Assembly: GCA_963422465.1 (NCBI GenBank) | Contig: OY730175.1 | Coordinates: forward strand, 1,426,001 to 1,490,000 | Reading direction: 5' to 3' | Length of the DNA: 64,000 nt | DNA from: Lichina pygmaea | Lineage: Eukaryota; Ascomycota; Lichinomycetes; Lichinales; Lichinaceae | In this document: positions 1 to 64,000 of the stretch, one piece after another | Layout: each line of letters begins with the position of its first letter | How positions within the stretch are numbered: the stretch's first letter is position 1 | Program-made: the position numbers and the translations under genes | The notes under the pieces: model-generated | Databases searched by the model: none | Told to the model about the DNA's origin: nothing | The model's input: only the letters and a program-made list of their open reading frames with translations

Positions 1-92
1 AAAGGTTTTCTGAAGAAGTTCACTATTAGCTGGAAGATCTGCATGGCTGTAAAGCTACAAACAGTGTAAGAATCAAATCAAAATCAAAAAAA
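1..92 (+). mobile_element. LINE 3' end (copy L1, cut by window edge)
   Basis: This is the last part of a LINE 3' UTR. It matches the 3' end of the long LINE copy at about 18750-18849 almost base for base, including the GATCTGCATGGCTG block and the ending AGTGTAAGAATC followed by TCAAA-type A-rich repeats. The body lies off the left edge of the window. Its A-rich tail runs straight into the next LINE fragment, with no other sequence in between. Confidence 0.8.
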
Positions 93-1410
93 ATGAAGTT
101 TGCACCTGAAAAGTATGAACTTCTCCATTTTTCTAGAAGAAGAAGAGACAATCTTCAGCTCAGTCTAAGACTTGGAGAAGTGGTACTTCAACCAAAAGAA
201 GAAGTGCACATCTTGGGACTTTATTTTGACTCAAAACTTGTCTGGAAAAAACACCAAAAAATCATGTCACAGAAAGCCTCCAAATATTTCTCAGCTTTGT
301 CCAGAACAACCTACTCTACTTGGGGACTACCAGTCCTAACAGCATGTCATGTCTACACTGCTATACTAAGATCTCTTCTTAGTTATGCAGTAGGAGTCTG
401 GTTCAATCCCCAAAAGAAACTCTCTAATATTATTTCATTATCTACTTTCCAAAATAAATGTTTAAGAACTATAGGAGGTGTCTTTAAAGCCACTCCTATT
501 TTCCTACTTGAATCAGAACTATTTCTACCCCCTCTAGACTTATACTTCAAGCTGAGAACAGCATGTTTTCTTTCATCTCTCTATTCAAACACACTACCCA
601 ACTCTTCTTCTACACTTCTCCACAAACTACACAGTCAAATTTCTCTCTATGTTTCTTCTCTCAGAACTACACCAAAGTCTCTGACAACTATTTCTCTAAA
701 CTGGAGAACAGTCTGGCTGGAACAACTAACTACTAACCAAGACTTCTCAAAGAAAAGTCTACAGGAGGTTTTCCACAAAGAATAGGAAGCCAGATGGCAG
801 GTAAGCAGAGGAAATTGTTCTGCTATTTGGGACATGTTCACCAGAAGGCCACAGAAGAAAAACCTCAATATCTTCAAAGATTTGAGAAAAGCTGAGTCTA
901 GTCTATTTCTTCAAATTCTGTCAGCAAGAATAGGACTGGCCAGTTTTCTTTTCAGAGCAAATGTTCCAGACTTTAACTCCCCTCTATGCACATGTGGTTT
1001 TGGAGAAGAAACAGCCCAACACATCACTTTTTTCTGTAACAAATTTTCAAACCAAAGACAACAAGTCCAATTCCCTCTACAAGATTTCCCATCTATCTTA
1101 TTCTCCTCCAAGCTACTTCCTAAACTTCTTTTCTGGTTTATGTCTTTGAAAAGACTTGACCAGTTCAACCTAGCCCACCAACTCTCTTTCTAAGCTCTAC
1201 CAAGTCAACTGTTTGTTTTAACAAATAGCTACATGTACAAATTTCCTTAGCTACTGCATATTCCACAAGATTTTCCCTAGTCTTTCCCAAGCTCCAGTTT
1301 TTATTCCTTCAAAGGTTTTCTGGAGAAACAAACATGTACCTAGAAGTTCTGCATGGCTCTACAGCTAAATCAGTGTAAGAATAAAATAAAATAAAATAAA
1401 AAGAAGTATT
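93..1410 (+). mobile_element. 5'-truncated LINE (copy L2), RT C-terminal part and 3' tail
   Basis: The piece begins inside the reverse transcriptase domain and runs through the end of ORF2 to a (TAAAA)-type tail at about 1380-1400. The reading frame 93-1193 aligns with the end of ORF2 in the long copy: first the thumb/connection region (SYAVGVWFNP at its middle), then the terminal CxC...H...C zinc-knuckle-like motif near 985-1035. The frame is open apart from one in-frame TAG at 783-785, where sister copies have TGG (Trp). No endonuclease or ORF1 is present, as expected for a 5'-truncated insertion made by target-primed reverse transcription. It is more diverged from the long copy than the copies at 12.8 and 28.5 kb, so probably older. 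Confidence 0.85.
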
Positions 1411-1730
1411 AACCTAGACTAGGGACCAGACCCCCTATCTAGACTTTCCTTGAGCCAAAGACTCTGCTAGCTCCAGAGTCAGTCAGACTCTAACTATTCC
1501 TCTTATCCTAAGACTCTCTCTCTCTGGTTGTGGGTAGATTGCTGGTTGTTGAAGAAGAAGATCGTGGATTAAAGATCACAACTTTTGACAAACAGGTGTG
1601 ATTCTCAAAGGTGATGGGTTTTCACCTTAAGGTTTGGGTGGTTTCAGAGAGGAACTCGGCTGTTTTCCAGAACATGGACAAATTGTGGTGTTTGTCAAAA
1701 TTGATAGTCCTTGAAGAATGTGGTTCTGGG
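1411..1730 (-). mobile_element. Inverted LINE 5' UTR fragment (copy L3)
   Basis: Read on the minus strand this matches the 5' UTR of the long LINE (5434-5770). The shared blocks are the CTTCCCAG start, a GACTATCAATTTTGAC-like stretch, AAACCCATCAC and TTGTCAAAAGTTGTGATC. The LINE 5' terminus points right, at about 1730, and there it meets the sense-oriented 3' fragment L4 head-on. Divergence from the 5434 copy is clear but the order of blocks is kept. It is either the 5'-inverted part of one twin-primed insertion or the stub of a separate minus-strand copy. Confidence 0.65.
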
Positions 1731-2365
1731 AAGAGTTTTGAAACTCTTTGTTAAAGAGTGGGAAAACCAATGGGAGGAGAAGAAAAGAAGAAGCTACTCT
1801 GGGTGGCAGGTGTTCTGTCAAAAGCCTCACCACAACAACCTGAAGCTCTACAAAGAGCTACAGAAAGCTGAGGCAAGTCTACTACTACAAACCAGAACTG
1901 GGAGAATTGGCCTGCTAAGTTTTCTATTCAGAGCTGGAGTTCCAGATTTTCCTACCCTTTTATGTGTCTGTGGTCAAGCAGAAGAGACAGTGAAACATAT
2001 CACCTCTTCATGCTCTCTTTATTCAAGTCAAAGACAGCAAGCTCTTTTTAAGTCTCAAGATTTCACTTCTATTATTTCAAACCCAGAGCTTCTACAGAAG
2101 TTTCTATACTGGTTCATGTTTTTGAAAAGACTGAACCAGTTTAATCTGGCTTTCAAACTCCACTATTCACACTCTAATATCTAGAAGTTTTCTTTCTACT
2201 AGTCACTACAAGATTTCCTTTTACTACATCCTCTAGTCACCCCCAGTCTTCAGTTTTTATTCCTCTAAAGGTTTTCTGAAGAAAATCACTCTTAGCTAGA
2301 AGATCTGCATGGCTGAAAAGCTACTATCAGTGTAAGAATCAAATAAAAAAAATAAAAAAAACAAG
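1731..2365 (+). mobile_element. 5'-truncated LINE (copy L4), ORF2 end and 3' UTR
   Basis: The frame from 1711 to 2184 gives the last 150 or so residues of LINE ORF2, including the VPDF...CVCG..EET..HIT..C zinc-knuckle-like motif at about 1940-2010 and the ending LNQFNLAFKLHYSHSN. The 3' UTR follows to an A-rich tail at 2340-2365. The ORF2 part is open throughout. It abuts an inverted 5' UTR on its left and a further LINE 3' UTR on its right, so three LINE pieces are packed end to end. Confidence 0.85.
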
Positions 2366-2390
2366 ATTTCCTTTTGCTACATCCTCTAGT
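2366..2390 (+). mobile_element. LINE 3' UTR stub (copy L5), left part split by LTR fossil 1
   Basis: This short stub matches the LINE 3' UTR (AAGATTTCCTTTTGCTACAT). It stops at CTAGT, where LTR fossil 1 begins. The same UTR resumes with CTAGTCACCCCC at 21296. The repeated CTAGT (2386-2390 and 21296-21300) is the 5-bp target duplication of the LTR element. Confidence 0.75.
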
Positions 2391-2736
2391 TGTGATGAGG
2401 CAATAGCAGAGCAGAACTCGAGCCTAACTGATTCAGTAACCTTGACGTGACTTGGCTTGAGACTTGAGACTTGGATTGATGTACAAGACGAAAGACAAGG
2501 AAGGAAAAGAGAAAAGAAGAAGAGAAGAAGCTGGGGGAGCAGGAGAAGTGCTTATAGGCAGGGGATACAGTGGAGCAAACAGGTAACAGTGCAGATAGAA
2601 CTTGCCGGCAAGGTGCCTGACTTGTGCCAGATATGCAACAAGGCAATAGCAGAGCAAACAGGCAACAGTGCAGATAGAACTTCCCGGTAAGGTGTGTGAC
2701 TTGTGCCAGATATGCAACTGGGCCAGAACTATAACA
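2391..2736 (-). repeat. 3' LTR of LTR fossil 1
   Basis: A 346-bp terminal repeat pairing with 20950-21295 at roughly 94-95 % identity by eye. It starts TGTGAT and ends TAACA on the plus strand. It contains an internal duplication of a block around GCAACAGTGCAGATAGAACT (about 2585 and 2665). Confidence 0.85.
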
Positions 2737-5700
2737 TTACCCCCCTCCTTCACATGGCAAACTCCTGTGAGCTTCAGGCCACTTGTGGGTGTAGTTCTGT
2801 GGCTGTGGTTTCCTTGGGTATTTCTCATGGAAGTTGTAGATGGTATCTTTGATGTTGTCAAGATGCTCAATAGACTCTTCAGTGGTATCTTCAATTGGCT
2901 ATCCAGACTATTTGACCAGGTACTTGAACTTCTGTCAAGACATTGCTGGCTTGGAGTCAAGGATTTCTTCAACCTGGAACTCTTCATCTGTGTCTTGACT
3001 AATGACAGAGCCAGGATGTTCATTTGATTGGCCAGGGATAGGATTAGCAGGTGTCAGACGTAGAAGAGAAACATGAAAGACAGGGTGGATCTTGAGAGTG
3101 TGTGGAAGCTCCAGATGGCAGGCACAGCTTCCAACTGTCTTCAACATCTTGAATAGTCCAATCCACTTGTCGTCAAGCTTTTTACATGGGTGGCGTGTCC
3201 TGATATTCTTGGTATTCAGCCAAACAAGATCTCTAGTTTGATAGGACAGTGACAGGACTTGATGCAAATTGGTGGTGTGAGCTTGAGCTTCCTGGGATAG
3301 TCAGAGTTCAGCTTACAACTGTTCCAGAATCTGCATCATTTCTCCAGAGATTTCCATAGTATCTTGGTTGCAGGCTTCACTCGTGGGTGTGATGCTGAGC
3401 TGTGGATGGAACCCTTTGTTGGCAAAGAACAGTGACATGCCAGAGGAATCAGACTGGGAGTTGTTCTGCGTGAACTCTGCCAGAGGAAGCTATTGGACCC
3501 AGTCATCTTGGAGCTAGTTGACATAGAATCTCAGGTAGTGTTCAAGCTCCTGATTCTCTTGTTCTGTCTGACTATCTGTCTCTGGGTGGTGTCCTGAGGA
3601 TAGTTGTAGCATGACGTCAAGATGGGCACAGAGTGCTTTCCAGAATAAGCTGACAAACTGACCTTCTCTGTCTGAGACAATACTCCTGGGTAAGCCATGG
3701 GTACAGACAACAAACTGGATGAATATCCAGACAAGATGTGAGGTTGTTATCTCAGCACATAGCACAAAGTGGTGTTCTTTGGTGAGACAGTCAGTGATAA
3801 CCCAGATGTGCTTGGCACCAGGGAAGCAGATATCTCTTGACTTGGGCAAGTCAGTAATGAAATCTATAGCCAGATCCTGCCAATATTGGTGAGGCACAGG
3901 AAGAGATAGCAGCTCTCCTTGGTGATCACAGACAGGCTTTGCTCAAGAGTAGACATGACAATTCCTGATGTACTACTGTATGATGTTCACTATCTTTAGC
4001 CAATAGTACCAATAAGACAGAAGATTGTGGGTCTTGGCAATCCTAGTGTAGCCAGCTATTGCTTGGTCATGGGCTTCTTGGAACAGGTGTAGGTGTAGCT
4101 TATTGTTCTCAGGGATCCAAAGTCAGTTCTTGTAGAAGAGACAGTTATTTTCCAAGCTGCAGTCTGAGAGAGACACTTCTTGACTGTGCCTGACACTATC
4201 CCTTAGTATCTGTGACACTATTGCCACTGGATCACCTTCAGCAAGGTTGTTATAGGTAGCTTGGATGATGTCTGAAAGAGGTGTATCATCAGGTTCAGTG
4301 TCAACTGGTACAGCTTCTGAACATCTCAGGATCTTGATGGGCTTGACTTGAACCTCTGAATGTACAAGATTCTTGAGCTTGAAGACAACTTGCTCCATGA
4401 AGTCTTGACAGAGATCACTGTCTGACAGGAGGTCTTGGGAACATCAAGTGAGGGTGTCAGCCTTGCACTGACTGCCTGGACAGTAGCTGATCTTGAAATT
4501 GAAGTGTGACAAGAACTTGCTCCAACAGGCTTGACAGCAGGAAAAACACTTTGATGACATGAAGTACTCCAAGTTCTTGTGATCAGAGATCACTTTGACA
4601 GGTTCTGGAGATTCTTCAAGCTCTGCTCACTATTCTTCAAAAGCACAGACAATTGCCAGCAACTCTTTGTCGTAGATCTTGTAGTTGTATTCTGCCGGCA
4701 GGTGGTGGTGTGACAAGAAGGCAACAGGGTGTAGAACTCCTTCATGATCTGGCTGTGACAGGACAGCACCAGAGACATAGTCAGAAGTGTCAGTCTCAAC
4801 AACACACTCCTTCTCCAGATCACAGTACTGCAGGATGGGTGTAGTGCTGAACACCTTCTTGATGCTTTCAAACAAGTGCTGCTCTGGGGTTTCCCACTTG
4901 AAGGCAACATTCTTCTTGGTCGGAGCTGTGAGTGGGGATGCAAGCTTGGCAAAGTCTTTGATAAACTAGTGGTAGAAGTTTGCAAAAGTAATAAAGCTCT
5001 GCGCTTCCTTGAGACTGGCAGGAGGATTCCACTCCTTGATGGTGTCAGTCTTGGCTGGGTCCATGCTCACAGATCCAGGTCAGCCATCTTCAGTGGCAGA
5101 CTGAATGATGAGACCAAGGTACTTGACTTGATGCACTTCAAAGTCACACTTGGAGATGTCAACTTGCAGGCTTGCATCTTGTAGTTGACTGAGAACAAGC
5201 TTGATGTACTTCTGGTGTTCCTTGAGTGTCTGACTGTAGATAAGGATGTCATCCACATAGGCAGTGCCAAAGACATCAAGGATGTCAAGTCCCAAAACAT
5301 TATTGATGTAGTTCTGGAACATGCTTGGAGTATTGGTAAGACCAAAGGGCATGACAAGGTATTCGTAGAGGCCTGAGTGTGTGCGGAATGTAGTCTTCCA
5401 TTCTTCACCTTCCTTCATCTGGATCACAGTCAACTCTTCCCAGTACCACTACGTTCAAGGACCATCACTTCTGATATTCACCGGACTTTGTCAGAAGTTC
5501 AGGAAACTAAGCGAGTATCTGTTGGGAACCACCAAAACCTTAAGGTGAAAACCCATCACTTTGGGTAACCCAGCCTGTTTGTCAAAAGTTGTGATCTCTG
5601 AATCTTCAATCTCCAACTTCAACAACCAACAGACTACCTATAACAAGGCAGAGAGTGGCCAGTGGGATTCTGAAAGACTGGGGACAGGCCCCAATTACCT

Positions 5701-5932
5701 AGGAACACTCAGTCTTGGGGTGTGGTCCCAGGATTGAGCAAGTACTTCCAGTCAGACAGAGATAACAGCTCGAACTTCTCTTAAAAGAAACATCTAGCAT
5801 CAAGGAGATCAGGGCTCCCAGGATAAGAGAAATAGTTTAGAGCTTGCCTCTAGTGCTGGTAGAGTTGAAAAACTCTAGGAAAGCTCAGGCAGGGGGTGTG
5901 GTCTCCAGCTTGAGTTAATACAGCCAGATTTC

Positions 5933-6526
5933 TGTTACGACCCAGGAGGAACACAGTCTTTATATACTCACAGAAAGCAGCAGACAGGATACTGGACAGA
6001 AGTACCAGACAGCGTGACACGGGAACCGGTCACGTGACCAGCGAGACAAACCAGGGGGTGCTCGCCGCAGCATGCATATGCACGAACAAGTGAGCAAAGT
6101 GAGCAGAGCTCACCCAGCTCGCCGCAGCGTGCATGAAAAGTGAGCAAAGTGAGCAGAGCTCACCCAGCTCGCCGCAGCGTGCATGAAAAGTGAGCAAAGT
6201 GAGCAGAGCTCACCCAGCTCACTGCAGCGTGCATGAAAAGTGAGCAAAGTGAGCAGAGCTCACTCTGCTCACGAACTGGGCACTATATAGTCTGGCAATA
6301 GTTCCCCTATGGAACAATTGTCTTCAACTCATGTTGTGATCCAGACAACTAGATCTACTTCAATACAATCCTTTTGTACAAAGCTGTTGATCAGGTGTCA
6401 CCACCACCATGTTCCACCAAACCCCTTTGCGCTCCTTGACACTCCTCTCCTGCGAGAACCAACCCACCTTCCACCTCTCACCCTAATCCTATACTCAGAT
6501 AGGACAGTACAGTACAGACCGCAACA
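5933..6526 (+). repeat. 5' LTR of LTR fossil 2
   Basis: 594 bp, pairing with 11868-12461. A TATA-like ACTATATAGTC at about 6280 precedes the R/U5 part. The U3 part holds a tandem array (see the repeat at 6086-6270). Confidence 0.9.
6086..6270 (+). repeat. U3 minisatellite, about 50-bp unit
   Basis: About four copies of a 50-bp unit lie in U3. Each unit holds GTGAGCAAAGTGAGCAGAG, CTCACCCAGCTC and GCAGCGTGCATG. GAGCTC and GTGAGC/GCTCAC make the unit partly self-complementary. The same array occurs in the 3' LTR (about 12023-12205). It lies just upstream of the TATA-like site, so a role as a transcription factor binding array is plausible but unproven. Confidence 0.85.
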
Positions 6527-9500
6527 CTTTGAAGACCCTCAAGGATGAGTACCTCAGGAGTAACCAACCCCAACTTCCCAGATGGAAAGATTAGCGTCGC
6601 CAAGCCAGACCTGTTCTACGGTGAAAGAAACAAGGTCGACAACTGGCTTATGCAACTCCAAGTCTACTTTCAATTCCAACCAGAGACAAGGCTGCCTAAG
6701 GAAAAGTGGCCCCTCTTTGCAACCACTTACATGAGAGGCAATGCCTATTGATGGATCAAGCCCTACGTCAACAAACATCTCTCAGGAAACAGAGACCACA
6801 ACAGCACAACAGAATAGATGACAAAATGGACGTGATTCAAGGACAAGATCAAAAGGATCCTTGGACTATCTAACAAAGACAAAGTGGCTATACGAATGAT
6901 CCAGCACATCAAACAACAACGCTCAGCCGCAGAGTACACCACGCAGTTCAAACAATACTCAGTACTGACTGACTGGGACAACAACGCCCTGATGGTCATG
7001 TACTGACGTAGACTCAAGGAAAACATGAAGGATGAAATCACCTTTGACAGACAAGTGGTCAACACACTGGATGAACTCATCACACAAGCAATCAACATCG
7101 ATGACAAACTATTTGAGTGAGCGATGGAGAAACACCACAACAGAGGATACAGCCGCCCCGCATGGTATGTGAGCAACCACTACAAACCACCTAACAAGGC
7201 ACCACCACATGACCCATATGGCTATGCACCCATGGAACTGGATGCAGTCCACCACAAGGGAAGGTTCACGAAGGGAAGGAACAACAAAAAGGGGAAAGCA
7301 CTGAAGTGCTATACCTGTGGCAAGCTAGGCCACATGGCGAAAGACTGTTGTTCAAAGAACAAGGTGCACCGACAGCAACTTAATACGCTCGATGGAGACT
7401 GGAATGTCATCAAGCCAGAGGACCCACCAGGAGAGGCTCAGCTATCCCTTGAACAATAGGACAACTACGATCAGATATTGGAAGCAGCCCACCAACTGGC
7501 AACATCAGAAGGCAAGGACCTACCAGAACTAACAGGTCAGGACAAGGGACAGGAGCCCTTAACCACCTCTGATGGGGACTGAGACGAACCCACGTCTATC
7601 AAAGAAGAAATACCACGAGGAAGCTATGCTTACAGCATGGACCCACAAAATCTACGGCACGGTGAACTACAGTGGAGGTTTTGCATGAAGCACTACTGCA
7701 CCTACCACGAACAACTATGAAGGTACGGAGGACATTCACCCTACCACGCCACCTGCCACAAGCATTGGGTCAACTGCGAGAAGGATGCGTGTGAGATCCA
7801 TCTTTGGGACAAACACCAACACACCGCATTCCCCGGGCACACACATGATTGGCACAAACGCCTCATGTTCCTACAGCAAGACAACAACTACAACTGCTAC
7901 GTCGACAATTGGCAGTACTGCCTCAAGCCTGGATGTGACAAGCATCAGCAAGACAAATTCATGAACAGATTCCTCAGGACTGATGGGAAGGGCTGGACCT
8001 ATTGCCCAGTCAGTGGAAAGACACTTCAATCAGGAAAAGACTGAACTCCCTTGTCAAGGGGTGACATCGGGAGCTCAACAACATGACCCCTAGCAACGCA
8101 AAGCACCTGCGATTGCCTGTGTCACTACATGCCAACACGCCAGTACAGACATACACACTTGTTGACTCTGGAGCCAGTGGAAACTACATCTTGAGACAAC
8201 TTTACGATACCCTCAGCACTGGAAGGAGACGCAAGCAGCAGCCCTATCAGCTCACGATGGCAAATGGACAGACAGAGCTAGTCTGCCATGAGACGCAGCC
8301 AATGGAAATGGTTACCAGACACCATGCTGAAAGAATCCACCTTGATATCGTCAAGTTGGCCACTCAGGATATCTACTTGGGGATGTCTTGGCTAAAGAAG
8401 CACAACCCAGTTGTTAACTGGAAGACAGGAGTACTCATGTTTAGGAACTGCACTAACAACACAGCTCAGACCTGTTACCAGCCGCAGAAGGCGTGGACAG
8501 ATGAGGGAAGGAGTCCTCAGTGGAACCTCACTGACAGAAAGAACAACTCTCAAAAGAAGAGGTCTGTCTTGACAGGCACACCCCGGAACCAGGTGGCCAA
8601 ACAGTCAGAGATGAAGAGAGAGGAAGTTGTTAACCCTCTGGAGATCCCTGAAGAGTACTGACCTGGGTATGATAACCTCTTTCAGGAAGAGACAACAACA
8701 GCAGTGTTGCCTAAGCACCAACCTTGGGATCATAAGATCAAGTTGCAACCAGGGATGGAGCCAGGATTTGGACCAATTTACCAGTTATCAGAGAAAGAGC
8801 TCCAAGTACTTCACGAGTACCTGGAGGAAAACCTGAAAAAGGGTTTCATTCAAGAATCTCAATTGCCAGCAGGATACCTGATACTATTTGCACCAAAGAA
8901 AGACAGAAGTCTTCGACTTTGTGTGGACTACAGGAAACTCAACAACATTACCATCAAGAACTGATATCTGTTGCCAAATGCGAACAAATTGCGAGACAGG
9001 ATCAGTCAAGCTACAACCTTTACCAAGCTGGACTTGAAAGAAGCGTACAACCTGATACGCATGAAAGAAGGAGAAGAATGGAAGACAGCCTTCAGAACCT
9101 GATACAGACACTACGAGTATCTGGTTATGCCATTCGGACTCACAAACACACCAGCAACATGTCAAGCATTGATCAACAACATCATCAGAGCACACCTGGA
9201 CCAAACAGCTATCACCTACCTGGACGACATTCTTGTCTACTCGAACACGCAACAAGAACATACCAAACATGTGAAGGATGTTCTACGATGCCTACAAGAG
9301 GCAGGGCTCAAGCTCAACCTGAAGAAATGCAAGTTCAACAAACCAGAAGTTGAATTCCTCGGATATATCATAGGGATCAAAGAGATCAAGATTGACCCTG
9401 AGAAAATCAAAGTGATTCAGCAATGGCCAACACCAACATCAGTTAAGGAAGTACAAGCCTTCCTAGGATTTGCCAACTTCAACCAACAGTTCATCAAGAA

Positions 9501-11323
9501 CTACTCACAGATGGCAACTCCACTGACAGAACTCACGAAGAAGGACGTGGAGTACTGGTGGATGGAGAGACAACAAAAAGCATTCCAACAGCTCAAGGAG
9601 GCTTGCGCCAAGGAACCAGTTCTCCTCAACTTCAAGACAGGCCAGCTGACATAAATCAAGACAGACGCTTCAGATCAAGCAGTGGGAGCATGTCTATGCC
9701 AACAGGCAGACGGCAAGTGGCACCCAGTTGCCTACTACTCACGAAAGATGACACAAGCAGAACGAAACTATGATATCCACAATAAAGAGCTACTGGCAGT
9801 CGTCAACACACTTGAACACTGGAGAGTGTACACAGAAAGTAGTTCCGAACTCACCATTCTCACAGACCACAAGAATCTGACAACATTCACGACAACCAAG
9901 AAGCTGAACAGACGGCAAGTCAGATGGGCTGAACTCCTAGGGTAACACAAGTTCAAGATCTTGTACACCCCTGGACAAGACAATGGGAGAGCAGACACAC
10001 TAAGCCGACGAAAAGACCACATGGAAGATGATGAACACCAAGGAACGATCTTACAGCAGGACCAGCAAGGAAACCTGGTGCTCCAGCCACAGATCAACAA
10101 GCTCACAGCAGAAGACACTGAAGAACTAATAAGAAACTACCACAACAATCCAGCACATGGTCACCCAGGAATCTCCAAAACCACAGACCTTATCCAACGG
10201 GCAGGGAACAATGTCATTAACCTCCGACAACATGTCACAAACTACATCAGCAAGTGTCTACTATGCCAGAAAAACAAATATGGAAGACACAAGCCATACA
10301 GAGAAGAACACCCGAACACAATACCGAGAGGCCTGTGGGAAGACATGTCAATGGACTTCATCACAAAGCTACCCAAGTCCAAAGACCCAGTCACAGGAAT
10401 CACCTACGACTTGATTATGGTGATAGTGGACAGATTCACAAAATATCTAATAACAGTACTATTCAAGAAGACCCACACAGCAGAACAGTTGGGACACCTC
10501 TTACTGGACAGATTGGTCAGAGACCACGGAGTTCCAATCACAATCATTACAGACAGAGACAAACTCTTCACATCTAACTACTGGAAGACAATCAGTGCAG
10601 CCATGGGAACAAAACCCAAAATGTCTACAGCCTATCACCCACGAACTGACAGCCAGACAGAGCGAGCAAACCAAGTCCTGGAGACTTACCTACAGCATTA
10701 CATCAACAAAACCCACAGTAGTTGGGTACAGTTATTACCGGTGGCACAGCTGGCAATCAACCAGCACAGATCAGACTCAACAAAGAAATCACCATTTTTT
10801 GCCAATTTTGGACAACATGCAAACATCAGGATGCCAAGCAGAGCTTCACCAAACGTGGAGAAAGCACTCCAACACAACAAGCTCCTACGACAAACACACA
10901 CAATGATGAGGCACTACCTTCAAGAGACCTCAGAAAGAATGCAACACCAAATAGACAAGAAATTGAAAATAGCACCTCAGCTAAAGAAGGGGGATAAAGT
11001 CTACCTCCTCACAAGAAATTGGAGAACAAAGAAACCAAGAACAAAGAAACTAGACCATGTCAAGGTCAGACTATTTTCAGTCGAAGAAAAAACTGGACCA
11101 GTCAACATCAGACTGCGACTACCAAGAGATGCCAGAGTACACCCAAACTTTCATATATTGATGATTGAACCAGCCGACCAGAGCACACCCTTGCAGGAAA
11201 CATTCCATTACCAACCTGAAGAAGAACAAGAGTTTGAGGTTGAACAGATCCTGGCTAGAAAAGGTCAGCAATACCTTGTCAAGTGGAAAGGATACCCAGA
11301 CTCAGAAAATACCTGGGAACCAC

Positions 11324-11824
11324 TCAAGAACCTCGCGAACTGCCAGCTTCTTCTGCAACAGTTTCAGCAGGAGCAGGACTGAACAGCTCGGCCTGCAGGA
11401 GAGACGTGTCAATGACTGATTGAGTCAAATCCTCGCCATCCGACTCCATCTCTTTCACCAAGCACTGAAGCTTCTGCCTCGCACAGACCTCGGCACCCTC
11501 CAACACCTTTCGCTTCCGAGACAGACAAGCCTGCACTGTGGCAAGTTGTTCGAAGAGTGCATCGCATGTTGCCTTGTCAGCGGCAACGTCCTCACAGAGG
11601 TTATCCCAGGACATGTTCAAAGATTCCCAGAACACAGAGACACAAGACCTTCCGCGCTGAGTGCACGCAGCACATTTCAACTTATCGTCTTCTCCCGGCA
11701 TCTGGAAGCACGGACGACCACGGAGAACACAAAAGTCGCAGGGCGTACGTGAAACAAAACCCTGATCGCGGATTTGAGCAGCCAGCTGAGTTCGGCTAAC
11801 AGTCGCACATGACTTTGGAGGCAT
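11324..11824 (-). CDS. Antisense ORF of LTR fossil 2 with Zn2Cys6-like motif
   Basis: A 166-residue ORF on the strand opposite gag-pol. It starts 44 bp inside the 3' LTR boundary and its end overlaps the last 59 bp of the sense chromodomain frame. Near residues 29-61 are six cysteines spaced C-x2-C-x6-C-x11-C-x2-C-x6-C, which fits the fungal Zn(II)2Cys6 binuclear cluster spacing. A helical, coiled-coil-like stretch follows (LFEQLATVQACLSRKRKVLE). Fossil 3 has a homologue in the same place with all six cysteines kept, although surrounding sequence differs much more than pol does. Function is unknown; DNA binding, for example to LTRs or host promoters, is inference from the motif only. Transcription would have to start in or beyond the 3' LTR, antisense. 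Confidence 0.6.
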   Translation of the reverse strand: MPPKSCATVSRTQLAAQIRDQGFVSRTPCDFCVLRGRPCFQMPGEDDKLKCAACTQRGRSCVSVFWESLNMSWDNLCEDVAADKATCDALFEQLATVQACLSRKRKVLEGAEVCARQKLQCLVKEMESDGEDLTQSVIDTSLLQAELFSPAPAETVAEEAGSSRGS

Positions 11825-11867
11825 GACCAGATTTCATCAAGATGATGAAAGATGGAGAGGAGGATAG

Positions 11868-12461
11868 TGTTACGACCCAGGAGGAACACAGTCTTTATAT
11901 ACTCACAGAAAGCAGCAGACAGGATACTGGACAGAAGTACCAGACAGCGTGACACGGGAACCGGTCACGTGACCGGTGAGACAAACCAGGGGGTGCTCGC
12001 CGCAGCATGCATATGCACGAACAAGTGAGCAAAGTGAGCAGAGCTCACCCAGCTCGCCGCAGCGTGCATGAAAAGTGAGCAAAGTGAGCAGAGCTCACCC
12101 AGCTCACCGCAGCATGCATGAAAAGTGAGCAAAGTGAGCAGAGCTCACCCAGCTCACTGCAGCGTGCATGAAAAGTGAGCAAAGTGAGCAGAGCTCACTC
12201 TGCTCACGAACTGGGCACTATATAGTCTGGCGATAGTTCCCCTATGGAACGATCGTCTTCAACTCATGTTGTGATCCAGACAACTAGATCTACTTCAATA
12301 CAATCCTTTTGTACGAAGCCGTTGATCAGGTGTCACCACCACCACGTTCCACCAAACCCCTTCGCACTCCTTGACACTCCTCTCCTGCGAGAACCAACCC
12401 GCCTTCCACCTCTCACCCTAATCCTATACTCGGATAGGACGGTACAGTACAGACCGCAACA
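11868..12461 (+). repeat. 3' LTR of LTR fossil 2
   Basis: 594 bp, the same length as the 5' copy and about 97.5 % identical by eye, followed by the ATTTC duplication. Confidence 0.9.
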
Positions 12462-12594
12462 ATTTCCCTAGAGTCTAGTTGGAAAAGACTGCCCAGGAAA
12501 GTACAGTCTTGGGGAGTGGTCCCAGAATTGTGCAATTACTGCTAGGAACCAGGTGACCCTTTGTGAACAACCCACTGTGCAGGTTACCTACCCT

Positions 12595-15419
12595 ATGCCT
12601 GTCAAAAAGAAGAAACCAGACTTCTCCCAGAACACTACCAGAAAAACAACACCTTCTCCAACAATGCCAGCTCCCAGTTCTGCTGGTACTCAGCCTAGTT
12701 CTTCTACCCCCTATCCAGCTCTCCAGAATGACTACAACCTACTGGACTCATAGCTCAAGACTCAAGCTACCCCAGAATCTGTACTGAAAAGCTGGGAGAA
12801 TATTAAGAAAAACTCTTGTTTTTATTTTATTTTATTTTATTTGATTCTTACACTGGTAGTAGCTTTACAGCCATGCAGATCTTCTAGCTAATAGTGAACT
12901 CCTTCAGAAAACCTTTGAAGAGATAAAAACTGAAGGCAGGGTGTGACTAGGGAATGTAACAAAAGAAATCTTGAAGTTTCTGGTAAGAGAAGAGAATCTA
13001 GGTATTGGATTGGGAATAGTGGAGTTTGAAAGCTAGATTAAACTGGTTTAGTCTTTTCAAAAACATAAACCAGTACAAGAACTTCTGTAGTAGCTCTGGG
13101 TTTGAAATAATAGTGGTGAAGTCTTGGGGATTAAAAGAGACTTGTTGTCTTTGTCTTGAATAAAGAGAGCATGGAGAGGTGATATGTTTTGCAGTTTCTT
13201 CTGCTTGGCCACACACACATAGTGGGGTAGGGAAGTCAGGAACTCCAGCTCTGAAAACAAAACTTGCCAGACCAATTCTTCCAGTCCTGATTTGCAGTAG
13301 CAGACTTGCCTCAGCTTTCTGTAACTCTTTGTAGAGCTTCAGATTGTTTTTGTGTGGCTTTTGACAGAAAGTCTGCCAGCCTGGATAGCTTCTTCTTTTC
13401 TTCTCTTCCCATTGGTCTTCCCACTCTTTAGTAAAGAGCTTTTGTAGTTCTTTCTTTGAACTAGCCTGGTTAGTAGTTATTTGACTTAACCAAGTGAATT
13501 TCCACTTAGGAGAGATAGTTGGGGATTCCTTTAAAGGTTTCTTCAAGAGAGAGGCATAGCTGGAAATAGTGGAAAAGATACTGTCAAGAAAGTATTTGAG
13601 AGGGGAGTTTTGAATAGAAGAAAGAAAACAGGTAGTGTGAAATTTAAAGCAGAGGTCTAGAGGTAGAAGAAAAAGCTCACTCTCTAATAGAAAAGAAGGA
13701 GTGGCTTTGAAGGCACCCCCAATAAGTCTTAGGCATCTGTTTTGAAATGAAACAAGAGAAGAGATATTGGAGGATTTTCTTAGAGGGTTAAACCAGATCC
13801 CCACTGCATAGCTCAGTAGAGATCTCAGTATAGCAGTGTACACCAGATGTGATGTGTAAACTGGAAAGCCCCAAGTAGAATAGGAAGTTCTAGAAAGAGA
13901 AGAGAGTGCTTTCTGTGCTTTTTGAAGAATAATCCTCTGGTGTTTGTGCCCGTGGAGCTTTGCATCTAGGTACACTCCAAGTACTCGCACTTCTTCTTTT
14001 GGTTTGAGAATCACATTCCCCAGTCTGAGCTTGAGCTGAAGATTGTCTGATCTTCTTCTGGAAAAATGAAGTATTTCATATTTCTCAGGAGAGAAGACTA
14101 TTCCATGTCTTGCAGTCCATGATAGACATTTGAGGTCTGTGTTCTTTAACTTCAGAAGGTTACTTTTCAAGGAGTGACCAAAAGCAAGCAGATTTGTATC
14201 ATCTGCAAACTCCAGGGCAGATACACCAGAAAAAAACTCTTGTACTAATGAAGCCCAGTCCACCAAAACCCAGTCTCTCCCCACTGGTCTGACCAACAAG
14301 ATTTTCCAGGAGCTGGAGAATATTAACAAGCGGCTAGACAAGCAAGAATCTAAGCCATCATATGCCCAGACTGTTCAGAAACATATCCCAGCTCAAATCC
14401 CTCTAGCTCCAAGAATTCTGAAGAAAGTTCGTGTCCACCCTGGTAACCAGACACCTGATATGGCCAACAGGACCCACATCCAGCTTTTTCAAGCTCTCCA
14501 AGACAGACTCCCCAGTCCTTATAATAAACAAGTCAGAGCAGTGAGAAAACTTCCCTCAGAGAATATTCTTATTAACACTGAAACCCAAGAGACTAAGAGT
14601 TTTCTGGAGAAAGACTCTGCCTGGATACCAGCTATTTTTACCAAGGAAGCAACTATCCAACCCAAGAGATTCCCAGTGTTGATTCATGGAGTCAGAACCA
14701 CAGACATCCAGCCAGAAAACCTGGAAAAAACTCGCCAGACTATCTAGAACAGCAACCCATCCCTGAGCAAGCAAATCACTATTCTAAGAGCCTACTGGTC
14801 AAAGAAGGCTATAGCTCAAAAGAAACCAGTTACTTCACTCCACCTGGATCTGGCCACCCCAGAACAGGCCAATCTTCTAATTGAGAGTGGAGTAGTGCTG
14901 GGCCACAGATTGCATGAGGCAGAGTCTTTTCTGGCTAACACAGTGGTGGCACAATACTTCAAGTGCTTTGGGTATGGACACCAAGCTCGCCTGTGCAGGA
15001 ATCAAGCTGTATGTGGTGCCTGTGAAGGCCAGCATGAAAGAAGAACCTGCCAAATCCCTGAGCAACTACTAAAGCCAAAATGCAGCAACTGCAAAGGAGC
15101 TCACCCAGCCTGGGCTAGCACATGCCCAGTACGCCAAGAAGCAGTCAAGAAGGCAAGAGAGGCATGGATTTCCCGCCCAGGGAAGTATGAGATCTCCACT
15201 GCTACCACTGTCCCAGTCACACAGTCTCCAGTTACTTTCCCCTTCATACAGACTCTTCCAGGGGGAAAAAGACAGAAAACCACAGAGCCAACTAGAAGCT
15301 CAGAGAGACTCAGAGGAGAGTCTCCAGAAGTGCAAATTCTGTCTACAAGATCAACAAACACAGGGAGAAAGCAGTCAGTCAACCCCTTCAAGATCTTTGA
15401 AGATGAAATATCTACATGA
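12595..15419 (+). pseudogene. LINE ORF1 (zinc-knuckle nucleic-acid-binding protein), interrupted
   Basis: ORF1 starts at ATG 12595 (MPVKKKKPDF) with a Ser/Thr/Pro-rich head. It is cut by a LINE insertion at 12819-14231 and resumes in frame at 14243 because the inserted copy lies between 11-bp duplications. In-frame TAG codons lie at 12751-12753 and 14746-14748. The C-terminal half (from 14895) carries three zinc knuckles. The first, near 14950, has Tyr where the first Cys would be expected (QYFKCFGYGH). The second, CGACEGQHERRTC, and the third, CSNCKGAHPAWASTC, look complete. Such ORF1 proteins coat LINE RNA. The stop codon overlaps the ORF2 start as ATGA at 15416-15419. Confidence 0.8.
12819..14231 (-). 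mobile_element. 5'-truncated LINE (copy L7) inserted in LINE ORF1
   Basis: A 1.4-kb minus-strand LINE with its A-rich tail at 12819-12842 and its truncated 5' end at about 14231, inside the RT domain just before FADD. An 11-bp duplication AAAAACTCTTG flanks it (12808-12818 and 14232-14242). ORF2 from the FADD motif to its stop (12998) is fully open. With a perfect target duplication and no stops this is one of the youngest insertions in the stack. It must postdate the LINE at 5434-18849. Confidence 0.9.
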
Positions 15420-18400
15420 AGAATACAAAGTTCACACTTCTTCAATACAATGTGCAGAAAAGCCAATCAGTCCAAGAGCTACTTCTAGCAACCCCAACTC
15501 TTCAAGAAGTAGATATTATTGCACTTCAAGAACCCTGGAAGAATCCTCACCTTCAAACCAGCACCTCAACTGTTTTTTCTTCTTTTCTTTCTTTATATTC
15601 TCCAGAGATTGGCAGAACTCTTTTTCTTATCAACAAAAACCTGAAACTGTCATCTCTCCACCCTACTTTCTGGAGTAAAGACTTTGTTTCTCTTGAAATT
15701 CATCTGGAAAAGACCTCTACTTCTCTGTGGGTGCATAATCTATACTTCACTCCCTCAAGTCAAGAGAACTACCTACAAGCATCAGAAGCTCTTCTCTGTC
15801 TACTCCAAAATGCTTTACAAGCAAAAAGGCAGCATATTCTTCTTACAGACTCAAATCTTCACCACCCTGACTAGTCAAAGAAAAGAAGACTATATTCTGA
15901 CACTGCACACAAGTTCCAAACTCTAATGAAAAACTCAAATCTGGAGTTAGCTATTGCACCTTTTACACCCACAAGAGCTAGATCTCTTTCCCACAAACCC
16001 TGTTCACCTATTGATCTTTCCTTTATATCTTCTTCTCTTTCTAACTCTCTAATCTTTTCTAAAATTGCTTTGCAGTTCTTTCATAAGTCTGACCACAGAC
16101 CTGTGCTGACTAGCCTGGACCTGGACTCATCAAGAAAAACCTGGAAGCCAGAAAGGAACTGGAAAACACTGGACACAAATCTGGCAAAACAAGAGTGTAA
16201 TAATTTGCAGCTGCTCTTCCACTTTCAAGATAAACATGAAGTGGATGAGTACTTGGAATATCTTAACCACTTTCTCCAAGAAATAGCAGACAGATGCACA
16301 GAACTCCAGAAGCAATCTAGCCACTCAGTCCCCTGGTGGAACCAAGAGATCCAAACTAAAGTTAAGCAGGAAAGAAGAATAAGAAGACAAGTGCTCAGAG
16401 GACAGGCAAGCCAAGAAGAGCTAGAAGAAGCAACTAAGCTCAAGAAGAAAGCTGTCAGAGAAGGCAAACAGAACACCTTCAGAAAACAAGTTCATGAGCT
16501 AGCCAGTTCCTCAAAATTCTGGAAGCTTGCAAAGTGGGGAAAATCAAAAGCTAACAAGACCCCTGATCTTCCTCTGGTCCCTGATCTGGAGACTCAAGAA
16601 GGACTAGCCAAAAGCTTTGAGGAGAAGACAAAATCTTTCTCAGCTCAATTCTTTCCAGAAGCACGTGTTCCAGAACCAAGTACAGAAAGTCACCAGAGTA
16701 CCCCAGAGATCCAGCTTTCTCAGGAGGTTACCACTGAAGAAGTGGAGCAAATTCTGAACAAGAAGAAACCTTTTACAGCAGGAGGAAAAGACAAGCTGCC
16801 AAATGGATTTCTGAAAGCTCTGGGTCCCAAGTTCTGCCAAGCTATAGCTGTTCTCACATCAACATGCTGGAGACTGGAATACTTTCCAGAGAAATTCAAG
16901 AATGCAAAAACAGTCTGTCTAAGAAAACCTGGCAAGGGAATCTATAACCAAGCTAAAGCCTGGCGCCCTATAGCTCTGCTAAACACAACTGGCAAGCTGA
17001 TGGAAGCTATTACAGCAGCCAGACTAAGCAAGGTAGCAGAAGAGGCTAAACTCTTGCCAGAAATCCAGATGGGGTTCAGGAAAGGCAGATCAACTGAATC
17101 AGCACTTTTCCTTCTAACTTCCCAAGTGAAAAAAGTCTGGAAAGAAGGCATGAAAGAAGGCATGGTTGCATCTCTACTTTCTCTGGACATCTCAGGAGCA
17201 TATGACAGAGTTCTCCCAGAGATTCTTCAAAAAATTCTGGAGAGAAAAGGAATCCCTCTCTGGCTAACTTCTTGGATCTTCTCTTTCTGTACCAGACGTA
17301 CCACCACCCTAGTTTTTGATGACTCTGAGTCCTCTTCTATTCCTATTCACTGTGGAGTCCCCCAAGGTTCCTCTTTGTCTTCTACTCTTTTTCTATTCTA
17401 TATTTCTGAACTTCATGACACTGTACATTCTCCTACTACTGGTGTTTCTGCTCTGGGATTTGCAGATGATACAAATCTGCTTGCATTTGGACACTCTCTT
17501 AAAAGCAACCTTCTGAAGTTGAAGAATACACATCTTAAATGTCTATCTTGGGCTGCAAGACATGGAATAGTCTTCTCTCCTGAGAAATATGAAATACTTC
17601 ATTTTTCCAGAAGAAGATCAGACAATCTGCAGCTCAAGCTTAGACTTGGGAATGTGATTCTAAAACCAAAAGAAGAAGTGTGAGTATTGGGAGTGTACCT
17701 GGATGCCAAACTCCACTGGCACAAACACCAGAGAATTATTCTTCAAAAAGCACAAAAAGCACTATCTTCTCTTTCTAGAACCTCTTACTCCACCTGGGGC
17801 TTTCCAGTTCTCACAGCAGGCCTTGTGTACACTGCAATACTCAGATCTGTACTGAGCTATGCAGTGGGAATTTGGTTCAACCCACTCAGAAAATCCTCTA
17901 ATATTTCCTCTCTTATCATATTCCAAAACAAATGTCTGAGACTTATTGGGGGTGCTTTCAAAGCCACTCCTTCTTTTCTATTAGAGAGTGAGCTTTTTCT
18001 TTTACCTCTAGATCTCTATTTTAAATTTCGCACAGCTTGTTTTCTATCTTCTATCCAAACCTCCTCTCTGAAAGACTTTCTTGACAGTACCTTTTCTACT
18101 ATTTCTTCCTATACTTCTTCACTGAGGAAACCTTTAAAGAAATGCTCAACTATCTCTCCTAATTGGAAGTTCACTTGGTTAAGTCAAATAACTACTAACC
18201 AGGCTAGTTCAAAGAAAGAACTACAAATACTCTTTACTAAAGAGTGGGAAAACCAATGGGAGGAGAAGAAAAGAAAAGGCTATGCTGGATGGCAGGTGTT
18301 TTGCCAAAAACCTCACTACAACAACCTAAAGCTCTACAAAGAGCTACAGAAAGCTGAGGCAAGTCTACTACTGCAAACCAGAACTGGGAGAATTAGTCTA

Positions 18401-18670
18401 GCAAGTTTTCTTTTCAGAGCTGGAGTCCCTGACTTTCCTACCCCCCTATGCATGTGTGGTCAAGCAGAAGAGACAGTAAAGCATATTACCTCTTCATGCT
18501 CTCTCTACTCAAGTCAAAGACAACATGCTTTCTTTAACCCCCAAGATTTCACTACTATTATTTCAAACCCAGAGCTTCTACAGAAGTTTCTGTACTGGTT
18601 TATGTCTTTGAAAAGACTAAACCAATTTAATCTGGCTTTCAAACTTCACTATTCACACTCCAACATCTAG
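15416..18670 (+). pseudogene. LINE ORF2: endonuclease and reverse transcriptase, two in-frame stops
   Basis: One frame of 1085 codons runs from ATG 15416, overlapping the ORF1 stop, to TAG 18668-18670. Domains in order: AP-type endonuclease (LLQYNVQ start, ALQEPW near 15520, closing SDHRPVL near 16090), a linker, reverse transcriptase (AWRPIALLNT near 16960, DISGAYDRV near 17190, GVPQGSSLS near 17355, FADD near 17460), thumb, and a C-terminal CMCG..EET..HIT..C motif near 18450-18500. In-frame stops occur at 15872-15874 (TAG) and 17681-17683 (TGA, where sister copies read CGA, Arg). Otherwise the frame is open, so this copy died recently or is still close to intact. Translation by stop-restart at ATGA is likely, as in other LINEs of this layout. 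Confidence 0.85.
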
Positions 18671-18849
18671 AAGCTTTTCCTACCAGACACTACAAGATTT
18701 CCTTTTGCTACACTTTCTAGTCACCTCCCTGTCTTCAGTTTTTATTCCTTTAAAAGTTTTCTGAAGAAGTTCACTATTAGCTGGAAGATCTGCATGGCTG
18801 TAAAGCTACAAACAGTGTAAGAATCAAATCAAAATCAAAAATCAAAATT
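18671..18849 (+). other. 3' UTR and tail of LINE copy L6
   Basis: The conserved 3' UTR holds CAGTTTTTATTCCT, AAAGTTTTCTGAAG and AGATCTGCATGGCTG blocks found in every LINE copy in the window. It ends in AGTGTAAGAATCAAATC with further TCAAAA units instead of pure poly(A). A repetitive A-rich 3' end of this kind is common in I/Tad-type LINEs. Confidence 0.8.
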
Positions 18850-20949
18850 CTTCATCCGGATACAGTTGAAGGCACCAACAATGTCAAGCTCGGTGTACCA
18901 CACAGCTTTGCAAAGCTGGTCCAATATCTCCCGGATCAGTGGTAGAAGGTAACAGTTCTTGATGGTGATAGTGTTGAGTGCTCTGTAGTCTACACAGAAA
19001 CACAATCCACCTTCTGGCTTCTTGACAAAAAGGACTGGTGCAGTAGCAGGTGATGAAGATGCTTGAATGAAGCTCTTGTTCAGGTTCTCTGTCAGGTACT
19101 TCTTGGGAACTTCGAGTTCTTCTCTGCTCATGCCATACAGAGGTCCAGAGGGTGCCTGGGTTCCTGGTTCTATCTTGATCTTGTGGTCAACTCCTGGGTG
19201 TAGAGGAGAAAGCTTGTCAGCATCATCCTTGCTGAAGACATCCAGGAACTTGTGGTACTGAGCAGGGAGAAGTGTGGCAGGATCCACACACTTCTTTGGC
19301 TTCAACACCTGCTCAATGTTTCTCAGAGAAACACTGAACACCTGGTGATCTGGCTTGGCAGCAAGGAGAGAAAATACAGCAGTATTGATAGGGATTGGCG
19401 TGGCAGAAAGGGGCTTGAGATCCTGAGGCTTTCCAGCAGATGTCTTGGCTTCAAGATCCAAAGAGATTGGATAGCTATTGTTTGACTTGAGGTATGCAGA
19501 TCAGCAGTGATCTGACTTGAACATGATTGAGGTGTTTGTCCAATCAATGTGTGGCCTGTGCTTCTGGAACCATGGCATCCCCAGAATCACATCATAGTGA
19601 AGACCAGGAGACACAAAGAGAGAGACTTCTTCCTGGTGCACGCCATGTGCTGTGGTCATGATTGTCTTGGCGAGATGTGTGGTTTGTGACATCTTGCCAT
19701 CAAACAATCACAATGTGCGTGGGTAGAGGAGAGGTTCTTGGTGAAGAGATTGCACAAAGAAAGTACCAATGCAGCCAAATGCTGAACAGCCAGAGTCAAT
19801 AAAAGTATTACACTTGAATTTCCCATCTAGGATACAAGGAAGAGACAAGCACTTACTGTCTAATTGCTGGTCTGGAGACAGATAGCTAATATAGAGATCT
19901 TTTTCATGTTCTTGGGCACAACGATGACTAAGGACTACTTGTTTTCCGACTCTGGAGTAGTCTCAACAGTGGCAGACTTGGTGGTGGTTGTGGTGGTAGC
20001 AACAACAGGCATGCTTTTCACTGGACAGAAGGTTGAGACATGACCTTGGTTCCCACAGTAGAAGCAGAGGCCTTTGCTTCAGCGATGTTCTCACTTTTCT
20101 GGTGTCAGCTTAGAGTGACTGAGATCTATGGTAGGACTTGGTGGCTGTGGTGTGAAGGCTGGCTTGATGAACCCTGGACGCAGAACTGAAGCTCCTGACT
20201 GTGGAACTGAGGCTTGGGTGGGAGGTGCTTGATGTGGATGGTGAGAGTTGGCAGAAGTGGTACACAACTGGTTGTCCTGTAGCTGGCATTCCTCAACAAG
20301 CTTCTGATAGCTGATGTCCTTGAGGTTGATGCTGACAAGCTGCTTGGTAAGCTCTTCAGAGACAGTGCATCAAAGATGGTACTTCAAGGCCTTGTTGTTG
20401 AAGCCTGTGTGTGGAGTATACTGATTGAACTCTGTGAAGAACTTGGGAAAGGAATAGTTGGCCTGACGCAAGGTGATAAGCTTTCTCTGAGCTAGGAACT
20501 CTGGGTCTGGGTCAGAGAAGGTGTTCCGGAGATCTTGGATGATGTTGTGCCAGTCAATGTACTGGCCAGCCGTGATCTTAGCTGAGATATAGGACTGCGC
20601 AGTGCCAGTTGTGCGTGAAAAGACATACGCAATCCATGATGTTTCCGTGGGGTACCAGTCAGTGTTGAGCGTCATCTTGAGTGATAGTGACATGATGAAG
20701 CTCTCAAGCTTCTCATGCGTGATTTCCATGTTTCTGCCATCACCACTGAAGATCTCTGGGTCAGCAGTGTGTTCAGACTTGGACTTGGGAGTAGTGTTAG
20801 TAGCTTGAATTTGCATGAACTCTGTAAACATGTTGTGAAGGAACTTGTCATTTCCAGCAACTGGCATAGTTTGGTCTGGTTGTTGAGACATGACAAGGAC
20901 ATGAACATAGCTTGGTGAAGTGTGTTATGGTTGGGTAGGTCTTTCGTAG

Positions 20950-21295
20950 TGTGACAAGGTAATAGCAGAGCAGAACTCAAGCCTAACTGATTCAGTAACC
21001 TTGACCTGACTTGGCTTGAGACTTGACACTTGGATTGATGTACAAGATGAAAGACAAGGAAGGAAAAGAGAAAAGAAGAAGAGAAGAAGCTGGGGGAGTA
21101 GGAGAAGTTCTTATAGGCAGGGGATACAGTGGAGCAAACAGGCAACAGTGCAGATAGAACTTCCCGGCAAGGTGTGTGACTTGTGCCAGATATGCAACAA
21201 GGCAATAGCAGAGCAAACAGGTAACAGTGCAGATGGAACTTCCCGGCAAGGTGTGTGACTTGTGCCAGATATGCAACTGGGCCAGAACTGTGACA
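20950..21295 (-). repeat. 5' LTR of LTR fossil 1
   Basis: Partner of the repeat at 2391-2736, with the same length and the same internal duplication. The flank at 21296-21300 is CTAGT, equal to 2386-2390. Confidence 0.85.
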
Positions 21296-21428
21296 CTAGT
21301 CACCCCCAGTCTTCAGTTTTTATTCCTCTAAAGGTTTTCTGAAGAAAATCACTCTTAGCTAGAAGATCTGCATGGCTGAAAAGCTACTATCAGTGTAAGA
21401 ATCAAGTAAAAGTAAATAAATAAAAAGC
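21296..21428 (+). mobile_element. LINE 3' UTR stub (copy L5), right part
   Basis: This continues the LINE 3' UTR broken off at 2390, from CTAGTCACCCCCAG to a tail of AAGTAAATAAATAAAAA. Together with 2366-2390 it is a copy of only about 155 bp, and it was the landing site of LTR fossil 1. Confidence 0.8.
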
Positions 21429-21613
21429 TCTTGGCACTATTATAGCAACCTCTGCAGAGTCCTCTGAATCTAAGACAGATCTTACATAGAGCAAGTGGCT
21501 TTTCAAAGCCACAGTCCAAGACTGACCACTCCAAGAAATACACTAATGTGATAACATTCAGTATCAGGTTTGATCTTGACAACTGTGGTCCAGAGATGAT
21601 GCTAAGACTTTCT
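21429..21613. other. Unassigned AT-rich sequence before LTR fossil 3
   Basis: No ORF or repeat family recognised. It is continuous with 28095-28482 once fossil 3 is taken out, and with 30502 onward once the LINE at 28496 is taken out. It is therefore part of the older locus into which both inserted. Confidence 0.5.
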
Positions 21614-22212
21614 TGTTACGACCCAGGGATGGGAGCCACTCATTTATAGGCAATCAGGCCGCGGGCCAGGCAAGAGGACACCATGGAAGTCAAGTGACCA
21701 ACCAACAAGGGGTCACGTGACTGTCGAGACACACACGGGAGTCTCGACGCATGATGCATGAAGCATTGAGACAATCTCACCAGTCTCGACGCAGGGTGCA
21801 TGAAGCATCAAGACAATCTCACCTGTCTTGACGCAGGATGCATGAAGCATCAAGACAATCTCACCCGTCTCAACGCAGGGTGCATAACATGGTGGGACTG
21901 TCAAGACAATCTCACCCGTCTCGACGTCGAGACTGTCAAGACAATCTCGATCATCTCGACAGGCCAGCACTATATAGTCCGGTGATAGTTCCCTTATGGA
22001 ACAATCGTCTTCAACTCATGTTGTGATCCAGACAACTAGATCTACTTCAATACAATCCTTTGTACGAAGCCATTGATCAGGTGTCACCACCACCACGTTC
22101 CACCAAACCCCTTCGTGCTCCTTGACACTCCTCTCCTGCGAGAACCAACCTGCCTTCCACCTCTCGCCCTAATCCTATACTCAGATAGGACGGTACAGTA
22201 CGGACCGCAACA
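21614..22212 (+). repeat. 5' LTR of LTR fossil 3
   Basis: 599 bp. The R/U5 part, from CACTATATAGTCC at about 21968 onward, is almost the same as in fossil 2. The U3 part is not, apart from the first dozen bases. Confidence 0.9.
21720..21950 (+). repeat. U3 minisatellite, about 42-bp unit
   Basis: About four to five imperfect copies of a roughly 42-bp unit (GACGCAGGGTGCATGAAGC, then AGACAATCTCACC and GTCTCGAC). Units differ mainly at TCGA sites, which appear as TCGA, TTGA or TCAA. The GCAG.RTGCATGAA core is also seen in the unrelated-looking 50-bp unit of fossil 2. The matching array of the 3' LTR is at about 27600-27830. Confidence 0.85.
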
Positions 22213-25200
22213 CTTTGAAGACCCTCAAGGATGAGTACCTCAGGAGCAACCAACCCCAACTTCCCAGATGGAAAGATTAGCGTCGCCAAGCCAGACCTGT
22301 TCTACGGTGAAAGGAACAAGGTTGATGATTGGCTCATGCAACTCCAAGTCTACTTTCAATTCCAACCAGAGACGAAGCTGCCTAAAGAAAAGTGGCCACT
22401 CTTTGCAACCACTTACATGAGAGGCAATACTTATTGATGGATCAAACCCTACATCAACAAACATCTCTCAGGAAACAGAGACCACAACAGCACATCAGAA
22501 TGGATGACAAAATGGACGCAATTCAAGGACAAGATCAAAAGGATCCTTGGACCATCTAACAAAGACAAAGTGGCTATACGAATGATCCAGCACATCAAAC
22601 AACAACGCTCAGCCGCAGAGTACACCACGCAGTTCAAACAATACTCAGTACTGACTGACTGGGACGACAACGCCCTGATGGTCATGTACCGACGTGGACT
22701 CAAGGAAAACGTGAAGGATGAAATCACCTTTGACGGACGAGCAGTCGACACACTGGACGAACTCATCGCACAAGCAATCAACATCGATGACAAACTATTC
22801 GAGCGAGTGATGGAGAAACACCACAACAGAGGATACAGCCGCCCCGCATGGCATGTGAGCAACCACTACAAGCCGCCTAACAAGGCACCGCCACATGATC
22901 TATATGGCTATGCACCCATGGAACTGGATGCAGTCCACTACAAGGGAAGGTTCACGAAGGGAAGGAACAACAAAAAGGGGAAAGCACTGAAGTGCTATGC
23001 CTGTGGCAAGCTAGGCCACATGGCGAAAGACTGTCGTTCAAAGAACAAGGTGCACTGACAGCAACTTAATACGCTCGACGGAGACTGGAATGTCATCAAG
23101 CCAGAGGACCCACCAGGAGAGGCTCAGCTATCCCTTGAACAATGGGACAACTACGATCAGATATTGGAAGCAGCCCACCAACTGGCAACATCAGGAGGCA
23201 AGGACCTACCAGAACTAACAGGTCAGGACAAGGGACAGGAGCCCTTAACCACCTCTGATGGGGACCGAGATGAACCCGCGTCTATCAAAGAAGAAATACC
23301 ACAAGGAAGCTATGCTTACAGCATGGACCCATGAAATCTACGGCACGGCGAACTACAGTGGAGGTTTTGCACGAGGCACTACTGCACCTACCACGAACAA
23401 CTACGAAGGTACGGAGGACATTCACCCTACCACGCCACCTGCCACAAACATTGGGTCAATTGCAAGAAGGATGCGTGTGAGATCCACCTTTGGGACAAAC
23501 GCCAACACACCGCATTCCCCGGGCACACACATGATTGGCACGAACACCTCATGTTCCTACAGCAAGGCAACAACAACAACTGCTACATCAACAACTGGCA
23601 GTACTGCCTTAAGCCTGGATGTGACAAGCATCAGCAAGACAAATTCATGAACAGATTCCTCAGAACTGATGGGAATGGCTGGACCCATTGCCCAGTCAGT
23701 GGTAAGACACTTCGATCAGGAAAAGACTGAACTCCCTTGTCAAGGGGTGACATCGGGAGCTCAACAACATGACCCCTAGCAACACAAAGCACCTGCGATT
23801 GCCTGTGTCACTACATGCCAACACGCCGATACAGACATACGCACTTGTTGACTCTGGAGCCAGTGGAAACTACATTTCAAGACAACTTTACGATACCCTT
23901 GGCACTGGAAGGAGACGCAAGCAGCAGCCCTATCAGCTCACGATGGCAAATGGACAGACAGAGCTAGTCTGCCATGAGACGCAGCCAATGGAAATGGTTA
24001 CCGGACACTATGCTGAAAGGATCCACCTTGATATTGTTGAGTTGGCCACTCAGGATATCTATTTGGGGATGCCTTGGCTAAAGAAGCACAACCCAGTTGT
24101 TAACTGGAAGACAGGAGTACTCACGTTTAGGAACTGCACTAACAACACAGCTCGGACCTGTTACCAGCCGCAGAAGGCGTGGACAGATGAGGGAAGGAGT
24201 CCTCAGTGGAACCTCACTGACAGAAAGGATGACTCTCAAGAGAAGAGGTCCACCTCGACAGGCACACCCCGGAACCAGGTGGCCAAACAGTCAGAGATGA
24301 AGAGAGAGGAAGTTGTTAACCCTCTGGAGATCCCTGAAGAGTACTGACCTGGGTATGATAACCTCTTTCAGGAAGAGACAACGACAGCAGCGTTGCCTAA
24401 GCACCAACCTTGGGATCATGAGATCAAGTTGCAACCAGGGACGGAGCCAGGATTTGGACCAATTTACCAGTTATCAGAGAAAGAGCTCCAAGTACTTCGC
24501 GAGTACCTGGAGGAAAACCTGAAAAAGGGTTTCATTCAAGAATCTCAATCGCCAGCAGGATACCCGATACTATTTGCACTAAAGAAAGACGGAAGTCTTC
24601 GACTTTGTGTGGATTACAGGAAACTCAACGACATTACCATCAAGAACTGATATCTGTTGCCAAATGCGAACAAATTGCGAGACAGGATCAGTCAAGCTAC
24701 AATCTTTACCAAGCTGGACTTGAAAGGAGCATACAACCTGATACGCATGAAAAAAGGAGAAGAATGGAAGACAGCCTTCAGAACCCGATACGGACACTAC
24801 GAGTATCTGGTTATGCTATTCGGACTCACAAACGCACCAGCAACATGTCAAGCATTGATCAACAACGTCATCAGAGCACACCTGGACCAAACAGCTATCG
24901 CCTACTTGGACGACATTCTTGTCTACTCGAACACGCAACAGGAACATACCAAACATGTGAAGGATGTTCTACGATGCCTACAAAAGGCAGAGCTCAAGCT
25001 CAACCTGAAGAAATGCGAGTTCAACAAACCGGAAGTTGAATTCCTCAGATACATCATAGAGATTGAAGGGATCAAGATTGACCCTGAGAAAATCAAAGCG
25101 ATTCAGCAATGGCCAACACCGACATCAGTTAAATGGCAACACCACTGACAGAACTCACGAAGAAGGACATGGAGTACCAGTGGATGGAGAGACAACAAAA

Positions 25201-27019
25201 AGCATTCCAACAGCTCAAGGACACTTGCGCCAAGGAACCAGTTCTCCTCAACTTCAAGACAGGCCAACCGACACAAATCGAGACAGACGCTTCAGATCAG
25301 GCAGTGGGAGTATGTCTATGCCAACAGGCAGACGGCAAGTGGCACCCAGTTGCCTACTACTCACGCAAAATGTCACAAGCGGAACGAAACTATGATATCC
25401 ACGATAAAGAGCTACTGGCAGTCGTCAACGCACTCGAACACTGGAGAGTGTACGCGGAAAGCAGTTCTGAACTCACCATTCTCACAGACCACAAGAATCT
25501 GACAACATTCACGACAACCAAGAAGCTGAACAGACGGCAAGTCAGATAGGCTGAACTCCTAGGGCAACACAAGTTCAAGATCTTGTACACCCCTAGACAA
25601 GACAATGGGAGAGCAGACGCACTAAGCCGACAAAAAGACCACATGGAAGATGATGAACACCAAGGAACGATCTTACAGCAGGACCAGCAAGGAAACCTGG
25701 TGCCTCAACTACAGATCAACAAGCTCACGGCAGAAGACACTGAAGAACTAATAAGGAACTACCACGATAATCCAGCACATGGTCACCCAGGAATCACCAA
25801 AACCACAGACCTGATCCAACAGGCAGGGAACAATGTCATCAATCTCTGACAACACGTCACAAGCTACATCAACAAATGTCTACTATGCCAGAAAAACAAG
25901 CATGGAAGACACAAGCCATATGGAGAAGGACACCCGAACACGATACCGAGAGGCCCGTGGGAAGATGTGTCAATAGACTTCATCACAAAGCTACCCAAGT
26001 CCAAAGACCCAGTCACAGGAATCACCTACAACTCAATTATGGTGATTGTGGACAGATTCACAAAATACCTAATAGCGGTACCATTCAAGGAAACCCACAC
26101 AGCAGAGCAGTTGGGACACCTCCTACTGGACAGATTGGTCAGGGACCACAGAGTTCCAATCACAGTCATTACTGACAGAGACAAACTCTTCACATCCAAC
26201 TACTAGAAAACAATCAGTGCAGCCATGGGAACAAAACCCAAGATGTCTACAGCCTACCACCCACGAACTGACAGCCAGACGGAGTGAGCAAACCAAGTCC
26301 TGGAGACTTATTTGCGGCATTACATCAACCAGACCCACAGCAATTGGGTACAATTGTTACCAGTGGCACAGCTGGCAATCAACCAGCACAGATCAGACTC
26401 AACAAAGGAATCGCCATTCTTTGCCAATTTTGGACGACACGCAAACATCGGAATGCCAAGCAGAGCTTCACCAAACACGGAGAAAGCACTCCAACATGAC
26501 AAGCTCCTACGACAAACGCACACGATGATGAGGTATTACCTTCAAGAGACCTCAGAAAAGATGTAACGCCAAATGGACAAAAAATCGAAAATGGCACCTC
26601 AGCTGAAGAAGGGGGATAAAGTCTACCTCCTCACAAAAAATTGGAAAGTCAAGAAACCAAGAACAAAGAAACTGGACCATGTCAAGGTCAGACTATTTTC
26701 AGTCGAAGAAAGAACTGGACCAGTCAACGTCAGACTGCGACTACTGAGAGATGCTTGGGTACACCCAAACTTTCACATCTCAATGATTGAATTAGCTGAC
26801 CAGAGCACACCCTTGCAGGAAACATTTCATTACCAACCAGAGGAAGAACAGGAATTCGAGGCCGAACAGATCCTGAAGAGAAAAGGTCAGTGATACCTTG
26901 TCAAGTGGAAAGACTACCCAGACTCGGAAAATACCTGGGAGCCACTCAGGAACCTCGCGAACTGCCAGCTCCTCCTGCAGCAGTTCCAGCAGGAGCAGGA
27001 CTGAACAGCTCGGCCTGCA

Positions 27020-27446
27020 GTGCGGACGCGTCAATAACTGTCGCCGACAAATCCTCACCATCTGCCTCCATTTCAGCAACAAGGCACTGGAGCTTCTTCT
27101 TTGCTCAACCCTCAGCACCCTCAAGAACCTTTCGCTTTCGGGACACACAAGCCTGCAGCTCGGCAAGCTGCTTGACAAGAGCATCCCACTTGGCCTCATC
27201 GACAGCCAAATCCTCGCAAAGGTTATCCTGAGTCATGTTCAGCGACTCCCAAGAAAGTGACACACAGGACTTTCCCTGACGAGTGCACTCAGCGCACTTC
27301 AACTTATCGTTGTCGTCAGACATTCGGAAGCAGGGCTTGTGGTTCAAAACACAGAAGTCACATGGAGCAAGCGACACAAAGTTATGATCACGGATCTGGG
27401 CTGCCAGTTGGTTTCGGTAAGCAGAGGCACGTGATTTTGCAGACAT
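27020..27446 (-). pseudogene. Antisense Zn2Cys6-like ORF of LTR fossil 3 (homologue of 11324-11824)
   Basis: The homologous start is ATG at 27446 (minus). The region around residues 29-61 keeps all six cysteines with the same spacing (CDFCVL...PCF, KCAECTRQGKSC), followed by conserved WESLN, NLCED and SRKRKVLEGAE blocks. By eye about two thirds of residues agree with the fossil 2 version, well below the agreement in pol. The order is the same: 3' end of pol, antisense ORF, purine tract, LTR. Confidence 0.6.
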
Positions 27447-27491
27447 ACTCAAGAATTCATCAGGATGATGAATGAAGGAGAGGAGGGTAGT

Positions 27492-28089
27492 GTTACGACC
27501 CAGAGATGGAAGCCACTCATTTATAGGCAATCAGGCCGCGGGCCAGGCAAGAGGACACCATGGAAGTCAAGTGACCAACCAACAAGGGGTCACGTGACTG
27601 TCGAGACACACACAGGAGTCTCGACACATGATGCATGAAGCATCAAGACAATCTCACCAGTCTTGACGCAGGGTGCATGAAGCATCGAGACAATCTTACC
27701 CGTCTCGACGCAGGATGCATGAAGCATCAAGACAATCTCACCCGTCTTGACGCAGGGTGCATAACATGGTGGGACTGTCGAGACAATCTCACCCGTCTCG
27801 ACATCAAGACTGTCGAGACAATCTCGATCGTCTTGACAGGCCAGCACTATATAGTCCGGCGATAGTTCCCTTATGGAACAATCGTCTTCAACTCATGTTG
27901 TGATCCAGACAACTAGATCTACTTCAATACAATCCTTTGTACGAAGCCATTGATCAGGTGTCACCACCACCATGTTCCACCAAACCCCTTCGTGCTCCTT
28001 GACACTCCTCTCCTGCGAGAACCAACCCGCCTTCCGCCTCTCGCCCTAATCCTATACTCGGATAGGACGGTACGGTACGGACCGCAACA
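27492..28089 (+). repeat. 3' LTR of LTR fossil 3
   Basis: 598 bp, about 96 % identical to 21614-22212; differences concentrate in the U3 tandem units and at CpG sites. Confidence 0.9.
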
Positions 28090-28094
28090 TTTCT

Positions 28095-28482
28095 CAACTA
28101 TGATAAATGTGCTCAGCTATCTCTGTTCAAACAAAGTAGTTATAGACCACAATATCATAATCTCTCACACTGTTATCCTGAACCTAATAACAGAGATCCA
28201 GGAGAAAGCTATAGCTTGTCCAGACTGAACCCTCACTGGTTTATTGTCAGCCACTACTCTGGCTATAGAATAAGTCTAGACAACTGGCTGTTCTTCTTTA
28301 TTGAACAACTTGGAGTCAAACAAATTTATGTTTGAGTATTTATTCAGACCACTGACAGACAGGTTTGAAGACAGTCTAGCATGAACTAATATTATACTCC
28401 TTGTCACACACTGCCATACAGAGTAGGCCAGAGTGGAACTGAGCCAAAAGACTACTATGTCTGTGCTTAGTGCCTGACATCT
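28095..28482. other. Unassigned AT-rich sequence between fossil 3 and LINE copy L8
   Basis: No coding frame, RNA gene or repeat family recognised. It ends with the left copy of the 13-bp LINE target duplication at 28483-28495. Confidence 0.5.
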
Positions 28483-28495
28483 CTGTACTAGTGAT

Positions 28496-30488
28496 TTTTT
28501 ATTTTTATTTGATTCTTACACTGATAGTAGCTTTTCAGCTATGCAGATCTTCTAGCTAAGAGTGATTTTCTTCAGAAAACCTTTAGAGGAATAAAAACTG
28601 AAGACTGGGGGTGACTAGAGGATGTAGCAAAAGGAAATCTTGTAGTGACTGGTAGAAAGAAGACTTCTAGATATTAGAGTGTGAATAGTGGAGTTTGAAA
28701 GCCAGATTAAACTGGTTCAGTCTTTTCAAAGACATGAACCAGTATAGAAACTTCTGTAGAAGCTCTGGGTTTGAAATAATAGAAGTGAAATCTTGAGAAT
28801 TAAAAGGAGCTTGCTGTCTTTGACTTGAATAAAGAGAGCATGAAGAGGTGATATAGTTCACTGTCTCTTCTGCTTGACCACAGACACATAAAGGGGTAGG
28901 AAAGTCTGGAACTCCAGCTCTGAATAGAAAACTTGCCAGGCCAATTCTCCCAGTTCTGGTTTGTAGTAGTAGACTTGCCTCAGCTTTCTGTAGCTCTTTG
29001 TAGAGCTTCAGGTTGTTGTGGTGAGGCTTTTGACAAAACACCTGCCACCCAGAGTAGCTTTTTCTTTTCTTCTCCTCCTATTGGTTTTCCCACTCTTTAA
29101 CAAAGAGTTTCTGTAGTTCTTTCTTTGAACTTGCCTGGTTAGTAGTTAATTGGTTTAACCAAGTGAACTTCCAATAGGGGGAGATAGTTGAGGATTCCTT
29201 TAAAGGTTTCTTCACAGAAGAGGCATAGTGGGAGATATTGGAAAAGATATTGTCCAGAAGTGTTTTCAGAGAGGAGGTTTGAATAGAAGAGAGAAAACAG
29301 ACTGTGCGAAATTTGAAATAGAGATCTAGAGGTAAAAGAAAAAGCTCACTCTCTAATAAGAAAGATGGAGTGGCTTTGAAGGCACCTCCAATAAGTCTCA
29401 GGCATTTGTTCTGGAATGTGCTAAGAGAAGAGATATTAGAAGATTTTCTTAGAGGATTGAACCAGATCCCCACAGTATAACTCAGTAAAGATCTGAGTAT
29501 TGCAGTGTACACAAGACGTGATGTGAGGACTGGGAAACCCCAAGTAGAATATGAAGTTCTAGAAAGAGAGGAAAGTGCTTTCTGGGCTTTTTGAAGAATA
29601 ATTCTCTGGTGCTTATGCCAGTGGAGTTTTGCATCCAGGTACACTCCTAATACTCGCACTTCTTCTTTTGGTCTTAGAATCACATTCCCCAGTCTGAGCT
29701 TAAGCTGAAGATTGTCTGATCTTCTTCTGGAAAAATGAAGTATTTCATATTTCTCAGGAGAGAAGACTATTCCATGTCTTCCAGCCCATGATAGACATTT
29801 AAGGTGTGTGTTCTTTAACTTCAGAAGGTTGCTTTTTAGAGAGTGTCCAAATGCAAGCAGATTTGTATCATCTGCAAATCCCAGAGCAGCAACACCAGTG
29901 GAAGGAGAGTGTACAGTTTCATGAAGTTCAGAAATATAAAATAGAAACAGAATAGAAGATAAAGGGGAATCTTGGGGAACTCCACAGTGAATAGGAATAG
30001 CAGAAGACTCAGAGTCATCAAACACAAGAGTAGTAGAACGACTGGTGCAGAAAGAGAGAATCCAGGAAGATAGCCAGAGAGGAATTCCTTTTCTCTCTAG
30101 GATTTGTTGGAGGATCTTAGGTAGAACTCTGTCGTAGGCTCCTGAGATATCCAGAGAAAGTAGAGATGCAACCATGCCTTCCTTCCAGACTTTTTCCACT
30201 TGGGAAGTTAGTAGGAAAAGTGCTGATTCAGTTGATCTTCCTTTTCTGAAGCCCATCTGGATTTCTGGCAAAAGTCTAGCTTCTTCTGCTACCTTGCTTA
30301 GTCTGGTTGCTGTAATAACTTCCATCAGCTTGCCAGTTGTGTTTAGCAGAGCTATAGGGCGCCAGGCTTTAGCTTGGTTATAGCATCCTTTACCAGGTTT
30401 TCTTAGACAGACTGTCTTTGCATTCTTGAACCTCTCTGGAAAGTATTCCAGTCTCCAGCATGTTGATGTGAGACCAGCCATAGCTTGG
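28496..30488 (-). mobile_element. 5'-truncated LINE (copy L8)
   Basis: A 2.0-kb minus-strand copy starting in the RT finger/palm region (TCWRLEYFPERF, near 30460) and ending in an A-rich tail at 28496-28510. A perfect 13-bp duplication CTGTACTAGTGAT flanks it (28483-28495 and 30489-30501). RT motifs seen: AWRPIALLNT, DISGAYDRV, FADD, then the C-terminal VPDF..CVCG..EET motif. A single in-frame TAG at 29075-29077 stands where sister copies have TGG. The intact target duplication and near-open frame argue for a recent insertion. Confidence 0.9.
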
Positions 30489-30501
30489 CTGTACTAGTGA
30501 T

Positions 30502-31860
30502 AGATAAGTGCGGCTGCACCTGCCTGCTTAGTCAGGTGACAATGCTGACTAAGCGCCCAGTTGGGCCTGACACTCCTTCTGGATAGTTTCTATAGTGGCT
30601 TGGCCACTCAGAACAAAAAGAAACCTAGTTGAAGTATCAAGATCTGCGCCACTGTCAAAGTGAAAAAGGTAGCTCTTGGAAGCTTCTCTGGTGAACATGT
30701 TCACAGCAAGAATTGTTGTGGAAGTGACATGACTATTCAGTTCTTGTTGATTGTAGTGTGCCTGAGACAGGATGGCAGTCACTCACAGAGAGCTTGATAC
30801 TGACTAGTAGTTAGCACAAACCCACTTACAATTCTGTTGTTCAAGGTACAGCTGACTGCCACAACACAACTTAGCAGCCAGACATCTGCTGGACCAGTCT
30901 CTGACATCCTGAACACAGACTTAAGAACAGTTTTCACTGTCTATTTAGGAGATAGCTCTATTGATAACATCGAGATTAAGCACTCACGTTGTTGTGTAGA
31001 TCGACAGTCTACTGTCTGACCTCAGGATGGAAGTGGAAGGTGTTTTTTGAATGGAATCAACAACTCTGATACTAAGTACCTCTTGAGTACTCTGGTCTTA
31101 CCTAGACAGCTTGACTGGGTTTGCTATAACGATGGAGACCAGTTCTCAGAACCAACTAGGACACCTTAGAGGTTTCCGACAAGACTTTACTCCCCTGCTG
31201 TTACAACAGGTCTAAAATCTACCCCGTGGCAGAAGGTCTGGTGATTTGAAGGGCAGTGGTGGAGTGGGCCAGAACTGACTTGTGTGAGTTTTCAATCAGT
31301 GTACTTTTTGATTATGTTCTTATTGTTCTTCACACTTATCTTACCTCCACTGTAGAACGTCACGTCAAGCAGGTGTAGTTGCTTTCAGGCAGTCATGTCA
31401 CTGACAGGAGTGGAAGGTACAACTATGATGTCAGGCAAGTTCTCCATCACCGTACATTCCTGTTGTATTTATATCACTCTTCATACTAATGTTTCATCTG
31501 TAGAGCATCACATCAAGCAGGTATCTTTGCTTTCAAGAAACCAGGCAGTCATGTCTCTTACAACAGTGGAAGAATACAACTATCATGTCTGGTGAGTTCT
31601 TTATGTCCATGTATTTCTGGTACCTGCCTGACTGGTCGACTTGAAAGTTCCAGGACCTACACAGCCAGTAGCAACCGCGTAGCTTATAGCAGCCAATCTA
31701 GCATGCAGAACACCTTGACTCTTGAGAGGAGATATGGAGTTCCCTCTTAGACAGATATGGGAAGCAAAGGATCGGAATAGTGTCGCCTCCCAGTATGAAA
31801 TTCTAGAGGTGTTGCGTATCACATCGTCATTCTACTTTACTTTGGGCATGGCCAAGTAGT
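30502..31860. other. Unassigned AT-rich sequence at the right edge of the repeat island
   Basis: About 1.36 kb without a convincing gene. A 77-codon minus-strand frame (30549-30782) contains FDSGADLDTSTRF, but nothing supports it as a gene. A 148-bp tandem duplication lies at 31352-31645. It probably is the remnant of an older, unrecognised element. Confidence 0.45.
31352..31645. repeat. Tandem duplication, 148-bp unit, diverged
   Basis: Unit one starts GTAGAACGTCACGTCAAGCA at 31352 and unit two GTAGAGCATCACATCAAGCA at 31500. The units share GGCAGTCATGTC, AGTGGAAG and TACAACTAT.ATGTC blocks in the same order. Many differences are transitions at CpG sites (ACGTCACG against GCATCACA). Confidence 0.7.
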
Positions 31861-32109
31861 CTTATATTTCGTCAGTTAGTCCGTCTCACTCTTAAAGATC
31901 TCCGTGGCTCGACTGCATAATTAGTATACAAGATGAGAGCTCTGAAACATCACGGTGTACAGTACGTGCATTCATCCACCCCCTACACCCACCCCTTCCC
32001 CCTTCCCCCTTATCCCCCATCCATGAATCCATCAATCCATCATCATCATTATCATCATCGAAGCTGATCAGGGGACACTGACAGGCACCAACAGACACCA
32101 ACAGACATG

Positions 32110-32275
32110 GATTCAGATCCACATCCACAATCATACCAATCCAAACTCCAATCCAGATCCAGGCCCAGGGCACATCCAAGTCCACGTCGATATCCGCATC
32201 CACATCCACATCCACATTCACGTCCACGTCCACATTCACATTCACGTCCACATTGACGTCCGTATCCAAGCCCAA
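32110..32275. repeat. CCACAT/CCACGT hexanucleotide array
   Basis: An imperfect 6-bp tandem repeat (CCACAT, CCACGT, TCCACA phases), densest at 32185-32260, with looser CAATCCA/CAGATCC units before it. It marks the passage from the repeat island to the genic, GC-rich half. Any frame through it codes Asp/Val-type repeats and is not taken as a gene. Confidence 0.8.
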
Positions 32276-32999
32276 GAGACATGCCACCACATAAAATTAA
32301 AGAGTGATTGACCCAGCAAAAAGACGTCCAACGAGATGGAGGAGAGTACGGCAGGAAGTACAGCTTGGACGACACGCCAGGGCATCATCGCCCACTCCCA
32401 CTCGCTCCGAGACACCTTTTGTTCCCTCCGTCGTCCGACGTGCGTCGCCCGTCGTTCGTTGGTGTCCAATTTCGGAATGAGAGAAGGAGAAAGCGAGCAA
32501 AGCAGGAAGAAAAGGAAAGGTCTAAACGAAAAGGATCGGCCTTTTGCGACGTCCTCCTTCTCCTTCCGACGACGACGACGACGACGACGAGAGGCTCTTG
32601 CAGACCAGAAAACGTCTGTAGAGACACGCCCTTCGTCGCCGTCGGCAGGACACGAGAGCATATCCCCCCGTTCGTAGGCACGGTAGGACATGCTCTGCGA
32701 TCGAAAAAAGACAAGACGCAGAAAGAAGAAGAAAAGACTCGGCGCGAACAGGACCACTCGCCAGGATACCACCGTTCCTTCAACAACAAAACACTTCTTT
32801 TCTGCTGGGATATACAACAGCCATGGCGGTGCAGGCGTCCACCTGTCGCCGGGATATCAAAATCTCAACCTCGAGCATGCACGCACATCGACCACGATCG
32901 TGCCCAAACGCGTGACTCCAAGCCCTAATTACCGATCGTCAGATCAACTCTACCCCACCGCCGACGTCGGAAGACGACGACGTCCCGTCTCGTGCCCCT
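32276..32999. other. Intergenic, downstream of the MADS-box gene
   Basis: GC-rich with a GAC trinucleotide run at about 32572-32590. Frames on both strands are Arg/Ser-rich without domain character. It probably holds the 3' UTR of the minus-strand gene that ends at 33000. Confidence 0.5.
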
Positions 33000-33837
33000 C
33001 TATGGTGGGGGTTGGTGCGTCGCCATGGACGCCTGCGGCGGCATCGGATAGCTCCCTCGTGCGGCCTGTTGCTGCGCCATGTAGTTCTGGTAGGCGATCG
33101 CATGCTGTTGCTGCTCGGCCGTCATGTAGCCCGGCTGCAGGCCCGGCCCCCGCGGCAAGCCGTGAGCGGCGGGCATCTGGGCGTGGGCCGACTCCTCGGG
33201 CGACTCGACGGCGGATTCGGCATCGACGCCGTTGTCGTTGCCGACCGTCGGTTCTGGCGCGTTCAGACACGCCTGCGAGTCGGGGGGAGGTCAGCGCGAG
33301 GAACGGTGCAGAAGCCGACGTCGACGCGGGCGACAGCCACGCACCTGGATCAGATTCTTGCCCTCGGCCTTGGTCACGAGCGGCTGCAGCTTCGGCGTCG
33401 TGAACGTGTAGACGAGCCCGGTCTCGGAGACAACCAGCAGGAGGACCTGGGTGCCGGTGAGGACGGACAGTTCGTACGCCTAGTCGCGTCGCGGGGCCGT
33501 CAGCTTCCCACACGTCCGGGTCGGTCGGTCGGTCGGTCGGTCGGTCGGGTCAACCTCTCACCTTCTTCATGATGCCGGCCTTTCGCTTGGAAAAGGTGAT
33601 GTGGCGTCGCGACTTGTCTTGGATGAACTTGATCTCGATCTTGCGTCGCTCGCGACCGGGCTTGTCGTCGTCGTCGTCGTCGTCGTCGGCGACGGCGCTC
33701 GGGCGCGGTCGCTTGAGGCGCTGGCTCGCGTCCGACGCGTTGGAGTTGCCTCCGTTGGCCGCCTTCGCCGCGTTGGCGGCGCCGACGACGGAGTCATCCT
33801 GCAAGGTCGGCGATTGCGGCGGCTCGAGTTCGCCCAT
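33000..33837 (-). CDS. MADS-box transcription factor, MCM1/SRF type
   Basis: Three exons (33562-33837, 33345-33479, 33000-33272) separated by 82- and 72-bp GT..AG introns give 227 residues. The N-terminus is Ala/Asn/Ser-rich and ends in an acidic run of eight Asp. The MADS domain then spans about residues 64-125: basic DNA-contact helix GRERRKIEIKFIQDKSRRH, ITFSKRKAGIMKK, then AYELSVLTGTQVLLLVVSE and GLVYTFTTPKLQPLV. This is the type I, SRF/MCM1 form. The C-terminus is Gln/Pro/Met-rich (MTAEQQQHAIAYQNYMAQQ). In fungi such factors act in the nucleus with partner proteins on mating, cell-cycle and metabolic promoters. The start at 33837 is chosen because it is the first ATG ahead of the acidic run; an ATG further upstream in the same frame would add an unlikely Arg-rich leader. 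The phase-0 first intron splits the MADS domain after the KK. Confidence 0.92.
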
Positions 33838-36610
33838 GCTGGATCTCCGGTGATACCTGCGCGACGAAGAAACTTTCGTCTCGGTCAGCCGTCGGAACGG
33901 GGCACGGCAGACCTGCGCGCTCTCGTGGATGCAGGGGGAGAGCCATCGCCACGGGCACGGTCGAGGTCGAGGTCGAGGCCTTAGGGTCGTGAGGTCGACT
34001 CGACCCAAACACGACGACACGGTCGCAAGTAGGCGAACGAATGGCGGCTCTCCATGACGAAACGGGTATCGAGGCTGGGGGTCGGGCCCAAAGCGAACGG
34101 CCGTCCCCGTTCGAGTATGGCTTGAACCACGGAAGGGGGAAAGCTTGTGGGCATGTCCTCAGGAGAAAGGAGTCGCCAGGCGAAGATGGCCGAGCAAGGC
34201 AAGGGGGCAGGAACATCAACGGACGGACGTACCCAGACGAGAAGGTATCGATCGATACAGGACCGACAAGAATTCGGACGACTGGGCCCGGTCGGCGGCA
34301 GCACAACGGGCGCTCGACCCCAATCGTCGACTCGACAGGGACGAAGTGCTTATCGCGCCGATGCTCTCGTTACGGGGCGGTTTTCTGGCCGTGTCGCAAA
34401 ACGACCCTGGTTTGGTTCAAGGTTTTGCCGCTTTGAGTGAAGTTGAAGAAGGGAAAGGGGAGGGACGGCGGAAAAATGGCCGGGATGAGCTTAGGGCGCT
34501 GGCGGAGGGAGTTATTGGGGATAAGTAGGACCGGGCGAGCTGAGTCATCCGGGTTCTAAAGAGCGGCTGAGTCATCGGCATCCTGAGAGCTGCTTCACGT
34601 CGCGCCGTCGCCGTCCGTACGTACGTGTACGCAACGAACAAGTTACGGCTCAAGAGCCCGGGACCGCCCGGAACCTAGGCGCGGCACGGCGGGCACGGTG
34701 GCACGGGTGGGTGCGGGCCGGGGTGGGGGGGGGGGGGGGGGGTGGTATCAACTAAGCCGAGGCTTGGCCCGGAGCTGGGCTGTCCGTCTCGATCGGGCCG
34801 CGTCTTCTTCTATTCTATTCTCGATCGGAACTTGGCGGAGAAGGGAAAGGGTCGAGGACGTCAAGACCGGGGGGTTGTCTCCTCCTTATGAGAGTCGACG
34901 AGAGCGCCGTCCCCGACCGCAGTCGAAGAGCTTAACGCCATCGGGCAATTGCCCGAGCGAGGAACAAAGCCCCGGTTCGGGCAAGACCGAAGCTCCGAAC
35001 GGGCGGCCAAGCGGCGTGATGACCAATTCCGTAAGTAAGCGAGGGGCCTGGCCTCTGCGCCGCGAAGTCCATCGGCTACACTACGTACGTACGTATGTAC
35101 TGCGTCGCAACACAAGTCAGGGACCACTCCTACATGCACGGGCCGACAGGGTCACAAATAACGCGACGGAAATAGCAGTCGTCCTCGGCGCTAGAGTCGC
35201 ATCGCTACCGACCCACCCGAGGGTCGATCTTGTACGGGGCCGTACAAACTTGTGTCATGCCACTATAGTCCCGAGGCGGGCGCTTGGATGACCGAGCCCG
35301 AGTCTGCGATGTCCGACGGAGGTCGAATCAAGAAGGTCGTCGATTGATAACCGGCATCTCGTAACTTTTGGCCTTCAGCTCCGAGTACTTCTAGAATGTC
35401 ATCACTTTGCAATACCGCCGGCCCAATACGCCTGAAATCATTAGCCCCAAAGCTCTACAATGTACATACGTACTCCGTAGACAATCCCCAATTACATTCA
35501 ACACTTTTCGTCAGAAATCGCGAGAAGAAACCTCGATCCAGATCCGGCAATGGGCTGACGCCCACGGAGCCAGTCGAGGGTAGTTACGGCCTGGAAGCCC
35601 AACAGGGGGGCCTCAGGCTTGATACGAGCTGACCTTCCGTTTGCGGGGCAGCTATCTACGCCCAAGCCACCTGAATTACGTGCGAGGGCGGTCCGCCAAA
35701 GAGAAGGCTACCTTGCGTGTACTCGAGGCCCCTGGAAGAATTCTAGATGCAGAATGGCTTTCGCTTTTGCGGACCGTCCTCGGACGAGGGTACGAGGGGA
35801 CGAGGGTACGTACTGTACGGAAGTATGTACGAGTACGAGTCGTACGTCGGCGCTAAACTCATGCCCGTACAGCGCCATGATCGGTCACGTGGGCGTGGTG
35901 GCAAGCGCGCCGTGCGACGTACGACGGAAGAGCGACCACGGGAACTCGAAGACAGAGCCGTGGTTGCACTCTGAGATGTCCGACGGAAGAGTGACCACCT
36001 CCCAGAACTTGAAGGGCGAACGTTGACGGCAAGTGTCTCCCGATCACTCCAAAAGTCGAAGACTACGGAAAGCATGTCAGGAGCGTTCAAGTTGCCTCAT
36101 GTCTTCTGCCGCCGTTCAATAATTACGGCTACCACAGTTACCGACGTACGAGCACTCGTACGTTCGTACCGCAGAAGTCGACCCTGCCGCCCCTGCGTTT
36201 GAGGCCGCTGTTGCCCGCCAATAGGCCCCACTGCCCCCCATTGGCCTCTTCGTCCACCCTCACGATGGTTGTGCCTCCCTAGAATGTTGCTTTCATGAGT
36301 TCCGTTGCTCGCCCAGGCCCGTCGCACGCTCGACCATGACAATGGCGAGAGCGTGCTGGCTCACGTCGAGTCAGACAATTGTCGACGTCGGCTGTATGTC
36401 AAAGGTCTCGGCCGGGTCACGACCGCCTTCCTCGCCGGGCAATCTCGCCCCGAAACATCTGGCGTAGCAGATGCGGTCGGAAGGGGCTCCTTTCGACACA
36501 CGCGCCTACGTTCCGCCCGGAACGGCCTTCTGCGGCGTCGTGTGGGCCGGGAAGCGACAGCTTCGACCCACGATCGTGCAGGTCGCCCCTGTCTCTTTCT
36601 TTCCTGTTCT

Positions 36611-36641
<31 letters not shown>

Positions 36642-36993
36642 CGTCACTCTCGTCGCTCCTTTTTCGACCGACTTTCTCGTTCCTCCGTTCGACCTTGACC
36701 GGGTCAAGGTCGGTTCTTCCATTCTCCGGAGAGCAGGTCTCGCCCGCCTCTTTTGCTCGACAGACCCTACGGCGCTTGGCCGTCGCGGATTAAGCGCCCT
36801 CCCTCACCCTTCTCCGACCGAGAAAGGCAACGCCGCCGACAGCGCTGCCGTATGCTCGACGACGGAGAACACGTTCGAACTGCGCCGTCCCCTTCCCCTC
36901 CGGTCCAAGATCTCGACAGTTCGAGTCCGATTCGCCCTATCGCACAGATTCCGCCCCGATCGACTGGTACGGTCGCCGTCCTGATCGCGCACG
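33838..36993. other. Long intergenic region between divergent MADS-box and tetraspanin genes
   Basis: About 3.2 kb with no gene I can support. Frames are short, overlapping and Arg/Ser-rich. It holds an 18-nt G run (34725-34742), clusters of ACGT/GTAC palindromes (35080-35100, 35800-35850, 36140-36170) and a TCG trinucleotide run near 36616-36640. Promoters of both flanking genes must lie here. No TATA box is obvious at either end. Confidence 0.5.
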
Positions 36994-37853
36994 ATGGACA
37001 GGGTCCTTGTCGTCCTGCTGCTCGTCGACCTCCTCTTTCTTGGCACCGGAGGCCTGCTGGTCGGCGCCGCCGTTCGGACCAAGAATCAGCTGGACAGCGA
37101 GCCGACGCTGGACAACGTCGCCGCTAACCTGTTGCTCGCCCGCACGCCCTGGGTTGGTACGTCACACCCTGCTTCCCTCGACGGCCACGACGCCGAAGGG
37201 ACGATGGCGTCGACTGATCGCGTCGTGTAGGAGCCATCGCCAACGGCTCCCTCGTCTTCGTCGCCTTCCTCGTCTCCGTGCCCGGTCTCGTGATCCAGAC
37301 GAACCGTGGCTGGCTCAAGGCCTTTGGCTGGATGATCATCGTCTCGGCCGTGTTCACGCTCTCGCTCGGGCTGGACATCTGGTTCTCGACCCTGAAGACG
37401 CGCTCGAACCTGCGCTCCGTCTGGGCGGCCGAGTCGCCCGAGACGCAGAGCCTGCTCCAGCAGAGGGTGAGTCCGCAGGCCGTGCGCCCTTGCCTCGCGC
37501 ACCGGGGTTGACCTCTGCCAGTTCGACTGCTGCGGTTACATCGACGCCGCCACGCCGCCTTACCGGCGGGACGGCACCTGTCCGAACGCCTTCGTCGCCG
37601 CTCAGAAGGCCGGCTGCGTCGGCGGCTTCAGCGACTACGCCAACCACTATCTCGATCGCATCTTCACCCTCATCTTCGGCATGGTCGGTGAGTGCGACGA
37701 GCCCTCGTCGCTGTCTTCACCGGCGTTGCTGACCTCCGCTCCGTAGCCCTGGACTTTGTCGTCCTTGTCGCCGTCGCCGTCCTGCTCAAGGAACGTCTGG
37801 ATCGGGCTCGCTTCCGCCTGGGGGACCTGAAGCATGGCCTACGCGGCATATAA
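36994..37853 (+). CDS. Tetraspanin-like membrane protein
   Basis: Four exons (36994-37156, 37231-37466, 37522-37687, 37747-37853) with introns of 74, 55 and 59 bp give 223 residues. Hydrophobic segments lie at about residues 3-27, 55-77, 86-106 and 181-203, the four-pass tetraspanin layout. Between segments three and four is the large loop with the hallmark FDCCGY (C136, C137, G138) and two more cysteines, C153 and C165, enough for two disulfides. The loop is short, as in fungal tetraspanins. Tetraspanins organise membrane microdomains; fungal members are linked to appressorium function and cell-surface processes. No N-glycosylation or sorting motif was studied. The stop codon lies inside a GCATATAAGCC string that also occurs as the likely TATA box of the next gene. 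Confidence 0.85.
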
Positions 37854-38753
37854 GCCAGCAGCTCGCACGGACGTGCGATCACGTCTTCTTCTTCTTCGTC
37901 TGCCTTGTTCTCTCCTTGTTCTCTACAGATGTTCGCGCCTTATGCTGCCTTCTGTTTTCAATCGATCCGTCCCGGGGATTCTTCATGCAAGAACGGCGTC
38001 TGGGTTGGCATCTCTGGGATGTACTTTGTACACGAATGCCATGCTACAATGCTTTCTGTGTTCACTCTCGGCGCCCTTCCACGTCGTGTTTGAACCTCGT
38101 GCCCAGGTTCAGCACCGCAGCTTACTTTGGCTGATCCTGAGCGGGCTTCGCGTCGCTGCTGGCGAACGGGCTGAAACGTTTTGAACGCCTTATCGGTCGT
38201 CCAAAAGACATCAGCATCTGGCGTGGTCGTCTTGACACATCTGGCTTTGAATGTGTCTCGCGACGCCGTAGCTCTCTCATGCCCGCGATCCTTCACTCTG
38301 TACACTTGCGCTCTGCCCCTCGAGAATCGGGTGGTGTAGCGTCGTCTTCCGTCCTACGAGGTTTGTTGGCCGCATCATCTGAAGCTGCCAATCCATCCGA
38401 TGCGGTGGTCGTGTCTGCGGGACGACGGGAACGCTTCGAGCCGCTGACTTGACTAGCGCCACCTCCGAGAGCCGAACGGTGCTGCAGTTTCGGCTGTTGC
38501 GCTCCCCGCAATATCACATGCGCCTGCTCCGGCCACGGTGCCGAGTGGGCATGAGCGTGATCCAATGCGCCACGTCCCCCTCCTTACGCCGCGGCAAGCC
38601 GGCGACACGACCCTCAGCCTGCCCGATCTGACGTCAACAGCGTCGACGGAGACAGCATATAAGCCGGCAGCCATGGCTCCTGATGTCTACTTCCCGTTCA
38701 TTCTCATCGGCGCCCCCTAACTCGTCCTCCGCCCGAGCAACTCGATCGAAAGC
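37854..38753. promoter_or_regulatory. Intergenic region and likely malate synthase promoter
   Basis: 900 bp between tetraspanin and malate synthase, both plus strand. Close to the malate synthase ATG are CCAAT at 38562-38566 and TATAA at 38658-38662 (in GCATATAAGCC), about 92 bp before the start codon. No gene is supported in 37860-38560; the frames there lack domain character. Confidence 0.5.
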
Positions 38754-40738
38754 ATGTCCACCGTCGACGCGTCGCTGAAGGGTGTCTGCGTCCTGGGCCC
38801 CTGCGTCCTGGGACCTGTGGAAGGGTCGTCGAGCAAGATACTCAGTCGCGATGCCGTCGCGTTTCTGGCGCTGCTGCATCGATCGTTCAACGCCACCCGC
38901 AAGCATCTCCTCGAGCGCCGAAGCGCCCGCCAGGCCGAGCTCGACCGAGGCTTCCTGCCCGACTTCCTCGCCGAGACGAGACGTATCCGCGACGACGACG
39001 GCTGGAGGGGCGCCCCGCCGGCTCCGGGCCTCGTCGACCGCCGCGTCGAGATCACCGGCCCGACCGACCGTAAGATGGTCGTCAACGCCCTGAACTCGGA
39101 CGTCTCGACGTACATGGCCGACCTCGAGGACTCGAGCGCGCCGACGTGGCACAACGTGATCAACGGTCAGGTCAACCTCTACGACGCCGTGCGCCGCCGG
39201 ATCGACTTCAGGCAGGGAAGCAAGGAGTACAAGCTGCGGACGGACCGCCGGCCGCCGACGCTCCTCGTCCGGCCGCGGGGCTGGCATCTCGAGGAGAAGC
39301 ACCTGACGGTCGACGGCGAGCCCGTCTCGGCGAGCCTCTTCGACTTTGGCCTGTACTTCTACCACAACGCCCACGAACTGGTCAAGAGGGGAGCGGGGCC
39401 CTACTTCTACCTGCCCAAGATGGAGTCCCACCTGGAAGCCCGACTCTGGAACGACGTCTTCAACCTCGCTCAAGACTCTGTTGGCATGCGGCGAGGGAGC
39501 GTCAGGGCGACGGTGCTGATCGAGACCGTCCTGGCCGCGTTCGAGATGGACGAGGTCGGTGGACCCTCCCTCCGTCCGCGTGTCTTTGTTCTTCTTATGG
39601 CCGTGCGCGCTCTCGCTCAAAACCCCCCGACCAGATCATCTTCGAGTTGCGCGACCACAGTTCCGGTCTGAATTGCGGACGCTGGGACTACATCTTCAGC
39701 GTCATCAAGAAGTTCCGGCGACACCCTAGCTTCGTCTTGCCCGATCGGTCGGCCGTGACAATGACCGTGCCGTTCATGGATGCCTACGTCAAGCTCCTGA
39801 TCAAGACGTGCCACCGCAGGGGCGTGCACGCCATGGTAGGTTTGGTCTGCACCTAGACTTCCCCCTTTTCCCGAGCGAGCCTCGCTGAGGGTTCATCACC
39901 AACCTTTCCCAGGGAGGCATGGCGGCGCAGATCCCCATCAAGGACGACCCGAAGGCGAACGAGGTCGCCATGGCCAACGTGCGAACGGACAAGCTGCGCG
40001 AGGTCAAGGCCGGCCACGACGGCACCTGGGTGGCCCACCCGGCGCTCGCCGCCATCGCCGCGGACGTGTTCAACGCGCACATGCCGACGCCGAATCAGCT
40101 CTACGTGCGGCTGGCGGATGTCGAGATCGCGGCCAAAGACCTGCTCAACATGGACGTGCCCGGGCGGATCACGGAGGACGGCATCCGCAAGAACCTGAGC
40201 ATCGGCCTCGGTTACATGGAGGGATGGCTGCGGGGTGTCGGCTGCGTGCCGATCAACTACCTGATGGTGCGTCGGCCCGCCCGACAGACGAGTGGCATTT
40301 CGCCCTGGACTGACGACGGTGGCACGCGCAGGAGGACGCGGCGACGGCCGAAGTCAGTCGCAGTCAGCTGTGGCAGTGGTGCCATCACGGCGTGTGCACG
40401 GCAGAAGGCGTCAAGGTCGACAAGGCCTACGTGCTGAGGCTACTGCGGGAGCAGGCCGACGCACTGGCCTCGAAGGCGCCAAAGGACAACAGGTTCCACG
40501 AGGCAGCGGGGCATTTCGCCGGCCAAGTCACGGGCGAGGACTATGCCGACTTCTTGACCACGTACGTCAGCCCCCCTCTCGAGCCTCGTCCCGTGTGATC
40601 CATTCCTGTGCCGTTTCATCTTCATGCTGTCTCATTTCGGCGCTGTACGGTATCAGAGCAGAGGGCGACATTGACGTCTCTCTCATCAGGCTTCTCTACG
40701 ACGAGATCACCACGCTCGGACGCGCCTCGAAGCTGTGA
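38754..40738 (+). CDS. Malate synthase, peroxisomal (glyoxylate cycle)
   Basis: Condenses glyoxylate and acetyl-CoA to malate and CoA, the second glyoxylate-bypass step after isocitrate lyase, letting the fungus grow on fatty acids and C2 compounds. Five exons (38754-39554, 39635-39835, 39913-40266, 40332-40561, 40690-40738; introns 80, 77, 65 and 128 bp) give 544 residues, the usual length. Landmarks: [12 protein letters not shown] near residue 122, the family signature [17 protein letters not shown] near 272, GGMAAQIPI at 335, and [17 protein letters not shown] at 452, whose Asp454 matches the catalytic base. The last three residues are SKL, a type 1 peroxisomal targeting signal carried by the tiny final exon. 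The N-terminus has a small duplication, [12 protein letters not shown]. The start is the first ATG after the TATA-like site. Carbon-source control is likely but no element could be assigned. Confidence 0.95.
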
Positions 40739-41844
40739 TGGGATGAACAGGCCGGGTATCGTGATGGCCAGACTTGGAGAGGAGAGATGTCGTCGGACTC
40801 GGAGCTGGATGTAGGACTGTCTGTAGCAATCACTGCCTCACTGGCCCTCCACCACTCTGCCACTCTGCCACCTACACAGTACGGTACCGGTACGGCAAGA
40901 GCGGTGCCACCGGTCCCCTACAGGCCAGTGGATTTTTGTAGTGCTGAGATAAATCGCCGACGGTATTGGTATTGGTATTGGTATTTCTACGTCACTCTTT
41001 CTCCTACTTGACTCTTTCTCCTACTCCAACTCTCTTTTCCTACTCTCCACTCTAGTACTAATATCCTAGACTACCCGGACGCTGGATCTACGTACTCCGT
41101 ACCGCAACAATGCAGTACAGTACGAAGGTACCCACAGGAGACCCCCCTGAACCACATACAGTACAGTACATGCCCGGGGATGAGACCCCTCCCCCGCAGC
41201 GTTCTACTACAGGACTGCTAGTAATGCAGTGCCCCCTAGTGACGCTGCGCCCTAGTAGTGCAGGGCCCCTACCATACTCGTACTTGTACAGTAATCCAGC
41301 GCTGTCCTACAAATGTACAGTGGCACAACACAAGTCTGCGCACACCTTCATACATAATCTACCTTGGGTTAAGAGCGTACCTGCGAACTGCCCCTTGTGG
41401 CTAGGCCGCCGCCACTTCAGGCAAAGCTTCTTGCTTCGCTACCCTCCCTGCTCGCACATCATGGCTATAAGATCTGACTTCTTCCCTCTTCACCATCCTA
41501 CAACTTCTGTCTGCTCTTTACTTGTCTTCTCACTGGTCTTGCCAGTACCTGTGCCATCTGCCAGCTGCCAGCCAAGCACTTCTACCTAATCTCTGCTGTT
41601 GGTTTCAGATCACAAGGTGGTTTTCTTTTTGGTGCTAATGCCAACTAGAGCATGTACTGTACAAGGTAATTACCACTGACACCACTGTCCATTTCCCCAA
41701 CATCTGCTCTTATGTTGAACAGGATCAAGTTCTGACAAAGACTGCAGCTGGCTGGATTATGTGGTGATTGAAAGTTTAACCTTGTAACCAACACCACCAA
41801 TCCGACTTTGAGAGTGCCAGTGGTGACATGAGTGTCTTGCCAAG
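40739..41844. other. Intergenic, rich in GTAC palindromes
   Basis: Downstream of malate synthase. It holds many GTAC-centred strings (CAGTACGGTACCGGTACGG near 40880; CAGTACAGTACGAAGG near 41112) and a GGTATT tandem run near 40962-40985. From about 41600 base composition falls and the sequence looks repeat-derived. No gene is supported; the 159-codon frame at 41110-41589 has no recognisable domain. Confidence 0.45.
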
Positions 41845-42140
41845 AATAGGTGACTCCACAAAGAAAGTAGTTCTGGAGTAAGTGCTTTGGGAAAGAACTA
41901 GGCTGAGAAAGCTTTTATCTTCTTAAAAGTTTTGGCTAGTTCTTCTTCAGTTGAGTTTCCAAATCTGGGACCAAAGGAAGATCAGGAGTCCTGTTAGCTT
42001 TTGCCTTTCCCCACTTTGCAAGCTTCCAGGATTTTGAAGAACTGGCTAGCTCATGGACTTGTTGTCTGAAGATGTTCTGCTTTCTCTCTCTGACTACCTT
42101 TTTCTTGTTCTTGGTTGCTTGTTCTAGGTTTTCTTGGGAT
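41845..42140 (-). mobile_element. Degraded internal fragment of the LINE (copy L9)
   Basis: The minus strand matches LINE ORF2 at about 16420-16710, the linker between endonuclease and RT. Shared blocks are CATGAGCTAGCCAGTTC, GGAAGCTTGCAAAGTGGGGA and CCTGATCTTCCT. It lacks both LINE ends and carries small insertions and many substitutions, so it is an old relic lying inside the otherwise genic half. Confidence 0.8.
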
Positions 42141-42724
42141 GCCTAACGATGCTAGCATAGGTGTCGTGCTAGCATAAGCTGTGGTGTCGTGATAGAACAT
42201 TGTGGTGTCGTGATAACAGTACCCTTAACACAACAGCCACAAACGCACGCCTCAGCCAGCCTACAATAATTCGGTATAGAAACGTGAGGACGAATGCAAC
42301 TACTGCACACAACCGCGGCGGGGCTTGCTTGACAAGGGCCATCTCACGAGCACGCCGAATTACCGTACCGATTTGATCCTCCTGACCCTTCCATCGGCTA
42401 GCGCGCTCGTCTTCGCCTTCGCCGACAGGTCTGTTTCACGGAGTGAAAGTGTCGGCCCCTTCCTTCCTTCCCTCATAGTACAGAAGATAGGTCCTGTCAG
42501 GACACCCATGTGGTACGATACTGACAAGCGGTAAAGGGATGGTCAGCGTGCGAAGTCAGGGTGGCACGGAAGAGGCTCCTAGCGATCTCGTCTCTAGGAG
42601 CGAGCGTGGACTAGTTTACCCTCCAGGTTGGCGTGACAGGTAGGTACCTTCTCGGCGTCAAATCAAATCAACATCAACTCACCTACTTCTAGTTGTCTTA
42701 CCGTGGATTTGCGGTTGTTCAATC
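42141..42724. other. Upstream region of the protease gene, with short direct repeats
   Basis: Three imperfect direct repeats of about 22 bp built on GGTGTCGTG (about 42159, 42182 and 42204) lie next to a GCTAGCAT inverted pair. Closer to the gene is a T/C-rich stretch ending TTGTTCAATC before the ATG. No coding frame is supported. Confidence 0.4.
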
Positions 42725-44431
42725 ATGGACCATTCAGTGGACCATCCAGTGATGCCGAAGCAGAATCCCATGTCGTTCGCTCAGAAAGGTACTAAGACGC
42801 GCATGATCCGGCCTGTTGGAATTCCCTCGGACATGGAGTCCAAGTATTACTACCACGGCCTACCCTCTCGGCCTCGCCTTGTGGCTCGTTCGAGCACAAC
42901 CCCCTGGGAAGTCGTCACCGGTCCATGGACTTTTCCAGTACCGAAAGAGCTCAGACCGATTGGGAACCACAGGGGCCTCCGGAGAGCGTGGCAAAGCCTT
43001 CTTCCCACGCAGCTTTTCCAAGCTTTCGACGAACTACATGTGAACTGGACGAGCCTCGACGTCCTTCGCATGGCCAGTGTTCGAGACGGGTATACTGCTG
43101 GAGCTGACGCTACCACTGGAGACGATGAAGCTCACGCCATCCTATGGGTGGGGGTGATGCCAGTGTCCCTTACTCCTGAAGACGGGTATATGGCAGCCAT
43201 GCGCGTCCAGCATCTGCTGCGGGATTTCGGGATCTTTGACGTGGAATGCGAGATACGAGAAACCAGAGTCTTGCGGAGTGTCGGGCCCAAGCTCCTGAAA
43301 CCACTCATCACCTACGATGATCCGACACGCGATGTCCGTATCTCTCTAACCACTACTCTCGGCCAGCCGATCGCAACCTTAGCGAGGCCATGGGCAGAGG
43401 GTACTCTTGGTTTCTTCGCCCAGGCGGGTGGAGATCGCAGCAAGTTGTTTTTCGTGACTGCTGGCCACGTCGTTACCCGACAGGGGGAACAAAACACAGT
43501 CTATCACCGTACAACTACTACTCAACCTGCCCAGAAAGTTATCCTCCTTGGTCGTGAGAGCTACGGGAAGCTCCTTGCCAAGATCAGGAATGAGGTCGAC
43601 GATATGACAATGTTGATCGAGGATCGGGAGACCACCGCTAAGCGGTTCGAGGGTGACGAGAGCGATGAGGCCAAAGAGCATCGCATCAAAAACGAGACTT
43701 GGTTTGACGACTCTAGGAAGACCAGAGAGGCTTTTCGGAATCTTGAGAAGGAAGTTGCGACCAAGTGGGACAACCCTGAGAACCGCGTCATGGGCTTTAA
43801 ACTGCTCTCACCTCCGTTAGTGGCTGGAGCTCCGCCTCTCGGGTTCACGCAAGACTGGGCCATGATCCAGTTGGACCTGGAAAAGATTGATGCCACCAAC
43901 TTTGTGGGCAATGTCATTGACCTGGGGACAGCTTTCAGCCGTGGGCAATTGACGCGCATGATGAATCCCCATCCACGGAACCCCCCAGGCTTCAAGTTTC
44001 CAGCCGGCGGCCTGCTAAGAATCCGTGGCAAGATTTCCCTTGACGAGATGAGACACCCGACACTCTTGGACGGGAATGGTGAGCCTGGCATTGTGGTTGT
44101 CAAGAGGGGCCGAACAACAGGCCTTACCATTGGTCGTGCCACCGAGCTGGAGTCATTCTCGCGCATCGTCTTCGAAGGTGTTCCACCGCATATCTCCAAG
44201 GAATGGGCCATCCTGCCGTACGACAAGAAATCCGGCCCATTCTCCGATGGAGGTGACTCTGGAGCTGCTATCGTTGATGGCCATGGCCGTCTGGGTGGCA
44301 TTGTGACCGGCGGTACCTCCTATAGTTCTTCGCTCGACGTCACCTACGCCCCACCCATCGACGGACTTCTTGACAGCTTTCGCCAATGGGGCTTTGACAA
44401 TGTCAACCTCAGCCCGGAGCTACCAGCTTAG
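42725..44431 (+). CDS. Trypsin-like serine protease domain protein, intronless
   Basis: A single open frame of 568 residues, the only intronless gene in the genic half. The C-terminal 330 residues look like a chymotrypsin-fold peptidase: His248 in FFVTAGHVV, Asp377 in FTQDWAMIQLD and Ser512 in GGDSGAAIVD would form the triad, with KRGRTTGLTIG at 460-470 typical for the strand before the catalytic Ser. Between His and Asp is a long charged, helical insertion (about 280-355). The N-terminal 230 residues (TPEDGYMAAMRVQHLLRDFGIFDVECEIRE) match no domain I know. There is no signal peptide or membrane segment, so it is likely intracellular, unlike digestive trypsins. Large lineage-specific families of such proteins occur in basidiomycetes; substrates are unknown. 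It sits between a LINE relic and a chromovirus relic. Confidence 0.75.
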   Translation: MDHSVDHPVMPKQNPMSFAQKGTKTRMIRPVGIPSDMESKYYYHGLPSRPRLVARSSTTPWEVVTGPWTFPVPKELRPIGNHRGLRRAWQSLLPTQLFQAFDELHVNWTSLDVLRMASVRDGYTAGADATTGDDEAHAILWVGVMPVSLTPEDGYMAAMRVQHLLRDFGIFDVECEIRETRVLRSVGPKLLKPLITYDDPTRDVRISLTTTLGQPIATLARPWAEGTLGFFAQAGGDRSKLFFVTAGHVVTRQGEQNTVYHRTTTTQPAQKVILLGRESYGKLLAKIRNEVDDMTMLIEDRETTAKRFEGDESDEAKEHRIKNETWFDDSRKTREAFRNLEKEVATKWDNPENRVMGFKLLSPPLVAGAPPLGFTQDWAMIQLDLEKIDATNFVGNVIDLGTAFSRGQLTRMMNPHPRNPPGFKFPAGGLLRIRGKISLDEMRHPTLLDGNGEPGIVVVKRGRTTGLTIGRATELESFSRIVFEGVPPHISKEWAILPYDKKSGPFSDGGDSGAAIVDGHGRLGGIVTGGTSYSSSLDVTYAPPIDGLLDSFRQWGFDNVNLSPELPA

Positions 44432-45279
44432 AGTGCTACTGGCGTCCGACTACGGTATAGTGGGGGGTGGTGAGCGTTCGGAAAGGTCTTCTCGCGACCT
44501 TTATTGTTCCTTCTCAATACTTGGTGTGTCCAGCCCCAGCTCAAAATGCTGCTTTGGTTGCAGTACGCATGGTACACGTTACTCAGCAGGATTCTGACCA
44601 GCTTTTGCAGTAGCCTAAAGGCTATGATCGCTCAAACGGTGTGGGTTCTTCCATAGACTCGTAATGACTCGAGGTCGTCAAGGCATTCGTTGGTGGTTAT
44701 ACGTCACGTACGTAGCTTAGTTGTCCCAGAACCTGCTTTGAACTCCAATGGACACGTACTCGAACAAGTCACATGCCATTTACAACTGATGTCCTCATCA
44801 CCTTGATAAGCCTTGGGCTGCGGGGATATGGCGATAGAATTGCTCTGTAGAACCCATCTAACTTAGCTGGCCTCATCTTGTATGCAAGCGTGCCTTGGAG
44901 GTACTTTAGCACATATCGTACCTCCAAGGCATGATCGCCTATTCAGCCTTGGAGGAGGAGGAGGGGGAGGAGAAGAAGAGATTACGTTGTGTTAACCTGG
45001 GGGGTCCTCTGCTCGCTAGAGCCGAGGTCACGTGAAGGAGAAGGAGAATTTTCATGTACTACATTAGACGTCCAGCTAGCGACACAGGGAATCGAGGGAC
45101 CTTACGCACTGGGAGCCTCTTCCGTACGACGCCGACGCCGCACGCTGACCAGACGCCTAGACGCTCGACACGTTGTGACGTCGACATGTACTCGTACGTT
45201 ACGTACCTCCGTACAGCAAAAGTAGGCACGGAAGTACCCGTGCCGAGGAGGTACCTACGTACGTATCACCCGCTCCCTA
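44432..45279. other. Intergenic with a perfect hairpin
   Basis: No gene supported. Contains the 14-bp perfect inverted repeat at 44891-44931, a GGAGGA-rich stretch at 44950-44975 and many ACGT/GTAC motifs from 45120 to 45270. Confidence 0.45.
44891..44931. repeat. Perfect 14-bp inverted repeat, 13-bp loop
   Basis: TGCCTTGGAGGTAC (44891-44904) and its exact reverse complement GTACCTCCAAGGCA (44918-44931). CCTTGGAGG appears once more at 44956. It may be a terminator-like or protein-binding palindrome, or the end of a lost element; I cannot tell which. Confidence 0.75.
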
Positions 45280-47870
45280 TACGGTCGGAACACCCTTTCT
45301 CCGTTGCTCGTCCATTCCCTTGTCCATTCCCTTGTCCAGGCGCTCGTCCAGGCGCTCGTCCAGTCTCTCGTCCAGTCTCTCGTCCAGTCTCTTGTCCAGT
45401 TGCTCGTCCGGGCCTACCACCCAGCGGCGGACAGTCATGCTGAACAGACCAATCAGACTGTCGAAGTTGCCCTACGTTATTGGCTCACCCCACCGGCAGC
45501 GACTGGCGCGAGTATTTCCCAGCGCTCCAGTCCATCCTCAACAACCCCGTGTCCAACAAGATTGTCTCCGGATTCAAGCTCAACAACCCCTTAACCGCCG
45601 CATCAGCCCCCAGGGACTTGACCTTACCAGAGCTGCGCGACATGCACCGGTTCAAAGCTGCGCGGGCGATCACCTGAGCAAACACCCTTTCCAAGACCCT
45701 GTACGACAAGCAAAGCCTCAGTTTGAAGAAAGGTGACCAGGTCGTCCTTCAGCTCCACAAAGGATATGCCATCCCAGGCCTGGATTTTTTGGAACATGTC
45801 CACCTCATCCTATCTAACCAACACACTTCATCTCTCTTTTCTCCTTCACTTCTTCCCTATCCTTCACCTCTCTTGCTCCAAACCTTGCTTCTCAACCCTT
45901 GCTTCTTTGTCCATGCCCTGCCGGACGACCTTGCTTTCACCATGGCTCCGCGCCACTCTCATATCCCCGTTAAGGTCAAGAAGCCTGCCCAGCTGACATT
46001 GATACAACGGGCGCACATCCCGGCGGCCATGAGCAAAATCGCTGAGAAACAAAGGCCGAAATGGGATGGCGTTCACGGGTGGCTCATCACCATCTTGCCG
46101 CGGCAGAACCAGTTCACCTTGCTGGACAACCACTTCCATTTCCCCGAGCTGCCACCCGAGAAACCTGTCAAGGAGCCGATCGACACCGACCTCCACACAA
46201 AGATCTGTGTTGGTATCGCCTCTGATCGCGCGCCCGCGAAAGCAACGCCCACGGGCCGAATCACCCGCGCGGGCGAGCCAGTTTTTCTGCGGCTTGTCGC
46301 TGACAGCGAGAAGAAATTCTACAACTTGACGGCTGTGGACGGCACCGCCATCAGCCACGCTCACGTCTTCTTCTCAGAAGAGTGGGGGGACTCGCAAGAC
46401 TGACTCCTGAAGGCCAGGCAGATGCGACGCCACTTCCGCAACGAGCGCGAGAGCATTGAAAAGGTCTACAGTGACCGACTCGCGTGCTGGACGTCAGATC
46501 GACAAGCATGGGAAACCCGACTCTTCTACCACGTCTGGGACAACCAGCTGGCCACCTTCCCGCCCTACGTCACATCCCGCGAGCAGCTCGGCGACGTCAA
46601 CATCGACATCCCGGACAGCCTGCCTGAAAGCGCTCCCAAACAACTGCGACGATTGCGACAGGCGCACCATCAACAGGTCCAACTGGGCGACGCTGCAAGC
46701 CCAAGCGGCCTTCGGCACCACGTTCGACGACCGCCTCAACACGGCGATGGACTGGAACGACGGGCGCCTCACCGATATGATCCTCCGAGACATCGAATCT
46801 GACATGGCCTTGGCCGACATCGCGACTGTGGTCTACCCACCAGAGTGGGCGGAACCGAGAGCCCTCGTCGTGACTGTTCGAGAGTTCGATAACCGGTTGA
46901 ACACCCTCACCGCCGTAGTGGAACGACGAAGAAGCCAATTTCCCCGAACACGACATTCAACACAGTCGAACCGGCCAGACGCCAATCAGGTCTCCCCCAA
47001 GTACCAGCCACATCAAGTGATCAGGCCACGGCTGAAGCGGGTGCCTCAAACACCAGACCAAGGTCCACGATGCCCGAAATGTCTCACGAAGCCTTCGACC
47101 AGATCGCCAGGGTGGTCAATAGGCTCTTGGACCGGTGTCTCACGGGGGTTGGATCCGCCACACCAACATCAACCAACACAGCCCCAGAACAGTCGAACGT
47201 GGCAACGGCGAAAGCAAGCCCCAGGATCATGGCCGACTCCGAGAGATTCAACCCTGCCAAACGGTGCTCAACAATTCAGTTTCGAGGGTGACTGGACGGT
47301 CCCCAAACGAGATCATGTACGGGTTCAAGCTAGATGACCCTCTTTCAGCAATAGCGAATTCAGCACAGGACGATATCCCGGACTTGCGAACGATGCACCG
47401 CGCGGAAGCCACGCACGCTATCGCCTGGGCGAACGCTCAAGCAAAGAGCAGATATAACAAGGTACATAAGGCCATGCACTTAAAGAAAGGGGACTCGGTG
47501 TACCTGCGCCCCCACCGAGGCTATACCATACCAGGGGAAAGGAGCAAGAAGCTGTCCAACCAGCGTTGTGGGCCGTTCAAGATCCTCGACAATTAGCCAC
47601 CTTGCCTACAAGCTAGATATTCCCGCCCATTGGAAAATCCACCCGGTTATCAGTATCGCACAGCTCGAACATCTCCCACAGGGGGACGACCCCTGAGATC
47701 GACCTCGCCCTGACCACCCCAAATCCGTTGGGCTTGAAGGTGATGATGATGAATAGGTGTCCTACGAAATAGAAAAGCTTGTCAGCAAGCGCCTCCGGAA
47801 GCTGGGGCGCAAAACCATCGTTGAATACCTGGTCAGATGGAAGGACTATGGCTCAGCCTTAACCCCACCA
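45280..47870 (+). mobile_element. Decayed Ty3/gypsy chromovirus remnant (fossil 4)
   Basis: No LTRs were found. Integrase pieces are clear: an AYHPAADSHAEQTNQTVE block near 45413-45465, WREYFPALQSILNNPVSNK and FKLNNPL near 45500-45590, then LKKGDQVVLQLHKGYAIPG near 45725. A second, better-kept version of the same integrase C-terminal region lies at 47290-47600 (SPNEIMYGFKLDDPLSAI, LKKGDSVYLRPHRGYTIPG), followed by HPVISIAQLEHLPQG and a chromodomain-like EYLVRWKDYG near 47825-47860. Between them, 45940-46990 has frames with gag-like character (FDNRLNTLT) that I cannot assign firmly. It is a different family from fossils 1-3, GC-richer, and old; it is broken many times. Confidence 0.7.
45308..45412 (+). 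repeat. 12-bp minisatellite inside fossil 4
   Basis: About eight units of a 12-bp repeat of the form CTCGTCCAGTCT (first units CTTGTCCATTCC) encode Leu-Val-Gln/His-Ser/Ala in the frame that leads into the integrase YHP block. It probably arose by expansion in the dead element. Confidence 0.75.
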
Positions 47871-48118
47871 CCGCTGACACTGCAGACAGCGGCAGCAAGA
47901 TGGACACGACCCCAGCCGACATCGACGCTACAGGCAACAACAGCAAATGGACACGAGCGCCTGATGCCGTGATGAGGGCATCGCCTTTCTTGCCATCAAG
48001 GGGGGACTTGATAGGATCGCGCTGGCCTTGCTCCGACCCGGCCATCGCTGTGCTGGCGTATGTGGCAGACAACCTCCAAGTCTGCCCCCCTGGCCCGGAA
48101 TGGCAGCCGCGACTGTAG

Positions 48119-48958
48119 CGAGGGAGGAATTGGTCATCTTAGCTAGAATATAGTTCTTCGAGAAAGTGGTACAGGTCCCTCAGACAGATAAAGCGGAGGG
48201 CATTGGCCTGGTAGCAGGCCAGGGCCACCTCACAGTAGATCATACAGCAGGTGGCCCATAGACCTATATTGTTGTCCAAGACCTGGGAGGGGCCACTGGT
48301 GAGAAGATGTTGGCCAGTCGCCTGCAAGGCCTGATGCTGGTAGATCTCAAGACAGAGCTTGGGGCAGCAGAGCTGAGAGTGACATAATGGATCCTAGTGG
48401 TGTCCAGGTGAGTTGGGTTGCTTGTACAACATTGAGGAGAAGCTTGCTGAGGATGATGCCCTATCTGCAAGTAGAAGATTGTGTCCAAACTCCAAGAGCA
48501 CATTGGAGATCCCCACACTTGAAACTGACATTCTTTGTCAGCACATGTGTCTGATACGTACTGAGTTCACCAGTCCCAGACTTCCTACTTAGTTGCTTCA
48601 CACTCTCCTGGATATAGAAGATGTTGAGTAGTTTCAGACCCAGTTGATCAGCCCTTGCATATCTTGATAACTATCCACCTTCTTACTCCCTCTGTCTTTC
48701 TTTGGAAAGTCACTGTCAGACCAGATGTTCTCCAGCAGTGACCTGATCTTATCATGTGTCTTGGTGGGGTTGTTGGTGATGTAGTTGTAGTACTTGGTGA
48801 TGTTTAGGTTGAGTATCACCCCACCCTGGAGCAGAGGTGGATGGGTGTTCTGGTTGCTACATCACCAAAAAAATTCATGGCACTGTACTCTAGTTAGTGT
48901 GTGTCTGGACACCACATAGCTACTATAGCATCCTGGGCACTCTACAGCAGCAGCTGAG
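48119..48958 (-). other. Unidentified decayed coding-like region
   Basis: On the minus strand several frames read like protein without matching a family I know: ILNLNITKYYNYITNNPTK near 48790-48740 and NNIGLWATCCMIYCEVALA near 48270-48215. Base composition is lower in GC than the neighbours and resembles the repeat island. It directly follows, in minus orientation, the LTR-like fragment at 48959-49200. It could be the inside of a different element or a captured gene; stops and frame changes suggest it is dead. Confidence 0.4.
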
Positions 48959-49200
48959 TGTTGCAGTCTGTACTGTACTGTCCTACCCAAGTGTAGAAGT
49001 GAGGTGAGATCTGGAAGGTGGTTTAGTTCTTGCAGAAGAGAAATGTCAAGAAGCTGAAGAGGTTTGGTGGAATGTGGTGGTGGTGACACCTGATCAGAGA
49101 CTTTGTACAAGACTGTAGTTTGTATTGAAGTAGATCTAGTTGTCTGGATCACAACATGAGTTGAAGATAATTATTCTATAAGGGAACTATCACCTGACTA
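48959..49200 (-). mobile_element. LTR fragment related to fossils 2 and 3 (R/U5 part)
   Basis: The minus strand matches the R/U5 half of the fossil 2 and 3 LTRs: GATAGTTCCCTTAT, TCTTCAACTCATGTTGTGAT, CCAGACAACTAGATCTACTT, GATCAGGTGTCACCACCACC and a terminal TGCAACA. The U3 half and its tandem array are not recognisable. It is diverged and probably a decayed solo LTR. Confidence 0.8.
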
Positions 49201-49925
49201 TACCAAGAAGCTGCAGAACAGTACAAGTACAGAACACGTGGCTGGCACAGCTTCTCACATGACTACGATACCACCTACCAGTACCGTACTAGACTCGAAA
49301 CTGTTCCTAGGCCCAGCACACCTACCAGAAGGGGAGGGAGCCAAGTTGAAGGACTCACACGCAGTCAGAGCGGCGGCGGCGGCAGCAGTGGCAGCAGTGG
49401 CAGCAGTGGCGGCCGGGGGAAAGAAGGGCTGTGGGCGGGCGGTGAGCACCTGAAAGGCTGTGGAACGTACTGTACAGTATGGTACTGTAGATGCTGCCTG
49501 TCGCACGGGTTCCTTGTTGCTTCCTTGGAATCAGGGTGGGGGGGGGGGGGGGGGGGGGGGGAGGGTCGACGGTCCTATGCTCTGCTGGTTCTCCTACTGC
49601 TCGTCTCCTACCGTACTGCTAGTCTTCCACTGCCCAGTCTTCCACTGCTACTGCTACTGCCGGTCCAACTGCCAGTCTCCTACCATCAGTCTCCAACTAC
49701 TACTGTAGCCACAGTTGCAGGCCAGAGTAGAGAGAAAGCCGGGGTAGGTGCCGGTAGGTACTGTAGTGAGAGAGCCGGGGACTCACCACCCCGAACAACA
49801 ATACTGCCATGCCCAGTCTTGCAGTACTTCGTATCTGTCCTGTACCGTACGGAATCGTGTGACGAGACTGCTCTGCGTCTTCGAGAGACCGACGTGTGTT
49901 CGAGAAAGAGACCGGGATACTGCCC

Positions 49926-49983
<58 letters not shown>

Positions 49984-51063
49984 CGTGCGCTCGCGACACC
50001 GGCCTACATTCGTGAAGATGGGCCTGCAGCCGGAGGAAACTGCCTGGGTATCTTTACGGTACGGCGTTTATTGTCGGGCTTCTAGCTGCTGCTGCTGCTG
50101 CCTCCTGGATTAGGGTCCAGCATCAGGGCGGTACTCCGCGAGCTGGTACGTAGTACGCCCGCTAGATAGGACAGGGATTACTTCCTGTATGGTATTGTGC
50201 GTAGGAGTAGAGGTGGGAATGGGAGGATTAGGAGGAGGAGGAGGATGAGAGGAAGAGGCATGGGGGAGGGGAGGGGAGGGAAGGGCAGGCCTGAACAGGG
50301 GATGAGGTATTGAGTACGGTATGAGTAGATGCAGTGTTGTGGAGTGGTGGAGTGGTGGAGTCAGGGTATCACAGCCATGATAGGTTCATGGCTCCATGGC
50401 TTTAAAGCTCCATGGCTTCATCGCCACCATAGCTTCTGTCTTGAAATGGTCGTGGCGTTGGTGATTGGCGCCATGGTCTCTCCTTGTCGTGAGTGTCATA
50501 CGGCAATGATCTCTTGTCGTGAGTTCCATGGTATCATATCATCACAAGCATCACGATGCTGAATGGATCGACGGAGGAAGCCCAAGGAAACTGGACATGG
50601 GGTGATCTGGCCTTTCATCCCGAGAGGATGCGATATGGAGACAAGTTGAAAAGTGGCACAATGCGTATGGCTAGAGCCGTGATATCGTCATGTCACAGGC
50701 ATCACGGTGCTGACATCAAGAGGAGAAGTGAAGGATGGAACATGAGATCTGGGTTTCATTTTGATAGGATGCGATAGATGGAAAGGTTGGGAAGCAGCAC
50801 CACTGCGTTAGATACGGTACGGAAAGAACTGTGAGGAAAGAACGGTGAGGATGCAATGGCGACGGTAGAACTGTGAGAGGGTAATTGTGAGGAAAGACTG
50901 TGAGGACACAGCCTAGGATTTGCAGTCCCGGGATCGGCTCGTCTCGCGGAAATGTACTCTTTCGTCCTGCGGTCCGAGAAAGGGAGATGTAGCGTCCAGT
51001 TGCCCCTGGAATACGGAGTAGATGCCGGGTGCCGCGACTCGCTCTTGGCAGTGTGCTGCCTCG
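49201..51063. other. Low-complexity intergenic region
   Basis: Holds a GCGGCG/GGCAGCAGT run (about 49370-49415), a 24-nt G run (49538-49561), a 52-bp (GA)n tract (49928-49979), a TGC run near 50086, G/A-rich stretches near 50220-50280 and ATGG/CCATGG-rich sequence near 50380-50530. No gene supported. Confidence 0.6.
49928..49979. repeat. (GA)n microsatellite
   Basis: 26 uninterrupted GA units. Confidence 0.95.
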
Positions 51064-51718
51064 TCAATCGCTGCCCGTCGACTGTTTCCGGATCTCTTCC
51101 TTCAGCTGCTTGGCCTCTTCGTCTCGTCGGAGCTGCTCCTGCTTCGCCGCCTCGCGTTCTTTGGCCTCTGCTTCTTTGGCGACGACCCAGACTATGGCAC
51201 ACGCAGCCGTCCGAGAGACGGAGTCACGTCAGCCGCGCCGATCCGCCCTGTGGCATTCGTTCAACGACCAACTCTCGACAACGACTGGGTTCGACAGAAG
51301 GGCTTCCTCCGTCGCAAGGGCTGGGGGTGACAATTTACTTGGCTTGTCCGACTTGGAATACTCTTTCAGCTTCGTCACAAACTCGTAGTGCTGTCGTAAG
51401 CGCTCGTCTCGCTGTTCCAGGCTGCGCTTCTGGAGCTCGGGATTGAATTTCTAGAGCGTCGCCGGCGGATCGGTAAGTCGGGCACCATCCGTCGCTGCGT
51501 GCTGTCTGTCACCGTCCCGGTGGCGCATACCTTGAACAGCTCCTCGTGCGTCGGCGTCACGTACACGACCAGTGCTGGCCCACCCACGACCAGCACCACC
51601 CCACTGATAGGCTCAAGCCAGTTAGCCTCGTGACCAGCAGAGAACGCTACGCGCAGGACGATGACGATGCTGATTCAGCAGCTTCGACCTGCCGGGGGAT
51701 CACTGACGCGACCGCCAT
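51064..51718 (-). CDS. CBP4: Cbp4-like cytochrome bc1 complex assembly factor
   Basis: Four exons (51651-51718, 51531-51603, 51339-51450, 51064-51191; introns 47, 80 and 147 bp) give 126 residues. The core is [17 protein letters not shown], then [35 protein letters not shown] and [14 protein letters not shown], which is the Cbp4 pattern: one membrane anchor (about residues 23-40), a PT.EEL turn, and a charged coiled-coil tail. In yeast Cbp4 works with Cbp3-Cbp6 on newly made cytochrome b in the mitochondrial inner membrane. The last three exons are firm because the frame joins across every splice. Exon 1 is less sure: its ATG at 51718 is in frame and the first intron has a perfect GCTAAC branch-like site, but the first 22 residues are not conserved. 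The gene is divergent from the Skt5-like gene, 830 bp away. Confidence 0.85.
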
Positions 51719-52548
51719 CTTGGCCCACGTCCCTGCTCGTGACATTATCCTCTGGACGAGATTCACCCGTCACTTTCAAACTGCGCAGCTGTTCTTGCCA
51801 CTGCCCGAGCTGAAACTTGTCTCAAGTGTGTCACATCGAGCTTTCATGACTCGTGACGGCAGCGACTGGACGTCGTTGATGTTAACAGCCGGCAGCCCTA
51901 CCACTTACGTAATCCCGCCTACCCGTCGACGCTAGCACTTGACCGAATCACAAGCGAGAGAGCGCGAGTTGCATCCGTCATTGGATCAGGGGAAGGCCTG
52001 ACTGTCGCTGGGTCTGGACATCGACAGAGGGGCGGAGCTCTCGTTCTTCTTCAGGCCCCGACATCAGGCCCGCCCCTTGTCCTCTTGCTCTACATACGTT
52101 TGGTCGACAGCAGAGGCCACGGTACATACGTACATACGAGTGCGTACGGAAGGACGGTAATGTTCGACCCTCAGCCCGGCGTGGCGGTGGCACAGCAACC
52201 TGCAACCGGGAAGCTGGAGTATTACCGCATTCGACTTCTGGTGTCCCCACACGAAATGACGCTAACTGTCTCGGGGCGCCGGTCAGCTCAGAGCCCGTGC
52301 CCCTGGAGGGACTCGTCGGACTTTCGCCGTCGCCCTGACGCCTTTGTACTCCAAAGACCGACTTTCCACTGCTGCCAGGGCATCCTCGACAGCTCCCAGA
52401 GAAGAACGTGGGCGGCCAAGGATACGGCAGGAGATCCGCTCGACTCGGTGACGCAGCGTTCAGACTGGGTCTGGGTTGGGGTCACCGCAGGTTTCGGGCA
52501 GCCCAAGACGTCAGAAGAGGAAGCCACGGCTCGCCGGGCCAGGTGAGA
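51719..52548. promoter_or_regulatory. Shared divergent upstream region of Cbp4-like and Skt5-like genes
   Basis: 830 bp. It contains a GTACATACGTACATACG cluster at about 52112-52140. No TATA box was recognised for either gene. Frames on both strands are unconvincing. Confidence 0.4.
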
Positions 52549-55500
52549 ATGGCGTACGCCGAGCATAGCTACTACCCAGCTCCGTCGCGCGATCATCAGA
52601 GTGCGCAGGCGTGGCAGACGCCTGCTGGCCCGCCGAACGATGCCTCTTCGCAGGAAATGCCCCCGAGCAACCGGTATGGGTACAGTGCCCAAGGGGTACC
52701 AGATTACTCCCAGGGCAGACGCGGTCAAGGCCAGGCATATCCGGATCCTCCTTCAGGCGGGCATGGTCGTGTGCCCCAAGCCACGTATCCACAATCGCAC
52801 GGCGCGCCATACCATCGAGGCCAAGACGGCGTTTCGCACCAGCAGTGGCAACAGTCGCAGCTGCAACAGGCCGTCAATGGTGGACATCGTCGTCCTTCGC
52901 ACCCGGGAGCCCCTCGTCGAGGACCGACACCAACCGAGATGCGGCCGAACATGCCGCATGGGGACACTTATCCCGGGGGAAACAGCAGCGGCGCTGGCCG
53001 AAGCGGGCCCTCCCAGCACATCAACGGGCCCGCTGTGGGGCAGTCGAGAACCGCTGCGAACCACCGGAGTCAGTATGCCATCGTCGTGGTAGTTCCGAGT
53101 TGTCGATTCTCTCGAACGCCCTGCTGATTGTGTTCAGACGCCCCTCGGACCAGAAAACAGGCTGTGGGAACTCGACCGGCCTCTTCGGGGAAGCTGAGCT
53201 GGGACAGCCCGTTTCCCGTCTTCCCCGGGGCAAAGAAGAAGAGAGACGCCGAAGCGGCCTCATGCAGCCTGAACGATCTCGTCTCCGACGTGACCCTCGA
53301 GGAACCGTCCCGTCGATCGAAGCGGTCGTCCGAGTCGGGCTCCAGGCGTGCAGAGAGCAGAGGCAGCGAGAGCTCGACACAGGGTCAGGGCCGTCCGGCG
53401 ACGCGCCCCGGATCCGAACCACGCGACACCGGTTCCTCGCCCCCACCGCCCAACGCCCGTGCTCCGAACTTCTCGGCCCCGAACTTCTCCGCGAGGCTGC
53501 CCTACCATGGCCCGAGTCAGGTGCCTCCGACGCAGCAACAGCCCGTCCTACGAGACAATCGAACAAGACCGGCCGTCGCACCGCTGGACTTGAGCGCACA
53601 GCAGCCCTACCATCGACAGCCTCAGAGCGCGCCCCGTGGCGGTCCGACGTCACCACGACGGCTTCCTCAAGCGAACCCGCCCAACTTCGGAGGATGGCAC
53701 TTCCCCGGCCGGCCCGGAACGGACGGTCGAGGCTACCCCCCGGCCGGAGATGGCGCTCGTCCACCGGCTGCAATCTACAGTCACGCCAACCTTGAGCCGC
53801 CGACGGGACGGTCTTACACCCCGTATTCGAACCGCTCGGAAACCCCGCCGCGACCGTTGGCGACCGAGGCCGCGTCCGACGAACGTCAGACGAAGCCTGA
53901 TCCGTCGGCCTCTCGACAAGGGCAGGAGCCGGAAGCCAACCGAGAGAGCGTCGGAGACCTCCTCAACACCTACTACGAACCGTCGCCGCAGTACCACGAG
54001 CTCCCGGCCGAGGGGCCGTCGGGGCCACGGTCAGAGATCAAGCATCAAGACCAGAAGGCCGAGGAGATGCCCGATTTCGACGCCGTCGCCACCACACCGG
54101 CGGATCATCGTCGCGGCATGTCTATATACCAGCATCTGCCGAAGGCCACAGGCGAGGCCTCTCAACGTCCTGCGCCGCCCAGGAGAATGGGCTCCGGAAG
54201 CGGCATCGAAGGTAGCCAACGGCACCCACCGAATTTCGCCGCCCAGGCTCACCGCAGCCGGTCGCAACCGGACCTGCGGCATCAAAATCGTGCAGGTCAA
54301 GCCGAACTCGCAACGACGCCACCGCCCGGTGCCGGCAAGGTCTTCGAGATGGCCGCCGAAGTGCCCTCCGTTCCTCCGGTGCCGTCCCAACACAGACCGG
54401 CGTACGCGGGTCAGTTCGGCTCGGCCACGGCCACCACCACCACCGCCTACCCGCCGCCGCATGCCCGGTACCACACCGCGCCGCCTCAGTCGCAAAGTGG
54501 GTATGCCAGACCCCCGCCTGCGCCCGGCTCGTACCACCAAGCGCCCTATCGTCATCAAAGCCCGTCGTCGGCAGCTCCGGCGCACATGTACCCTGGCATC
54601 CCGATGACGGTCTCCCCGGCCCCCGCTGCCGGCCGACCCTCTGCCGCACCGCAGGCCAGCCGAGCGCAGCACAAGCCCCCCAACCCCGACGCCCTACCGG
54701 CCCACCCGACGCCGGTCCGGTATGGATTGATCGACCAGCCAACGACGAACCGGGCCGCGAGCCAGCCGGCGGATCAGCCGAGCAGACCCCCGCCCGTCAG
54801 GCAGTATCACAACTTCGAGCAGGACGGGGCGGCGGCGGCGGCCTCGGCCTCGGCTTTAGCATCTCTGGCCGAGGCCGAACGGCGTGAATCCGCACCGGTG
54901 ACGCACGAGGAACTCGCGCAACTCCAGCACGCGATCAGAGCGGACCCGTCCGACAGGAAGACACAGCTCCTGTTCGCGAAGAAGCTGGCCGAAGCGGTCG
55001 ACGCCCTGGCCGGCAACGACGGCCGGGCCGATCCGAAGACGCGCAACAGGAACCGCGAGCGTTACGCCCTGGACGCGCTGAAGACGGTCAAGAAGCTCGT
55101 CGCCGCGGGCTATCCCGACGCCGTCTTCTACCTCGCCGACTGCTACGGCACGGGGCGGCTGGGCCTGCCGGTCGAGCCCAGGCAAGCCTTCGGCCTGTAT
55201 CAGACCGCGGCCAAGGCCGGGCATGCGCAGTCGGCCTATCGCGCCGCCGTCTGCTGCGAGATGGGAGACGAAGCGGTCGGGGGGGCCAAGAAAGACCCGT
55301 CGCAGGCCATACAGTGGTACAAGAAAGCGGCCTCGTTCGGGGATACGGCGGCCATGTACAAGATGGGGATGATCCTGCTCAAGGGCCTGCTCGGACAGCC
55401 GAAGAACACGCGAGAGGCCATCGTGTGGCTGAAGCGGGCCGCCGAGCAGGCCGACGTCGAGAACCCTCACGCCTTGCACGAACTGGTGGGTCTCCGCGAG

Positions 55501-56293
55501 AGCACCTCCCGACGAGGCGGCCGCGGCAGAGCTAACGTGGGCCCGACAGTCTCTCCTCCACGCGAGCGGCAACGCCGCCGAGAACGTCCCGCAGGACATG
55601 GCCGCGTCCGCGAGGCTCTTGCTCGCCGCCTCGGAACTGGGCTACAAGTTCTCGCAGTTCCGGCTCGGCAGCGCGTACGAGTACGGTCTCGCAGGCTTCT
55701 CGATCGACCCGCGCAAGAGCATCACCTGGTACAGCCGCGCCGCGGTGCAGGCCGAACACCACAGCGAGCTCGCCCTGAGCGGCTGGTACCTCACCGGGTC
55801 CGAGGGCATCCTGCAACAGAGCGACACCGAAGCGTACCTGTGGGCCCGACGGGCTGCCCAGTCCGGCCTCGCCAAGGCCGAGTTCGCCATGGGCTACTTC
55901 ACCGAGGTCGGCATCGGCGCGCCGCCGAACCTGGAAGAGGCGAAGCGGTGGTATCGCAAGGCGGCCGGTGAGCGATGACAATTCTCCCGACCGACTCTCG
56001 CCGAGCCTGAACGTCACGCACGCATCAGTCCTCACCCCATCAATCTGTTCCTCTACCTCACGACACCCTGTCCTAATTCTTCTTCTGCCTTTCCTTCTTC
56101 CCCTCCTTCCGCCGCCGCACTCGTGAACCGAGCTAACCATCGGCCCTTTCCCTCCCCTCTTCCAGTGCAAGGCTTCCCCAAGGCCCGAGAACGGCTCGAG
56201 GATCTGCTGAGCGGCAACCCGATGGCTCAGCGAGAACGCATCTCTCGTTCAAAAGTCGACAAGCAGCACGAGGGCGAATGCTCGCTCATGTGA
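52549..56293 (+). CDS. Skt5/Chs4-like chitin synthase activator (Sel1 repeats, CaaX)
   Basis: Four exons: 52549-53068, 53138-55485, 55550-55967 and 56166-56293, 1137 residues in all. The first 750 residues are Pro/Gln/Ser/Arg-rich and likely disordered. From about residue 770 (TQLLFAKKLAEAVDALAG) run tandem Sel1-like helical repeats: AVFYLADCYGTGRLGLPV, SAYRAAVCCEMGDEAVGG, AAMYKMGMILLKGLLGQP, SQFRLGSAYEYGLAGFS and AEFAMGYFTEVGIGAPP. The protein ends ...GECSLM, a CaaX prenylation box, as in yeast Skt5 and fungal Chs4, which recruit and activate class IV-type chitin synthase at the plasma membrane of bud neck or septum. Intron 1 is the weak point: its acceptor (53137) is good, but the only in-phase donor nearby is A|GTCAGT at 53069. 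The other junctions (64- and 198-bp introns) keep frame cleanly. ATG 52549 is the first in frame with the Pro-rich head. Confidence 0.85.
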
Positions 56294-57812
56294 GCATCAC
56301 GTGCATCGCTGTTGCACGATGACGGCAGGGACTTCAGAGCAGGGATCTCTACATGTGTGTGCGTGTGCGTGTGCGTATATGTGTATATGTGGAATGTGTA
56401 TACGTGCGTGCGTATGTGGTACAGTACATTCTGTTCAGGGGATGCACGCTGTACAATATCCCGTCGCATGTGGCGTACTCTCTACTATTGCCGTGCCATG
56501 TGTGATGTTTTATGAGTACAGGAGTACATGGATTCACGCAGCACATTTCATCATCAGCACATCTCATCGTCCTCTCACTTTGTTACTTGTCAGTCCTCTT
56601 CATTGTCAGCTCAATGCCTTGGTGGCATACAACAGAGCACTTGTGCTTCTACACCAGGCACATGAGTGCGTTCACCAGTACCTTGTACTCTGTACTCTGT
56701 TGTACAAACCGTTGTCTTTTTGTAGAATCTCTTCCTTGTGTGTTTGTGCTGCTGATGCTTGTTGTGCCATGTCACACTTGTAAGAGTGTTATATCTGTTC
56801 GACTGTGAACGCTACTGCGAGCAGCGGGAGAAGAAGATGAGTGTCATGACTGATAGATTGATTAGGGAGAACTAGCTAATCATCTATATGCAGACACAAA
56901 GCTGATTTTTGCCTTAGAGCTGACAGAAGGCTCTAGAAGGCACGAGGCGGATCCATGGCGAGTCCATGTAGGAGTCCGTGGCACCATGCAGGATCATCGG
57001 GATCATCAGGATCATCGGTGGCACTATGCGGCAGCAGCAGGATAAATGTCAAACAATATCATCAATGGTTGCTCTGAGTTTATATACCTGTCTGCTTTGT
57101 TCTAGATACCATGTGAGGAGCTTGGTTGGTTGTTGTTCTATTGTGTTGTCTGTCAAGTAGTGTAAACATGATCTGTCCCTTCCGTGCTTCTCAGTCTTTC
57201 ATCAGTGATATTTCCCCCCACCCTCTCTTTTGGTTCTCTTCTACTGTACTTTCTCAATGTGGGGAGTGGGGAAAGAACTGTCAATCTATCTTCCTTTGGA
57301 GGAGTACTGTTGGGTGATTCAGTGATCTTGATGCCTATCGACTGGCTAGTGTGGGAGCTTGCTAGCTGGTACGTACAAGTAGAGATTATATTGCGGAGGA
57401 ACTGTACATGGATCAAGAAATTTCTATTTTGGGATTGGAGCTGGGAGTGAGACTAGGACTGGGACTGGAATCAGGATCACGACCAGGACAGAGGAAAGAG
57501 AAATGGTATACAAGGTGTGTGTGGAGGTCAGATAAGTGCTGTTGGGTATGTTGCGTTCATCCACTGTACTCCCGTACATCAAGTGGTGACTACGTAGATG
57601 TTTAGGGAGGTTGATCACTGACTCTAGGCTTGTGAAGCCCTGTCGTTGCCCGCTGTGGTAGAGGGACACGAGGGAATCGAGTAGTACTAGAGAACCGATT
57701 CACAGTGCTGACAATCCCTGGGTCGGTGTGGTCGCTCGGCCGTAAGAAGCGCCGAACTCTGGCCGGAAATTACAGCTGACCTCTTACTAGTACGGTACAG
57801 TGCTCCGTACAT
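56294..57812. other. Intergenic, no gene recognised
   Basis: 1.5 kb with a GTGTGCGTGTGCGTATATGTG alternating purine-pyrimidine stretch near 56353-56400 and GGATCATC direct repeats near 56993-57020. Frames are short and hydrophobic without domain character. It probably includes the 3' UTR of the Skt5-like gene. Confidence 0.5.
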
Positions 57813-58031
57813 ACGTACACACAAGAGGAAGAAATAACATGAAAAGGTTACTTACTTGAGCCACATGTATCATGTGGCATGATTCTTACTAGATATAGTA
57901 GACTCCCCATCTTCCACTTAGTATGTGGGCAGGAAGCTTCAAGAATCAAAAGTCCTAAAAGTCTTACGATGTTGTACATGCAGCTCAGCAAAGTAACCTT
58001 TTCACGTTATTTCTTCCTCTTGTGTGTACGT
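57813..58031. mobile_element. MITE-like element with long terminal inverted repeats
   Basis: The first 43 bp (ACGTACACACAAGAGGAAGA onward, 57813-57855) return as reverse complement at the right end (to 58031) with a single mismatch; weaker pairing extends each arm to about 58 bp. The arms enclose about 100 bp of non-coding sequence. No ORF. Structure and size fit a MITE or a transcribed hairpin. A clear target duplication was not seen; the flanks are GTACAT and GCCC. It lies about 560 bp ahead of the dioxygenase start. Confidence 0.65.
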
Positions 58032-58595
58032 GCCCATCCATGCCATTGTGCATCGAATCTCACATCATCTTCGACGAGCGCTATCGATCGAGTGCTACTT
58101 GACCAGTGTGGGTCTGGGCAGGGAGAAAGGGGCATGGAAGGTGTCAGCGACGTACAGAGGTCCTCGCATCTCGGTCTCGGTGCCGCTGTGGAGCGGAACG
58201 GAACGGTGGGACAGACCAGGATGTAATGGTCTGGTGGTTGCTTGCTGGTCAGCAAAGCTGTCGGGACGAATCCTGTCTTCTGTCCCGATTGGTAATAGAT
58301 ACGGTGGTCGTAGAGGCCCCTCGAAGACTGCGCGAACAGATATGATCACCACTTCTGCGTCGACGGAAGGCTGATAGCAATGTGAATGCGCCGATGTACA
58401 CCATCTAAGCGCCCGATCCTCTTGGACTTCCTTCCTGCCAGCGCTGTCCGCAGACATCTCTGTCGTCTCTCGTCCCCTGGTCAGGCCTGCCGCACTCGAC
58501 CCAGCTACAGGCGCTCGACTCGAGACAGACCGATGCAGCTGCAGTCGGTCTTTCTGTCCTCGATCCTAAACACGTTCAACTTCACGACGACAGGC

Positions 58596-60021
58596 ATGTC
58601 TACTGCCGGCTCGATGCTGCAGGAGGGAGGCCATACCGACCTGCAGCCGTCCGCACCGAGGCCGGTGTACTTTCTGAGCCATGGCGGGGTGAGTGGGGCC
58701 GTTGGCCCTGGTGGAAGAGACGAGATCACGCCGTGATACTTTCCAGTCCCAGACGCTGTTGCAATCTGTGTCTCCTCTAGGCTCCCTCCGCCGTCTCTTC
58801 TGTCCTGTTCGTCGATGGAGCACGTGGTTCTTCTAGTCTCGACTACATGTCTGTTGCTGGTGCTAACGGCACGTCGTGTCCAGCCAAACGTCATGTACGA
58901 CACGTCGCACCCTGCTCACGCCCATCTGCAGAAGATTGGCAGGGAGATCACCTCCTCGGGCGTGCGCACAGGCCACGGCAACGACACCAGTAAGCTGCAG
59001 GCCGTCGTCGTCTTCTCGGCGCATTGGCAGGCGCGGGAGCCGGGCACCATCGAGATCAATGTTGCTGAACAGGCGGATCTGATCTACGAGTGGGTATCCC
59101 TGCATTTTCTTATGCTATCATCTCTCGGCTCATACACCCTCGTTCTTGCGAGTCGGAGCGCTGCTCGTGCGGTGGCTGATCAGTCTCTCCCCGACGTGGA
59201 ACCCCAACCTGAAGCTTCTACGGATTCCCAGCGCATTTCTACGCCGAGAAGTTTCCCAACGTCGGAAGTGAAAAGGTGGCAGGCCGGGTCAAGGGCCTGC
59301 TAGAAGAGGCTGGGATCAGAGCGCGGCCCGTAAAACGAGGACTGGATCATGGCGTGTGGGCCAGCTTCAAGACCGGTACGTATCGTCGTTGCAATTTCGC
59401 TTTGCACCCTCACGATGGCCAGAGAGAAGCGAGCGGGAGAGGACGCGCTTGAATGATCAAGGAGTGGGCAACTGATGTCTGACGACATCTCAACCCAAAG
59501 CCTTTGACCCGGACCGGAACCCCCTCAATGTCCCGATCGTGCAGGTGTCGCTCTTCAGGGGAGCAGACGCAGCACGGCACTACGAGCTCGGCCAAGCCTT
59601 GTCCCCACTGCGGGACGAGGGCGTCCAGATGATCGTGTCGGGCCAGGCCGTGCACAACCTGCGCGACATGATGCTCAGCATGGGCGGCGGCGGCGGCGAC
59701 GACGGCCTGCCGTACACGAACAGCTTCGATGCCGCCCTCAACGACGCCGTCGTCGTCGTCTCCTCTTCCTCGTCCGACTCTCCAGACCGAGCGGCCAAAG
59801 CCGAGGGAGAGCCGCCGGCGACGGCGCGACGGAAGGAGAAGATGCTGGGCCTGCTCGGGAGGGCCGATCTTCGCCAGGCCCATCCGACGCTGGAGCATCT
59901 CTTGCCGATCTACGTCGGCGCCGGCGCGAGCCGCGACGACGACCCGGTCGAGCGTACCTTCAAGTACAAGGAGGGAGGGCTCAGCTGGGCCATGTTTCGG
60001 TTCGGGAAGGCCATCGGTTGA
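58596..60021 (+). CDS. LigB/DODA-type extradiol ring-cleavage dioxygenase
   Basis: Four exons (58596-58688, 58884-59089, 59215-59375, 59501-60021; introns 195, 125 and 125 bp) give 326 residues. The class III extradiol (4,5-DOPA dioxygenase-like) pattern is clear: PVYFLSHGG with metal ligand His29, PNVMYDTSHPA, VVVFSAHWQ, FYGFPAHFYAEKFPN, VKRGLDHGVWASF, VPIVQVSLF, SGQAVHNLRD and the closing AHPTLEHLLPIYVGAGA. Such enzymes open catechol-type rings with Fe(II) or bind Zn(II); in fungi, DOPA dioxygenase makes betalain-type pigment precursors, but most members have unknown substrates. A Ser/Ala/Glu-rich low-complexity insertion (about residues 238-265) sits before the last motif. No signal peptide. 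An in-frame ATG at 58533 would add 21 residues; 58596 is preferred as closer to the conserved start. It is convergent with the complex I gene. Confidence 0.88.
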
Positions 60022-60500
60022 TCTTCCACCTTTTCTGATCCGTACGTATCCCGGGAGGCGAAACACCGGTCGTCGTAGGTACGTAGGTTTTACGCACAGG
60101 ACGGGATGGGGGGGCACAGCTATAGAGAGATTTTGGGGACAGCGCAGCATATCAGAATATCGGATGCATTGGACTCGACGCAGCAGCAACAGCAGCAGCG
60201 TTGTACAGAGTACAGAGAAGATCATGCCATGTTGGTGGTAAAGCAAGGGAGAATGAAAACGACGCCGTAGTCTTGTCTACACACGGATATTCGCGCCACA
60301 CGTCCATCTGGGTCGTCCCGACGAGCCTTGTCGGCTCTAGTGTACGGTACGTTGCCCGTAGCAGCCGCCGATGGAGTTGGGCTTGTTACAGTACAGTAGG
60401 TATGGTCCGATTCGGATACTCCTGTCGCTCCCGATTGGAAGAGCGTGTCGTGCGTGTCTTGCGTGTCTTGCGTGTCTTGCGTGTCTTGTGTGTCCATTGG
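60022..60500. other. Short convergent intergenic region with a 10-bp tandem repeat
   Basis: Contains four to five units of GTGTCTTGCG (about 60447-60491) beside the end of the complex I gene, and TACGTAGG-type palindromes near 60075-60090. The 3' ends of both convergent genes lie here. Confidence 0.6.
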
Positions 60501-61169
60501 TCATGGGGTGCTTGTTTCTGTCTTGACTAGCTTCGTGATTCGGTCCTCGATTTCCTTGTCCGAGAGCCCTGGTTCCGGCAATGAGATTGTTATTCGAGGG
60601 TTGGGGTAGGTTTTTGGGGGTTTGGTCGAGGGGGTTTTGGGAGGGAGAAAGGGAGGGGGGGAGATTTCACCGTTTAGAGACTCTTGTTTCTCCTTGCCGT
60701 ATTCTAGCTAGAACGTCAGTGTTGCTTTCTCTGACTTGCGTCTCCCAAAGGCATTGTAGATGGATGAATCTAGAGCTTAGAGAGAGGAACGTATAGCAGG
60801 CGCAGACATCATGCCTAGTCCCAGAAGAAGAAGAAGAAGAAGAAGAAGAAGACGGAGACGTGTGAGAGGCCAAGAAGCAGGCTCACCATATCTCGCAAAC
60901 ACCTTTGGCTCAACGCCAAGAGCTTCTCTCAGCAAGATGGGCGTGTGCGGGTTGTTCTTCTTCATGGTTGGGTATGCGCGCGTGAGGAACGTTCTGGATC
61001 AGAGGAGCGGGTCAGTCGATGGAGCTACCCAAGCCAAGAAGATCCAGAAGGCCAAGCGGGGCGTCCTTCGAACTGAACGTTACCTGGTGGCCGAACTATG
61101 CTCCGACTGCTGGCAGAAGAAGAAGCGCAGCTCTTTGATGGACGTCGTAAAGGCGTACTTCGATGCCAT
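60501..61169 (-). CDS. NADH:ubiquinone oxidoreductase B8 subunit (NDUFA2 family)
   Basis: Four exons (61084-61169, 60887-60993, 60671-60703, 60501-60568; introns 90, 183 and 102 bp) give 97 residues, the normal length. The sequence is the compact thioredoxin-like B8 fold: ASKYAFTTSIKELRFFFCQQ, SEHSSATRTFLTRAYPTMK, NPHTPILLREALGVEPKVF, ARYEYGKEKQESLNGLSDKE, then IEDRITKLVK. This accessory subunit sits in the matrix arm of mitochondrial complex I. It shares its fold with mitochondrial ribosomal proteins L51/S25, but the PTMKKNNPHTPILLREA block is typical of B8. Exon 3 has only 33 nt; it is accepted because it restores frame and supplies the conserved YGKEK..SLNGLS join. A CTT run near 60822-60850 lies in intron 2. 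Confidence 0.9.
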
Positions 61170-64000
61170 GGTCGCCCCCTTCGCGCTGTCGTGTCCTGGC
61201 GCGGGCTGCCCTTTACGAGTACTGATAGTAATTAGCTAACACGGCTATATGTCAAGCTTGTCTCGTCTCCTCCAGGCCGGTCATTGACCGGAAAGAAGCG
61301 GGTTTGACGAGGCGGTGGTACTGTACGAGTACAGTACCGGTACGAACGGTACGGGAATTTGCCACGGGAGTTGCCGTCTGGTCGCGCGTGTCGCGCTTGC
61401 GAATTAGGTCGGTCGCTCGGCTTTAAGATCGACAGCTCAGATGTCACTTCGCCCTTACGAGTACTCCGCGACAGTGGAGAAATTAGAATTCACCCCTTTG
61501 TGGGCTTCATCTTACCACCACCGACCTTGTCGCCTTTGCGCGACTCGGACGTGGTACGGTATCGTCTCGGTCATCGATGACGGCATCATGATCATTGCCG
61601 TCATCGTCAACATCTCGCCAGCAACTCCAATAATGGGTTGCTCAGACGTGGTGGATCATGGGACATCCGTATACCACCGTCGTGGGCACGATGACGATCA
61701 TCGTGTGGATGATCGCCCTTCTCCGACATGTATGTAAGATTATCTCTACCTCTCTTTCACTAGTTTCTGTGGTCCTTCAGCGACAGTTCTAGTTATGTAG
61801 TTGCTAATAGGCTCATGGTGATTTAGGGTGGAGAAGGGATGGATCAAGCTCAAGCCTAAGCCTCTTGACGTAGAGGACTTTGGTGATGTAGCCAGCAGAC
61901 TGGCCCTATCCGTTGACGAGACCAAGGATGTGGCGAGGAACTGGCGCATGCTCAGGAGCGCGACGCGGCGGCCTTACAGAAGGCCAATGCACGAGAAACG
62001 GCGACCGCGGCGGTGGAGAAGAGAGGCTCGGAGAGGTCTGAGTCCAGAGAGACTGCGGCGATTGAGGCCGCGAACCAGCGGGCCGATGCCTCCGAGGTGA
62101 CCGCAGCAACTCTGCGGCGTCAACACCAGGCTTTCCCATTCTGCCCCTTTGCACGAAGGGTCTCGTGGTCTAGCGAGTCCTAAGCGAGCAATCTATCGGT
62201 CGAGGTCATCACGGTCGCCTCGTCTGCGAATCTAGGATAGTCCACTCTGGATCTCCTCGATGGCTGAGAGGTGATCGACGTCGAAGAGAGAGGAGGGAAG
62301 TTTGGTGGGGAAATGAATTCGGGGCCTTCGGGCGTGGTTTTCATTGCCAATATCAACAGAGCCACTACAGATGATACGGCCAGCTTCGAGGCCTTGTTCC
62401 TAAGGAGGTTCCAACCGGAACGGTAGAAGGAGAATGACTCAACTGGGGGAGTCCAAAAAGACCATGGAAGACTTCTCCAGAGAAACGGATGGAAGACTGC
62501 CCAAGGTGGGAAACATACTGCTAAGAAATGTCATAGGACCACGGCGCAAAGAGGACTGATAGGTGCATCTGTACTAGTAACATTGTTCATTCAGGAGTTG
62601 CAGAGCTACGTACTGTAGCTAGAGATGTGGGGCACTAGCTGCATGAATATTACGGCTCTGCAGAGTTTCCACTCTTGTCTGTTCCCACTCTGCCTTTTCC
62701 ACTCTGCAGCGTTCACCCCTCAGGAAATCGGCTCTGCTGCAAGAACACACGGTCACGACACCCACCAAGGAAAGACAAGAAGAGCAGTCATGGGGGCAAC
62801 TGTAGCCCATGGCGTCTTTTCCACGTCTCTATTTCTTGTTCTACGAACATCTTGTTCCCTCGAATGCATTCTACTTGTATTCTTCTCTTCTCTCCCAAGG
62901 TCTTACTGTACAGTACGTCGCATACTCTGTTATGATTATGTTACTTTGACATCATTCTTTCACTTCTACAGGCCCTCCTTTTTTACTAGCTCCACGTTAA
63001 CCCGCCCTAGTTCTATCATCTCCACCCCGACCCGTCCACCTTTTTCCTCTCCACACACACACACACACGCGCGCGCGCGCAAGTCCTTCTCTATCGTACG
63101 GTATACCGTCTCTTGTACCATGTCTCTTACAAGGAGCATGTCCAGGCCCGTCTGCAGTGGCGGTACCGTACTACATCTCTCACTTCTTCCAGCACCAGCG
63201 ATACATACAGTACACACAAGCACTTTTTCCCACCGATGCAAAGCCACCGTAGACCAATGCAAGGCACTACAAATTCCACGCAAGACACTACAAAGCAAAG
63301 ACAAGTACTCTGCACGTCACGCAGGAATATATTAGACTCAAGATTACAAGACAGCCCCCAAACAAACACACAAAGATATGCAGTGTGCAATCAAAGCTGC
63401 AAGGCATGCTCCTCGGAGTGCCAGGTGCCGAATGAAGCCTTGCGGAGAGGCGGTGTTCACGAGATCTCCGTCCGTGCCGTCGTGTGGTGGAATCCCCCAC
63501 GGGGCTCAGGAAGTCTGCGAGGGCGCTGAAGATTGACGTGATGGGGACTGGGGCCGGTGAAGATGTGGCTTGGGAGGACACGGAGAGAGAGAAGGGGGGA
63601 GGAGGGGGGTTCTCCTACTCCTCTGCCCTAGCAGCGGCGCTGGCTAGTCACGGGTGAGAAGTGTCCGAGAACACCTACCGTGGCTCTACCCGAACGGACA
63701 ACTGCGAAACGGAGTCGCTCCGGGGAATGGTGCGTGGTCGTACTGTTGCTTATCGGAGGCTGTTACGCCCACACACGCACACATATACACAATCCACATT
63801 CGAGAGATAGACAGAAATAGACACGCTCTTGCTGAGCAAGTCGACGCCGGGAAACAGATATCCTTCTCACATGTCGACTGCTAGCACTTGTTGCAAGCAC
63901 GTGCGTCTCTGCCTACATCACGTATCGTCGCCATCACCAATCCCGAGTCTTCGCACCCGGCCGGGGGGGGGATAGCAAGTGCCTGGGTCTATTCAACTTT
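61170..64000. other. Gene-poor right end
   Basis: No gene I can support. A GTACGAGTACAGTACCGG cluster lies at 61322-61345. At 61935-62160 one frame gives an Ala/Glu-rich coiled-coil-like stretch (AAIEAANQRADASEVTAAT) and at 62340-62430 another gives FEALFLRRFQPER, faintly like a retroelement gag; neither is enough for a call. A (CA)n(CG)n tract lies at 63051-63081. The last bases hold an 8-nt G run. Confidence 0.45.
63051..63081. repeat. (CA)n followed by (CG)n microsatellite
   Basis: Alternating CA units pass into CG units without a break. Such alternating purine-pyrimidine tracts can adopt Z-DNA. Confidence 0.85.

Follow-up and report, generated by a model that had tools for sequence, protein, structure and literature searches.

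The stretch of Lichina pygmaea DNA analysed here (the window, 64,000 nucleotides) lies on contig 7 of a genome of 32.5 Mb in 8 contigs, and it holds two chromovirus insertions, which we refer to as element A and element B. The assignment to chromoviruses (Ty3/gypsy with chromodomain) follows from the order of integrase and then chromodomain in pol and from LTRs with a target duplication; on the pol end of element A, Pfam recognises rve, Integrase_H2C2 and Chromo (E 3.8e-17). The LTRs are about 0.6 kb long in both elements, with 97.3% identity between the pair of element A across a 598-nt aligned stretch and 95.7% between the pair of element B across 602 nt. The target duplication of element A was taken by eye from the LTR ends and flanks. 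The features on which the analysis rests are as follows.

5933..12461, + strand: element A, chromovirus insertion from LTR to LTR, with the 5-bp repeat ATTTC on both sides
9961..11382, + strand: 3' part of pol in element A, coding for integrase and a C-terminal chromodomain (Pfam)
11324..11824, - strand: antisense ORF of element A, an open frame of 166 codons and its stop, with a cysteine cluster at residues 29-61 and a predicted long helix at 65-128
11868..12461, + strand: 3' LTR of element A
11895..11901, - strand: antisense TATA box of element A, TATATAA, 27 nt inside the LTR, with the antisense ATG about 70 nt downstream
12014..12207, + strand: tandem array in the U3 of element A, 50-bp unit x 3.9 (TRF), with a 5' LTR counterpart at 6079-6270
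12218..12225, + strand: sense TATA-like box of element A, CTATATAG, before R
21614..28089, + strand: element B, the second insertion, with a TTTCT target duplication and an antisense ORF/U3 cassette unlike that of A
26946..27446, - strand: antisense ORF of element B, 166 codons, co-linear with that of A, with one TGA at codon 114
27519..27525, - strand: antisense TATA box of element B, TATAAAT, 27-29 nt inside the LTR
27617..27762, + strand: tandem array in the U3 of element B, 42-bp unit x 3.5 (TRF), with a 5' LTR counterpart at 21740-21885
27847..27854, + strand: sense TATA-like box of element B, CTATATAG, before R

Both chromoviruses are surrounded by inverted copies of a further repeat (12998-14341, 17142-18673 and 28664-30195), which carries an ORF that resembles the tail of a Tad-like LINE.

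As the preliminary description had it, each of the two insertions carries an ORF on the strand opposite to gag-pol (11324-11824 and 26946-27446, both on the - strand), and the 166 codons of the two are co-linear. The ORF shares its 3'-terminal 59 nt with the end of pol and starts 43-44 nt from the 3' LTR, which is the position and orientation of the antisense genes known as aORF-3R or brtn; as in that type, the ORF is also found in many copies and is conserved at the protein level. The description had counted two copies. Both are present, but there are far more: with the A protein as query we found at least 150 places in the genome (the best 150 of 509 candidates), all at 82-100% identity and 7 of the 150 free of stops, and with an 88-residue piece of the B protein at least 150 places (the best 150 of 491 candidates), of which 49 have no stop within the searched piece. 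When the B-like copy L076 served as query, the last two of the best 150 of 509 candidates were A copies. The antisense ORF is carried today by hundreds of copies, most of which are decaying. We call copies of the type of element A family A and those of the type of element B family B; an older family, C, was also found.

For the comparisons between families, 40 A copies (the window copy, 29 loci from the best matches and 10 short ones) and 41 B copies (the window copy and 40 loci, all without stops in the searched piece) were extracted. The ORF is open from ATG to stop in 7 of the 40 A copies and 25 of the 41 B copies, in a set that leans to intact frames because its members were chosen by score (A) or for a stop-free piece (B). 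Stops concentrate at a few codons, in family A at codon 135 (31 copies), 105 (10 copies) and 11 (7 copies), and in family B at codons 114 and 11 (8 copies each). Intact copies encode Arg at these recurrent stops, in keeping with CpG decay, and the copies of the ORF are now decaying largely through CpG transitions. At one locus (L046, G000:C1:2423343-2426606) the B antisense ORF is free of stops, yet no LTR can be recognised and other sequence stands just upstream of the ATG; it may be a relic or a host-driven copy.

Divergence between the families follows the codons of the antisense ORF. Across the 40 A by 41 B copies, and over the 147 codons outside the pol overlap, the median dN in the ORF frame is 0.222 and the median dS 1.815, giving a dN/dS of 0.12 that is a rough value, since a dS of about 1.8 is saturated. 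The corresponding ratios are 1.2 and 1.55 in the remaining two antisense frames and 1.0, 0.227 and 1.89 in the sense frames, the ORF frame being the lowest of all. The sense frame at 0.227 mirrors the wobble position common to both strands and holds 3.4-4.4 stops per copy; the five frames other than that of the ORF have means of 1.5-14.7 stops per copy each and are open in 0 of 81 copies. Differences between A and B number 36.7, 25.0 and 74.7 per pair at codon positions 1, 2 and 3, respectively. Over the 166 codons the two families differ by zero indels, and start and stop are identical in place. When the same changes were placed at random, mean pN/pS was 0.80-0.85, against 0.24-0.29 observed, and the observed value was reached by 0 of 500 shuffles in each of seven A-B pairs. 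For family C, where four copies were each compared with one A and one B copy, the observed ratio was reached by 0-1 of 300 shuffles in each of the eight comparisons. The claim in the preliminary description of past selection on a protein is borne out by the low ratio, the third-position excess and the shuffles, and the comparison of dN/dS between copies that it had called for gave a value that is not near 1.

Within the families the picture is different. In family A the ORF frame, at 0.43, does not fall below three of the other frames (0.43-0.49). In family B the ORF frame (0.38) and its mirror (0.31) lie below the remaining frames (0.63-0.92), low values that could come from the picking of stop-free copies. 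A comparison of polymorphism with fixed differences showed no contrast, with fixed N:S at 44:49 and non-CpG polymorphism at 37:39 (A) and 36.6:38.4 (B); CpG polymorphism stands at 48:16 (A) and 38:16 (B). We do not lean on this comparison, because similarity or the absence of stops had guided the choice of copies. The firm signal is thus the one between families, which places the selection in the replicating lineage: the antisense ORF is a protein-coding gene that was once under purifying selection there.

In both A and B the encoded protein has six cysteines with the spacing C-x2-C-x6-C-x11-C-x2-C-x6-C, just as described beforehand, and this falls within the Zn2Cys6 range of C-x2-C-x6-C-x5..12-C-x2-C-x6..8-C. 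The spacing can also be traced in the decayed C copies, in some of which a Cys is missing. Each of the six cysteines is the main residue in both families and is missing in at most two copies per family; at codons 29 and 51 the families differ only at the third base (a synonymous change), and the other four cysteines share their main codon. Of the blocks that had been said to persist along with these cysteines, NLCED reads NLRED (Cys to Arg) in many other copies of both A and B, so that its cysteine looks like a case of parallel CpG decay, and the six cysteines of the cluster are kept. The basic run SRKRK is retained in at least 90% of 22 members. AlphaFold2 models predict a long helix at residues 65-128, with a mean pLDDT above 90 in blocks of residues 81-120, and give the cysteine part a pLDDT of about 50 and, in a second model, 45.6, without a resolved fold. 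Foldseek with both models returned no match below E 5 (best E 5.7 and 5.1).

The preliminary description had suggested a Zn2Cys6 protein and a search for the Pfam Zn_clus domain. That search (PF00172) matched 0 of the 22 members at an E limit of 10, a setting at which HMMER filters hide most matches above about 0.1; the same domain is above cut-off at 27 other places of the genome. In hhalign against eight of the 27 host Zn_clus domains the six cysteines are aligned (P 0.006) with a probability of only 6.3%, and against DUF3716 the first cysteine pair alone is aligned (P 0.005). As the two P values are similar, the comparison does not discriminate between these families. Residues between the second and third cysteine (VLRGRP or VLNHKP) are without most of the basic run of the host Zn_clus domains. 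The spacing fits the suggested identity and the Pfam result does not; given the missing Zn_clus match and a profile test that does not discriminate, we describe the protein as a cysteine cluster joined to a predicted coiled coil, its spacing being that of Zn2Cys6 domains and its membership in that family putative.

None of the 22 members reaches any Pfam cut-off. Weak zf-PHD-like scores (best E 0.0029, 17.6 bits, below the cut-off of 27) were left aside, and DUF3716 (PF12511) was rejected as a parent, with a best score of 13.8 bits against a cut-off of 22, in 1 of 22 members. DUF3716 is a separate family here: it is listed at 14 places in the genome, none of them among the best 150 A or the best 150 B places. 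Two of its frames, L091 and L094 (G000:C1:3917342-3918297 and C2:4655181-4656136), are short, near-identical and interrupted by stops; they look like decaying repeats, and DUF3716 may therefore also travel with mobile elements in this genome. A PDB sequence search with the window protein gave 0 matches, and a search with a profile gave three (E 0.4-1.1), all along the helical part. Two short peptide patterns run against each of viral contigs and genome contigs confirmed no relative.

The two families are closely similar except in the antisense ORF and U3, which differ deeply. A and B are 95.1% identical across 3167 nt that cover R-U5, gag and the beginning of pol, and the R-U5 parts of their 3' LTRs are 94.8% identical. 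At the pol end, A x B dS is 0.251, with 0.16 and 0.136 within the families (952 of 1160 pairs past the identity filter, median 292 codons), against 1.8 in the ORF. Identity drops just past the pol stop and is at background level in U3. Fixed differences, defined as those present at 90% in each group, occupy 13 of 1148 alignment columns at the pol end (an alignment of 69 copies), 93 of 441 in the ORF and 0 of 200 in R-U5, and U3 is unalignable. Rows L014 and L046 were left out of the identity profile and the fixed differences; ten 698-base A loci without U3 (L079-L088) were left out of these two and of the array and TATA counts. On a pol tree the A and B labels switch only twice, with two B copies placed within an A clade of 12 (support 1.0).

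Family C came to light through an orphan R-U5 fragment in the window (48957-49185, - strand), which led to older elements elsewhere; the upstream part of that query had no other match among the scored places. The antisense ORF of C, in four decayed copies, is 53-64% identical to one A copy and 48-58% identical to one B copy (147 codons in each case), and the excess of differences at third positions appears again. Distances among the three families were taken from transversions, since these escape CpG decay, using trimmed pieces of 8 A and 9 B copies, both sets of our choosing, and of 4-5 C copies. Between A and B they are 0.010 in pol, 0.128 in the ORF and 0.219 in the left part of U3; between A and C they are 0.015, 0.053 and 0.038, respectively. 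The pol end of B is thus as close to A as that of C or closer, and its cassette is 2.4 to 6 times farther, which is unexpected under constant region-specific rates. A putative acquisition of the ORF and U3 of B from an unsampled lineage explains these distances. Between pol and cassette we found no conflict of topology, since 5 of 7 informative sites in pol likewise put A together with C. The transversion distances for R-U5 (A-B 0.021, A-C 0.026) were set aside, because the B-B value of 0.039 exceeds the A-B value, a sign of misalignment.

The C LTR set consists of L105, L106, L108 and L110 (of nine fetched loci) together with L101. Three candidates (L107, L109 and L111) were left out because foreign sequence adjoins or interrupts their ORF, and two more, L112 and L113, belong to family B. 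At L100 (G000:C5:244963-246083) a B-type antisense ORF and LTR directly abut a C-type U3, an arrangement that suggests insertion of a B element within a C LTR. At L101 (G000:C7:3213055-3214175) a C-type U3 is broken by an insert that contains repeats of GTGGACGAGC, is bounded by TGTTAAGG and CCTTAACA, and may be the solo LTR of a different element.

In A and in B, U3 contains a family-specific tandem array of short inverted half-sites. The typical unit in A reads GTGAGC-3-GTGAGC-3-GCTCAC-3-GCTCRC, the B array has the half-sites GTCGAGAC ... GTCTCGAC in inverted pairs that are in part CpG-decayed, and the best preserved C copy (L106) has the half-sites GYGAGC, GCTCGC and GCTCGA, partly with the same 3-bp spacing as A. 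All 30 A copies that include flanks have half-sites of the A type, with GTGAGC present 2-10 times and GCTCAC 2-8 times; none of the 40 B copies has them. Half-sites of the B type occur in 40 of 40 scored B copies (the set has 41; L046 is unscored, R not having been found), and a looser B pattern that allows for CpG decay also matches once in 6 of 30 A copies. The ORF of one family together with the array of the other was found in none of the 30 A and 40 B scored copies. The arrays differ in length among copies. When one 50-bp unit of A was compared with shuffled versions by exact 6-mers, its single mirrored pair was reached in 394 of 1000 shuffles, which is not significant, and the case for the arrays therefore rests on their regular repetition.

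The array sits between two opposed TATA boxes. On the antisense strand a box of the form TATAWAW, 26-29 nt in from the left LTR edge, is present in 30 of 30 A copies, 39 of 39 B copies and 4 of 5 C copies, the B count covering those of the 41 copies with a recognised LTR start (L046 and L076 are without one). In shuffled sequences a box appears at that place in 0.1-0.4% of cases (0.1% for A); as the copies are kin, these counts amount to three lineages and not to 73 events. This anatomy fits the earlier idea of transcription from the back of the 3' LTR. At the opposite end, on the sense strand, 18 of 30 A copies, 40 of 41 B copies and 3 of 5 C copies have the box CACTATATAGTC before R. The 5' LTRs have the same antisense TATA box (window 5960-5966 and 21642-21648), and each insertion may thus also aim a promoter outward into the host flank.

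Taking these features together, we give roughly even chances to the reading that the antisense ORF is an accessory gene of the LTR retrotransposon and encodes a probable DNA-binding coiled-coil protein that acts on the element's own U3. Transcription of the gene would start from a TATA promoter at the left border of the 3' LTR, with the element's own promoter facing the other way at the right border of U3. The predicted coiled coil suggests that the protein, with its cysteine cluster, is probably a dimer. Such a protein, presumably zinc-bearing, would bind the inverted half-site array between both promoters, and by binding there would set the element's own transcription as an auto-activator, an auto-repressor or an anti-silencer.

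The antisense ORF and the U3 array would, on the same reading, form one exchanged cassette. With a closely similar backbone and a deeply different cassette in B, the simplest account is that recombination replaced the antisense ORF and U3 together. During retroviral reverse transcription the first strand transfer joins the R-U5 of one RNA to the U3 of another; the exchange may have taken this route, with a template switch near the pol end closing the block. The proposed exchange is a single event. A further step, which we put forward as a tentative analogy and hold to be rather doubtful, is that of a swappable regulator-operator cassette, in which the antisense protein would recognise the array of its own family only and exchange of ORF and U3 would create independently regulated families. 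Independent regulation between families is familiar from the immunity regions of phages, and also from VANC proteins and their motifs in plant transposons. In a genome with CpG decay of its copies, own-family activation or anti-silencing would be the likeliest use.

Alternatively, the antisense gene may be real and its protein act elsewhere, in nuclear import or as a chaperone of RNA or of the integration complex, with the U3 arrays serving as enhancers for host factors, which could bind them instead, and with ORF and U3 travelling together by adjacency alone. We consider this possible, though on balance unlikely. The ORF and U3 are adjacent, and their pairing is therefore expected from linkage alone; the basic run SRKRK, kept in most members, is also in its favour. 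The excerpts of PMC7264820 discuss plant aORF-3R proteins as accessory and partly nuclear, and those of PMC1838419 report divergence restricted to U3 between Tnt1 subfamilies. What this alternative leaves unexplained is why the divergent block should be the ORF plus U3, and why inverted half-site arrays should lie between opposed promoters; moreover, a coiled coil that follows a cysteine cluster would be the anatomy of a DNA binder.

The remaining alternatives deny the protein a function or the frame a meaning, and the codon-level results bear directly on them. That the ORF is a captured fragment of a host Zn2Cys6 gene, carried as a functionless passenger, would agree with the cysteine spacing and with the hhalign P of 0.006 to eight host domains, but purifying selection among families A, B and C contradicts the absence of function, and we regard it as quite improbable. 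A role of the antisense strand as RNA, either as a dsRNA trigger or as a regulatory transcript, with the ORF incidental to it, has precedents among the retrotransposon antisense transcripts covered in the excerpts of PMC7264820. It is largely refuted by the frame-specific constraint between families, the zero indels and the conserved start and stop, and is highly improbable. A chance ORF, or the shadow of coding on the sense strand, might be suspected from the 59-nt overlap with the pol end and from the one sense frame that mirrors the ORF at 0.227. The ratio was, however, computed only on the 147 codons outside pol, the mirror frame has stops, the five other frames are open in 0 of 81 copies and the ORF frame has the lowest A x B ratio; this explanation is refuted, and its probability is practically negligible.

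With these elements, the question of what such antisense genes do can be put as one of binding, with two proteins to be set against two arrays. The gene is accompanied by a candidate target, the family-specific inverted-repeat array, and by a candidate promoter, the antisense TATA box. Families A and B amount to a natural experiment in which a closely similar backbone carries two cassettes.

The layout itself, of which the preliminary description knew no described case, is already in print in the form of brtn of Boty and of plant aORF-3R genes. Plants, Botrytis and Sclerotinia are known to have antisense genes located between pol and the 3' LTR, and a 2020 review, in its excerpts, gives no known function for them (PMC7264820). 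brtn lies between pol and the 3' LTR of the chromodomain-bearing Boty elements of Botrytis (Zhao et al. 2011, Virology 417:248, as cited in PMC8365987, PMC7264820, PMC4227169 and PMC5987419). It resembles our case in being an extra antisense gene (PMC4227169) of a fungal element with a chromodomain, in the same place (PMC7264820), and is, by the cited descriptions, the nearest known kind in layout. The difference is that these descriptions of Boty, as excerpted, mention no cassette exchange. Among plants, the aORF-3R genes include Grande gene23 and those of RIRE2, Retand and PvRetro13, and Grande has an antisense promoter upstream of gene23 (PMC7264820). They differ in host kingdom; the word 'zinc' is absent from that review, and its excerpts mention no paired U3 array.

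Tnt1 of the Solanaceae offers a parallel for the divergence of U3, as its subfamilies have a common coding part and differing U3 regions; it departs from our elements in that the excerpts of its description report no antisense gene travelling with U3 (PMC1838419). A Paracoccidioides survey includes a Gypsy element with a chromodomain (PMC4427930), and the words 'antisense' and 'opposite' are absent from that survey and from a Blastomyces LTR paper (PMC11540331). Among the literature matches listed, we recognised no description of a Zn2Cys6-like antisense ORF or of an ORF-plus-U3 cassette. The layout is known, and in none of these matches did we recognise an antisense cysteine-cluster gene paired with a U3 array that had been swapped.

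HBZ, the antisense gene of HTLV-1, is likewise read from the 3' LTR and encodes a protein against gag-pol; it differs in being a bZIP protein and in belonging to an animal retrovirus. The antisense promoter in the 3' LTR of HTLV-1 is cited in PMC7264820. VANC of the Arabidopsis VANDAL transposons is a protein of a transposable element that binds short motifs, in tandem repeats, within the noncoding DNA of its own element, and protein and motifs co-diverge (PMC5735166). VANDAL is a transposable element of another kind, the word 'zinc' is absent from that paper, and binding and anti-silencing have been demonstrated for VANC, whereas binding is what we infer for the antisense protein. For an antisense protein paired with its own U3 array, VANC is the closest functional model.
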